Of a stretch of DNA of 64,000 bases, positions 1-64,000 are shown piece by piece. Made by a program: the position numbers and the translations under genes. How positions within the stretch are numbered: the stretch's first letter is position 1; each line of letters starts with the position of its first letter. Origin of the DNA: Antedon mediterranea (lineage: Eukaryota; Echinodermata; Crinoidea; Comatulida; Antedonidae); assembly GCF_964355755.1 (NCBI RefSeq), contig NC_092672.1, positions 13,574,501 to 13,638,500 of the forward strand, written 5' to 3'. The notes below the pieces were generated by a model that saw only the letters and a list, made by a program, of their open reading frames with translations, ran no database searches and was not told the DNA's origin.

Positions 1-780
1 GAATTACTACTAGAGGTAACATAACCAGTTTACCCTCCATACATTTCACCTTTAATGAAAGGTGACACACACCAACTACTTTAATTTCTTCTCCAGTGTA
101 TGTTTTCAATTTAGCATCAGATGGTTTAATTATGGGTCTATCTTTACTTTTAGGCCACACTTGTTTCAACATATGATCACTTATCACAGATACAGCGGCA
201 CCTGTGTCAATTTCCATATTAACGTTAATACCATTTACATTTAACACTGTTTGATATGGATCAGTGCTTGTTCTACTTAGAATAACATTATTAGTAATAG
301 TAAACAATTCATGATATATGTCATTACAATCTCTACTAGTTGGTAAAGCTACCGTATTATAATCATATTCACAACAATCTTCATAATCATCATTTACATC
401 TAATTCTCCCAACTGACCCTTAACCTTTCTATTAGTATGTCCCTTTTTCTTTCCATCAGGTGGTTTATTTTTACTTCTACAAACAATTTCAAAATGTCCT
501 GTGATTCCACATCGATGACATTTTGACCTCTTTGCTGGACAATTTTCATCTCTGCTAAGATGACCTTCCCTGCCACATTTCCAACACTTTGCTTTTTCCC
601 CATAGTTAGGTTTCACCTGTCTCTTAAATCTGGCTCTAGGATTACCTTGAATTTGTTTAACTGATGTATCAATCGATGGGTATCCTGCCTCCATATTAAT
701 ATCATGCATAATAATGATGAATTTTTTTTCAGCCAAAACTTGTATATTACACAAAAGTATATAGTGGCACCATGGAGTTC
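1..780 (-). mobile_element. Ty3/gypsy-type gag-pol fragment: nucleocapsid zinc knuckles and retropepsin
   Basis: On the minus strand one reading frame is open from about 780 down to the window edge, so the element continues outside. It encodes two zinc knuckles at about 480-590, CWKCGREGHLSRDENC and CHRCGITGHFEIVC (the second fits C-x2-C-x4-H-x4-C), then an acidic and basic linker, then an aspartic protease with the active-site motif EIDTGAAVSVIS at about 180-215. Knuckles followed directly by a retropepsin in one frame is the gag-pol order of Ty3/gypsy elements. No frameshift is visible here. The reverse transcriptase would lie left of position 1. A BEL or other LTR lineage is possible but less likely. 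Confidence 0.85.
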
Positions 781-2007
781 TTATTAGATAGAGTAATGAA
801 TTTATTAACTGATCTACAGCCAATAATAACAACAATTCCCTGGTGGCACCAACCAAATGAATTCTGAATCCAGCTATGAAAAAGTAACTTGCTACATTCT
901 TTTCTTTCTTTGTCAACGTTCAATTTGTCCGCAACTATCTTTCTTATGCAATTACTTTTCCAACAAACAGAATTTAAAAAACCACAGAAACGATCTTTTT
1001 GTTCATTTTGCAGAAACCAAATATTTTGGGAATCCTTGTCGATTTAACCTACCCACAGTGTTGGCTTTTAACATACTCTTTCTATTCATACTGTAGATCC
1101 ACCGCTTCGATATAATTGATTTCCCTTTCCACTGTCGTACATGGATCATTGAGTGATGTTACAAAGATCCATTCTCTTGAAGTTGGCAAATTACATCTAA
1201 ATAGATCCCATAACTCTCAATATTTGTTAATGCTGTTCTGTCATTTTACAGAACCAACAGAATTATAACAATTGCAGAAACAATCTATTGTTCCTTTTGC
1301 AAAAAATGAATGTGGATAATTGGAATCCTTGTCGTTTCAACCTGACCATATTATCATCATCTTTCTTTGCATTATGCCACTCTCCATTCTTGAAATCATC
1401 ATCACACATGGAAAAATTCTAACTTGTCTAGTCTTTTTAAGCCTGGTTGATACAGTATGTGATGTTATAGAGTTTGCCAATTTGATTTAGGAACTTTGAG
1501 GTTGAGTTTGTCATTAGATGAATGTAGAGAATGTCAGGTTGATGGATATAAAGGACTTTTTAATATAGGAAGGGGCAGAGTTGTTGAAATACTTGAAAGT
1601 AATAATTACATTTTTTTTAAAATTTGAGATGATAGTAATTTGAAGCCCGTGAAGTTGTTGGAAAAGGTTTCAAACATCTAGCTTTAAAGAATATTATTTC
1701 TGAATGTTTATTCTGAATTTATTCCTGAACAATTTGTAGACATTGAATGTCGAGCCGATAGGATGGAATTAGCATAATCCAATAATCATAACCTCTTTCT
1801 GTGTGCAATAACACTGTTATACTTTAATATTGAATTTAATTGAATTGAAATTTATATTTATACTGATATTTTGGACAGTTACATGTGGTATATGATTTCT
1901 GCATATTGAACATTCACATTTTTCAGTCAGTGGTAACATGGCCCACCTCAAATCATGTTTAGTACTACATATTGCGTGTCTTGAATTGGATTCCCATCTC
2001 CCATCGT
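781..2007. other. No recognisable gene
   Basis: AT-rich sequence with only short unsupported open frames. I see no domain, RNA gene or repeat structure in it. Confidence 0.5.
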
Positions 2008-2330
2008 GGGTGAGTGGCCGAGCGGTTAAGACAGTGGAACCGTAATCACGTAGCCATAACATCGGCAGAGGTTCGAGGCTCACTCACTCCATGGTTCTGG
2101 TGGTAGAACGAGTCTTCTCGGATAAGGACTATAAACCGTAGGTCCAGTGTACACAACTTGCTCGTGTGCACTTTAAAGAACCTAGTACATCTTTCGAGAC
2201 GAGTAGGGGGTTACCCCGGTGTATTAGTACATCACAGCCACTGATCACCAACTGGGCCCTCTGGGAGACCAGTCTTTGACTGAAGAGGTTACCCAGTATA
2301 AATATATATTTCAATTTCAATTTCAAATTC
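2008..2330 (+). mobile_element. tRNA-derived SINE
   Basis: The first 78 bases (2008-2085) resemble a tRNA of the Ser/Leu class. The acceptor arms are GGGTGAG and CTCACTC, the A box is TGGCCGAGCGGTTA and the B box is GGTTCGAGGC. A body unrelated to tRNA follows, beginning near TCTTCTCGGATAAGGAC, and the element ends in a short TTTCAA repeat tail near 2308-2327. An RNA polymerase III promoter head, a unique body and a simple-repeat tail are the hallmarks of a SINE. It is not a functional tRNA because the body is fused directly to the 3' arm and the anticodon region is unconvincing. The core resembles a conserved invertebrate SINE central domain, but I cannot name the family. Confidence 0.8.
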
Positions 2331-4207
2331 CCCTTAATTTTATCCACTAATTACTCTCCTTTCACATGCAAAATATGCATGAATTTAAACAAAAAAAAAG
2401 AATATTTGTTATGTACTGTATTGGATGAATATTATCATCAGATAACATAAATCTGATCAACTTAATATACTTGTTTATTGACACAGCAATTTGTCATGTC
2501 ATCGGGAAAAATTATGTTGTTGCTGCGATTGGTCTATGTATGACATGTAGATCCCTAGATGTTTATCAATAGCTCTTCGATCTCGTCACAATGATGTATC
2601 AGCACTGTGTTCCAACTCAACAAGCAGTCATGAATGTTTGCAAAATATTTTCTGGTAATAAGGATCTCACACAAAAAAAATATTACCAAATTACAGTAAC
2701 TCCAGATAAATTTTGTTGTTGCTGGATTTCTTAAAACACTACCTACTATGTTTGCAATGGAAGGTTTTGCAGATGCTATAAAATGGCAAATTTTCCCCAT
2801 TATGATGAACCTGTTATGAACACTGCAACATAAATTTGTGTACCGCCTACTCATTGGTTTTGTTTTGTGGGTCTAAATGTGACCAGACCAGTTAGATCAT
2901 TTTCAACCACATTAACAACAGGACTGGGCTGTTTAGTAACAACAACATACCATGGAACATTGGAAACACCACAGAATTGATTATTTGACTTCATCACCCC
3001 TGTTCCACAAATTGGTATAATAACAAATGACAATGAGCATAAAAACTTGGAGCATGTGACTGTCAGTTGCACCTTTGCAAAAGCATTCTATAAATCCTCT
3101 GAAGCACCTCAGAGACTGTTGATTTTGTCACTGACACTTCTTGAGACAGTGCCCACATGCATAATAAACTTTCTGAAGAAACAAGGCAAAAACTGGTTCA
3201 TCCCAATGATAAAAGTCCCAAAGGACAAACAAAACAAAACATTAATTATGCCATGCAATGCAGATATAGGTTGTGACTATTTTAGCTAAATGCAAGTACC
3301 AACATGGGCAAGTACATCTGGCTGAACTCTGCGTTACTGTATATTGACACTTAAAATATCAACCAGTCTAACAACAAGGATGTGGTCATCTTAGAAAGAG
3401 AATTAAGATACTTTCCGAGAGGTGTGAAATAGGCAGTTTACAGCTAATGCAACGATCTCTTCTGAACAGAGGGGTAGGCCCACGTCACATCTTATCTGGA
3501 ACTTTCAACTAATCATTGTTCAGACCAATTGCTGCAGCAACATCATTCGTCCTAATAATACAACCTGAATAGATTGTTAAATCTTGCTGTTTCAATGCAC
3601 TTGTCCGGATGATCAGATTTATCATATACACTACATACTATGTGGAGAATTCCACATATGGGAAATTCCATTTTAACGGACGTGACATTTTTACACTTCC
3701 AAAGCAAATATATAAAATAATAAAAGACGCTTGCATCAACTTGTAACAAAATAAGACTTATGACCAGTAAAACTCTATTTTACCAAAATTTATTTAAAAT
3801 ATTGCTTTGTTATGAAAATATACGCGGTTTTACTGTGTCACGTACCTGTACGTGACAGCGTCTTTTTTAGAATAACTGAAAATGTGACTTCATATGTAAA
3901 TTTCAGCTCACTGGAAAAGATGAACATTTAGTGTTTCTACATGAAAACAAGTCTACACTAAATTGATGAAAAAAAGTTTTAAATTATTTTACCAATTTTA
4001 ATTAATAGCTACTTAATTAATTGTAACGAACGTGACATAGGTGTCACGGATGTAACAGAGACACTTAATACTGTTACAAGTGTTTACTAATGTTATTTGT
4101 TATAGATACCAATGGTCCAAGATGGTTCCAAACACAAACTTTTTAGTGGGCTTGTCTAGATTATTAAAAGGTTCTTACAGGTTCAACACTGAAATTAGAA
4201 ATTATAA
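2331..4207. other. No recognisable gene
   Basis: Several short open frames occur (for example plus 3047-3289 and minus 2555-3072), but none shows a domain I recognise. The stretch is AT-rich. Confidence 0.45.
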
Positions 4208-4720
4208 TTAAAACTCAAATGTTGGCAACAGTTTAGCCATTATCTGAGATTCATCAACGACAGAAATGTCCTCATTTTGTGGCCAGACAAATTTCTGGCT
4301 ATCACTAATTTTTTTTAAGAAGTTTACAGGCAGTGGATTTTCGCCAATGACGTGGCCTAAAAAATGGCGAGTACTTTTGGTTGATTTGTACTCTACCACC
4401 ACCCAATCATCAAATTTAGTTGGTGATGTAGATGGTGAAGATTGTGGTATTGGAGCACTTCTGGGTGTACTTTTCGAAGACACCACAGAACATTGGTGAT
4501 AGAATTGGCTTCAGCTGCACATTTTGCAAATGATCTTGCATCTGTAACTTCCACCTGGCGGGCAAGCATTTTTCGCCACCCCTCTCTCTTGAAATTGCCA
4601 CCGATGCCAACTGCTCCTTTGCCATGTGACATAGCAAAAAAGTGCCAATTTACAGTAACTCCAATGTCTTCTTTTGAGAATGTTGTGTTTACAATGTTGT
4701 ACTTTTGTTAACCTGCACCA
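4208..4720 (-). pseudogene. Fragment of an uncharacterised multicopy, probably transposon-derived gene
   Basis: On the minus strand a frame from about 4720 to 4500 reads through WHFFAMSHGKGAVGIGGNFK. The H-G-K-G-A-V-(D)-G-I-G-G motif recurs in a large family of uncharacterised invertebrate and fish proteins. A second frame (4486-4208) ends the protein with a Ser/Pro-rich stretch, then DDWVVVEYKSTKSTRHFLGH and a PxNEDI motif, the usual carboxyl end of the same family. The two parts are in different frames, joined near 4500 by a frameshift or a missed intron, so this copy is probably dead. The family's function is unknown to me. Confidence 0.55.
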
Positions 4721-6300
4721 AACATGTCAATACCTTCCAATTCTGGTAGTCGTATTTTTAAATATTGTATTATGGGCTTATCACTTTAATACTTATTCTA
4801 GCTTACTTGTTTTTCTACTACTTTCATGGTATTTTGTAGTTTTTCTACCACCTATTTTCTGGACGCCCCAGACACTGTCCGTGTAATATAAAAACAAATT
4901 TGCATTCTGTCTTGATTAAGTCGAGGGCGAGGCCTGTCTCCACTCTTTACTGATTTTTCCCCAGTTACTGAATTGTTTTTCAGTTCTTCAATTATAAGTA
5001 GTTTTTTGGCCAGAACTTCAACACTTTTAGAAAATGGGTCTACTGGCCTTATGCACATGTCTTCAGTTCATTCATGGAATGGCCATTGTATCGGCTTCCA
5101 TCATCCTTAGGGTTTTTTTTTTTGCCTCTGACTTTTTTTTACCCCCTTTCTTAACTTATATACCTCCTTCTCAAGATTCTTTCCTTCTATTATCACTCAT
5201 TCTGAAAAAATAAAACCAAAAAATGTGTTTTATATTATTAGCAAATCAATGGTAAGAGACAAAACAGTACATACAGGTATATTGAAATAAATGTATTAGA
5301 GACCAATGTATTTTCCAGTAGATTTGTTAGATGCAACTCTATAGAGTAGAATATTGTAGGGCACTTCTTCATTAAAGTCAATTCACTCATTGAAAATTCT
5401 ATTCTATTATGCTTTGGTAATCATTAACATGGTATACAGTATAAAAATAATTTGGACACTTAAGTTATTACGTTGAAATGATGTACTTTTTCATTTCAGC
5501 AGCATATGGGCAGAATATCAAACATCTGTATGCCTATAATAAAGAATAATAAAGAAATAGTTACAATACTATAATAATGTTTAAGTAAGTACTGTATATG
5601 GAAAAACAATGAGGAATTTAATTTATAGTCATCAAGTTTCTGCAATCCTTGTCCCATAACCATAATTTCCATTACAGCAAGCACATCTTTGGTTTTCAGC
5701 AAGTGTTAGTGAATTGCAGCCAACCTTCATGACTTGCCTCCACATCATCCACTGCCTTGTCCACTCAACTTTTCACCTTTTGCCACATTGCATGGCCAAT
5801 TTTAATTAGAAGCTTGTCATTTAGACAGAATTTAGACACCCTAAAAAATACATAGAGTATAAGTTTGATAACATCACTTTACGCTAAAAACGAATTGTCC
5901 ATCATGGAACTTTCTTCCATGATGCCATCTTCTCTGTAATGATGTTGCCATTGTTTAGGATAATTTTCAAAAGTGGCTTAATTGGAACATTAAAAGGCTA
6001 TGAATTACTTGCATAATATTTCCTATTGATCAGTCCATTCTTGGATAATATATTGTATAACGAAACTTCTGGTCTTTGTTCCTCTTTGGATTACTTTTGT
6101 AAGAGGAAGGTGAGTAAGGCCACAGTTGTACGCCATGGACTTCAATCGAATGCAATACAGAAATATAATAACACGGAATCACTTTTGTCTTTAAGGTAAC
6201 ATTTATTATTTAACTCAATTAGGAATACACCCCCATCCAAACAAATAGAGGGCGGCGTTTACACCTTAACACTATCTAACATTTTTTTTTTAATGAATGA
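4721..6300. other. No recognisable gene
   Basis: AT-rich sequence with no domain-bearing frame. A minus-strand frame at 4852-5058 is of unknown meaning. Confidence 0.4.
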
Positions 6301-7520
6301 AACAAAATTGGGACGTTTAATATTAGGACGTTCAGGGTCTATTATGCCTGACAATATTAGTCTAACTTATAGGTTCTCGTTTCTCTGTCGATTTGTACTG
6401 CTTGTCTATCTTCAAGGTACGTTGTCTCGTATTTTACCACGACTTCAACCGTTCTATCTACCAACATAGCATCCAGTGGTGGTCTGTGGCAAGCCGCAAC
6501 AGGAACACTGCTGGGGGGATGGGGTCTTTTGTGAAGGGAAAGCAAGTTCCACGGGCAGCTGTACTTCTCTGTCTAACATCAGCATATTCGGGGTTTCCTC
6601 TGTTGACTCTCGAGGCGTGCATCTATACACAGACGTGGCGTAGTAACCATTCATCCCAATCCTTCTGTTTACAAACTGGGTCTAGCATTAAGGAAACTAT
6701 GGTCACTAATGTTCGATTAAACCTTTCTACCATTCTGTCCGATTTCGGATTAGACAGGGTAGTTCTTTTTTTTTATCCCTAAAAGGGTGCATATTTCTGC
6801 CAACACCTGGGACTTATTTCTTTATTTATTTATTTCCGCTGTCAGTCTCTGGTAACGGACCGAGGCTATCCATCGCCTTTTTGCTGGCACATGGATCGCA
6901 TGTCTGTAAACAGGTTCTAACTGACAAATTCATTTGTGGCCAGTAATAGCGCTGCTTTAATTGTGCAAGCGTTTTGCGCTGCCCCAGATGACCACCATGT
7001 TTTCTCGCATGATGTAGGTACTACTATCTAACCGGTACGCTTGTTCTTGGCCATCATCAGATTCCCATCGTCTATACTGTACTCCTCTGCAAACAGTTAG
7101 TACCTCCCAAAGAACCCACAAGGGTCTATCAATCGGATCCACTTCACCCAACTCAGGTCGACGGCTTTCCGACTCTTTGACCCTAGTCACCCAAGATAAT
7201 GACGGGTCCTTCAACTGTTCCTCACAAAGATTGAGGTACTCATGTCTGGTATCAACCTTGTCAACCTTAGAAATGGATGAGGCGAAATGCCTGGTTTTCC
7301 TGGTTCTGTATCAGCTGCATCCGCATCATTGTTAGTTCGTCCGCACTGTTTACAAGGGCGACGAGACAGAGCGTCAGCATTCCCATGTCGGGACCCCAGG
7401 TGGTGTTGTATTTCTAACTGGCAATTATCTCAAACACACCCGAGCTAGCTGCCGTTCTGGATTCTTGAAATTCATGAGCCATTTTAACGAAGCATGTTCG
7501 GTACTGATTTTTAGAGGCCT
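6300..7520 (-). mobile_element. Decayed Ty3/gypsy pol fragment: RNase H end and integrase
   Basis: The minus strand carries remnants in pol order. The end of RNase H (about 7500-7330) includes HASLKWLMNFKNPE and RHGNADALSRRPC. An integrase zinc-binding region (about 7030-6850) includes HHARKHGGHLGQRKTLAQLK followed by YYWPQM and CLQTCDPC. The last part of the integrase core (about 6760-6690) includes SDRMVERFNRTL, which contains the catalytic Glu. The integrase end (about 6650-6520) includes TPRESTEETPNMLMLDRE. Pieces are in different frames with stops. The part of the core holding the first two catalytic Asp residues is missing near 6780-6850, where an A/T-rich stretch takes its place. It cannot encode an active integrase. 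Confidence 0.8.
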
Positions 7521-7694
7521 CCCATAAATACTATCTTTAAGCCAGGAGTTAACGGCGGGTCACGTAATACTTCCTTTTGGCATTTGAAATCATGGCAATT
7601 GAAGTATTTTTTTCTCTTATAATTTGACGACAGGAAATCAAATGGATTACTAAACATTTTAAAATTTTGCATTAGGGTCTTGAAGTCTTCATTC

Positions 7695-10240
7695 TGTTTG
7701 GGGTTACCCATACCTTATCATAAATTTTGACGTTACAAACATCATCAACTCTAACGATCTGTTTAGTTATTCTGCACGCCTTAATATTTACTAAACATTG
7801 AACATCATTCTTCTGATTTTCTAAAACTACTGAACCATATCAGACAACCATAAACTAAGACACTTTCCATGACCGACTTATAAAATAGACCTACTATTGT
7901 GTTGTCAACATTAAACGAGTTTAATTTTCTTAAAAAGTACAATCTATAGTTACCCTTAGACATGATCGTTTTACAATGTTCACCCCAATTAAGCTTGTTG
8001 TCAATTACCATTCCAAGATATTTATATTTGGACACAATATCAATATCAACTTAATTGATTTTAACCTGAGCATAATCCGGTTGATTAGAACTATTTCGGA
8101 AGTCAAAAATCATTTCTTTAGTTTTACATTCGTTAATAACTAAACGATTATCTACACACCATGTAATAAATGAATTCACTGAGTTTCTATACAATGTCTC
8201 GTCATTCTTATCAATTAAACCTAATAAGACAGTATCGTTGGCGTACTTCAACAAATAATTGTTCGGATGAATAGATTTACAATCATTTGTATACAAAACA
8301 TATAATAGCGGCGAGAGAACACAACCTTGTGGGGATCCGACATTACAGTAGTTATCTGTTTATCCGAATTGAGTCCCCGATATTGACACACGTTGTACTC
8401 TATTACTTAAAAAGCTAATAATCCATGTTATAAGATAAGGATTTACGTTCATATCACTAAGTTTCCTAATTAGAATGCTAGGTTGCAATGTATTGAATGC
8501 AGAGGAAAAATGTACAAAAGTATCAACATGACTCTGAATCAAATGGACAAGTGTAAGAACAGCATCATCTACACACTTGTGTGGTAGGAAAGCAAATTGC
8601 AAAGGATCAAGAAGCGGAGATAAAGGGGCAATAAGATGTTTACTATAATCTTTTCAAAGCACTTCATAACAATAGGGGTAAGTGCTACCGGACGAAAGTC
8701 ATTCAATTGATTAGGGCGGGCTCTTTTAGGGACAGGGATAATTGTTGACGATTTCCAGCAGATAGGCACATGGTGTAGATCCAGGGATTTTTGGAACAAA
8801 ATGGTAAAAGGGACCGCTAATTGTTCAGCACACATACCAAGTACTCGAGCGCTAACGTTATCAGGTCCGCCTGCCTTTCTTTTGTTCACTTTCCGAAATT
8901 GTTGGTAAACATCCTGTTTATCTATAACAATGCGGTCTTCTATATTAATTAACTCATTAAAGGACTCATTATCATTATCATTCTCAAATCGTGAATAAAA
9001 CTTATTTAAATCATTGGCAAATTCATAAGGATGTTCAAAAACCGAAATTATTATTATTACTATTTTTCTTATCCATACCAGTCATGTTGTACAAACATTT
9101 CCAAGCGTCACGTGGGTTATTTGATAATTTTATTTTGTACTTAAATTTAGCGTCATTTATTTCTAATTTAATTTCGTCTTTTAGAATACCTAACTTTACT
9201 AAATCCCTGTCTTTATGGGCTTTACATCTATCTCTTAGCAAACTCTTTAATTTTTAAGGTTTATCATTACCAAACACTTTAATAGTCCTTGTCTTAACAA
9301 ATTGTTCTTCACAAAATGTAATATATGCACAGTATCAACAGCATCATCGGACCATATCTTCACCGAATGCTTTAGAGGTTTTTTACTAATAAACCTTTGC
9401 TTGTAAGATGGTAGAAGGTGGATAACATTATGATCAGAGTTGCCGATTCCAGGAGCGATGTAGCACTCTGGTTGGTTTGTTGACGCATTTTACGAAATTA
9501 GGAAAAGAATTCGACAATTCTTTATCACAGTGGTTAAAATCACCCATAATCAGTTTAGGCGAATCTGGAGATTTATCTGAAACTTCATGTACAGTATCGG
9601 TAACGATCTTAGCTGCTTTATTCGCGTCCGCATCTGGGGGAATATATGCTAAAATAACATATTAAGTTCATTAAACTCCCTAGGCAAGTAAAACGGTCGA
9701 AAAGCTACGCACATAAGTTCGATGTTCACATCACATAGTCTTCTTGTTGACGTTACTGAACCAATGATTATTCACAAACATACACATTACAAAATACCCC
9801 CTAATTTACTTTTCCCAGTCATTGTAGCATCTCGATCAAGTCACAATAAATTAAAGCCATCAATACTTACAGAGTTATCATTAATCGTTGAAGATAACCA
9901 AGTTTCCGTAAAACAGACTAGTCTTGATTCCCTCAAGTTGGTTAGAAATTTTGTACAGGCACGGATTTCATCAACTTTATTTACGATTGATCTAACGTTG
10001 CTCATAGTTATAACTGGAAGCGGTAGACGGTGTGGATTTTTCCTATTTCGTCGCTTTAAGCCTCCTCTGTGTCCTCTTTTCCTGGGTTTAACTGCAACGT
10101 CATTCCGATTTGGCACCCATTCTGGAATAATGGGGCTCGGCATCCGGGATGCTTGGCTTGGTGTTGATATGCCAAGCGCTAGCAGCACATCACGATCGTA
10201 GCTTAGTAGCTTAAAACGGCAAAAAATGCGAAAAAACTCA
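7695..10240 (-). mobile_element. CR1/Rex1-type non-LTR retrotransposon (LINE), nearly full length, frameshifted
   Basis: Reading the minus strand from 10240 there is a basic lead-in, then the start of an apurinic endonuclease (MSNVRSIVNKVDEIRA and LVCFTETWLSSTIND, about 10000-9880). A linker follows (about 9240-9035), then reverse transcriptase in pieces. These include KAGGPDNVSARVLG and FRPVALTPIVMKCFEKIIV (8889-8569), DTFVHFSSAFNTLQP (8602-8360), the catalytic box YANDTVLL where YADDT is usual (8296-8051), and the thumb KYLGMVIDNKLNWGEH (8035-7805). A carboxyl tail continues to about 7695. At least four frame changes separate the pieces, and the active-site box has Asn for Asp, so this copy is dead. 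No poly(A) or simple-repeat tail is visible because its 3' end runs straight into Ty3/gypsy sequence. Confidence 0.88.
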
Positions 10241-10689
10241 CAATCCAGACAAAGAAAAACGTATCCATACTCTCAGAAACTAAGTATGAATTGAAATTCG
10301 CAAAATTACAGCACACATAATACAATAAAAACGATAAAAATAAATATGTTAGAAGAGCAAATTGAACGTCCCGCGTCGCCGATGAACAGCGCCGCTTTTT
10401 ATCACCCTCCTTAGTCTACTTCTCTAAAAAAGATAAGTGAATCGGTTGATATGGGTCTGTATTTGCTAGCCATCTGCCATATCTCTCCCTATAACGAGCA
10501 TTTTAGCCGGAAGCCTGTTGTTTTACTTTCATTTCATAGAGTGAGTTTAATTTTAGTTTATAAATGTATTCTTGGTTTACAAAACTAAATTTAAGTCGGT
10601 CCTGCTTTGATTAGTAATATCTTCTGTGAATTTCTTGCGGTATATTTTTTTGCAAGGTCAGGTCCTATTTTAGACAAATATATGTTTGA

Positions 10690-10760
10690 AATTATTTGTT
10701 ATCACTGGTTTTTAGGTTGGATATTTCTGTATTTATACTCTTTGCTGGAAAAATTTACAT
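10690..10760 (+). repeat. Dispersed copy of a segment found in the 41-45 kb tandem units
   Basis: About 65 bases beginning TTATTTGTTATCACTGG and running through TTTATACTCTTTGCTGG recur almost unchanged near 41362, 42925 and 44523. The match shows that part of the 41-45 kb unit is a dispersed repeat. Confidence 0.7.
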
Positions 10761-10796
10761 GTCAAGATGCTTGGAAATTTTATTTGAACAATAATC

Positions 10797-10905
10797 GGCG
10801 TATCCGGACTACCACCCGGACAATTACCCCTAGGACAACTACGACCCAGACAACTACCCACTAGGACAATTATCCCGTAGGACAACTACCCTCTAGTACA
10901 ACTTT
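10797..10905. repeat. Degenerate short tandem repeat, GGACAACTACC type
   Basis: About eight imperfect copies of a 12-16 base unit based on GGACAACTACCC. It looks like a minisatellite, and I see no coding sense in it. Confidence 0.7.
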
Positions 10906-11890
10906 ATTTAGATTCCCTCGAATCTGGGACTTAATCCTGTCAGATTTCCAGGACATATCCGTAGACCTACTTGATGTTAAAACTTTTTTTGTTAAACTTA
11001 AACAAGTAATCTACGAAAGAAAACGTTAGTGTTGTTTTATCTTTTATTTATATTTTATACCTACAAACTTATATTTCGCGGTACATCTGAGATTGTGCTA
11101 TTATTAACCATAATTTATATATAGATTATGTTATTGTATGAAGCAATGGTCAGAACGGAATTGAACGATAGGATTTTTAGACGACTGGACTAGGATAGTA
11201 ACATTTAGATGAAAGCATTCAGCTATACTGTTTACAAAACACATGAAAAGTTTTTGTTGCTTTGTTTTGTTTTTATTTTCAAACATTTGCATTTGTTCAA
11301 TTGAATTGAACTAATCAATTAATTTTTTGTTTTGTATTTTACATTGTACTGGCATTAGGTTCGTAAACTCTTCCACAGACAAATTTAATGATTTGAAAAT
11401 GTCCACATTGCACATCACGATCTCATCATCGTCTGTCAGAAGATTTAGTTTTCTGTGGAAAGAAAACAAACGTTGCGTTAGTGAAGTTATTTACATTTTG
11501 ATACATATGCCTACTATTCTGAATCAATTTCTTCGTCTACAGCAGTGATGGTGAGTTGTAAGTTTTATCGGATTCGTCTACCTGTGTGAAGAAAATGGAA
11601 AAGGGAAACGTTTTCTTTTGTCATCTTGTAGGTATATTAATTGTGCAAGAAGGCGAGAGAAGCTGTACGTGGTTTGCTCAAATAGATGGATATATAGAAC
11701 TTATCTTGTAACTTTCAATTGACTATGGGGAACCAAAATTATCATGTTCTTCTCATTTATGATTGTTAAATCTAAAGACTTCACTTGTTGTACGTCATTG
11801 TAGATCTCGATTTTGACGTTGCTGAATGTCACGGTATTGCCAATGTTTGCATCGGTTATCATTTCACTGTGGCAGCCCCATTGCTTACAT
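10906..11890. other. No recognisable gene
   Basis: AT-rich. A plus-strand frame at 11327-11548 has no recognisable domain. Confidence 0.4.
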
Positions 11891-11894
11891 TTAT

Positions 11895-12255
11895 TTTTTT
11901 GGACTGTCTGTCGTCTTCGCCGTCTGCGAGAAAGATATCCCGCCTTTTCCAGCCACTTCCCTCTCTGATTGGAAAAACATGTAAGGATGTGATGTGTAAT
12001 ATTTTCATTTTCTTATGCTCAATATATTTTATGCATATGACCTTATTAGTTTAATAAAAGTTAATGGGAATCTATAATAACTACAATTAATACTGCACCT
12101 CAGCTATTGTGTCCTTTAAGCTAATTATCCTTTTCGCTGGCAAAACTAAAGTCTCTGACATGGTATGTTCTGTCAAAGGCAGATGTTTGAAAAATCTAGA
12201 AAAAAAGTGTTATATAAATAATGTGGATTGTTATATGGTACATATACTATGTATC
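11895..12255 (+). repeat. First, partial copy (D1) of a locally repeated segment
   Basis: From CTGTCTGTCGTCTTCGCC to about 12255 this matches 13930-14100 and 15137-15520, including the stretch through TATGCTCAATATATTTTATG. D1 keeps the block with TACTGCACCTCAGC that the second copy lacks and the third retains. Confidence 0.75.
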
Positions 12256-12261
12256 TATAGA

Positions 12262-12370
12262 CAAACTTCCACCAATGGCAGTGGTAGAATGAAATGAAAA
12301 TGAAGAACTAAAAATACTGGTAGTAGAGGACTTCAAATCATCTTCATTATTAATATCTTCATTAAAAAAA
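12262..12370 (-). pseudogene. Fragment of CACTA-like transposase exon 1
   Basis: Roughly 100 bases are clearly homologous to 32560-32665, the Ser-rich middle of exon 1 of the transposase gene. Both carry GGCAGTGGTAGAAT and TTCATTATTAATATCTTC, in the same orientation. There is no continuous frame here. It shows that a related element once lay in or near this region. Confidence 0.7.
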
Positions 12371-12582
12371 TTCCCAAAGCTTTTTCATTGATGTTGGTAG
12401 AGGAAACTGTCGTATTGCATCAACTTTATCAGCATGTCATTCCAGTCATGTCCATTTACTATTGTAGCATAAACTGTCATCAGTAATTGGAGGTCATTTT
12501 GTGTTCATTCCATTTGAAATAAGTGAAACAGAAAAGGGGTAAAGTGCCCCAATACATGCAGTTTTTGTATTTTAGTTTAAAC

Positions 12583-12710
12583 TTACCTTCCATCTTCAGA
12601 AGATGACAGTTTTGATGAACTGGAAGCACTTGGGAAAGCGGTTATAGTACTTGAATTACTTAATCTATCAATTCCAGATATTGATGAAATTATAAAGAAC
12701 AACTCTTAAA
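12583..12710 (+). other. Possible isolated coding exon
   Basis: After a plausible acceptor (TTCCATCTTCAG) a frame reads about 36 acidic and hydrophobic residues, including DDSFDELEALGKAVIVLELL, and stops at about 12709. I recognise no domain and no partner exon. It could be a chance frame. Confidence 0.25.
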
Positions 12711-12993
12711 CATTTCTTATGACACAGTGACAGTTTGGAATGGAAAATAGGACATTAGGATTAATTAATTTTAACACTAAAAAGAACTTTATAGAAAGAG
12801 TCAATCTTAATTTCACCTCACCTCAGCACCAGCTGGTATAGATTTTTAGTACTAATGTTTTATAAGCTTACCTGTGATGTCATCGTTTTCTTCTGCTTCA
12901 AAAGTTTCATCTGCTGATCAATAATAAATGAAAAGGTAACAATTTAATATATAATTATATATTCCTAATATCTATCTGTACAATAAGTGCTTT

Positions 12994-14203
12994 GATTGTA
13001 TTGAAGAACTTAAGATCTACCATAACATTTGTTTCCATGTTTAGAACCAATAAATATATGGTCTTGATTTTATGCCACTCTGGAATTGTCTATTCTATTA
13101 GCAAAAGAAGTATTCTCTTTACATACTTTGTTTATAAACTATATTAAAGCTTACCTTTAAAATTATTCATTTCTACTTCTCGGCTTCTGGGTTATCTCCT
13201 ATAGAAAAACACAATAAAATAATTTTTGTGGATTTTTTTTTTCTTTTATGTTGAACCAAAGAAACGATAAGGAATAAATTACCTACGTGACGTTTCGTAA
13301 GTAAGTAAAAGTAAAAAAAAAAATCCACGAAAATATTTTTTGGAACCAGATGAATTTATTCAATACAATAAAATAATTAATTTTAAAAAAATTAAATTTT
13401 CTGTTTAAGTTTCTTATTCTTCTTACCTTCCCTTAATTTGACAAAATTTGCTGATTTTTCAATTACCTACCGGCAGAACAGGTAAGTAAAAGATGTACTG
13501 TGTTGGTAATAAGCTGTACGGACTATATAAAGGGAAGGAAATATTTTGGGATAATCTAGGTTTTGGCAAGATTTTGGTTTTTAAGGTGTTTAGTTGCATT
13601 GTACCAAGCAACAATGCCTATTTTTTTTTTTTTTCAAAGAGGAATTATGGAGAGGACAGAAAGATTTAGAAAATGGAATTTAAAAACCATTTTAATTTAC
13701 TGTCATCAAGTTTCTGCAATCCTCGTTCCACAACCGCAATTTCCCTTTAAGCAAGAGGGTCTTGATATAGTATGTTAACGTTGGTGTCTTTGCTGTTTCG
13801 TAAGTGTTTATTGATAAATTCCCTTTGTGTTGCAGGAATGTCCATCAGTGCAAACTCGGTTGATACCCTGTGGTGGGTTTTCGTTGCTGTTATCAGGTGT
13901 CTTTTTTCTAGCTTCACTTTTTCACATACTGTATGTGAAACTGTCTGTCATCGCTTTCTGCGAGAAAGATATCTCGTCTTTTCCAGCCACTTCTCTCTCT
14001 GATTTGAAAAACCTGTAATGATGTGATGTGTAATACTTTCATTTTCTTATGCTCAATATATTTTATGCATATGACCTTATTAGTTTAAAAAAAGTTAATG
14101 AGAATCTATATAACTTATACTGTGTTTAAAAGTTAAGTACATACAAATTACTGCTTAAACGGATATAGTCTGCATTAGGTTTTTTCCTTTACACACAGGT
14201 GGT
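12994..14203 (+). repeat. Tandem direct duplication, copy D2
   Basis: Starting at GATTGTATTGAAGAACTTAAG, about 1.2 kb is repeated nearly unchanged at 14210 onward. It includes a putative acceptor (TTTGTGTTGCAG) followed by a 60-codon frame beginning GMSISANSVDTLWWVFVAV, which is hydrophobic like a membrane segment. Compared with D3 it has lost about 180 bases near 14110. The frame ends at the same stop in D2 and D3, but I recognise no protein. Confidence 0.8.
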
Positions 14204-14207
14204 TGTG

Positions 14208-15602
14208 ATTGTATTGAAGAACTTAAGATCTACCATAACATTTGTTTCCATGTTTAGAACCAATAAATATAATGGTCTTGATTTTATGCCACTCTGGAAT
14301 TGTCTATTCTATTAGCAAAAGAAGTATTCTCTTTACATACTTTGTTTATAAACTATATTAAAGCTTACCTTTAAAATTATTCATTTCTATTTCTCGGCTT
14401 CTGGGTTATCTCCTATAGAAAAACTCAATAAAATAATTTTTGTGGATTTTTTTTTTCTTTTATGTTGAACCAAAGAAACGATAAAGAATAAATTACCTTC
14501 GTGAACGTTTCGTAAGTAAGTAAAAAGTAAAAAAAAAAAAATCCACAAAAATATTTTTTTGAACCAGATGAATTTATTCAATACAATAAAATAATTAATT
14601 TAAAAAAATTAAATTTTCTGTTTAAGTTTCTTATTCTTCTTACCTTACCTTAATTTGACAAAATTTGCTGATTTTTCAATTACCTACTGGCAGAACAGGT
14701 AAGTAAAAGATGTACTGTGTTGGTAATAAGCTGTACGGACTATATAAAGGGAAGGAAATATTTTGGGATAATTTAGGTTTTGGCAAGATTCTGGTTTTTA
14801 AGGTGTTTAGTTGCATTGTACCAAGCAACAATGCCTATTTTTTTTATGTATGGAAGGAGAGGACAGAAAGATTAAGAAAATGGAATTTAAAAACCATTAA
14901 AAATTTAATTTACTGTCATCAAGTTTCTGCAATCCTCGTTCCACAACCGTAATTTCCCTTTAAGCAAGAGGGTCTTGATATGTTAACGTTTGTGTCTTTG
15001 CTGTGTCGTAAGTGTTTATTGATAAATTCCCTTTGTGTTGCAGGAATGTCCATCAGTGCAAACTCGGTTGATACCCTGTGGTGGGTTTTCGTTGCTGTTA
15101 TCAGGTGTCTTTTTCTAGCTTCACTTTTTCACATACTGTATGTGAAACTGTCTGTCGTCGCTTTCTGCGAGAAAGATATCTCGTCTTTTCCAGCCACTTC
15201 TCTCTCTGATTTGAAAAACCTGTAATGATGTGATGTGTAATACTTTCATTTTCTTATGCTCAATATATTTTATGCATATGACCTTATTAGTTTAAAAAAA
15301 GTTAATGGGAATCTATATAACTACAATTAATACTGCACCTCAGCTGTGGCCTTTAAGCTAATTCTCCTTTTCGCTGGCAAAACTAAAGTCTCTGACACGA
15401 GGGTTGTAAAATTCCGTCAGTTTGGACTGGGGTATGTCAAAGGCTGACGTTAGAAAAATCTAGAAAAAAGTGTTATATATAAATAATGTGGATTGTTATA
15501 ATGGTACATAGGGTAGGCATAAGTTAAATTTAAGTACATACAAATTACTGCTTAAACGGATATAGTTTGCATTAGGTTTTTTCCTTTACACACAGGTGGT
15601 TT
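14208..15602 (+). repeat. Tandem direct duplication, copy D3
   Basis: This copy lies head to tail with D2 and ends with the same block (AAGTACATACAAATTACTGC to the TTTACACACAGGTGG stretch), seen at 14134-14203 and 15530-15602. The high identity suggests a recent duplication. Confidence 0.8.
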
Positions 15603-16885
15603 CATACACCTCAAAGTTTTCGTCCATAGTGAAACAAAAGCAATGGTCACTATGTAGCATTGATGTTGAAAGAATATAAACTGCTACAAAAGACATCTGT
15701 TGAAATAAAGAAGCGACTAATTAAATAACACTATAAATTGTTGTTGTACACAAGATTTCTACGTAACGTTAACTCATTACAGGTTGGTTACAGCGGTTAC
15801 GAAAACATTTTAAAACATTAAAGTTACACATCCTTTTTAAGGATTATCTTGTAAATGATCAATTGATTAAATGGCTAATTGTAATAATTAAAACAAGACG
15901 ACATTTATTGTAATTGTGAGAGCATGTACGCTTTGAAACTTGCTTTTAAGTTGTGTCGAGCACATGTGCATACTGTATCAGTATATCCTGTACCAAAAAA
16001 TCATGACGATATTGTTTTGAATATGAACATATTTTCTACGTACGTTCAAAGCCGCTTTTGTTATTATAATACAAACTTTTTTTTCAGGTGGGGGCGATGT
16101 TGCTTCTGATTCGTTCCCATCATGCATCGCGAACTGGCTAAACCTTATTGCACGACGGTATGGTTATAAGTGTCAATATAGACGAGAACTTGCATTATTT
16201 TAGAAAAAAAAAAGTTGTTAAATTACATTTTTCACTTTATAGAATTTTTGCTTAAACGGAACATTAACTTGAAGCAAGTTAATATTGCCGTTTATTTTGG
16301 TATTTTTGGCGACAATTGCATGCCATAGTCGTAATTCTGTTTCGTTCGTCATCGCCCGTTCTCTCTCTCCTCGGCCGGACACGCATGTTGTGTATTAGCT
16401 AGCTGGTTTGTGAGACAAAAATAAATATGGAATATTAGTTTGACGTTTACAGTACTATCATAGAGGAAATTTAATTGAATTTTTATTTTCTCCCCACCCC
16501 TGAGAAAATAGGACAATAAACGTGTTTAAGACCTAAAGAATAATTGTACCGATGATGTGGTTATGTATTTATTACAAAATAATTCCACGTCAAATGTATA
16601 GTGTGGTACACATCTAAAAAAATAGATGTTAACATCAAATATCCTCATTCCCGAGATGGGTTTTTTAACAGATTTTTAAAGACGTTTTTACCAATTTTGG
16701 GGTAGGCGGTAATACAAATAGCCATAAGTACAGTTTTCTTTGAACAAATCATTCATTCTTGGTATCAATGTATATTATATAGTATTGTCTGCTCTACAAG
16801 TAGGATATAATAGTAATAAGTGGTAATTAAATAATTGATGACATACAAAAGGTCACAATATTTTTGAAAATGGAAAAATTCTGGT
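15603..16885. other. No recognisable gene
   Basis: Non-coding AT-rich sequence. A plus-strand frame at 15924-16109 has no recognised domain. Confidence 0.4.
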
Positions 16886-16889
16886 ATCT

Positions 16890-17705
16890 ACAAACATGTC
16901 AATATATATTTATATATACGTTAAGTCTGGAAAAGAAGTAAAAACTACAGTTTGGTCTCTACAGGCTTGTTTCGTGAGTCGTGAAACTCACTCATCAGGA
17001 GACTATAATGAGAAGAATCAATTACAACGTTGCTTATAAGCACATTTACTTGTAGAATTAGCATTTGCAGGTGATATGTTTTGGAATGTCAGCTGTTATG
17101 TAACAATGCTTTCTTTCTGTGCCGGCAGGCGGACACAAGTTTGTTACGTTTGTTTAATGTCGATAATTCAGGGTGGCGGATGATAAATAATTTCTCTTTG
17201 AGGCAGAGGTTGCATTTTTTGTTTGCGCTACTATATGCTTTAGTAGATGCCAATGAGATTGAATAGTCTGTGTTGTTGTCCTTGAGTGTCCAAATATGTT
17301 TACTGAGTTCGGTTGAGTTTCTAGAACGTGTATTACGGAATGATGAGGTGTGATTTCTGTATTGTGTTTTAAAATCATTTTCAGTGAGTCCAATATAAGT
17401 TTCCGAGGTGGATTTGTCTTTGCGTGTAATTGTGGCTTGGTATATTACAGATGATTGTAAGCAATTTCCGTTTAGCGGGCATGTGTTTTTCTGTCGGCAG
17501 TTGCATGTTTTGTTTTCTTGCGTGTTTTCCACGGATGTTGTTTCGGGCTGGTTGAGTATTCTCTTGTTGTGACTGTCTATTATCTGTTTCATATTGTTCA
17601 TACAACTGTAGCTAATCTTGATAGTGTTTCGGTTGAAGATTTTTCTTAGTTTGTTATCTTTTGGAAAATGTTTGTCTACTAGGGATAGATGGTTACATTG
17701 AACCG
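16890..17705 (-). mobile_element. Penelope-like element, 5'-truncated: GIY-YIG endonuclease and 3' UTR
   Basis: On the minus strand a frame from about 17700 to 17089 encodes the end of a Penelope-like protein. A linker with HFPKDNKLRKIFNRN comes first, then a Cys cluster (CNCRQKNTCPLNGNC), then the GIY-YIG nuclease (SSVIYQATITR, TYIGLTENDF, then a conserved YRNHTSSF). The 171 codons from Met 17601 are uninterrupted. The reverse transcriptase is absent because the copy breaks off near 17705. Downstream of the stop, the 3' region carries the inverted GTGAGTTTCACGACTCAC at 16976-16993, typical of these elements. The preserved frame suggests a fairly young copy. Confidence 0.85.
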
Positions 17706-17713
17706 AACATTTA

Positions 17714-17732
17714 TATATATATATATATATGT
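17714..17732. repeat. (TA)n microsatellite
   Basis: An uninterrupted TA run next to the 5' break of the Penelope-like fragment. Confidence 0.9.
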
Positions 17733-17899
17733 ATCTTTTAAATATAGTCTAAAAATTGGCTAGAATGTTTCAGATGATAGGTATATATTCTGATTCATAT
17801 AACCATTTTTAGGTACATGTACATATAGCTATAAAGATGTATGTTTTACTGTACCTACAAACACGTAAATGTATAATTAAAATACCTAAATTAATCTTC

Positions 17900-18350
17900 A
17901 TCTAAATCACTCTCTTAATCATCTTCCTGGAATTTTGGATCATCAGGTTTATCAAGAATATCAATTAGGTTTTGTGGTAAAATTTCGTTAGATGTCCATT
18001 GTGGCTCTGATCCATTTTCTGTTGCAGTCCACCCATTATTATTTGTTGGTGATGGAACTATAGGTTTTGCTAAGTTAGCGCATTTCCATATTGCCACTTG
18101 ATAGTTGGCTCTCATTTCTTAATGGCTTTAACAAACCTCCATGCAATCCGCATTTCTCTTTTAAACAAGAATACCTCATCTCATTTACACTCCTAAATCT
18201 TGGTTTTCCACACATAGCACACAATAGTAAAGAGGTTTACTTACTCATCTTCTGACAATAACATCTTGCACACATTTTTCTTCCACCTTTTCTCGTTTTT
18301 AGTTTCTTAACTGCATGGTGTACAATCAGTTGATCTAAGGCCGCTCATTT
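17900..18350 (-). pseudogene. Fragment of an uncharacterised multicopy invertebrate gene
   Basis: The minus frame 18115-17915 encodes MRANYQVAIWKCANLAKPIV, then a Pro and Trp stretch and an acidic end. The pattern NYQ-x-x-IW followed by P-S-P and GW recurs near the carboxyl end of many uncharacterised proteins in invertebrate genomes, probably of transposon origin. Usually a Cys-rich tail follows; here the frame stops first. Upstream (18130-18350) has weak coding signs only. I cannot assign a function. Confidence 0.4.
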
Positions 18351-18589
18351 CACTTATGAGTTCATCCATTGAATCTTCCTATATGTAACAAAAAAGAAAC
18401 ATAAATAGTGTCAAATTTCAATTTGGAGATTACAGTACCTGTATATAGAAAAGTGATTTTCAATGATAACTTTTGCTAATTCACTGGTATGTATATGTAA
18501 ATTTCTATCCTGTAAAAACCTACCTGTACCAATTTTTTTTTTGTGTGTTTTCCTGTGCGCTTTCTTGTTGATTGGATATCATGGTCTAG

Positions 18590-19580
18590 AGCAGACAACG
18601 TAGTAGATATTGGATATTCTTCCCTTGGACACCAGTGGAAGTTGGGCAGCCAGGATTTCCAATTGGAATTTTTGCCTTGTCGTCAACGAAATATACTTCA
18701 ACCTCATTTCTGATCGTCAAAATACGTGCCCTGAAATACTTGAAAGCAGAATTGAGAATCACGATGTGCAGCTCTCAATTGACGAAATGAGAAATTAAAT
18801 TTCACCAAATTAAATACATGCTACCATAAATGATTCATTTAAAATCTTACTTAAACTTGTGTACCCTCCAGAGTTGGGGTATAGTATGATTCTGACAGCT
18901 TGGCTGCTTCACATACCTGCATTTTGTTTTGCAGTTGGAATCTTCCAGTGAAACTCAGAGCTCTGTGTGTGTATTTGTTTCTAGGTACAAACTGTAGGCG
19001 GACTAATGCCTTGCTGGGAATATCTGTTCCTTCAGGGCATCTCTTTGCAATCCTTTCCACCATGTCACCCAACGACAACCATTCGGATAAGTGCGCTATA
19101 CCACGACGTCTTTCATCAGCAGCAGTAACCTCATTGACAATTTCCTCCAGTATAGAAAAATATGTCTGGAAAGTTTCCCCAGGTCTACCCTTGTTCATTT
19201 TCCTTAAATCCACAATAGCACCAGGTTCCCCCTGCAATACCAGTTGAATTCGTTGTTCCATCTCACGATCACAAGGCACTGAAGCATCATGCGTTCAGAA
19301 TACACAGCATCCATTAAAGAGCCACTCAAATGTGTCAAATTTGAAAACCTATTGAAAATTATTTGAAAATGTTTTAATAAAAACGATATTTAAATCAAAT
19401 TTTAAAAATAAGAAAACAAATACCAATTTATAATTTATTTAAACTGTACTAACAATTATACTCACCTTTGTTCAAAATTGGTCTTCATTTGACGAGTGTG
19501 GTATACTGGCAAGTGAGGTTCTAGCATACGTACAAAACTCCAAATGCTGACCCTCCTGGACAGTAGTGCAGGGTATCTAC
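18590..19580 (-). pseudogene. Multi-exon remnant of a multicopy family with a DDKAKIPIGNPG motif
   Basis: Three minus-strand coding blocks. The first, at 19575-19470, ends in a good donor (AAAG then GTGAGT). The second, at 19279-18851, has 142 codons including QRIQLVLQGEP, TAADERRRGIAHLSEWLSL and PSKALVRLQFVPRN. The third, at about 18770-18590, carries NEVEVYFVDDKAKIPIGNPG. The same three blocks in this order occur in abundant uncharacterised cnidarian, lancelet and echinoderm proteins. The paired Asp and the copy number suggest a transposase-like origin, but that is inference. Introns lie between the blocks. I could not follow the frame upstream of 19575 or past 18590. Confidence 0.5.
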
Positions 19581-20555
19581 TGGAACAGAGAGGCTTAGTT
19601 TAGATATAAACTGGAATTGTTGCAGTTACGCCTCTCTAATGTTTCATATGAACATACTAATTTATATTAAATTATTTAATATGTTTTATGGTGCCTCGCA
19701 CTTTTGGTACATCCATAATGGTATATTTATTAAAATTATCTTCACAGAAAAACTGAATGGTGACAATTTTTTACATTATTAAAATGTACTTAAAATATTT
19801 GGAATGTAATAAAAAGATAGCATAAAAAAACATCAAAAATTGATAACCACACAATACATCATATAAAAACATTAAAATAAATGACCACAACATCAAAACA
19901 AGTAAAAATCTAAATGACTGGCCAAGTGAATTACCTAACATTATTATTAATTATTTTCAAACAGAAGTAAAATCAGTTACGGTTCCACTGCCTAATCATG
20001 TATGGGATGGAGCTGTTTACGATATCTGACTGTCCGGAAAACAGGGACAGTAAGTTTGTTGGTGCTTCGTAGGTCTCTGCCATGAGACTCAAACCTACTG
20101 AGTGGAATACACTCATCTTGGCTAGAAATTAACGAGGCAGAAAATTTTCTACAAATGTTATTCCAACGTACAGTTACACTTCGTACTGACTCGCTTGAAT
20201 TGCAATGAACATGGTCACGTGGGCAGTTGACTGCACTGACTCCAATGAATCCATGGCTTGCAGTTTGTCAATACCCGCCTAGCCTAGTAGGTAGGCTAGA
20301 ATAGGAGAAGGCTAGCGAACTCACTTTACAAATTTATCTCTTATACGCTTATAGTTTTTCTGGCATTCTTCAACAGAGATGTTTGTCTGTGAACTTATTG
20401 TCGTCCATGCATTCATTCTTATGTTTCTGATATCGATATCGATATGACTTACTTCCCTTATCATAAAGACAAGGGTAATGACAGATAATTTCCATGAAGA
20501 CCTCGTCAGCCACTATTTTTTTGCCGTCGGTGTCGTCTGATGATGAGAGATATTC
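19581..20555. other. No recognisable gene
   Basis: AT-rich sequence with no supported coding exon. Confidence 0.4.
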
Positions 20556-20569
20556 CTGAGTTTTGATAG

Positions 20570-20795
20570 GTTGACGAACGCGAACCGTGCTCGCGACGCC
20601 TCAAAAAGTTGACCAAGGTTCAACTTTTAAACATTCGCGTGCAAAGCCTTCACTGCAGTCGTTTTCAACGTGTTGAAGTTGAAATTCGACTATTGTTCAC
20701 TGTTCAATTGTATGTTCACACTGAAAGCGTCCGTCGCCTCCCACTTTTTAACGCGAAATTCGCTTCTTCGCGTTTGGTGTGCACCGGCCTCTATT
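20570..20795. repeat. Possible terminal fragment of a DNA transposon (low confidence)
   Basis: A GC-richer island contains GAAATTCGCTTCTTCGCG and GTGTGCACCGGCC. The latter resembles termini of Harbinger-type elements. I find no matching partner end or target duplication. Confidence 0.25.
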
Positions 20796-21483
20796 TTCAA
20801 AATACGGCTGCATCATAAATGACCAGACCAGTCTTCAACAATAGTTTTTGTGACTCGTAGTAGTGGGTTATTATTATAGATTGACTTATAAGGTGGGTTA
20901 CTACTAGAAGGGAGGTTACTAAGGTTTAAAAGGTCATCTAATTTACACTATATAAAATGTATTAAATAAATATTCAGAATAATGCAATTGAGTTGTATGG
21001 AGTTAAAGTCAAATGTTTTTTTTTTTACCCGCTTATGTCACAAGCAATTAGCAGCAGTTTTAGTACTAGAGACTGACGTTTTTGCTCAAATTCATACTCG
21101 ACTATAATGTATAAGTCCCAGCAGCTGCTGGACCCAAAACACATCTGGGAAAAGAGTCTATGAGGGCTCACAGTTGAACGATTTTGGATTCTTGCCCTTT
21201 GAATGGTTGATGCGAATCAACAGATTGTGGAAGAATTTCTACTTGTACGGTACCAACTTAAGTCAGAGGGTATTCAGTTACATGCCTACAGTTCAGGTTG
21301 AGGTCACAGACAAACAGGTTACAGCACATTAAAGTTCAAAATTGACCATTTTTAAATGCCATTTTTGAATTAGTAGATTAATATTTGTTGGCAAATAATA
21401 CACATGTATTCTTTCAAATGCTGTGATTCATAATTAAAGAACTATCTGTGATTTGTATGTATTTTTGCGATTAAAGGACAACT

Positions 21484-21590
21484 GGTTACAAATGGTCCAA
21501 CTGGTCCCAGTTCCAACTGGTCATAGTTCCAACTGGTCACAGTAATAATTTTCAATCCCAGTTGTAAATTTTCCAATTGGTCTGATCCAA
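21484..21590. repeat. Short CAACTGGTC-type tandem repeat
   Basis: Several degenerate copies of a 13-16 base unit containing CCAACTGGTC. Confidence 0.7.
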
Positions 21591-22086
21591 ATCACTGTTG
21601 AGAATTTTACTAGTGAAAAATTCCGTACTGAAACAAACAAACAAGAGAACTTGTTTAATTTTATACTTTATTAACTTTAATATTATACCTTAACATATCC
21701 AGCCATTACACAAACATCCTAGTAACCAGTATACCCTGTATTCCCGTTGCTTTTTACAGGTACATTTTATTCAGTAATAAAATCTATGAAGCGACTTGAT
21801 TATGGCCTTCTTAATATTTAGTCATGTCTCAACAATTGATCTGAAAAGTAATCAAATAATTTTAAAAAATTTAATAAATAAAATACAAAAATTATTTTAA
21901 CTTACCCTTCATTTTTTTTACTGTGCTTTTGCAGCATTATGACTGGCTTAATTGGTTTTTAATACAGCCGCCACAGCCTTGTAATTGTTTTAAAATAATA
22001 TGCTAGAAATCATCTGCAATTGTAATTAGATATAATGTCTTCTTCGTTGACATGCAACACTTTATCCGCTTCCATTGCAAAATTGA

Positions 22087-22350
22087 CTAATAAATGCATC
22101 TTGCAAAATTATTTGGCCAGTTCTCCACAAATGTTGGCATCAATTCTTCTCGAAGAAGTTGCAACTTTTTATTGAACTGTGGGTTTGTTGGGAAAACTAG
22201 CTCCAGCTCGATATTTGTGCCAAAATAGATTTCATTGGCTAACTTTGTTATCCTTGAGTTGCTGAGGTTAGGTGCCATTTTTTTCGACCACTCCTTCAGC
22301 CGCCATTTTGTATTTAAAAATTGCCGACATTCCACACTGAACTTTGTCAT
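22087..22350 (-). other. Unassigned open frame, possibly an exon
   Basis: An 87-codon minus frame includes NSRITKLANEIYFGTNIELE, then a charged helix and a stop. It lies just downstream of the broken BEN paralogue (exons 3-5 at 23.5-22.7 kb), where its last exons would be expected, but I cannot align it to the BEN exons of the intact gene. It may be a diverged exon or unrelated. Confidence 0.3.
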
Positions 22351-22739
22351 CCATTTAAGCAGTGTCCTAAATACAATTCCTGAAGACTATTCTGATAGGG
22401 GTACTTTTCTTTTCTCCCTCTTTCCAAAGGAGAAGTTTGGCCAGGTTGTGGAGAACAATATGATATTTCCTAATTAATATAATACAATTCCCACTGAGTG
22501 CTGTTTCAAAGATTTTTATTTTTAAAAGTGACTAAAACTATTCTTTACTGGTATAATATTGTCGGAACCTCCGGGTTCTCTCCCATTGATGGCCCAGCAA
22601 TTGGATGCTAGGCAAATTCCCCCCCCCTCCCCTCCCCTCCCCTCATCAGGAATTATTAAAGTAACATTAATAGCAAAATGTGTGAGTTTATAAGAACGTA
22701 AGAATCAAATAAAGAAAAAAAATTTAAAATAGTAAAATA

Positions 22740-23574
22740 GTTTGTATACCTTTTACACTGCTTTTATGCAAGATTTGCATGTGGCAAATCCATCCAATTG
22801 CTACTGTATTGCTTTTTGGCCCGCTTTTAATTCCTTCACCTTCATAAGAACAAACATAACACTTTGTTCTTGAATTCCATTTATTGTTTAAAGTTACTGG
22901 TGTGCCTATATGATTAATACTGTATAGTAGTGGTTTTGGTATACCCCATTATTACCATTTCAAAAATATCGTTCTATATGTTTTAGTTCACGGCAGCTGC
23001 TAGGATAAGGGTCGTCGCTCTGGAACAGCGCACCTTCTCTCTTTTTCTTTTTTCGCCAGCAAGCTTCTTGTTTTCTTGTTGAGCCTAAAATAAAATTTAC
23101 AATTTTATGCGAGTATTATTGTGTAGATAATCTTATAAATCTATCTATAATGATATGTGCCTTCTCGGGTAATGATGTATCAAAGATCGGAATTGACTGA
23201 GAAGGGTTTTAAACTAAATTTGAAACCCGCCCTGGGCATGGATAATAACACAGTTTCTTATTCCAATCAGATTAATTTTGCTTAAAATATACTAAGATGA
23301 CTCTGGTGTTCCTATGATTAATGCTGTTAGTAGGTGGTTGGTTTTGCTTATATATAGTCCAACCTTACACAAAATTACAGATTTTCAAATAAGAAGAATA
23401 TTATGAAAAAACAAACATTAAATTACCATTTCACAAATGTCGCTCTGTATTTTATATTATTCATGGCAGGTGGTGGTGATGGTGGCACGAGCGCCTTGTC
23501 CATCAATAATTATTTAATCAAAATTATTTAATCAAGCAGGATTCAATCCGTTTTGGAATAATTTGATGTATATA
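22740..23574 (-). pseudogene. 3' half of an older BEN-domain gene paralogue (exons 3-5)
   Basis: Read on the minus strand, this is homologous to 35397-36420 of the intact BEN gene, including introns. Relics of exon 3 are at about 23545-23475, exon 4 at about 23085-22970 and exon 5 at about 22850-22740. Exon 4 and exon 5 keep the splice signals and most residues but have in-frame stops (for example AQQENKKLAGEKRKRE is later interrupted, and QLDGFATCKSCIKAV is followed by a stop). It ends abruptly at 23574, the left edge of the CACTA-like element. The other half continues at 39693-40870 on the same strand. Confidence 0.85.
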
Positions 23575-23584
23575 CACTCCATAA

Positions 23585-24250
23585 AAAATGAGATCGGGAT
23601 CCCGATCGGGATGCGGTGGGATCCCACCGGGATGGCCCCATCCCGGTGGGATTTGACGATCCCACCGGGACGAACTCGGGATTTTTTTTCGCAATATCAG
23701 GATAAACGGGATTTTTGTTAAGAATTGCGGGATTTTGTACGCAATAACGGGATCGTGTTTGTAGACTACGGGATTTTGTAGGCAACATCGGGATTTTGTA
23801 CGCAAGATCGCGATTGGCGGGATTTTGTTTATAAAATTACAGGATTTTGTACGCAAGATCGGGATCGACAGGATTGTGTTTGTATAGACTACGGGATTTT
23901 GTACGCAAGATCGGGATTGGCGGGATTTTGTTTATAAAATTACGGGATTTTGTACGCAAGATCGGGATCGACAGGATTGTGTTTGTAGACTACGGGATTT
24001 TGTACGCAACATCGGGATTGGCGGGATTTTGTTTGTAAAAGTAAAGGATTTTGTACGCAAGATCGGGATTTTGTACACAACATCGCGATTGTCGGGATTT
24101 TGTTTGTAAAAGTACGGGATTTTTAACGCAAGATCGGGATTTTGTAGGCCTACGCAACATCGGGATTGGCGGGATTTTGTTTGTAAAAGTATGGGATCTT
24201 GTACGCCATAGCGGGATCTTGTTTATATAGGGGATTTTCTACAGTAAGAT
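23585..24250. repeat. Left subterminal repeat array (CGGGATTTTGT type)
   Basis: It opens with palindromic GGGATCCC blocks (23593-23660). Then come many copies of a roughly 25-30 base unit, GGGATTTTGTACGCAAGATC alternating with GGGATTGGCGGGATTTTG. The array directly abuts the left terminus of the CACTA-like element. Subterminal repeats of this kind are bound by accessory proteins in plant CACTA elements; a similar role here is inference. Confidence 0.85.
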
Positions 24251-24925
24251 CGGTTTGCTTTACTCTACTGTAAACTTTCCTATGTAAGTTTTAAAAAAAT
24301 GTCTTAATTATGCTATGTTATATAGTGTCTTTTTTATATTGTATCGGAGTTGTCAGTGGTTGTTTTTACATTAGTATCGCGAAAAAAATGTTTCTTTTAA
24401 TACGTAAAGGTACATTAATCGATAGGACTAGACATTTTAAAGAACTTTGAAGTATCTAATTGTTATAGATTTTGTTTCCCCTTGCTTTTAATACAAAAAT
24501 GGCGGGAACCATATAAATTGTGTCGTCATTAAAAAAAATGTACAAGTGATGCCGCGTCTTCGACGATAATTTAAGGTAAGAGACTTCATTCATTGTTCAT
24601 TCATTTTCTTGCCAAGCCATTACATTATTTTATTCATTTCATAACATTGTTGAGTTTTTTTGTTACATACTTTTTCTATTTTCAAAGTTGATATTGGTTT
24701 ATTTTAAACCTAATACTATTGATTACAAATGTTGAGTTGTTATTTGTTCAATATACGAGATGTTACGACCAATTAGTTTCAGTTGTTTTAATGAGATAAC
24801 CAAGTTGAGTTCTTTTAATAATAATATGTTGAGGGTATTACGCTATTGGTTTACCAGCTGATGAGTGCAATATGCACTCCTGCATAGACAATGCATGTTT
24901 CGTTTTATGCAGGAGATCCGATCAG
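24251..24925. other. Non-coding stretch inside the CACTA-like element
   Basis: No gene seen. Small palindromes occur near 24865-24915 (GAGTGCAATATGCACTC). Confidence 0.4.
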
Positions 24926-24934
24926 TAGCCACCT
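24926..24934. repeat. 9-bp target-site duplication, left copy
   Basis: TAGCCACCT here is repeated exactly at 26966-26974, flanking the inverted termini of the element between them. Confidence 0.85.
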
Positions 24935-26965
24935 GGGTAGTAACAAAGTGCGAGGCAGCGAGGCACGCGAGGCAGGGAAGGCATGCGAGGCAAGTCAGAA
25001 ATTTATGCGAGGCATCGTTTTACCATCATCAAAAAATGCGAGGCATCATTTTATCATTTCTCAAAATTGCAAGGCAGGAAATCACCGAAATTGAAGTAGC
25101 CTAGGCCTAGGCCCGCTAGGCTAGTTTCCTTTTGCACCTGCCTTGTAATTTAACCAAGGCTTTATCCTAAATACCACAGCTTAGAATTATTAGGCCTACT
25201 TTAATGAAGAAAAATCACATAAAAGTAACAATAAATCCATTAAATTGGTGATTTTACAGACGTTGTTTTTCTCGCATTTCGCACACTCAATGTTCAATAT
25301 TTTGGTTTCTATGGAACGCCAAAAGAGCAAAATTAATTAGAGGGCTAAAAACTCTGTGGAATCCATTTATATTTAACGCATTATTTGGTGAAAATCAAGT
25401 ACAATTTCAATAGATTTTGTCACTGTCAGTAAGGAAAAATGTTACTGTTGATAATGTACACGGTTTCGTTAACCTTTTAAAGAATAAAATAGAAAAATTC
25501 ATCATAATATCCTTAGTAGGATGTCCTAGGTCTAGACTAGGTAGTGATGTTGATTTAAGATCGATTATTATTCTTTGAAAACAGAACAGTATCAGCAGTA
25601 ACATATTACAACATTTTTATTGACAAATTAACAAATATATTGAAATAAAACGTGTTTTTCACCAATAAATGCATGAGAAATTGACGCATTCCACTGAGTT
25701 TTAGTCCTCTATTATCGTTGCTCTTTTGGCGCTCCATAGAAACAAAAATATTGAACATTGAATAAGTGAAATTCGCGAACAGTGTGCGAGAAACACGCCT
25801 GTAAAATCATTAATTTAAGGATTTATTTGTTACTTTTTATGTGATTCTTTCATTAAAGTACTCATGAGGTATACTTCTAAGGTGTGGTATTCACACGATA
25901 AAGTTAGTTATCAAATTTGGAGTAAAAATACAAGCGAAGGAAACTAGCGCCAGGTTTATTAGTACGTACATGGACAACAATAAATAAAAATCGTTCGTAA
26001 TATACCTAGCTTACTAAAACAGGAATAGTGTATCATTATTAAATATTACACCAATTATTATTTTATCAAAATTGATTAAATTATTTTCTACATAGGCCTC
26101 TTATCTAGGTTAGGGCTAAGCATATTAGCTAAAGTTTAATTTTAGGCCTAGTATTACAAGTCTTTTTTCACACGCGCTCCAGAATTCTGTCGCAATTTTT
26201 TTCTTTGCGGCATGTTATTGGATCGGCATATCAGTTACCTTTTATTCACCGCCAGTTATTGAACTTGTCCTGGCAATCGCTGTTCACCTTATTTGCGAGA
26301 GAGGTACACGTGTTGTTCCTAGAGAATGGAATGTCAAAAATGTCTTTGGCACGCCGCTCAGAGAGAAGTCTGTGCGTTGCTGCTGAAACCACGTGCTATA
26401 GGAGGGGAATGCACCACAATCCTCTGAGCTGAGGGCTGAATCATTCCGCTACCTGCTAAATAGTAAAGAGGGATTTTCCATCTCTCGGGTCTACCGGATC
26501 TAGGCGCAGGGGTGTGAAAAAATATTATTTTCACTCTGCTATGTTCGAGAGACATGTGAGTGAACACGCTCGAAATGCCAACAAACATTGCAGTAATTGA
26601 TGAGTGTGTCGCTATAACAATTATTGTTTATCGAAAGTTGAAGACTGTCGTTCAGATTTTTGAACCGTAGTTTGGGCACTTTTGTAAAAGTAAAATTTGA
26701 CACGATATGACTTGAATGAAAAAACAATCGTTACATAAAAATAAACAACATGATGAGTGTATACACGAATCTATTTAGATACGCTTGTATCGATTGATTA
26801 TTAGGCCTATAATATAGCACAATAGCACGTTAAGATATGCCTCGCACCTTTTTGAAATTGTAAACTATATGCCTCGCATGCCTCGCACTTTTGGAAATGA
26901 TAAAATGATGCCTCGCACAAATATTTGCCTCGCTTGCCTCGCTGCCTCGCACTTTGTCAACACTC
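24935..26965. mobile_element. Mutator-like non-autonomous foldback element, 2031 bp
   Basis: The termini are inverted repeats: left GGGTAGTAACAAAGTGCG and reverse-complemented right GAGTGTTGACAAAGTGCG. Both continue through GAGGCAGCGAGGCA into further GCGAGGCA motifs for about 150 bases. An exact 9-base duplication flanks it, the size made by Mutator-like transposases. A second, internal inverted repeat pairs about 25120-25430 with 25640-25955, so the element could fold into a long hairpin. I see no transposase frame, so it would need a helper in trans. It is nested in the CACTA-like element. Confidence 0.82.
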
Positions 26966-26974
26966 TAGCCACCT
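26966..26974. repeat. 9-bp target-site duplication, right copy
   Basis: TAGCCACCT, identical to 24926-24934. Confidence 0.85.
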
Positions 26975-28139
26975 CCCTAACTCTTAAGGATCGAAACAGC
27001 CATCACACCATCAGCGACCACTTATTACAGTCGTGTTTACCGTACAAATAACTCAGCTAAATAGTTCAGTTAAATATTCAATGAACTAAATGATTGTGTG
27101 TTTTTTCTTCTCTGAATTCAAAATTTTGCGATGGCTGTCCTGGGATATAATAATATATACCCACTTTTTGATCGTTTTTGTGTTTTTAAATAAATAACGA
27201 TAATAATGTATTAAAAATACAGTGTACAGTATTAACAGCTGCGTTTTAATAGCAAATCTTGGGACTAAAACAAATTAAATGAGAAATACCACGTTCGACT
27301 CAAGTTTATGATGATGATCGCCATCCTGCAAAAAAATCCGGACCCTGCACGACAAACTAGCAATTAATGCGTCACCTCGTTTGATCTTCTCCGTACACCA
27401 AATATGGGTCAACGTACGGAGAAGGGAATTCAGTTCATCACAATGTCACGTGGTCTAATTGCGATCCCTTTGTGTAAGCCGGCCGCGTCGCAAGGAAGCG
27501 CACATGAGAGCAGTGGTGTTATATTGTTCTATATTTAGAAACTCTGGGCTAGGAAATGTTAGCATGGGAAATTTCTACTAGCTAGAGACGTCGTCGTGGC
27601 AACATTATACGTACAAGAGTGTGCTGTTAACGGGATTTCTATTATAAACATCACAGAAACAGAATAAATTCAAAACCGTCCGGTTAATTAATTAATTTGA
27701 AACGATAACATGCGGAAATCTGTCAGTATATAAACACATCCGGCATAGAACATTAATTCTAAACCGCCCGGTGATATACTGAAATATAATTAATTTATTT
27801 GAAACGATAAAGATGAGGAAATCTGTCAGAATGACCAACCGAGACATACATATACAATTTAGAGAAAATTACATTCAATCAGTTTGTGTTTAGGCCTATA
27901 GGTTTAACTCAAACACCAACAAACAAACACCCTAAAAAATAATTTGTTAAACCTTTTTGTTTAATATGCCATTTTAATGTCACATTATAAAAGTTCACTT
28001 TTACCAAAAAACTGCATTGAAAATAAAAACATTATTTACCTGAAAAAAAATGTAATTTAAAGCAAAACATTCTTTTTGGTTAAAACCGTTTCTGCCTTTT
28101 TATAAGTGAAAACATTATTTTGGTGTTTTTTCTACATCT
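26975..28139. other. Non-coding stretch downstream of the transposase gene
   Basis: No gene seen. A degenerate direct repeat of about 80-90 bases (AACCGYCCGGT ... AATTTGAAACGATAA ... GAAATCTGTCAG) lies at 27670-27735 and 27760-27832. Confidence 0.5.
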
Positions 28140-31100
28140 TTAATCATGTTCGAGTAAGTTTCGTGGTACAGATATGTATGTTCTGTCTTGAATGTGAATG
28201 AAAACACAATGATGTTTTATATGTGAAAGAGGAATTAGAACTAGATCAGAAGGTGTTGCTATGTTGACATGATGCAACATTTGTTGCGTGTGTTTGTATT
28301 CTCGAATAAGGGCATAAGGAATTGTAGTTGTGGTTATGAAATTGATGATTTGGCCAGTTTTGTGCGGTCCTTCTGCATCCTCCCTGCTGTATACAATGCT
28401 GCTGTTGCTTCTTTTAGTGCTTTTTTCGTGGTGCAAGCAGGTAAAGATGCTGCGCCCTCTGCTGTACCTCCGAAATTGGCCAGTGTGTTGTATTGTGGCA
28501 ATTTTTCCTAGATGTTCATAGCCATCTGGTATTGGAAGCACAAGACTGGTTTCCCCCTCCATACATTGATTGTCATCTCTATAAAAAATAATAACACTAG
28601 TCTATTACATATATTATTAGCATTGGATTACGGATGTATTCAGTTTCTTATACGTCTGTAAAGGCTATTTTTCATTGGTAATTATTCATATTTCTTTCAG
28701 GGTATTGCAAAATGTATTATTTAAAAAAAATAGACTACTTACCGCAGGAATTTAGAAGTCAACCGCTTAAGCAACTTCTTCGTCTTTGGTGACACACTTT
28801 CGTCAATAATGTTGTTTACCAATGAAGGTAGGCCTTTAGCCATACCAACGGCAAATGAAATCTATATTGAATCATAACGTATAGTACTATGGTTAGCAAG
28901 GTTACGTACAGTTGGCAGTGCAAGTAGTTCATAAAACATATAAAACAAAAAGATAACTGTAAGAACAGTGCACACCATTACAGGATGACATTCATTTATT
29001 TAAAAACTTACTTGGCTGTTTACAAATCGTGATCCATGGACCATTCGCTTCAAAAAAGAATTCATAGACTCGAACCCAAAGCAAGAGTATTCGTATAATG
29101 GTCCATACATTCTACAGACATCTGTGAGATGTGTCAATAAGTGAATGTTCATGGTTTGTTTGGTTCGCCCTAGAAAACAAACGTAGGCATATTATATTAT
29201 TAGACGAAAAACCCCCAAAACAATAGGTACTAAAATAATAATAGGTAATAAAAGAATATAAAACATTCGACCCTCTACGGACCCAGGGAAGCCAGCAGCG
29301 CAACACACCAGAAGACGATCCCCTACTCTTTTTTAATAGTACTAAGTACTTAAACGTGCACTATAATTATGTACACAGGACTAACGGCTTTAGGTCCTAT
29401 CCGAAAGACGAGATAGGCCTACTTAATTTAAATTTAAAATTCATATAGGCCTACCGTATATATCAGGAAACAAACTGCAAAAGCGTTGAAGTGAGTTTTC
29501 AGCTTCCTCCAGGTCATGGTCAGTGATTTTTGATTTGGTTAGCCTAGCTATTCCATTTACCAGCAATGCATAATGTTTGAAGATGTCGTCAGGCATGACT
29601 TCATGTAATACGGGAATGGAGAAGTGGATCAACCATTCCCGATATTCAGATGCTTTAATAGAATGGTATGGTATGTGTTAAAACATTTAAAATACTTTTA
29701 TTAGAACAGTCCAGATGCCGTAGTTGTAGTAGTAGTAGTAGTAGTAGTCAATTTTGAGACACCTACACTTGAGACATCAAAAATCGCATATACTTTAATG
29801 TGGTTTATATTGGCTTAAAAAGGCACATACGTCACCACCTAAATGTTCCTATTGTGCCTAAACTAACCAAAAAAAATGTATACCGGTACCTTTCCAATGC
29901 TGACATTCATCCAGTCTTGATTGGCAGCGGGCAATAAAATTCGGTGGTTTAATGTTTAAATACCTTTGGTTGAGAAGAGCAATCTAAAAAGAAAATAAAA
30001 ATTATTTGCTGATTACAAGTGAAATTTTATACAGTACTTTTTTATGAAACAGGCTATCAATATAATATAATAATAATAATATATATAAATAAGAAAAATA
30101 CCTTTGTTTTTAAACTAAACCTTTCTCCTCTGGAATCCTTTCCAAACCAAAAGTTGAGTAATTGCTTGGTTACCCCTAATAACACACAATGCATCCAGTC
30201 TATGACGCACACTGTAGATAAGTCAATGCACCTTTAATGCCTCGAACCTTCAAATGATTAGAAACAAATCACATTGAATAATTAAATTATAATTACAGTA
30301 TTAGTTTACGTTCAACATGTTAAAGAGGACAATAAAAAAAAATGGTAACATTATGTGTACTATTACTGAAAATAACAGTAAATATATTCAAATGATGTAT
30401 TACAGCAATAAATCAAAATTTAATCTTACAGAACCACCACTTATGGCTGCCTCTCTCGCGTCACTAATCATTGATTGGTGTGTTCTTTTTGGCGTGTTTT
30501 CCTGAAAAGGATAAAACCTATGCAAGTGTGATGTTGGCAGTGTCTCCCCCTCTGCAAGGCAATAGTTGCAACCAAATTGTCCGTTATACTGTTTCATATT
30601 ACAAACCATGGCCTTAGCTGGAAGGTCCAATGTTGTTGCCAGTATACGTAAATGTACCTTTTTGACTCCGTACACTGTCAAAATGTTAACACCTAAATAA
30701 ATAAAAACAAAAATATGCTTATTTTTTGTCGCGTGCAAACACGACTCTATAGCTCACTATGTCGGTCGGTCGGTCGGAAACACTAACTCAAATTTGCGCA
30801 CGCCACTGCAGCCAAGTATGGCCTTGTTTTTATTGTAAACTTCAGAAGCTTGTTCACTATCGTTCGTAACATTAAAACAAATAATACATCATTGCTAATC
30901 AGTTGATTCGTATCAATTAATTCAATTTAATTCAATTTTATTTTTATTTATCTAATTATATGAAGGTTATTTCCGTTCCTTGATGTATCGACAGTTAGGC
31001 CTATAGGCCTATTCACCATAGACCTATACATACCTTCTTCATATTTATTTACATTCTGGATTAGCTTTTTTAGGTAACTCTGCATGTCTGGTTTCCCCTG

Positions 31101-31283
31101 GTTGCAAAATAAATTAGTTGGAATTATGTACTTCCGTGAAAATCTATAACAATAAACACGGATATCAAAATTCAGTGAATCCCAACAAAAATTAATATCC
31201 TGAAATATGTTTTAATTATGCTACGATTATAAAAAACGTGTATGTATTCAAAAAGATTCATAAAAGAAGGTAGCGTCATAAAC

Positions 31284-31314
<31 letters not shown>

Positions 31315-32877
31315 GTACATTAGTAGGCGCCTTAAGGGGAAAGTGTGTAAATGCTGACCTTAAGGGGAAAATAAGGAAAACAACCGTTTTAAACCAAAAT
31401 ATCAGCTAAATATATTCTTTTTGGCGTTTCATCATATATATTAATGATTCCAATTACGATACAAACTTTTTTTTTATTTTGTAGGTAAAATGGCAGATAT
31501 AACCCTTAATAATAATAATAATAATAATAGGCTTTTAGGCCTTTACCTAAGTTGTACCGGCAGCTCGTTGATTGCAACATACACTGGCCAAAGACTTTTG
31601 TCTGCTGATTTAAAAATGCTTACGCCATCTGATGAAAAATAAAAGATTTAATTTATAGGCTACATTGGAAATTTGCTAAAAGGCTAAAGGAAATCACCGC
31701 ACACAAATTAAATAACATTTTAAAACTGTTTGTACAAACCTGTATTCAGGGTGAATGTTACCATGATGTTTGCGTCGTTAGAAATTCGTTTGTATTCGGA
31801 ACCGTTGCAAATATCGGTAAGGCCTGCCTTGTTGATGTTTTTGTTCATGACAAAATCACAGAAAACTTTGTCTGTAATCAAAACAAAATTTCTCAGAAAG
31901 CATTGCAGTGAATGTCAGGATGTCTATATCTTATTAATTTGAATTTACACCAATTTTTGTTATTAAAGATAACATTATATCTTTCGCTTGATTAAGAAAA
32001 TGTACTGGTACTACGAATATTCCGTAATGAAAATATACCACAATTCGGTAGTAAACCATTGATTAAAACTAATAAAATCAATTCATTTACTTTCGGCCTT
32101 TTAATTTTGCACTATATTTATCTAGGCCTATGGACTATAATTAGGATATTAACAAAATATATAAAATCTGATAATTATACCTTTGAACATATCTTCCAGT
32201 TGTTTATCGAGGCTTAATGCATAGTACAACACAGATTTTCCACCACAAATACATCCAGTTGCCTCATCCAGATCTCTTAGGCAGAAGTCGCAGTAGTAGT
32301 GTTTCGCTGGATCTTTGTAGCCAGTTTCGTGCTTCATGATGTTTTTTATTTTATAAACCGAATTCACAACCTTGCATTGGTTTGGCAAAATAGAGGATAA
32401 CAACTGAATTAAATCGGCAAAAGCATTCTGTGTCAAATTATGTTTAATCACAAATAAAAGTACGCTAGTGTAATAACTGAGATAAGTATGGCACGAACCA
32501 GGAAATAAATTTTGAAGTAAAATATTGTTCTTGTCGTGTGCATCTATGTCTGAAGACAAACTTCCGCCACTGGCAGTGGTAGAATTAATTGAAAATAAAG
32601 AACTAAAACTACTAGCAGTAGAGGACTGCAAATCAACTTCATTATTAATATCTTCACTACTAACAATACTAAGACGCTCCGAGATCAGTGAACTGAGGCT
32701 CGACGATGACACGCTTAGATTTGGACTACAGGTACCTCCGGTAGGTCTAGTTTTGGGCCTCATCCGCCAAAAAGCATATCTCGCTCTTCTGGGATTAAAC
32801 CCGAAGTGCTTCGAGGAGCGTTTCCTCTTCTTTGGAGTGATGTCTTGAGGATCAGATAACGAACTTAAGTCCGACAT
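28140..32877 (-). CDS. TNP2/DUF4218-like transposase of a CACTA/EnSpm-type element, 11 exons, one lesion
   Basis: Eleven minus-strand exons with GT/AG borders: 32877-32181, 31871-31740, 31628-31547, 31143-31034, 30692-30430, 30247-30102, 29983-29890, 29652-29455, 29169-29012, 28861-28743, 28578-28140. About 812 codons. Exon 1 starts at an ATG, has a basic patch and a Ser-rich region, and ends with a Cys cluster (CDFCLRDLDEATGCICGG). Later motifs are typical of this family: DGVSIFKSADKSLWPVYVAI (exon 3), the PAKAMVCNMKQYNGQFGCNYC block (exon 5), DWMHCVLLGVTKQLLNFWF (exon 6), and a DUF4218-like NIHLLTHLTDVCRMYGPL with ESMNSFLKRMVHG (exon 9). All exon phases agree except within exon 6, where a short deletion and frameshift near 30200 gives a stop before the DWMHC block. 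TNP2 proteins cut the element ends. The lesion makes this copy probably inactive. Confidence 0.85.
29727..29749. repeat. (GTA)n microsatellite
   Basis: A run of GTA triplets in intron 7 of the transposase gene. Confidence 0.9.
30728..30777. repeat. Dispersed CGACTCTATAG ... (TCGG)n repeat
   Basis: GTCGCGTGCAAACACGAC can fold on itself and is followed by TCTATAGCTCACTATG and several TCGG units. A near copy is at 53024-53090, just before the plus-strand LINE. It lies in intron 4 of the transposase gene. Confidence 0.7.
31283..31315. repeat. (TAA)n microsatellite
   Basis: Uninterrupted TAA triplets within an intron of the transposase gene. A shorter one lies at 31506-31529. Confidence 0.9.
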
Positions 32878-33752
32878 TTTCTTGACTATATAGAAAAAGG
32901 GTAATAATAGATGTAAATTACACCAGCAAGTTACTATGATTTGTGTGTTCGGGGTTCAATTACATCTATTGCATTAAAACAACTGTGCCACTACCGGTAG
33001 TTACGTTACGACACTAAAAAATGTTAGCATTAAGGCCCATTTAATAGATAAAGGACGATAAATAGATAAATATGCGATTGTCTTACGTTTATCTTTTTAT
33101 CGTCGATCCATGGAGTTATACCTTCATGTCACCGGAGGTCAGGATCGACCATGGACGTGACCATGGTCGATCGTTATATAATAGATGCCCAGATTTAGGC
33201 ATAAGGGCATTGGTAGGAGGGTTGTTAGGATGGTCAATTAAGCCTAATTAATAAATAGGCCTAAATTGTACTGTATTGTACTTACAATAAAATTATAGCC
33301 GGTCCAGGAAATTCGTCTAATGTGATGTTACGTAATGTATTGGATGAAAAGATTTATTGTGAAAAAATACCAACTTGACCTCAATGATCAGTAAAGGGGC
33401 GGAGTACTACTAATAAATATTATTTGTTACAAAACCTTAAATTGCACGCGTGTACTGGGTGCGCCGCCCATAATACGCGCACATACCCGTTCATATTGTA
33501 TCATTTAGAGGCGATTTATCGTATGAATAAGTTAAAAGTAAGTTAGAGGCTTGAGTAGATTTTTTTTTCGAGTAAATTTGTTTGAAGTAGCCCTAATATC
33601 GCCAATTTAACATTAGTTTCAATGAAAAACATCGAAAAGAAGCGCCATCCGGGTATCTATTATTAATAATTATCATTCCATATTTTGATATTCCCGCTTC
33701 TCTCTCTCTCTCGGATCCAAACTGCCAACCACCGAATACCTTCAAGTTAATA
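32878..33752. promoter_or_regulatory. Intergenic region between two divergent genes, probable bidirectional promoter
   Basis: The start codons of the transposase (32877, minus) and the BEN gene (33753, plus) face away from each other across 875 bases. Any promoters for both must lie here or in unseen 5' exons. I see no clear TATA element. A TCTCTCTCTCTC run is at 33700-33712. Confidence 0.45.
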
Positions 33753-36700
33753 ATGTCTTCTTCAAATTCTATTGTTTTAATCATTTGGGTTAATGATAAT
33801 CCCATAACTGGGACCATATTTAATTCTAAATCCATAATTGAACCAAAGGATATAATACCCAAAGTGGGTAATTATGTCACAGTTAGGTTTCCGGGGTTTG
33901 GTAGGCAAAGAGGGATCGTTGGAAAAATCGGAGGTAAGATCTACTAGTAGTAGGTTATACTAATAGGCCTATATAGGCCTTGGCTAGGTCTAGTTAGCGA
34001 CCATTATATTATTTGGTTTGAGTAAATAGTTTTTAATTATGTTACAAAAAACAAGTAAAATAAGCTAGGCTTATCAGTATCATATTTAATCTGATCAAAC
34101 GTAGGTCTACTTATAACAGGCCTAATTTAGTAATAATATCTACAGGCCTATCATATTACTACTAGGCCTAGCTACCTATATTATTACAGTGCAGCTAATC
34201 CAGAGAGTACTAACCTAGTCTTATTATAGGCCAGCCTATTTCGTATTTAGGCATAGGCCTATACAGTTTCAGAATAATGCCGAATGCATTCCGCAGAAAA
34301 AAATTTCATTTTGTAATTTTGTTTAGCAATATTGCTAATCAAACTAATTTTTGAGTCAAGAAACTATGCTAGTTTTGTATTATATTTTTTGCTACACAAT
34401 TTTAGAAATGTGTAGCAATAAGGCAGGGAACATTTTCGCCAGTGTAGCGTAGCAAAAAGCTATACAAAACAACCTTATTGCTACACATTTTGAAAATTGT
34501 GTAGCAAAAAATACAATACAAAACTATGTTTCTCGACTTAAAAATCAGTTTTATTAGCAATATTTTTTATTTTTAAATGAAAATTTTCCCTGTAAGGTTG
34601 TTTTGTATAGCTTTTTGCTATTCTACACTGTACTGAGGAAATTATTCCCCGATTCCTGTACATCTCTGTAAATATAGGCCCTTGATATAAACAATGGTTT
34701 AAAAAACAATTAGGGCCTAGGTCTATAAATAAACCTAGGTAGGCCTAATCTATAACTAGGCCTATGCTAGGCTAGGCCTAGTCCTATTGTTAAGCTAGAT
34801 GTCTAGCTAAGCTACAACAACCTAAAGGCCTATTTACACTAGGCCTATAGATAGACCTATATAAAACAAAATAAATTATGCTGTCTTTGATAACAATAAT
34901 ATTCAAATCAAATGACGTCATGATAAATAAAAACAATAAAACCGTTGTATTGTCACGATATAATATTGTTTATATAGTATTACTAATCATGACATCATTT
35001 GATTGGACGTGTGAAAATATCATTTTCATCAAAGGAAACATAGGCCTATCTGGTTATTTTATAGTTGTTTTATGTATAAAAAATGCACATTTGTCTATTT
35101 ATGGTCGATCGTTATCGACCTAGTGTAAATAGGCTTTAACGACCATAAATTTCATTGCTTATGTTAATAATGTTTTTGCATTTGTTTGTTAGATGAGTCA
35201 ATGAGAAGTAGTTTTAAGGATATCCTTAAAGGAGACGAGTTCTTAACACTCGTTGACACCGTCTGTAAATCAAAAAAGGTAAAAAAAAAAATAATTGAGA
35301 CTGAAAGTGAGACTACATATGGGCTACATACGAAAGGTCGTATGTAGGTATTATTTTGATTAAAACTCAACTGCCGTAATTTATTACCATGTATTCATAT
35401 ACATCAAATTATTCCAAAAGGATAACGAAAGAGGATACGAAAAGATACATCGTTATTGAATTCTGCTTGATTAAATAATTATTGATGCAATATCTACACA
35501 ATATTCATATGTAATGTGTATAATTGATACTTATTATATAGGCTGAGCAAGGGAAAAAGAAGGAAAAGGCGCTCGTGCCTCCTCCGCCACCACCACCACC
35601 ACCTGCCGTCGTGAACAATAACATACGGAGCGACATATGTGAAATGGTAATTTAATGTTTGTTTTTTTCTTAATATTCTTTTTTGAAAATCTGCAATGTT
35701 GTGTAAGGTTGGACTATAATAAGCGGCTCGTAAACAAACCACCTACTAACAGCATTAATCATAGGCACACCAGAGTCATCTTAGTTTCTTATTCCAATCA
35801 AACTCGCTTAAAATATATTATTACCATTCCCAGTACCAGCCCAGGACGAGTTTCAAATTTAAAAAAACCTTCTCAGTACAATTCCGATCTTTGATACATC
35901 AATTACCCTAGAAGGCACATAACATTATAACTTCAGATAGATTTATGAGATTCTACACAATAATACTCACATATAATTATAAATTTTATTTTAGGCTCAA
36001 CAAGAAAAAAAGAAGCTGGCTGGAGTAAAAAGGCAGAGAGAAAAGGCGCGCTGCTCAGCAAATGGTACGACAACCCTTGGCCTCTTACCACCACCACCAG
36101 CAGCAGCAGCAGCAACATCCGCTGTATGGAAAGACATTTTCGAAATGGTAATAATGGGGTTTAAACAAAATTATTTTAATTTAAAAATGTTTAATTTTAT
36201 GAATTGATGGACTATGTGTCGTATACCAACCACTACTATACAGTATTAATCATATAGGCACACCAGTAACTGTTTGTTCTTGAATTCCATTTATTGTTTA
36301 AAGTAAAGTGTTATGTTTTTTGTTATGAAGGTAAAGGAATTACAAGCAGGCCAACAGTCAATAAAGCAACAACTGGATGGATTTGCTCAATGCAAATCCT
36401 GCATAAAAGCAGTGTATAAGGTAAAACTATTTTTAATTTGTTTTGTCATTTGAAAAAAATTAAGACTAATATGGAGTTATCATTTCAGTGAAGACCAATT
36501 TTGATACAAACATTATTATACGTCATGAAGTTGATTTTTTGCCCTCTCTATAAAATATTCTGATAGTGCCTATATAAATTATTATTATTATAGATTATAA
36601 ATTATGTAAATACATGACTTTGTTATGCAGCAATTGCGTTCTTTTATTAATGTCATTTTTATTGTTTATTTTATTATTACAGACCTTGAAACCACAGCCT

Positions 36701-38764
36701 GCTTCACTCGCCATCCCTCTCTCTTCTTTAGGCCTACTTTCCATTCCCCCCTCTGCTTCACTTCCCAGCCCCCCCTCTGCTTCACTTTCCAGCCCCACCT
36801 TTGCTTCAATTTCCAGCCCTCCCTCTGCCTCACTTTCCGACTCTTCCCCTCCTGCTTTATTTCCCAGCACAACTTTTGCCTCAAATTCTAGCTCCCCGTC
36901 TCTTCCACTTTTCACCTATCCTTCGACTCCTTCACGTGCCATCCCCTCTAAACGTTCTACACATCTTTCGCCATCGTCTTTCTCCGTCAGTCCTTCCGCC
37001 TCACCTTCCTCGCCACCACCAACAAACGTCGAAAATGGTACAGTATAATATTTGTTTAGTGTTTGTCTTAACTACATACTTTTACTTCTGTCTTCTGTAT
37101 TATAACTTATATATTTTAAGACTTTTGAATATGGTTTAATACGATAATATACAAGCTTAGAGTATACTCTATGTGTATGTGTGTGCACAAATGAATAACC
37201 AATTAACCGTTGAATTAATCTGTATAACCTTAATGAATTTCACTGATTTATCATTATATTGCAGCTTGTCAAGAAGATGAAGCCGACAGCAACGAGGATG
37301 GTATGATGATCTCTATTGTTATAACTATAGAGATAACTAATCAATTACAGTTATAAATACTAAAATGTGTACGATACGTCGTTTATGGATAATTAAAGTG
37401 TTTCTAATATTGTTTTTTTTTACGACGTTCAATAGAAATGATGTACATGGGCGATTCCAAATACGGGGTACGGGTCAGTAAAAGAAGGATGCAACAATGC
37501 CAGATGTTTGCAAATTCTTGTGACAAGTTAGCAAAAGCTTTACTGGAGCTACTTGTCACAAAAGAAGATTGTGACAAGCATCTAACGATATACGGGTTTG
37601 CGAAAGGGAAGAATGCGTTAGATGAAAATAAGAGGAAAGCGCTAAAAAGTAAGTGTACCTTAACTACATTGATATTGTTGTGTCGTTCTACTATAACGTG
37701 TGTTACTGAAAACGATTAGGCTTTTAGAACAATATTTTTAAGTACAGTAGTGGAAAATTTTTATAATTAATGCAGGTGCTGTTTTTGTTCCAATTATTAT
37801 TAATTAATTACTTAAAATTTCGGAATGTTGTAAGCCCATTCACATTTATAACTGTATACTCACACTTTAAGGCCAAATCATAAACATATTTTATTATGCT
37901 TTGACCTTGGTACGTATACTGTACGTGATTTATTTATTATGATTACTGGAGCCTAATTTTAATATTATATATACCGTGAATCATGATAACGATAATCGAT
38001 TTTAAAGCAGTCGCCTGTCAAACGCTTTCTTCTCAACATGAAATTCGTAGTGTGAAATGTGGCGAATCTTAAAAATTAGATTTTAAAAAACTGGAAATAA
38101 TCCCAGGACAGCCAAAACATCGTCTTTTTTGTTCGGGCTTTATAGACATGATTATGGTGATTTAATCTAAAGATATTTGATAAATTGTGATTAGCTGGAC
38201 ATGGACGATGTGTTGGCTGTTTCGATCCTCGATGTTATGGAGGCAACTATTGACATGGATCGCCTACATACAAAATATACAGGCATGCATAGTGCATTCA
38301 TCAGCTGGGAAATCAATAGCTTTGATACCTCAACAATAATTAATGTCAACGTTAAATTAAAAGAAAAAATGTGAAAAACAACAAACTCTAAAAACTTAAT
38401 AACATATTCTGTTAAAATACATTGTTCAACTATTAGAATGTAGAAACTGTTTGAAACACTTAAGATATTATAAATCAAATATAAAATGTACCGTTAAGGG
38501 TTAGTATAAAAAACGGATTAAAAAATCGTTAGTACATTAAAGTAAAGTTGAACTCAACATTTAATTTGAAAATGTATTATATTACCAGCATAATTCTGTT
38601 GAATTAAATTGATAATGATTCACTTTCTTTTATTTTCAGGTCATATTTTTAGCGTCTATCCTTGCAGTAACTTGGAAAAAAGGAATGAAGTTTGGGATAC
38701 GATTGTAAAGAAACTGAATGACAAAATAAGAGGGATAAGAAACAATAAATACAAGTCCTTTTAA
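33753..38764 (+). CDS. BEN-domain protein, 9 exons, intact 447-codon frame
   Basis: Exons with GT/AG borders and matching phases: 33753-33933, 35193-35278, 35542-35646, 35995-36147, 36331-36420, 36683-37037, 37265-37300, 37436-37648, 38640-38764. Together 1344 bases, ending in TAA, with AATAAA at about 38784. Exon 1 contains KVGNYVTVRFPGFGRQRGIV, which looks like a small SH3/Tudor-type fold (inference). Exons 3-5 are Lys/Glu-rich, coil-like, with Pro and Ala runs. Exon 6 is a 118-residue Ser/Pro-rich linker made of repeats. Exons 8-9 form a BEN domain: MFANSCDKLAKALLELLV, then GKNALDENKRKALK, then HIFSVYPCSN, VWDTIVKKLNDKIRGIR. BEN domains bind DNA or chromatin proteins. It is divergent to the transposase and inside the same element, so a role in binding the element's ends is plausible but unproven. 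Several dead paralogues surround it. Confidence 0.85.
34298..34626. repeat. Nested inverted repeats (foldback, MITE-like) in BEN intron 1
   Basis: An arm at about 34298-34405 pairs with about 34490-34592 (AATTTTTGAGTCAAGAAACT against its complement). A second pair joins about 34443-34485 with 34590-34626 (AGCAAAAAGCTATACAAAAC). TGCTACACA motifs recur. No coding frame and no clear target duplication. Confidence 0.7.
36717..36850 (+). repeat. Ser/Pro-coding tandem repeat within BEN exon 6
   Basis: Units like CTTCACTTTCCAGCCCC repeat every 27-36 bases, giving SLSSPxSAS-type peptide repeats. This is coding and probably length-variable. Confidence 0.75.
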
Positions 38765-38959
38765 CCAAAGAATGTTGTTAATTGAATAAAAATCAGAAAC
38801 GTAAATTTAGGTTAAAAGCCTACCTTTATTTTATTTATCTTACTGTCCGTCAGCTCCTTTTTGAAAACCAGTTTAGATTTCCGTTACTTTACAAGGAACT
38901 CTTTGTGGGTTAGGATCGGTATAACATTTTGAGATTTTTAGCTATGATGTTCGTTGAAA

Positions 38960-39690
38960 AATCAGGAACGTGACAGGATCCTCCGATTGGGATCTCGTTG
39001 TTTCGCGAAATTGGATACAAATTCCGAAACGATGAAAATCCCGATTCGGGATGGGTAATCGGGATTCCCAAAAGATTGGGACGTCGTCCGGGACCCAGAT
39101 ATTTTCGACCGAAATTCCCGACCAAAAATCCCGATTTTTCGTGAATCCCGATGAAAAATCCCGATACGGGATGGGTAATCGGGATTCCCAAAAGATCGGG
39201 ACGTCGTTCGGGATCCCGATATATTCGACCGAAATTCCCGACCAAAAATCCCGATTTTTCATGAATCCCGATGAAAATCCCGATACGGGATGGGTAATCG
39301 GGATTCCCAAAAGATCGGGACGTCGTCGAGATCCCGATATATTCGACCGAAATTCCCGACCAAAAATCCCGATTTTTCGTGAATCCCGATGAAAATCCCG
39401 ATACGTGATGGGTAATCGGGAAATCCCAAAAATCGGGACATCGTTCGAGATCCCGATATTTTCGACCGAAATTCCCGACCAAAAATCCCGATTTTTCGTG
39501 AATCCCGATAAAAATCCCGATACGGATGGGTAATCGGGATTCCCAAAAGATCGGGACGTCAATCGGGATCCCGATATTTTCGACCGAAATTCCCGACCAA
39601 AAATTTCGGTCGAAAATATCGGGATCACGGCGAGATCCCGGCGGGATCCCGACCGTTATATCGGCGGGATCCCGGATGTTTTTTCTATAG
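38960..39690. repeat. Right subterminal array: five tandem units of about 119 bp rich in CGGGAT
   Basis: Unit starts at ATGGGTAATC occur at 39051, 39171, 39290, 39408 and 39526, a period of 118-120. Each unit holds CGGGAT in both orientations, for example ATCCCGATTTTTC and GATCGGGACGTCG. The last 90 bases are GGCGGGATCCCG-type palindromes leading into the right terminus CTATAGG at 39686-39692. Apparent long open frames across it (minus 39695-38910) are a by-product of the repeats. Confidence 0.88.
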
Positions 39691-39692
39691 GG

Positions 39693-40870
39693 CATGATAA
39701 TAAATTAGGGCAGTTGAGTTTTATTCAAAATAGACCCTACATATGACTTATGGCCTTGGCCTCTAGCCTAGTCTCACTTTCAGTCTCAATTCTTCATTTT
39801 TGATTTACAGACATGGTCAACAAGTTTCATAAATTCAAAGTATTTCTCATTGACTCATCAAACTCCTTAAAAAACAAACGCAAACGCAAAAACATTATTA
39901 ATATAAGCAATGAAATTTATGGTCGTTAAGGCCCATTTACAATAGGACGATAACGATCGAACATAAATAGACAAATGTTCATTTTCATTTCATTCTAGAA
40001 ATATAGAATAAACATCTATGCTTCCTTTGATGAAAATGATATTTTCACACATCCAATCAAATGACGTCATGATTAGTAAGAGCAATAACATCGTGATTTT
40101 ATTGTTTTTATTTATCATGACGTTAATTGGATTGGAATTTAAAAAATATTATTTTTATCAAAGACAACATAAATGATTATCCTATAGTTCTAGAACGAAA
40201 CCCTTTGCGTCAGGGAGTTGAGTAGTTGGTCAGATGTTTTGCCCTACTCTGACGTAATTTGTACTTTATTATACTAAGTACATTTGAGAATACGAACAAA
40301 TTCGCAAGTAGTTCTCGTAGGACTAGCATAGTTGTAGGTTAGGCCTACCTAGGCTATAGTTGTTTTTTCATAATTACAGAGAATTACGGGAATTCATTCG
40401 GCATGAAACTGTATAAATACGAAATAGGCTAGCCTATAGTATACTGATAAGCCTAGCTTATTTTTATTGTCTTTTGTCACATAATTAAAAATTATTAATT
40501 ATTTACTCTTGTCGTTACTCAAACCAAATAATATAATGGTCGCTATCTAGGCCTCTATACTACCTCCAATTCTTCCTATAATGCGGCATCTCTTTCTTCC
40601 AAATACTGGAAATCTTACAGTGACATACTGTAATCCCCCACTTTGGGGATTATGTTCTTTTGCTCGATAATTGCTTTTGAATTAAAAATGGTCCCAGTAA
40701 TGGGATTATCGTTTATCCAAATAATTAAAACTATTGAAGAAGACATAATGAAACTTGAAAGTTGGTACTGTTCGGTCGGCAGTTGGGATCTGGGGGAGAG
40801 AGAGAGAAGTCCATGGGAATATCAAAAGATGGAACGAACTTACTTTTAACTTATTCATAAGCTAAATAAA
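39693..40870 (-). pseudogene. 5' half of the older BEN paralogue (exons 1-2), interrupted at intron 2
   Basis: On the minus strand this is homologous to 33500-35391 of the intact BEN gene. Exon 1 relics lie at about 40600-40770 and exon 2 relics at about 39810-39870, the latter with DESMR kept and then a stop. Homology to the intact gene begins at the base after the right terminus of the CACTA-like element. With 22740-23574 it makes one paralogue split by the 16-kb insertion. Confidence 0.85.
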
Positions 40871-41287
40871 ATTTAAAAAAATAAGTGGACATTATGAGTT
40901 AAATATAATGTTACAACCATCTTGCCCACATGTAATAATTGTAGAAAAAGTAGTTCCTTGAACTATATGATAACATTTCTGAAAACATGTAAATAAGGAA
41001 CTGTACAGTATACTGAAATTCAAAATACCTCGGTGGACTTGGATTTCATCTTCTTGCAGTCCTTCACGTAAAGGAAATGGCAAGAGAGCACTAAAATTGC
41101 TCTCCTTGTGTTTTCGTGGAGAGAATTTTGCTCCTGAAAAATTATATACAACATACTACAGTCATTTGGTTGGTACTTTGTTCTGCTTGCTCTAGAGGAG
41201 GTGTTTCTGTGACACCAAATTGGATACTTAAAAATGATTGACTGCGAAAAATTAACAAAGAATTTCATCCGGGGTCCTACTTCTTCA

Positions 41288-42846
41288 ACTTCATTTCTAT
41301 TTTAAAACAAAAGAAAATCATAGTGTAGTCATAAATCAATAATTTGTTTTAAATTGTTAGTTTGTTATCACTGGTTTTTTTTAGGTTGGATATTTCTGTA
41401 TTTATACTCTTTGCTGGAAAAATGTTCTAAAATTGTGTACATTAATTGAATTATACAGGGCTACAATACATTATTATTATTATGTTCATTTTACAACATA
41501 AGAGCAGCCTTTAATGATGGGTTTATAGTTATTTGTTTAATGCTTTCATTGTTATCGGTAGGACTTGAATTCGTTGCTTCGAGTTCCATACTCATCTTAG
41601 CATTGTACAGTATGCCCTTCTTGCATCCTCAAGACATCGCTTTTCCTTGTTTTTTTGTTTCTTTAAAATACGTACCTCTACATCAATGTTGCTCTCAGTA
41701 GCACCTGGTCTCTAAAAAAATATACAAACAAACTGGTCATTTAACATTTTTAGTCCTAAAAATTATGTTCAAACACATCAATTAATGTGATGTATTTTGT
41801 TTGCATCGGTTCTAAAGTTGGAATAAGGTTGAGTATCGTTTTATAGTGTAACAAAGAATAAATACAATTTTTGAAATACTCCATTATGCCATTTGCATTC
41901 AGTTGTATTGTGTTGGATCTAAAACACTTTAGATCCAGAATAAATAAAAAAACGCCAGGATCCTGATTCCGTCGGGATATGACCGGGATACGAGTGGGAT
42001 CCCGTTGGGATATGAGCGGGATCCCGACGGGATACGAGTGGGATCCCAGCAAGCCGCGCCGAATAAAAGTAGGCCTATGAAATCTGAACTATTTTAACTG
42101 TAACAATATGGCCTATATGGCCTTTTCCCCTTGATTAGTATTATTAGGCTTACCACTACTAGTAGGCATAGGTGGCATAGGCCTAGTCGTAGTAATAGGC
42201 CTACTATCCACCACCAACGGAAGAACATCGGAAACTAAATCCGAAAATGTTTGCCCCGACAGAATTGAAATGAATTCTTGTCGATCACAATCGTCTAATA
42301 TTAAAAAATAAAAAACATGGAATAAAAATAGGATAATGATTAAATTTGTTTTAAACTTTCTTTTAAAAATTAAAATATAAATACTAATTAATATAATAAA
42401 TAGTTCTAGACTGCATTGTTGAAATATTATTATGAATGGCATGCCTCTTTTCTCTCCCCTCCCCCCCCCCCCCCCAACACTCTCTTATCTGCTCAGCTGT
42501 CATGTGTCGTGTAGAATTGAGACGTACAACTAGCTATAGCCAACCTACTTCCAATGTTGCCAATAATGCCCTCTTGGCCCCCAAAACCTGGGCATCTTGC
42601 CTTTAATTTGTTACCTACAGTATAGGCTGTTTTTTCGGTTCTATAATAGCCGAAGATTTTAAAATGTTTCCCGTTATCGGAACATCTTTGTGCCATATCA
42701 TTAAAATCAGTTTTGACATTTCGGCGTTTGGTTGAATTTGTGGCAGCAAAAAAACAGTGTCAATCGATTAGGACAGTACTACGAATTGTTACGAGTCTAA
42801 ACAACGGTTATATATTTTTGTTGATTAGTAAAAAAAAAATCAAATC
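41288..42846 (-). repeat. Tandem unit A with dead BEN exons 1-2
   Basis: First of three head-to-tail copies. On the minus strand an exon-1 relic (about 42720-42520) resembles BEN exon 1: MIWHKDVPITGNI, IIEPKK, then after a one-base shift VGNK and CPGFGGQEGIIG. An exon-2 relic (about 42300-42115) reads DDCDRQEFISILSGQTFSDL. Intron 2 holds a CGGGAT-rich insert at 41945-42066. A further exon-like block at 41535-41725 encodes a Lys-rich helix. Broken frames mark it as a pseudogene. Confidence 0.75.
41945..42066. repeat. CGGGAT-rich insert in intron 2 of unit A
   Basis: Begins AAAAAAACGCCAGGATCCTG, comparable to the CACTA-like terminus AAAAAACATCCGGGATCC, and contains several GTGGGATCCCG blocks. 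It may be a short derivative of the same element family. Confidence 0.6.
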
Positions 42847-44446
42847 AACTACATTTCTATTTTAAAATAAAAGACAATCATAGTGTAGTCATAAATCAAT
42901 AATTTGTTTTAAATTGTTAGTTTGTTATCACTGGTTTTTAGGTTGGATATTTCTGTATTTATACTCTTTGCTGGAAAAATGTTCTAAAATTGTGTACATT
43001 AATTGAATTATACAGGGCTACAATACATTATTATTATTATGTTCATTTTACAATATAAGAGCAGCCTTTAATGATGGGTTTATAGTTATTTGTTTAATGC
43101 TTTCATTGTTATCGGTAGGACTTGAATTCGTTGCTTCGAGTTCCATACTCATCTTAGCATTGTACAGTATGCCCTTCTTGCATCCTCAAGACATCGCTTT
43201 TCCTTGTTTTTTTGTTTCTTTAAAATACGTACCTCTACATCAATGTTGCTCTCAGTAGCACCTGGTCTTTAAAAAAATATTCAAACAAACTGGTCATTTA
43301 ACATTTTTAGTCCTAAAAATTATGTTCGAACACATCAATTAATGTGATGTATTTTGTTTGCATCGGTTCTAAAGTTGGAATAAGGTTGAGTATCGTTTTA
43401 TAGTGTAACAAAGAATAAATACAATTTTTGAAATACTCCATTATGCCATTTGCATTCAGTTGTATTGTGTTGGATCTAAAACACTTTAGATCCAGAATAG
43501 CTTTATCCAGCTTACATTAAAAAAACGCCAGGATCCTGATTCCGTCGGGATATCACCGGGATACGAGTGGGATCCCGTTGGGATACGAGCGGGATCCCGT
43601 TGGGAGACGAGTGGGATCCCAGCAAGCCGCGCCGAATAAAAGTAGGCCTATATGAAATCTGAACTATTTTAACTGTAACAATATGGCCTATAGCTTACCT
43701 TTTCCCCTTGATTAGTATTATTAGGCTTACCACTACTAGTAGGCATAGGTGGAATAGGCATAGGCCTAGTAGTAGTTTTTTTTTTAGTAATAGGCCTACT
43801 ATCCACCACCAACGGAAGAACCTCGGAAACTAAATCCGAAAATGTTTGCCCCGACAGAATTGAAATGAATTCTTGTCGATCACAATCGTCTAATATTAAA
43901 AAATAAAAAACATGGAATAAAAATAGGATAATGATTAAATTTGTTTTAAACTTTTCTTTTAAAAATTAAAATATAAATACTAATTAATATAATAAATAGT
44001 TCTAGACTGCATTGTTGAAATATTATTATGAATGGCATGCCTCTTTTCTCTCCCCCACCCCCCCCCCCCCCAGACACTCTCTAATCTGCTCAGCTGTCAT
44101 GTGTCGTGTAGAATTGAGACGTACCTACTAGCTATAGCCAACCTACTTCCAATTTTGCCAATAATGCCCTCTTGGCCCCCAAAACCTGGGCATCTTGCCC
44201 TATACTTTGTTACCTACAGTATAGGCTGTTTTTTCGGTTCTATAATAGCCGAAGATTTTAAAATGTTTCCCGTTATCGGAACATCTTTGTGCCATATCAT
44301 TAAAATCAGTTTTGACATTTCGGCGTTTGGTTGAATTTGTGGCAGCAAAAAAACAGTGTCCATCGATTAGGACAGTACTACGAATTGTTACGAGTCTAAA
44401 CAACGGTTATATATTTTTGTTGATTAGTTTTAAAAAAATCAAATCA
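42847..44446 (-). repeat. Tandem unit B with dead BEN exons 1-2
   Basis: Nearly identical to unit A along about 1.55 kb, with the exon-1 relic at about 44400-44130, exon-2 relic at about 43890-43700 and the CGGGAT insert at 43515-43637. The exon-1 relic carries the same one-base shift as unit A plus a stop after VGNKV, so the lesion predates the duplication. Confidence 0.8.
43515..43637. repeat. CGGGAT-rich insert in intron 2 of unit B
   Basis: The same insert as 41945-42066, with extra bases before its left edge (CTTTATCCAGCTTACATT). Confidence 0.6.
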
Positions 44447-45112
44447 ACTACATTTCTATTTTAAAATAAAAAAAAAATCATAGTGTAGTCATAAATCAAT
44501 AATTTGTTTTAAATTGTTAGTTTGTTATCACTGGTTTTTAGGTTGAATATTTCTGTATTTATACTCTTTGCTAGAGAAATATTCTAAAATTGTGTAGTTG
44601 TAAATGTGTACATTAATTGAATTATACAGGGCTACAATACATTATTATTATTATGTTCATTTTACAATATAAGAGCAGCCTTTAATGATGGGTTTATAGT
44701 TATTTGTTTAATGATTTCATTGTTATCGGTAGGACTTGAATTCGTTGCTTCCAGTTCCATACTCATCTTAGCATTGTACAGTATGCCCTTCTTGCATCCT
44801 CAAGACATCGCTTTTCCTTGTTTTTTTGTTTCTTTAAAATACGTACCTCTTCATCAATGTTGCTCTCAGTAGCACCTGGTCTTTAAAAAAATATACAAAC
44901 AAACTGGTCATTTAACATTTTTAGTCCTAAAAATTATGTTCGAACACATCAATTAATGTGATGTATTTTGTTTGCATCGGTTCTAAAGTTGGAATATGGT
45001 TGAGTATCGTTTTATAGTGTAACAAAGAATAAATACAATTTTTGAAATACTGCATTATGCCATTTGCATTCAGTTGGATCGTGTTGGATCTAAAACACTT
45101 TATAAGATAATA
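44447..45112 (-). repeat. Tandem unit C, truncated
   Basis: Matches the first 650 bases of units A and B, then departs at ACACTTTATAAG, before the CGGGAT insert. It therefore lacks the exon 1-2 relics. Confidence 0.8.
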
Positions 45113-45184
45113 TTTGCCTTCGAAAAAATCTTCCGTGATATCCAATTTGACATCTAATATGGCTTTGAGTATACACACTAAAAA

Positions 45185-45530
45185 AAAAAGGTGCAGATCT
45201 CTACCTAAAAAGGTGCAGATCTCTACCTAAAAAGGTGCAAACAGATGCAACAATAGCAGCTCCTTTTAAGGTGCATAGTTGCACCTTAAGAGGAAGGTGC
45301 AATTTTGAACCCCAATGAAGGGTGCTATAATGCTCCTTTGGAGTTCAAATTTGCACCGTATAAGGTGTAATTTTCTACCTTAAAAGGTGCAAAAAAAATG
45401 CAACAATAGCAGCTCCCTAAAGGAGCAAAATTGAACCTCTAAATAAAGGTGCAACTTTACACCCTCGTAAAAGGTTCTATAATGCTCCTATACAGTTCAA
45501 ATGTACACCTTTTAAGGTTGATTTTGTTAC
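45185..45530. repeat. AAGGTGCA-type tandem and inverted repeat
   Basis: Two copies of a unit of about 165-175 bases (GCAACAATAGCAGCTCC ... CTATAATGCTCC ... AGTTCAAAT), each studded with AAGGTGCA and its complement. No frame. It resembles a transposon subterminal region, but I found no matching partner end in the window. Confidence 0.65.
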
Positions 45531-46109
45531 CTAACCACTAAGCAATACAAAACAAAAATACCAATACTTCCATTATAAGTGTTTATTAAACTTTTTTATT
45601 TTCATAACACAATTTTCACAACTGCAATTATTTTTTATAACACACCTGATAGTATTCTTATTTAATTAGTAAATTATGCATCAGATGACGTTCAGTATTA
45701 AGAAAAGTAATATTTAATGGTGATAATATACAGGCTCGTTGTATGGCGAGAATATTTCATTCGATGAAAAATTGACTGCTCTATTTTTAACGAGGCAAAC
45801 TCATGAAATATTCTCACGATCCAACTCATATAAACATTTATTATTTGTACATCAAATACTTAAGCAGAGTGAATAGCATTCACCAGTCTTTGAACCTTTA
45901 TTGGCGTTTGAGAATCTCTCCCCAAAGCCGCAACATATTGTTGTAAATATGTTAAAGTATTTTTCCCCTCTTTTGGGTATTGCATACCATATATGTAGTA
46001 AGAAGAAAAGACAACAGAAATGCCATTGCTTGGCTGGCATACATTTATTCCTTCTACAAATACGCTGGACTCTTCGGTGTTGAAAATATTATTTAATTTT
46101 AAGGAGGGT
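45531..46109. other. No recognisable gene
   Basis: AT-rich flank of the P element. A small inverted repeat (GAGAATATTTCATTCGATGAAA and ATGAAATATTCTCACGAT) lies at about 45748-45825. Confidence 0.4.
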
Positions 46110-46117
46110 GTTGGAGC
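46110..46117. repeat. 8-bp target-site duplication, left copy
   Basis: GTTGGAGC, repeated exactly at 49797-49804. Confidence 0.9.
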
Positions 46118-46121
46118 GGGA

Positions 46122-46225
46122 TCCAGTCAAGTCGCCCCATCGCAAAGTCGCCCCATACAAAGTCGCCCAATACAAAGTCGCCCCATCGCAAAGTCGCCCC
46201 AAAACAAAGTCGCCCAGGCACAGTC
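46122..46225. repeat. Left terminal array of CAAAGTCGCCC units
   Basis: About seven units of CRAAGTCGCCCMA type. The array is shorter than its inverted partner on the right and directly abuts the broken transposase frame. Confidence 0.9.
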
Positions 46226-49189
46226 TAGTATTACTTTTATGTACAATATATGGCTTCTCTTCATTTACACCAAATAAGTTAAACATTTTACGGTTGTTGG
46301 AACCTTGATCGGCAATGACAACTTTTACAGTGAGACCAATTTTCGTAAGTCTCGCAATGCAGTCGTTCACAAGAAGCTGTTGGGTGTTTCCAGATGTAGA
46401 ACTTGATGCCAGAAAGTATCCCAGTGGTTGCTTCCATTTTGATGCCATTCCTCGAACCATGAATACAAGGGCTTGTGTCGCCACCTTTTTGGTTCTACCG
46501 ATGGTGCCATAATCTTCAATGCCTTCCATTACATCCTTATGTGGATTGTATACTAGTCCTCCTTTCAGGCTCATTTCATCTAGGGTCAGAACACATACTC
46601 TTTCTTTTCGATCAAACGAAATTGAACGTTCTTTAAGTGATTCAAATGTCCTCTCATTAAATCCAGGCTGAACGTCTACTCGACCTAACCACTTTCTTAA
46701 CGTGTTCTCGTGCGGCATTACGAATATTCTTCTTAAAAAACGGTATGCTTTCGCACTTTGATAGTGCAAAGCTAATGCAAATAATTTATCTTTCTTTCCG
46801 TAGCGTCTTCCTTTTTTATCCCTTTTCCCGATTTGTAGTTGCAAAGAAAAAAAATCTAATGCTTTCCCACTCATATAATTCTTACATTTACGTAGAATAC
46901 CGTTAATTGGATCACGTGTTACATTGTCTGAAATTTTAGCCTTCATTTTTGACATCTTTGCTTTCATTCTCGACATTCTGACTCTATATTTAATAGCCAC
47001 TCTAGAATTGCTGGATATTTTGTTGGAAATACCCGGACCCGCATATGTACTTTGACATTCTGATTCAAAGCTATTTGCTGCTCCTAAAAAAACAAACCAA
47101 ATGGAAATTGTACTTGTGTATTATATTATTATATATATTATTATATTATTATTATATTACATTTGTGTTCAATATCTAAATTTAAACAATAACAATATTT
47201 TAACTAATTATATTGTGAGCTATTATCTTTATGACACTATAGGCCTAAATAATTTTTCCAAAAATTTATAAATTCTTAATATCAACATAAACATACTGTA
47301 TTGTATACATTGCACTGATTCTGTTTGAGTATTTAAATTTCGTTCGTTTTCAACGTGAGGTTCAGGGTAGGGTGTAAGCTGTACTGTTTCTGTTGTTTTC
47401 TTATGGTGGTACGCATGGTCTAACACAATGGCATCTGTAGAAATGAAATGAAAATCTTTAAAGAAAAAGTAATACAGTAAATTTCAAAATTTAGTTACAT
47501 ACATACTACAATTAAGAGTAAAACATACTTCAAATACTCAATATTATTTAAAAATACCTTGCAAGTCTGTGTGAGTATTTATATATCGTTCGTTTTCTAT
47601 TTCTTGATGTTCAGGGTAGGAAGTAACTGGTAATAGGCCTACTCTGTTTGTACAATAACTATGGTCCTCAATGGTTCTTGTAAAAATATAAGTGTGTGTG
47701 CCTTGAAAAAATAGCAAGGAAAGATTTAAATTTCAAAAGATATCACACATTTCCATAGTTACAATAGTATACAATAAGAATGCACTATTAGGCCTGCAAA
47801 GTGTAAACATTACAACAATAAGCATATACTTACTTTCGGTATCTAAAACTATTGCCTTATCAACCTTTCTATCTGATGTATCAGGTCTGCCAAATGTACG
47901 TGTAGGAAGCTTTCGCTTCAATGAAACGGGTTTTGGTGGATTTGGCACATCAAAAATAGTTGGAATTGCATTCCATACGAGTCTCCCTGTGCATAGTATC
48001 TGGGAATCTTCGAAATGTGTGGAGCAAAGTTTACAATTATTGTACAGATAGGAAGCTGGTTTATTCAACAAATCCTTCCTTCTCATGTATTGGACCCACT
48101 TTGCACACCTGCATAATTAAAAGAAATGTTTTATGAATTCATAATTCTATATGTTGAATATATTCCGATATTAAAATAACTAGTTCTTTACATGTTAATA
48201 TAAAAGCCACTTTGCGTTATAGATGAATGCTTAGGCCTACATAAAATTCATGTTTATTAGGTCAAAGGTCAATAACTTTACTTCCGGTCATTTTCTAACA
48301 AAATGTTGCATTAAATAAATATAAATATGTATGGTCTGAGCAATTTGAGACAATTTTTAAATGTCTATAATCAGCCGTTTTTTGATACAGTGTGGGTCAA
48401 GGTCAAGGGTCAAATAGCGCACAAAAATAGCATTTCCGGTTGCATTTAGTAAAAATGTTCTATTAAAACGAATATAAATATATATATTCCGAGTATTTTG
48501 ATACCAATATCTTGTCAATAGACCAAAGGGTTATGAAGATATGGCCATTGGTCGCCATTTTGAACTTGGGGCTGTTACCATGGTTACGGGATCGTGAAAA
48601 TTTGTTACCTAGCATTTTTGGTATCCTAGCACCATAATAAAGTAAAATCAAGTGAAATCTAACTTTGGGCATTAAAATCCTACGGATTAAAAATTAAAAT
48701 GTAAGATGTGCAGTAACTGGTCAGAAAAGCCAGTCTTCTAGTAGGCATGGCTAACCAAGACTCAAATACTTAGTTAGCCTTTGGTCTAACTACTTTTCAA
48801 AATTAAAATTAATAATTAGTACTATTTTTATTATATGCCTATCATAAGTATTAATAGTGTTGAAACAGTTACGTTTTACGAGTTAAAATTCTAGGCCTAC
48901 ATTTGATAATCTGTGATAGGCCTTTAAAACACATCTCAGCCGGTCCCTTGTCTAGCAACACACCGATCCCCACCCCCGGGGAACGGGATTAGCCCCATAC
49001 TAAGATAAGTTCTTTGGTTTAGGCTACAAAAATAAAATAATTTTCTTAAATCTAATTATCTCTTAATGTAATTATGCTTAATTACCTTTTCTTTTCCTTA
49101 GGAAAACGATAAAATGATAAATGTGGATAATTTTTTGAGTTTTTAGGGCAATTTATAGCGGCACACCATCTAGGATTATGCTTAGTCAT
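46215..49189 (-). pseudogene. P-element transposase with THAP domain, carboxyl part deleted
   Basis: Exon 1 (49189-49086) begins MTKHNPRWCAAINCPKN and ends in a donor. Exon 2 (48108-47834) completes the THAP zinc finger with KWVQYMRRKD, CKLCSTHFEDSQ and the terminal AIPTIF. Two short linker exons follow (about 47670-47560 and 47435-47310). The last exon (47083 down) carries the transposase core: a helical DNA-binding region, then the RNase H-like fold with VLTLDEMSLKGG (first catalytic Asp) and VVIADQGSNNRKM (second Asp). At about 46215 the frame runs into the terminal repeat array and stops at 46089. The GTP-binding insertion and remaining catalytic residues are therefore missing. The phase between exon 2 and the linker exons is not resolved. 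Confidence 0.85.
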
Positions 49190-49601
49190 GTTGTTAAGCA
49201 AATAATTAGCGGAAGCGAAAAAGAAAGCGAAAAGTTTTGACTTTCTATCTTGTTGAGGGCGCACTACTCCATTGCTCAGTCAATTACTCTACCCCCCCCC
49301 CCCCTATAGTATTAGCAGACCCCCTATATGATTTTGACTTTCTAATTTGATGCGGGCGCGCTTCTCCATGGCTCACAATGGCGCCACCCATAGCTCTATT
49401 CTATCCCACAATGCCTTTCGAAATTGTTACGCACTTCGGAAGAACAGGAGATTCTTGTGTTATAAGTTCTTTGTGGGGGATGCGTGCCGATCGTGTGACC
49501 TGAGACTACATGGCGGGGCTTCCCCTTTTATGCCTACACGTTCCGTGTTATTTTGTGTATCATTGCGACATTTTACGCACTTGTAAACTATTTTTTAACG
49601 T

Positions 49602-49785
49602 TTTGGGCGACTTTGCGATAGGGCGACTTTGTGATGGGGCGACTTTGCGATGGGGCGACTTTGCGTTGGGGCGACTTTGCAATGGGGCGACTTTGCGATG
49701 GGGCGACTGTGTCGGGGCGACTTTGCGATGGGGCGACTGTGTAAGGGGCGACTTTGTATGGGGCGACTTTGCGATGGGGCGACTT
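49602..49785. repeat. Right terminal array of GGGGCGACTTTGCGAT units
   Basis: About eleven units of roughly 16-18 bases, the inverted counterpart of 46122-46225. Some open frames here are repeat artefacts. Confidence 0.9.
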
Positions 49786-49796
49786 GACTAGCATCC

Positions 49797-49804
49797 GTTG
49801 GAGC
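49797..49804. repeat. 8-bp target-site duplication, right copy
   Basis: GTTGGAGC, identical to 46110-46117. Confidence 0.9.
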
Positions 49805-50690
49805 AACAGGATCCTGTTTAAAAAACCCCATTGGATTAGTGTATGTAAATAGGCCAGTATATGCATAGCTAAAGTCACGAAGAGCTCAGAGATGGGAAGT
49901 GCAACAGATTTATATTTGTGGTTGTGTTGCAGCCATAAAAAATAAAGTGTGCATGATCAATCATTACCGTACACCAAGTGAACAATAACAATGCAACAAT
50001 TTTTCCTTCATTTTAAAGGGTAAAAATGAATACATATATCGGATAATTTTCTGATTTGAATTAATTAAGATAAAGAGGAAATCTGTGAAAATGAAGAAAA
50101 AAAAGCTACCCCAACCAAGATTCGAACTTAGATACACAAACAAAATCGAATTAAACATTTTGTAATTGAAATAGTTGACATGATGCAAGAAACATCAATA
50201 CGATTAACGTCTATTCATAGGGCTTTCAAAATGTTTTCTTTTTGAAGTCATAGTCTATACAATTGTACTTCATATGGGTGCTATGATAATTTTAATAAGG
50301 TTACAGATAATTACCTTATTGATACAGTATAGATGTTTTGGATCCTCCCCAAGCAAAATTGGGAGTAACAGGCAACACACTGTGATAGTTACTTCTAAAA
50401 AATTAAAAGTAATAATTTAGTAATTTGATATTTTTAAGGGTAGGCATGCACCATCAAATTATAGACATATACAAATCTAAATATGGTTAGTTGAATGTTA
50501 TCATGGGCTGTGTTTATACAAAACCCTTCTTACTTTACACGCATATTATATGCATGTTTTCACAGACGAAGGTCAATAGTGGGCCTATGTTTCTTGAAGA
50601 TGTTACCCTGGAGCCCATAAATTGCTTCTGTCATACAGATAAATAAATTTCAATATTTTTATTTTCTCAGTCATCTTTAACTTTTTTTTC
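49805..50690. other. No recognisable gene
   Basis: AT-rich sequence between the P element and the SAMD3-like gene. A minus frame at 49964-50188 has no recognised domain. Confidence 0.4.
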
Positions 50691-50694
50691 TTTA

Positions 50695-52616
50695 TCATAC
50701 ACAATCACTGATATGTTTTTTGTATTGTTCTAAAAGATCTCGACCTTGTTTTGCCTTTTCTCCGAACGTCAAAATCTTTTTTCTTGCAGTATACATTGTG
50801 GCTCTTAGGTTGATGTAGATATTCCTGGCCCCATAGCACCTTTCAATTTCTTTAATAATCTGGATAATGTAAACATGTATTGTACAGATAAAGACGAGAT
50901 GCTAGTATTTAACGGCAATACCCTCTATTTAAAAATATTAAAAAACAATTTATGCAATGAAATTTGTGGCCTATAGATTACTGTCAACTTTCACTGCACA
51001 GTCCCTTCTTTGCCAAAATACAAAAAAAATATGTTTGCTTCTTATGAAACAAGCTGTGGGATGTAATACATTGAAAAAGTTTACACTCAAATTACATTTG
51101 ACATAAACTTATTTATTTATTTATTACCTGACTTTCTATCAAAAGAACAGGGAACTTTTCCACACTGTCTTTTACTGTGTTTTCAGGTAGAAACTTTAAC
51201 CTAAACTGCTTGGTTCTCTCTAGTTTGTCATTCATAACACTTTTGTCGGGATTTCTTTTCCTTGACATATCTGCCAAGTCTGAAATATGTTTTTGAATAC
51301 TTGCTTTTCTGAAATGTCAAATAGGGGTAACTGCTGGAATCAGATTATAAACCAAACCTACTTTTTTTGGATTTATAAATAACAATTTGGAAATTTTTCT
51401 GTGTGCCTAATTTATTGTGGACAGCATAACATAATCTTATGTTATAAACGACATCACGCTTGACATATTATACAATAGGTTGTTCAACATTGTCTTGATG
51501 CATTGCTTTTCTACTGTTGTCCAAAAGTTTTTTTTCTTTTAAGTACTTCTTCATTTTCCAATAGTGGTGCCCGTTCATGCTTGAATTTGTTTTTTAAAGA
51601 CTCTTTCCAGGTATCCTATTTAAGATGAAAGAAATATTGGTTTTTAAATTCATATTGTGGCAGACGTGACATTAATAGACCTTTTGTGAACATGGTATCT
51701 TTATCTTGTTAATAAATTAATTGAAACATTATATTCTTACATCCAGTTGAGTTTCCAGCCTTGTCTTTCAAAATCGGAAACTTTGTCACCAATGCCCTTG
51801 CTACTTCTGTGTATTGTGCTGTAGTTGGATACCTAAAGCAAAAGAGTAAACAACATAAAGTCAGGCTTCAGATTAAAATAAATGTTTTATACTAAGTAAT
51901 TTAGGACATGGTGGTTTGAAAGAAAAATATGGTTGATGAAACATATGCCTGAGTCACCTATAAAAAAAAATGTCATGATTTTTTATAAATATTGACAACC
52001 CATTTTTATTTTGTAGAACTTGAATTTAAGTTATTCCATTAATTTAAGGATTTTATTATTTTATTTTATTTTATTCAAAATAGTTGCAACATCATAAGAA
52101 AATAGAGGCACATGGTAAGGTGAAGGCCACTTACAGGTAGAGTTGGAAACAAAAGGCACTTCACTTGATGGTTTAGGATCAGTTGAACTACTGTTAGAAA
52201 GTGAAAATAAAAAAGCACTGAAATATTATAAATATATATATAAAATTATTAAGCAAAACATTCAACAGACTACAGTAGACTTTTATAATTCATCTGCACT
52301 GAGCTAAAGTAATAAGAAATTGTACAGAGATGAACATTTTTTACTGTACCTCATAGAACTTAACGGCTGATCATCAGAGAATTGTCCTTTGCTTTCTATT
52401 ACTTGACTTGAAGTTTCGCCATTGTTGGTGGAAGGTTTTCATTTTCAATATCGATCCAGTCTTCCCAACTTTTATCATACATTTGTATTGCTTTGATATG
52501 TTGATTAATGTCGAATAACTGTATTATTTTCTCTTTTAAAATGGGCAAAGTAGCGCTATTCTCAACCTTCAATGGCTTCTTAAATACACCACACGTGATG
52601 TGATACTGGTTCATTC
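50695..52616 (-). pseudogene. SAMD3-like multi-exon gene with a frameshifting 5-bp duplication
   Basis: Minus-strand exons: 52616-52350, 52190-52135, 51832-51741, about 51615-51519, 51308-51128, 50859-50695. Exon 1 starts MNQYHITCGVFKKPLKVEN and forms a PB1/ubiquitin-like fold ending SWEDWIDIENENLP and AKLQV. Exons 3-4 hold the block typical of proteins annotated sterile alpha motif domain-containing 3-like: YTEVARALVTKFPILKDKAG, then TWKESLKNKFKHERAPLLEN. Later exons are helical and charged. In exon 1, CAAGT is duplicated (CAAGTCAAGTAATAG near 52405), shifting the frame to a stop; without the extra copy the frame runs on to a good donor. Phase between exons 2 and 3 does not match, so an exon is missing or was not seen. 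Function unknown; such genes are multicopy in fish and invertebrates. Confidence 0.6.
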
Positions 52617-52829
52617 TAAAAAGAATTGGTTAAAAAGACCTGGAATATTTAGTATTTGTGGGCTAGTCTAAAAACCCAAGATAAAATGAGATACTGACAC
52701 TACACGACAATAACATGTAATCTAATTTATGCACAGTAGCTAATTAACTTACTAATGTTATACTAATACTATATAATACGTAAATTAATCCTACTCCTTA
52801 AACTAATCGGGTCGTTAACTCTTCCCTGG

Positions 52830-52985
52830 TTTAACCACACCATCATCCACCTCACATTCGACAAACAAGATTCATGTCACAACGACCCGATTGTCGTAAA
52901 ACTTTAACACTGGCCTGTTTGGTAAGTCGGCTAGGGCGGCAGCAGCCCGTCTAGCTGTAGAAGCGGTCTTCCACGTCACATCAAC
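52830..52985 (-). mobile_element. Tx1/Keno-like LINE ORF1 fragment
   Basis: Nearly identical to 55741-55890 inside ORF1 of the U2-linked LINE, in the same orientation, with small insertions. It adjoins the 5' side of the plus-strand LINE. Confidence 0.85.
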
Positions 52986-53023
52986 ACTCAACACTTGAAA
53001 TAAACAAGGCCAACAGCCATTAA

Positions 53024-53090
53024 GTCGCGTGGAAGCGACTCTATAGTTCACTATGTCGGTCGGTTGGTCGGTCTGTCTGTCGGTCCGGTA
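53024..53090. repeat. CGACTCTATAG ... (TCGG)n repeat next to LINE
   Basis: GTCGCGTGGAAGCGAC hairpin, then TCTATAGTTCACTATG and TCGG units, closely matching 30728-30777. It may be the 5' end of the LINE that follows. Confidence 0.65.
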
Positions 53091-53099
53091 TCACTATGC

Positions 53100-55467
53100 G
53101 TTTTATCGCTTTCTGACCTTATCTTATCTTGTCTTGGAGTACACTAGGAAAGATGAATAGAAATTTAAATTCCGAGTATGGTAAAGATTATATAGAGACA
53201 GTCAATTTCGTTAATAACCTTAAAATAAATAATGACTGTAGGCAAAATGTTGAGGATAGCACTAAATCAATAGTTGACATTAAACTCACATTAGATATAG
53301 TTAAATCTGCTATCTACCAATAAAAAACAACAAATCTGCTGGTTCTGACAATATATCTAACGAATTACTTAAAAACGGTGGGACGATTTTAAATAGATTA
53401 ATGTTATCACTATTCAAAAAAATTGTTAGTCTTGAAAAAGTACCGTCGGAATGGAATAGTAGCATTGTTGTACCAATATATAAAAAGGGTGATAGAAGGG
53501 ACCTAAATAACTTTAGAGGAATATCTTTAACATCTTGCGTTTCTAAAATATTCAATAGAGTTGTACATTACACAGTTTCCGACTTCTTAGAAGAAAACAA
53601 TACCCTTTCAGAAGTTCAGGGAGGGTTTAGACCCCACCGAAGATGTGAAGACCACATTTTCACTCTTAAAAACATTGCTAGTTGCCGACTTGCGGAAGGC
53701 AAGAAGACTTACTTAGCATTCCCTGACATTAAAAAAGCATTTGATAGCGTATGGAGAGATGGATTGCTAATGGCAATATGGAATATTGGAATTCGTGGTA
53801 GATTATGGAATATTATAAGTAGCTTGTACGACAATGTTAAGGGGCAAGTAAGATTTGGTGACATTGAAACACAGTCTTTTGATATAGAAGAAGGTGTTAA
53901 GCAAGGGTGTGTCCTTTCCCCAACCCTGTTTTGCATAATAATGAACGAACTCACTAAATTATTACAAGAACACGCGTTGGGTGTGCGCATACACGATATC
54001 TGCCTTGGTAGCCTTTTTTGGGCCGACGATATCGTACTTTTAGCAGATAGCGAAAAAGAACTCAATAAAATGTTAGATTTAGTATCCTTATTTGCTAAAA
54101 AATGGAAATTTAATTTTAATAGTGAAAAGTCAAATGTTTTGATAATAGGCCAGAATCTGAATAGCGAAAAACATTGGAAATTGGGGGATACTTTTATATC
54201 TGAAGTTGAAACATATAAGTATCTTGGTGTATACATTTCTAGAAATCTAAAAGACAATTTCCACATCAATCAAGTTATTAAAAAGGGCAATAGGATCATT
54301 GCGTACATTAAATCTATTATAGATAGACTCAACAATTTTGATGATCGTGTTGTATATGGAGATATCCTTTGGAGAAGTATCGGCCTTCCGACTATTAACT
54401 ATGCTTGTGCTGTATGTGTCAATACAAATACTAAAGACATACAAAGGATTTAGTCTCTTCAATTACAAATGGCGCGAACAATTCTTAAAGCGAGTAGAAG
54501 CACTGCAAAAGAGGCACTTTATGGCGATCTAGGTTGGCAACCAATTAAAGTAACTCAGGATATTTTTAAAGCAAAATATATAAGAAATGTTATGTGTATG
54601 GAAATGTATCGTTGGCCAAAACTTATATTAAACACAATTATTAGACATAAGAATTTTAATTCAAGGTACCAATTTATTAATGAATTTGAAAAAACTTGTG
54701 ATTATATTAAGTTCGATTTCAATGCCATTCTTAATGATATATGTACAGGTACTGATATTGATATAAACTGGGTCAAGCCATTTGAAAATACAATTAAACA
54801 ATCGTATTCTACTTTTTGGAAACAAGAAGTATTAAGAAAATCATCTTTGCTTGATTACTCTTTGATAAAAGAGTCACCTAGCCTAGAACCTTACCTACTG
54901 GATAAAACAGATTTTTATGGCTCAAGTTTAAAATTTAAACTTCGTTCAAACACTTTATCACTTGGAAAAATTACAAATAAGTGGAACATTGATAATCTAA
55001 ATGACAAGTGTAAGGTTTGTGGGTCAGGTGAAGAAGATGTTAAACATTTCCTGTTTATTTGTAATAAGTTAGTACATTGTATTAGAATGGAAGAATTACA
55101 AACACTTCAACATTTATGCTGTATTTGACAGTTATTGTAAAATGTACACAAGCCGTGCTTGGAAATTAAGAAATGCAATTGTATTACAACTTTGAACTGT
55201 TTTATTTTTAAAAAAGTGTTTTCTTTTCCATTGCTGTTGCAAAATTAGTAGTTGTATATTAGTGTAGTTTTAGTTTGTAAATAAGTTTTGTAATAGCGTC
55301 GAGTCAAATTTTATGTCATTATCTCAAATATGTTTTATTTTCGTTTCAGTTTTTATTTTTCATTGTTTTTGTATTGAATTTTGTAATTGGTATGGACGCA
55401 CCATCTACGCATGTGTGCCACTGTTAAAAAAGTGTTGTTCCAAATAAATATTATTATTATATTATAT
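53100..55467 (+). mobile_element. 5'-truncated LINE with reverse transcriptase and CCHC end
   Basis: Plus-strand frames: 53129-53323, then after a frameshift 53320-54453, a stop, then 54469-55128. Reverse transcriptase motifs in order: KSAGSDNISNELLK, SSIVVPIYKKGDRRDLNNFR, GGFRPHRRCEDHI, TYLAFPDIKKAFDSVWRDGL, GVKQGCVLSPTLF and the catalytic FWADDIVLLADS. After the thumb, the end carries a CCHC knuckle (CKVCGSGEEDVKHFLFIC). There is no endonuclease, so it is truncated upstream. The 3' end is an (ATT)-rich tail at 55443-55467. One frameshift and one stop, otherwise well preserved, so probably recent. Clade not assigned. Confidence 0.85.
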
Positions 55468-56020
55468 CCACGTAGACGTCCAAAAAAGCCAGAAGAAAGC
55501 AATTAGAACACTTCTTTTCCGAGCAGTCTCGGACCAGATGACCAACGATCCCACACCTCAGGCACGTTTTAGGCTGTCCATAATATCGCACCCAACAGTA
55601 CCTTGATCCGATGCGAATCTGTGACGGGATGTCACAAGTCAATTCCATCCTATACTGGCGATTTCCATTTAAAATCGTAGGCTGATCACTATAAAAAAGC
55701 CGTCGCGATTCCGTGACTTCGCCATATCGGGATAACATGTGTTTAACGACACCATCATCCACCTCACATTCGATTGTCACAACGACCCGATTGTCGTAAA
55801 ACTTTAACACTGGCCTGTTTGGTAAGTCGGCTAGGGCGGCAGCAGCCCGTCTAGCTGTAGAAGCGCTCTTCCATGTCACATCAAACGAACCATTCGACAA
55901 TCTTTGCACAGCAGCCACATCTTCCAAGTTGAGTTTAGCCAACTTCAGATCATCGAAAACTCTTTTCACAACAACGGCCTTATCTCCGTAGTCGAGATTG
56001 ACCGACGAGGGCCTCCGCAT
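55457..56020 (-). CDS. ORF1 (gag-like) of a U2-targeting Tx1/Keno-type LINE, truncated
   Basis: 187 codons from MRRPSSVNLDYGDKAVVV. An RRM-like region (about residues 15-120) contains SRYGEVTESRRLFY and is followed by a zinc knuckle, CLRCGIVGHLVRDC, then a second begun as KKCSNC. At this point the sequence switches to a duplicate of the element's own 5' UTR (55463-55490 against 56085-56112), so the natural carboxyl end is missing. The frame begins about 140 bases after the junction with U2 snRNA. ORF1 proteins bind the element RNA. It is inactive as it stands. Confidence 0.8.
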   Translation of the reverse strand: MRRPSSVNLDYGDKAVVVKRVFDDLKLAKLNLEDVAAVQRLSNGSFDVTWKSASTARRAAAALADLPNRPVLKFYDNRVVVTIECEVDDGVVKHMLSRYGEVTESRRLFYSDQPTILNGNRQYRMELTCDIPSQIRIGSRYCWVRYYGQPKTCLRCGIVGHLVRDCSEKKCSNCFLLAFLDVYVDII

Positions 56021-56159
56021 TGTAAGGAGGAACTCTCAGTCAGAAATAAAACGAGAAACTCTTACTTCGTAATATATGAAATGTATATCCACGTTGACGT
56101 CCAAAAAAGCCGGAAACAGGAAACACAATGTCCACTTTAACTCAGCAAAACCGCTTAAA
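55457..56159 (-). mobile_element. 5' part of a Tx1/Keno-like LINE inserted in a U2 snRNA gene
   Basis: Begins right after U2 nucleotide 40 (junction at 56160/56159), has a 5' UTR of about 140 bases, then ORF1, and breaks at 55457 against the tail of the plus-strand LINE. Confidence 0.85.
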
Positions 56160-56199
56160 GATACTACACATGATCTTAGCCAAAAGGCCGAGAAGCGAT
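56160..56199 (-). ncRNA. U2 snRNA gene, 5' fragment (nt 1-40), interrupted
   Basis: The reverse complement begins ATCGCTTCTCGGCCTTTTGG, the invariant start of U2, and continues to the branch-point-recognition region (GTGTAGTATC). It matches U2 nucleotides 1-40 with one difference, then changes to LINE sequence. U2 pairs with the intron branch site in the spliceosome. This copy cannot make U2. Confidence 0.93.
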
Positions 56200-56816
56200 A
56201 ACAATTAAACGAATCTCAACTAGTACCAACAAATGACGACTTGCTGTCGAATCAGTGTGATACATATAATGTAGCCAATGCATACATTCGACCGATGTGT
56301 TTAGCCATACCGTTTAAAATGTAAACGTTTTTACAGAGATTATAGAATAATATAATTAATTTGTAATAACTGTCAAACGTAACACGTCATCAGTTTTGTT
56401 TTTTAAACAAAACTGATGACGTGTTACGTTCGATGGTCGTAAAACACAGTTAACGTTATAGAACACTTACGCTACGTTGTCAATTTACATAACAATACAG
56501 AGTACACATACAGTGACGTAAGTAGCGTAAGGTTTATCGCGTTGGACCGTAAAACAAAGACGAAACAGTAAAATATACGTTTCATGGCTATAAATTACGT
56601 CATTAAGAAAAATTGAAAATACGCCCATTCGTTTCTCTGTGCATTTTAATAATTAAACAATCAACTGAAATTACAGTAACATTTTATTCAGAAAAAATAA
56701 ATAATTATTTCTCTATTGAAAAAGTATGACGTAACAACATGTAACCTGTTACGTAAATACAGAAGACTTACAATAAACCGTGTGACAGATTCTATTTTTT
56801 TTAAATTATCTTGATA
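56200..56816. other. Spacer between two tandem U2 copies
   Basis: 617 bases separating the 3' end of one U2 copy from the 5' end of the next on the minus strand, so it should contain the 3' box of the first and the promoter elements of the second. I cannot identify these by eye. Confidence 0.6.
56376..56430. repeat. Perfect 26-bp inverted repeat with 3-bp loop
   Basis: AACGTAACACGTCATCAG through GTTT, a TTT loop, then the exact complement. It lies in the U2 spacer and includes CGTCA/TGACG, a CRE-like core. Possibly a regulatory palindrome or a cruciform. Confidence 0.9.
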
Positions 56817-56971
56817 GGTTGGGCCAATCCTGGATGTACTGCAATACCAGGTCAACCCGTGGCCAGGATGGAGCAAGCTCCTATTCCATGGCCTGAATTC
56901 AAAAATCAGTTTAATATAGAAGCTACTAGATGAGCAGCGTTTCAGATATTAAGCTGAAAAGAACAGATACT
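56817..56971 (-). ncRNA. U2 snRNA gene, 3' fragment (nt 35-189)
   Basis: The reverse complement starts AGTATCTGTTCTTTTCAGC and continues through TTAATATCTGA, the Sm-type site ATTTTTGAA, GGAATAGGAGCTTGCTCC and ACCTGGTATTGCAGTAC, to the expected 3' end. It matches U2 from nucleotide 35 on. Its first six bases (AGTATC, nt 35-40) equal the last six of the neighbouring 5' fragment, as a target-site duplication would give. It is preceded by the 3' end of a LINE, so this copy is also disrupted. Confidence 0.93.
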
Positions 56972-58735
56972 CCTTTTTGATTTAGAGCGAACGCAAACAA
57001 GGATAAACTAACTCAGAACATAACCACTAAGCGTTCAACCCCAGGCAGGCTGCCGACGGCAGACCGGAATACGTGAGGGTACGATCCTCCCTGCCTCTAA
57101 AAACTAAACACTGAACAAAAACGAGATGCGAGAAAACAGACACCGCAGTAAATCGACTTAATTTACAACTTAAAAACCAAACTCGAGATTAATACGATTT
57201 TTTAGAACTTTCTTGACTATGAGAATAAGACCTTCTTCCGAAACAAATTCATTGTGGAACAAGGCCTGACATCTAGCCTCCCAAATAACAAACTTAATCT
57301 CAGAAATAAAAAACACAGCCAATTCATAAAAAAGCTGCTCGGACGCATTAAAAGAAAAAAATATCAAGTGGTTCTCAGACACTGAAACATCCAACCCGTG
57401 GAAGCGACTAAGCACTTCCATCCCCCACTGCCAAACTAAAGCGAGATGCGAGCAGTCCATAAGACAGTGACGGATTGATTCAGTAACACCACACCAAGGA
57501 CAGTCAAAACGCTTGACCGACATTCTGCGATGTTTCAAAACTTCTCCAACCGGGAGACAATTATGCACCGCTTTCCATCCTACTTCTCTACTACAGTTAA
57601 GGATTCTACTAACCCATAGAGCCTTAAAAGCCAAATCCCAATCCTGGGCCGGACGTGAACGCACACACGAAGCCACATGACTGATCCCCTCTAATCTAGC
57701 ATTAAAAACCTCTTTACTCGATACCTGATGCCAAGCAACTTGTTTCTTGCATAGGAGCCAATAATCTTGACACAATTTCCCCAGATGGACATATACCATC
57801 GGAGGTTCCATATCATGGGGACGGTTGTTATCCCACACCAAAATCCCAAGTCGATGAAGAACCCGACCTAACCATAAGGCACCAAAGAAAGACCATTCCA
57901 CCCCTTTGCACACCTGTGACATGGAAGAAATTAGAATACTTTCACATTTCGCCACCGGATCTAACAGACCCAAGCCACCTTTACTTTTCGGCAAAAATAA
58001 AGTCTTCCGTGAAACCATTTCTCTACCACCCTTCCACACGAAGGAGAACATGCACTTATATATACGCTTGACCAAAGCCATAGGAGCAACGTAAACGGGA
58101 GCTACATACAACACAATAGGTAACGCTAAAGAATTCAAAATCAGGATTCTACCCATTACAGACATTTTCCTATTTTTCCATTTTTCAACTGTTGTTTCGA
58201 ACCGCCCTACAACTTTCTCCCACGTAGCCAGGCCGGGATCTTGAGCCCCAAACTCTACCCCGCAAACTGTTAAAGAATTCACAGACCACGGGACTGACTC
58301 CACCCCAGGAAGTCGAGATAACCCGCGCCACACACCCCATAACAGACCACATGTTTTCGAAAGATTAAATCGGGAACCAGAGACTCCCTCAAATGCCGTT
58401 AATAATTTTAGTAAAGAGATAACAGAGGAACGAGACGAATTAATACATGTGAGGTCATCTGCGTATTGGATGAACTTGCATGCTTTCCACCCGCTTCCGG
58501 GGAGCGTTACTCTTTGAATGCACTCGGAACTTTGAATCCTGCACGCCAATGTTTCCATGTTTAAAACATACAACAAAGGAGACAGCGGGCAACCTTGCCT
58601 CACCCCCCGAGTTAACGGAAATGAACGAGAGACAAAACCATTAACCATCGCACCACTAAATAGGTTGCAGTACAAAACACGCAGCCATTGAAGAAACTTC
58701 ATGCCAAACCCCATCCTTCTCAACACTTACAGCAG
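56972..58735 (-). mobile_element. 3' part of a Tx1/Keno-like LINE inserted in U2, 5'-truncated
   Basis: Contains the carboxyl half of ORF2 and a 3' UTR of about 200 bases that joins U2 at nucleotide 35. No long poly(A) tail is present; the 3' end is AATCAAAAAGG. The 5' break at about 58735 is not followed by U2 sequence. Confidence 0.85.
57170..58726 (-). CDS. ORF2 reverse transcriptase, carboxyl 518 codons, of a Tx1-type LINE
   Basis: An open frame of 518 codons starting at an internal Met inside the palm. Motifs: GVRQGCPLSPLLYVLNMETL, the catalytic FIQYADDLTC, FNLSKTCGLLWG, thumb KWKNRKMSVMGRILILNSLA, FVWKGGREMV and PKSKGGLGLLDP, and near the end a CCHC knuckle (CPWCGVTESIRHCLMDC). This arrangement fits the L1/Tx1 group. 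The endonuclease and first reverse transcriptase motifs are missing. No stop or frameshift in 1.5 kb, so the insertion is young. It ends about 200 bases before U2. Confidence 0.9.
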   Translation of the reverse strand: MLRRMGFGMKFLQWLRVLYCNLFSGAMVNGFVSRSFPLTRGVRQGCPLSPLLYVLNMETLACRIQSSECIQRVTLPGSGWKACKFIQYADDLTCINSSRSSVISLLKLLTAFEGVSGSRFNLSKTCGLLWGVWRGLSRLPGVESVPWSVNSLTVCGVEFGAQDPGLATWEKVVGRFETTVEKWKNRKMSVMGRILILNSLALPIVLYVAPVYVAPMALVKRIYKCMFSFVWKGGREMVSRKTLFLPKSKGGLGLLDPVAKCESILISSMSQVCKGVEWSFFGALWLGRVLHRLGILVWDNNRPHDMEPPMVYVHLGKLCQDYWLLCKKQVAWHQVSSKEVFNARLEGISHVASCVRSRPAQDWDLAFKALWVSRILNCSREVGWKAVHNCLPVGEVLKHRRMSVKRFDCPWCGVTESIRHCLMDCSHLALVWQWGMEVLSRFHGLDVSVSENHLIFFSFNASEQLFYELAVFFISEIKFVIWEARCQALFHNEFVSEEGLILIVKKVLKNRINLEFGF

Positions 58736-59099
58736 CATGCATATGTAGATACAGTACACCTATATATTGTGAGAACATAATTTCAATAATTTCTTTGTTA
58801 GTTATCAACCTAGGGGTTAAATTATTTGGAAAACATTGGTTTATTTTTTATGTGTACAGAAATTCGTTCTTCTAGCCTCAGATCATTCCTGAAGTTAGAC
58901 ATAAATCACATAAATTAGTATTAAGTAATGGATATTAGATGAAGTACAGTACAAATACATGTTTCAGGAGGATTTAATATCATGAGTCACATAATGTATA
59001 AGAAACAGAGCTCAAATACTTCAATAAATGATTGCTCCAAAAAAATGCACGACCATAAAAATGTGAGTTTTAGGAATTATACAGGTTTAGTGAAGAACG

Positions 59100-59770
59100 T
59101 TGTTTAAATGATGTAATTATTAACAATATTATAAATAGCATTGATGACCGTAGTAATACAAATATTGCATGGATTAGTTGGCGTAATGAATTCATAGAAA
59201 TCTGTAATACCCATACCCCAATCAAATCATGCAGAGTTAAACACCCACACAGATGTTCACCCTGGACAACCCCTGTAATTCAGAAATCAATGTAGGCCTC
59301 TAACGAGATTATGTCAAATAAAAAATTAAACTGGTAAATCCGGACCTAAAAAATTAATATAAGCATCTACAAAATGTCTTTACAAATACTATTAGCAAGG
59401 CAAAGCATGTATATCACGATACAGTTCGTCTTAACTATAAAAATAATCATAAGAAATTATGGAATGAGAGAAATCAAGTAACTGGAATGGGTAAAAAGAA
59501 TTTGACGGTAGTAATACAAATATTGCATGGATTAGTTGGCGTAATGAATTCATAAAAATCTGTAATACCCATACCCCAATCAAATCATGCAGAGGTAAAC
59601 ACACACACAGATGTTCACCCTGGACAACCCCTGTTATTCAGAAATCAATGTACAAACGAGATTATGTCAAATAAAAAACTGTAATGGGTAAGAAGAATTT
59701 GAATACAGTAGTACAATTAATGTTGACAAATGCAATAAATATTTAACTGATATAGGAACAAACATGGGCG
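59100..59770 (+). mobile_element. LINE fragments (endonuclease-reverse transcriptase linker), duplicated
   Basis: About 180 bases at 59140-59320 are repeated at 59505-59690, almost unchanged. They encode WISWRNEFIEICNTHTPIKS and CSPWTTPVIQKSM, the region between endonuclease and reverse transcriptase of CR1/Jockey-type LINEs. Downstream pieces (ISKAKHVYHDTVRLNYKN near 59385-59450; INVDKCNKYLTDIG near 59715-59760) follow in LINE order. Broken frames. Confidence 0.75.
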
Positions 59771-62700
59771 ATTCTGCGGTAATAGGAATGGTGGGTACAT
59801 AAGAAGAGGTGGACGCCATCTTGGCCTTTTTGGGTTGTGATGAGTTGTCTTCGTACTCCACCTCGGTTACATTTAGTTGGTGAAGTATACCTTTGGCGTC
59901 AGCATTCAGAGCATTAAATGATGTTTTGCTGAAGCGTTTGGATGTGCCTGTATGCTTCAGCTCGCCGAAGCCTAATGCAGCAACTTGTTCCAAGAAGATG
60001 ATTGCATTCAATGTCGAATAAATTGTCCTAGGCCTTTTCTTACTAGGTGTATCCTCTTCGTCGTTAAGTTCCTGTGCAGAGTGTTTTGCTGGTGGAATGA
60101 GATGCTGGCCAGCTATCCATGATGCTGTGTACTGTGTTTCAGGACAAAGCTTTGTGAGTAGTTTCGCCAGTTTGCCTGGATATTTATTGACAATGTTTCT
60201 AAAGATATTGTCCTGCATATTCCTCTCTATGGAATTTGTAGTAGGGGTTGGCATAATAGCAAATTTCTTTGCCATGCAGTATTCAACTGTTGCTATGGCA
60301 TGTTTCATGGTTTGGTCAGTGATTGTTGTCAGGTTAGTAAAAGCCTTCCCGGTGCTTGTTTGGGTTAATTGGCTTACCCATAGGCGTTCAGGCATGGGTG
60401 TCTGTTTCGTCGGGCGTTGACCATGCATTGAAGATGGCTTGATAAACCATGGCGAGGCGCGCAACTTGCCCTTGAGCTTTAGCCAGAACTCCCTTATGGT
60501 CATCTGCCATTGTCATCTACAGGTTTAACAAAATATAAATGTTATTGAAAAATGTATTTTCAAACACCATGGGTACAGTATAGTGTGAGGAAACGAGAGG
60601 CTGAAGCTTTTTGAATGCTGTACATTAACTTGTGTTGTTGAAAGTTAGAGTATTGCAACATAGAGTGAAGGTAATCTAATTGTAGGTTATATATGCATGA
60701 TTTTCCTTGACTATAATCGCATGTTATGTTAGGCAAACAAAATATATTGAAAATATTAAGGTCGTAATCATAACTAAATGTACACTGAAAATAACTGAAA
60801 ATGGACAATGTTCTTAGGATGTTATTAGTTGTTGGTAAATAAGAAGCACTTACAATGCTGTTGACAGATTGCCAAAAGGGTTAAAACTTGGCGTCTTTGA
60901 ACAAATTATAAATACTGTATATAATTTTTTATGAAATACACGAGAATTGTTTTCATTACAGTATAGATGAAAAAAAGAGATTTTGACTTACCTCTTCCAT
61001 TCTTCTCTCAATGTCATTGTAGAATGATGCAAATCTGTCAGTTGCCTCATTGTTGAAGGTGTACAGATGATGTTCTGCCCTTATTTTCACCAAGATTTCT
61101 CCCAAGGTGGTGGTGTTGGCGGGTGGGGGAACCATGTCCTCAAAAAGTACTGGTTGACGTTTAATGCATAAGATGGCCAAATGACGGTCATTGAATCCGT
61201 CAAAATCAATTTGATGCAACAATTTTAATTGCAATTGTGGGTTGCATATATCCTGAAACAAAAATTCCAAAATGATTAATGTTATTGTAATGTGTATAAA
61301 TATGTGGTTTGAAGATGTTTCTATATAGTTGATGGTAGTTGTTGTTATAACTCAAACAGACTGTAGTATTTCCAATATGCTTGCATTCACCTGTTGCACG
61401 CTATAGGAGTTATCAGTTGGATTTTTCCAAAATAATAAGTCTGGCTTTAATTAATGACACCTAATTTTGGAATAGTATGTGTGTTATTCAAATATGTAGT
61501 TAGTAGTTGTCGGGTTCCTTCTAAGGTATGTATGTTGTTACGAGCAAAATGTACACTGTACCTGTATAGTTGAAGAGTGTTTTTGGCATGGCTTGATGGC
61601 CACTATTCTGTGATGCACGAGACCAACCATCTCCGCCATTGAGTGACAACATAATTTTCCGATCTGACTGGTTGCTACCACTGTGTTCAAGCTGCTCATA
61701 TAATGATGCAATTTCGTCATAGAGAAGTAAAGCCTCTCCTCGGTTGTTTTTCATCTGCAATGTAATTTTTCAAAAATTTAAAGAAATCTATAAACTATAC
61801 ACGTTCAAGTTTCTGCTAATGCTATCCAAATACAACTATGTATTTCAATTGAAGTTAGAATGTATGAGAGGAACTCATATTGGAAAATATAAGACACATA
61901 ATCTTTGATATCATTAGTGGACATGTTGTAGAGTAAATATGTCTTGTATTCTGTACTGACTGAACAATCAATGAAGTGGGTAATTTTGCTGTTCATGTTG
62001 TGTGTATGAAACCACATTGTATTCAAATAAATGAAGAATACTAATTCTAATGACAGTTAAGGGCATGGAGAGATATTTATGTGCACAAGATGATCATGGC
62101 TTGAATTTTGAGCCAGGCAATGAATTATTGTACGACATGTATTAATGGTACAGTAGGCAAATGGCATGTGGTACTATATGCCATTATTTATGTGGCAACC
62201 TCAGGGGAGAGTGTGTATACTAATTTGGTGAATTTTTGTTGTACCAACATTAGGAACTTATACCTTGTATTGAACATGTACAAACTGTATAGTGTATGAT
62301 TCAAAGTCATTTTAGTAGCTTACGTGGTAAGTTACAACTGCAATTTATGGTTATAGAATTAAATATAAATTATGAAATAATTGAAATGCCCATCACTTTG
62401 GTGGGTAATTATTTTACGTTGAGTTGTACCAGCACATCAAATTTGGTTGTTTAGGGAACTATGAAATATGTTTTGGAACAGTACTTACTACTGTACTTGG
62501 TGCAATTTGTGGAATGTGAATTGAGTGTTTGTCATGAACAGAACTGGCTTCTCTTTTTGCTGACTGTTGGTTGTGTCATCTAGCATGTCATCAGGATTAT
62601 CTTGAGTGTTGTTATTTTTTTCGTTGTTGTGGACAACGTTTAGACCTTGGACAAGCAGACGCAAGGCTGCTGACTTTTTCTCCCCTGTAAAGTGGTAATG

Positions 62701-62854
62701 GTTATTGGTATGTAATTTTAAAGTAAACCCTTTTTTATTTAAATAGTGAATAACTAATTCTAAGATATACTAAGGATATTATCAGGTTCTGCAGCAAATC
62801 AGTTGTGGCCCTAAACTCAATTGAAAAACATTCACCTGCTACGGCAGTGGTCAT
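59770..62854 (-). pseudogene. Spliced pseudogene resembling the DUF3987 helicase/primase-like family
   Basis: Five minus-strand blocks with splice borders: 62854-62836, 62684-62489, 61754-61562, 61252-60992, 60516 to about 59770. The join of the first two gives a Walker A-like AVAGEKKSAALRLLVQGL. The third has a Walker B-like EALLLYDEIASLYEQL. The third-fourth join gives FNYTGYMQPTIAIKIV (the GFIQP-type motif), then after a shift DGFNDRHLAI. The fifth begins HKGVLAKAQGQVARLAMVYQ and, after another shift, ITDQTMKHAIATVEYCMAKK. Motif order and spacing agree with DUF3987 proteins, known mostly from bacteria and mobile elements. Two frameshifts (near 61205 and 60390) make it a pseudogene. The family assignment is from memory of motifs, so moderate. 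Confidence 0.5.
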
Positions 62855-63109
62855 GGTGAGTGAGCAGAATAATTAATCCGGATGTTATCTGTGATTGATA
62901 ATTTATCCAGATATTTAAATAAATTTTTGGAAAAAAATGTGTGATGTCGTGATAAATATAACAGACATGGTAACTATATTTGGGCATGTCCAATGTTGGC
63001 AACAAATGAAATTTGATAGTGTGGACTAGCTTACAAATTAATTTAGTGCATCTACGAACGTTTTGGGGGCTTTTTACAACTGTATGTAGTGACGTCATCA
63101 TAAATAGCG

Positions 63110-63170
63110 CCCTCTATCGACCGTAGGTGGCGCACTTTATCGTAGAGGGCGCTGTTCATATAGAGGGCGT
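63110..63170. repeat. Inverted repeat AGCGCCCTCTA / TAGAGGGCGCT
   Basis: Arms at about 63107-63117 and 63142-63152 enclose GGTGGCGCAC; a further AGAGGGCG follows at 63161. Possible terminus or relic of a small DNA transposon. Confidence 0.55.
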
Positions 63171-63344
63171 ACTTCACATAGTATTGTTTTTAAGCTGTAG
63201 TAGGCCTATATCTTAGTATTTGTAATCTTAGGTGTTGGGTCTTAGCTTTCGTGATCTTAGGTCTTAGGGGGTCTGAGCTTTCGTGGTCTGAGCTTTCGTG
63301 ACACCCGGGTTGTCAGGCATACCAACCAGCCGATCGTTTTGGGG

Positions 63345-63682
63345 TTTGGGTTTATATTTGGTCTAGGCCTAAAATATCATTTATGGCAGAAAAATGTTCA
63401 AATCCCGTACTTGCACCGGCTCCAGACTTATTTTACTCGGTCTTTCGCCGCTTTATACGACGACCCCTTCAATTTCATTTGGATATAATTTAAATCCTTC
63501 TTTATTATGAGGATGGCCCATCTGCTAACGTGTCCGCCATCTCGTTGAACACAGACATCTTGTTGCCGGTGCTTTTACGCCAGTTTTTCACTTCCAACCG
63601 ATCTCTAAACTCAGGGCTTCCCCACAATGAAATAAGGTATTTTACTTCGGTTTCTCGCCAATGCGCACGCTTCGATGACATT
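63345..63682 (-). pseudogene. Myb/SANT-like DNA-binding domain exon, frameshifted
   Basis: From the ATG at 63682 the frame reads SSKRAHWRETEVKYLISLWG, then NWRKSTGNKMSVFNEMADTL: the Trp-containing helices of a Myb/SANT-like (trihelix) domain. It hits a stop near 63510. Two other frames then continue the domain with KLKGSSYKAAKDRVK and, after a second shift, KSGAGASTGFEHF. Such proteins often accompany Harbinger-type transposons, but no transposase is visible here. It might also be the upstream part of the neighbouring DUF3987-like pseudogene. Confidence 0.6.
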
Positions 63683-64000
63683 TTAAATTAATTAATATAA
63701 TAATATTAATAATAATAATACTGTATACCTAGTGTAACAACAAACAAAAGGTATGATTTTTTCGCACGTTCACCGATCACAACAAATGGATCAGCTTGGC
63801 TATACGATGAGGAGCACATGTCACGATGTGATGTAGCGATATTGTAATTTGATTGGCTAGATATCTAGCCTAGGTCATATTCATCGATGCGTGACTTTCG
63901 TATTGTAAGCGACGTCCACTGAACTCATACCTTGAGCTTTCGTAGCGTACGAAATATCAGTGTCGTACGAGGTGGCTTCCACTAATCTTTTCCTGGTTCA
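63683..64000. other. No recognisable gene
   Basis: Upstream of the Myb/SANT exon, with a short (AAT)n stretch near 63697-63720. The motif GAGCTTTCGT seen twice near 63271-63298 recurs at 63934. Confidence 0.4.

Follow-up and report, generated by a model that had tools for sequence, protein, structure and literature searches.

A two-gene tnp2-type transposon in Antedon mediterranea with a BEN-like protein as putative end-binding factor

Besides a transposase, plant CACTA elements require a second, separate protein, which binds their subterminal repeats, and we know of no animal relative of CACTA in which the player of this end-binding role is settled. A sequence-only reading of the window (the whole stretch of 64,000 nucleotides of Antedon mediterranea DNA that was analysed) had placed a transposase gene and a BEN gene head to head within one element and had raised the question whether the BEN protein fills that role. 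A literature search, mostly at surface level, turned up no visible link between BEN and elements of this kind. With a BEN-like protein in this role, animal tnp2-type elements would have a defined two-component system, the multi-copy BEN-like genes of such genomes would be explained as cargo of transposons, and host BEN transcription factors would have a candidate source. The question is directly testable, since palindromic repeats adjoin the presumed binder.

Aligning copies, the way proposed earlier to define the termini, delimited a single mobile unit of 16.1 kb (23577..39692) with short inverted ends, of the CCCCATA type on the left (CTCCATA in the window, CCCCATA in the 8 other copies of which both ends were read) and TATAGGG on the right, flanked by a 2-bp target duplication CA (23575..23576 and 39693..39694, compared side by side). 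The sequence-only reading had located the two genes, the arrays and the ends correctly, in one element. The two ends recur paired and in the same orientation at 9 further places in the genome, where 6 of the copies are about 5.5 kb long and share only the end regions with the window element. Of the 9 window-family copies of which both ends were read, 8 have matching 2-bp flanks (the exception being copy C1, where the flanks differ), and so does C8x, a complete element of a second family; a 3-bp duplication (CAC/CAT) was rejected because the aligned copies fit 2 bp only. The insertion interrupted an older BEN copy on the minus strand, the 5' part of which lies in the right flank (39695..40837) and the later part in the left flank (22734..23574). 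Three BEN exon-1 copies are present in the right flank, and several pieces of this region are nested or duplicated.

The claim of CACTA-like ends did not survive: instead of CACTA..TAGTG or CA..TG, the window family has CCCCATA..TATAGGG and C8x has CCCCACA..TGTGGGG, and 8 of 9 copies as well as C8x show a 2-bp duplication where canonical CACTA/EnSpm elements have 3 bp. The element is therefore a tnp2-type transposon of the CMC clade (CACTA/Mirage/Chapaev) and not a canonical CACTA element. The target duplication of Chapaev, which is 4 bp, was not found either. As far as the consulted excerpt of PMC12730594 goes, the CMC/CMCT clade is recognised by transposases with C(2)C and H(3-4)H motifs and by duplications of 2-5 bp; the 2 bp found here fall within that range and the translated exons contain CNYC and HLLTH (identified by eye), whereas the ends do not start with CA and the second gene is BEN-like. 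Plant CACTA elements (maize Spm/En; soybean Tgmt*), in so far as they are covered by an excerpt of PMC2613891, likewise combine a tnp2-type transposase, short inverted ends, subterminal arrays and a second element-encoded protein, but they have CACTA ends with 3-bp duplications where the window element has CCCC..GGG with 2 bp, and their second product is of the TNPA/TNP1 type where ours is encoded by a separate, diverging, BEN-like gene.

The transposase gene (28140..32877, minus strand) has 11 exons, with GT/AG junctions at all 10 introns. The Transposase_21 profile passes its Pfam cutoff (38 bits against 28.6, E 1.3e-9), DUF4218 stays below it (15.5 bits against 27, E 0.016) and DUF1258 is marginally under (32.9 against 33.1 bits), so that of the former label TNP2/DUF4218-like the first half holds and the second does not at the cutoff. 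The single lesion reported before was recovered as a frame change in exon 6 (30102..30247, minus strand), just before DWMHC, and the window copy thus does not have the intact transposase of an autonomous element. In all four relatives that were compared (C8x, C5x, C7x and C2x) exon 6 is longer and runs uninterrupted into (I/V)DWMHC, which identifies the break as a short deletion and not a missed intron. Over the whole genome the Transposase_21 profile gave 2 matches, neither over the cutoff, a search too insensitive for spliced genes; the transposase patterns had no match in IMG/VR viral contigs.

The BEN gene (33753..38764, plus strand) is intact as had been claimed, with nine exons, GT/AG junctions at 8 of 8 introns and 447 codons without a stop. 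The interval between the two start codons (32878..33752) is presumably a two-way promoter, and relatives show a similar spacing. The exon model and Pfam place the BEN domain in exons 8 (37436..37648) and 9 (38640..38764), both on the plus strand. Its match is C-terminal and weak, below the Pfam gathering cutoff of 23.2 bits (18.8 bits, E 0.002 for the protein; 19.7 bits for the domain alone), and the N-terminal part has no Pfam BEN match. BEN is the commonest Pfam match among the relatives, weakly present in 7 of 7 (best E 1.8e-4), and the best solved structures are BEN domains of BANP, again weak (E 0.065-0.1). In these matches the protein resembles BANP and other animal chromatin factors with a BEN domain, from which it differs in being encoded by a transposon, in its score and in its N-terminal part. 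The coding sequence is under purifying selection (dN/dS 0.14-0.23). None of the 20 genome-wide matches listed for the Pfam BEN profile, 17 of them over the cutoff, was the window gene or a close relative, and DUF4806 gave 2 matches over the whole genome, neither over its cutoff. A structure prediction of the exon-8 frame, intron letters included, was unusable as a fold model (mean pLDDT 49.6).

The pair is not particular to the window. A BEN gene lies beside the transposase, diverging from it, in 7 of the 8 loci found with a transposase start, mostly at 35-57% protein identity and with the starts 0.9-2.1 kb apart (6 loci with both starts seen), so that the earlier worry that transposase copies elsewhere never have a BEN neighbour did not come true. 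The remaining locus, L032, has a transposase start without BEN; at C4x both genes are on the same strand, C3x and L035 have BEN without a detected transposase, and inspection of L034 for a BEN-like partner gave no result. The C8x element is 14.1 kb long and has both arrays, a 2-bp duplication AC/AC and inverted ends of its own that agree at 89% over 62 bp. Two families, each delimited on its own, enclose both genes between their ends. By rank, the BEN and transposase distances across loci did not correlate significantly (Spearman 0.18 and 0.22; six loci per BEN part). Co-divergence of the two genes was rejected, as Mantel r values of 0.84 and 0.88 (reached by 20/720 and 2/720 permutations) rest on the close C8x/C5x pair.

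The CGGGAT motif occurs 83 times in the window (both strands) against a shuffle mean of 12.6 (sd 3.4), mostly inside the two element ends (23595-24217 and 39038-39674), with a smaller cluster outside the element at 41973-43599. The left array runs from 23595 to 24222 and the right one from 39030 to 39674 (118-bp units to 39604, followed by more CGGGATCCCG units), so that subterminal repeat arrays as in CACTA-type elements are present inside both ends. That they might be an unrelated satellite was contradicted by their position at element ends elsewhere. In most loci BEN is closely followed by the arrays on its downstream side (at least 5 CGGGAT within 1.2 kb after its last exon in 7 of 9), and their CGGGATCCCG-type motif is palindromic. 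An inner inverted repeat, conserved across families, was found on the left (24796..24936, plus strand), with a degenerate counterpart on the right (38276..38335, minus strand) within BEN intron 8.

We consider it likely that the window holds a formerly autonomous CMC-clade transposon with CCCC..GGG ends and 2-bp duplications that encodes both proteins of its machinery itself, namely a tnp2-type DDE transposase and a BEN-like putative end-binder diverging across a 0.9-kb gap. The recurrence of the gene pair in other, distantly related elements of the genome suggests that BEN-like proteins help such transposons to recognise their own ends. By analogy with TNPA in plants, the BEN protein would bind the CGGGATCCCG-type repeats near both ends and might help to pair the ends or recruit the transposase; it may also repress the element, as TNPA represses maize Spm/En. 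The 5.5-kb copies would be relatives that lack autonomy and are mobilised in trans. The transposase of the copy in the window is now broken. Against this reading stand the BEN score under the Pfam cutoff and the absence of the gene and its close relatives from the listed genome-wide BEN matches, the non-CACTA termini and duplication, the uncorrelated gene distances, L032 without BEN, the shared strand at C4x, the unmatched flanks of C1 and a transposase dN/dS of 0.79 for C8x/C5x.

BEN-domain proteins are known as chromatin repressors. It is possible, if rather unlikely, that the BEN protein is only a passenger or regulator (e.g. a promoter repressor or anti-silencing factor) and no end-binder in transposition; the inner inverted repeat would offer such a regulator another conserved candidate target. 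Against this, palindromic arrays are present at each end, and beside BEN in 7 of 9 loci, in parallel with TNPA and the subterminal arrays of plant CACTA elements as described in the excerpt of PMC2613891. The two roles are not mutually exclusive.

That BEN is an ordinary multi-copy host family, near which elements insert or which they occasionally captured, and has no role in transposition, seems improbable. The element does sit inside another BEN copy with three exon-1 copies in its right flank, and C3x and L035 lack a detected transposase, but such BEN-only copies can be deletion derivatives (e.g. at C4:13486834, where a C8-type left end lies 1.2 kb from BEN), and 7 of 8 loci, with proteins about half identical, agree in order, orientation and close spacing, with both genes inside the ends of two families. 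Chance nesting of a transposase element and a BEN gene in this insertion-rich region, with its nested or duplicated pieces, is highly improbable and already contradicted, since the pair recurs in seven loci that belong to clearly distinct families and also within a second, complete element.

Returning to the two-protein transposon, animal tnp2-type transposons from several transposase lineages could even have a BEN-superfamily protein as their standard second gene product and end-binding factor, a generalisation we regard as doubtful; if true, host BEN chromatin repressors would share an origin with transposon end-binding proteins. Its candidates besides the head-to-head pair of the window are a BEN-superfamily gene opposite in strand to a neighbouring transposase (33% identical) at C3:23.36 Mb and a DUF4806-like exon that follows an 800-aa transposase at C2:18.61 Mb.

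The two-gene tnp2/CMC-type transposon with a BEN-like partner gene is real, and at least two families of it could be delimited in the Antedon mediterranea genome (a 354-Mb assembly in 18 contigs, with the window at C3:13574501-13638500). In the window element (23577-39692), a minus-strand transposase gene (32877 to 28140, 11 exons) and a plus-strand BEN-like gene (33753-38764, nine exons; the BEN gene) form a divergent spliced pair with a 0.9-kb gap between their starts and with GT/AG junctions at every intron. The BEN gene is open over 447 codons, in line with the sequence-only reading, which had called it intact. The single transposase lesion described there was also recovered: exon 6 has a frame change directly upstream of DWMHC and, because the exon is longer and reads through in four relatives from the same genome (C8x, C5x, C7x and C2x), this change is damage to the window copy. 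Among the Pfam matches of the window proteins, Transposase_21 was above cutoff (E 1.3e-9), DUF1258 reached 32.9 bits versus a cutoff of 33.1 (E 6.2e-8), and DUF4218 (E 0.016) and BEN (E 0.002) were under cutoff.

The head-to-head pairing of transposase and BEN, claimed before from the window alone, is well supported by its recurrence. We searched the genome with both transposase halves and BEN as queries, followed by tblastn on the retrieved stretches. The N-terminal transposase start was found at eight loci (the window, C7x, C2x, C8x, C5x, C5y, C4z and L032), seven of which have divergent BEN exons on the opposite strand; none was found at L032 within the 7 kb examined. The starts are about 0.9 kb apart in the window and at C2x, 1.1 kb at C5x and C4z, 1.2 kb at C8x and 2.1 kb at C5y, and BEN exon 1 was not recognised at C7x. 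C4z is disrupted: the later transposase and BEN exons are 10-20 kb distant. Identity to the window is 35-43% for transposase exon 1, up to about 57% for other longer transposase blocks (higher for some short ones) and 43-57% for BEN blocks. An exception is C4x, where the BEN gene and transposase pieces share one strand, and no transposase was detected beside BEN at C3x and L035. For the many transposase pieces without exon 1, proximity to BEN was judged by match positions alone. The second family is represented by C8x, a whole element at local 146-14235 (C8:4998646-5012735; Cn denotes contig n). Its inverted ends are 89% identical over 62 bp, its flanks read AC/AC, and it has a CGGGAT array at each end and an inner inverted repeat with 94% identity over 387 bp. 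Another left end of this type lies 1.2 kb from a BEN match at C4:13486834.

All seven aligned relatives of the BEN gene matched Pfam BEN (best E 1.8e-4), the window member falling below the cutoff, and the best solved-structure matches of the family profile were BANP BEN domains (E 0.065-0.1). The window BEN gene and its close relatives were not among the 20 matches of a whole-genome Pfam BEN search, and are therefore divergent BEN-like domains. BEN-like partners in other transposase lineages are leads, not proof. At C3:23.36 Mb, an exon that matches BEN below cutoff (E 0.0011 alone, 0.5 in the genome search) lies about 2.6 kb from a transposase piece (33% identical) and on the opposite strand to it. 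A repeat array at this divergent transposase locus (L028 2184-2607) contains CCAACTGG/CCAGTTGG palindromes, which are close to CCAATTGG, the site reported for the insv BEN domain. The 800-aa transposase frame at C2:18.61 Mb precedes a same-strand exon whose sole Pfam match is DUF4806 (E 0.037, below cutoff), a BEN subtype according to a passage of PMC11075544 that cites Pan et al. 2023. At C4:23.79 Mb no BEN-like or DUF4806-like partner was identified.

In seven of the nine loci showing the last BEN exon, at least five CGGGAT units (both strands) occur within 1.2 kb downstream, the first of them 137-405 bp past the matched exon. Of the other two loci, C3x shows no unit over that distance, and C4z, covered for 971 bp, has a single one. 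The palindrome CGGGATCCCG is present in six of the nine. The mechanism of the transposase-BEN pair is something we infer. BEN domains reportedly bind palindromic sites (work on Drosophila insv), so binding of the palindromic arrays by the BEN-like protein is plausible.

The left and right ends of the element were each found elsewhere, and nine further places hold the two as a pair with unchanged orientation (C3:18.40, C9:13.56, C5:18.39, C11:16.50, C7:7.80, C3:17.41, C1:3.19-3.20, C5:18.92 and C4:23.77 Mb), repeat counts in this genome being lower bounds; three more places (C3d, C7b and C11b) show one end only. Six of these copies are 5.5-5.6 kb long, the C9 (11.2 kb) and C1 (9.5 kb) copies both have extra insertions, and the C4 copy is 2.1 kb. 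For most of their length they are about 92-99% identical to copy C3b (86-97% for C4). What they have in common with the window is confined to the end regions and an inner repeat, and does not include the transposase and BEN genes. With ends set at CCCC..GGG, matching 2-bp flanks were seen in eight of the nine copies read at both ends (the window and eight others; in C4 the search patterns did not pick out the ends): CA in the window, TA in C9, C3b and C5b, AA in C5a, AG in C11 and C7, and AT in C3c, the C11 match requiring a fourth G at the right end. C1 is the mismatch (TT/AT). The ends had been read as CACTA-like; canonical CACTA membership is rejected on both the CCCC..GGG termini and the 2-bp duplication.

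The inner inverted repeat (24796-24936 and 38276-38335; C8x local 1695-2062 and 11998-12384) is conserved in sequence across families, and at least 41 matches to it occur in the genome, which often form inverted pairs with a spacing of about 2.8-3.2 kb. A 2-kb insertion at about 24937-26966, whose inverted ends are rich in GCGAGGCA and 97% alike across 32 bp, interrupts the left inner repeat, which by eye continues beyond it. The C9 copy (L001/L002, C9:13556500-13568200) holds a further insertion with frames that, judged by a motif, look like a candidate PIF/Harbinger transposase.

TNPA, the precedent for such a partner protein, is described in passages of PMC2613891, and CMCT features in passages of PMC12730594. 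In the open-licence PMC literature, no paper was found for EnSpm with BEN domain; for CACTA with BEN domain, the matches were PMC5704228, where the term stands in the reference list only, and PMC8880037. The passages found on BEN domains and DNA transposons contain no pairing, nor do those of PMC12062965 and PMC7642931 mention one for BEN and transposase. An earlier description elsewhere, e.g. in Repbase reports, is possible.

BEN dN/dS (NG86) was 0.20 versus C3x (190 codons), 0.14 for C8x versus C5x (162 codons) and 0.23 versus the older BEN copy split by the element (155 codons, with the exon-9 block doubtful because a separate comparison finds no exon 9 there). The transposase ratio for C8x/C5x was 0.79, based on a small number of changes (9 synonymous, 25 non-synonymous), and does not show constraint in that pair; between the window and L032, 30 of 108 transposase codons changed, 21 silently and 9 not, including one stop. 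Silent sites of BEN exons diverge more than the adjacent introns: versus L027 (C3:12925501-12933500), 45 of 190 third codon positions differ and introns 2-4 about 7%, and between C8x and C5x 16 of 103 silent sites differ versus about 4% in introns. One idea is that changed exon sequence might itself be selected, e.g. as escape from small RNAs.

The element is flanked by two halves of that older BEN copy, in opposite orientation to its own BEN gene (34870-35391 matches 40178-39693, and 35559-36056 matches 23504-23023), and was therefore inserted in the second intron of the older copy; by eye, the equivalent intron inside the element has the insertion site once. To the right, BEN exon-1 pieces lie on the minus strand at 40565-40743, 42550-42716 and 44073-44315, and about three tandem 1.6-kb units (41285-45102, 95% identity) contain CGGGATACGAG repeats and BEN exon-1 pieces. 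The GGGCGACTTTGCGATG arrays at 46125-46215 and 49605-49789, an inverted pair with 92% identity, are possibly the ends of another element. A 1.1-kb direct duplication (12993-14115 and 14206-15322, 96% identity) lies close to a transposase exon-1 fragment at 12253-12363.
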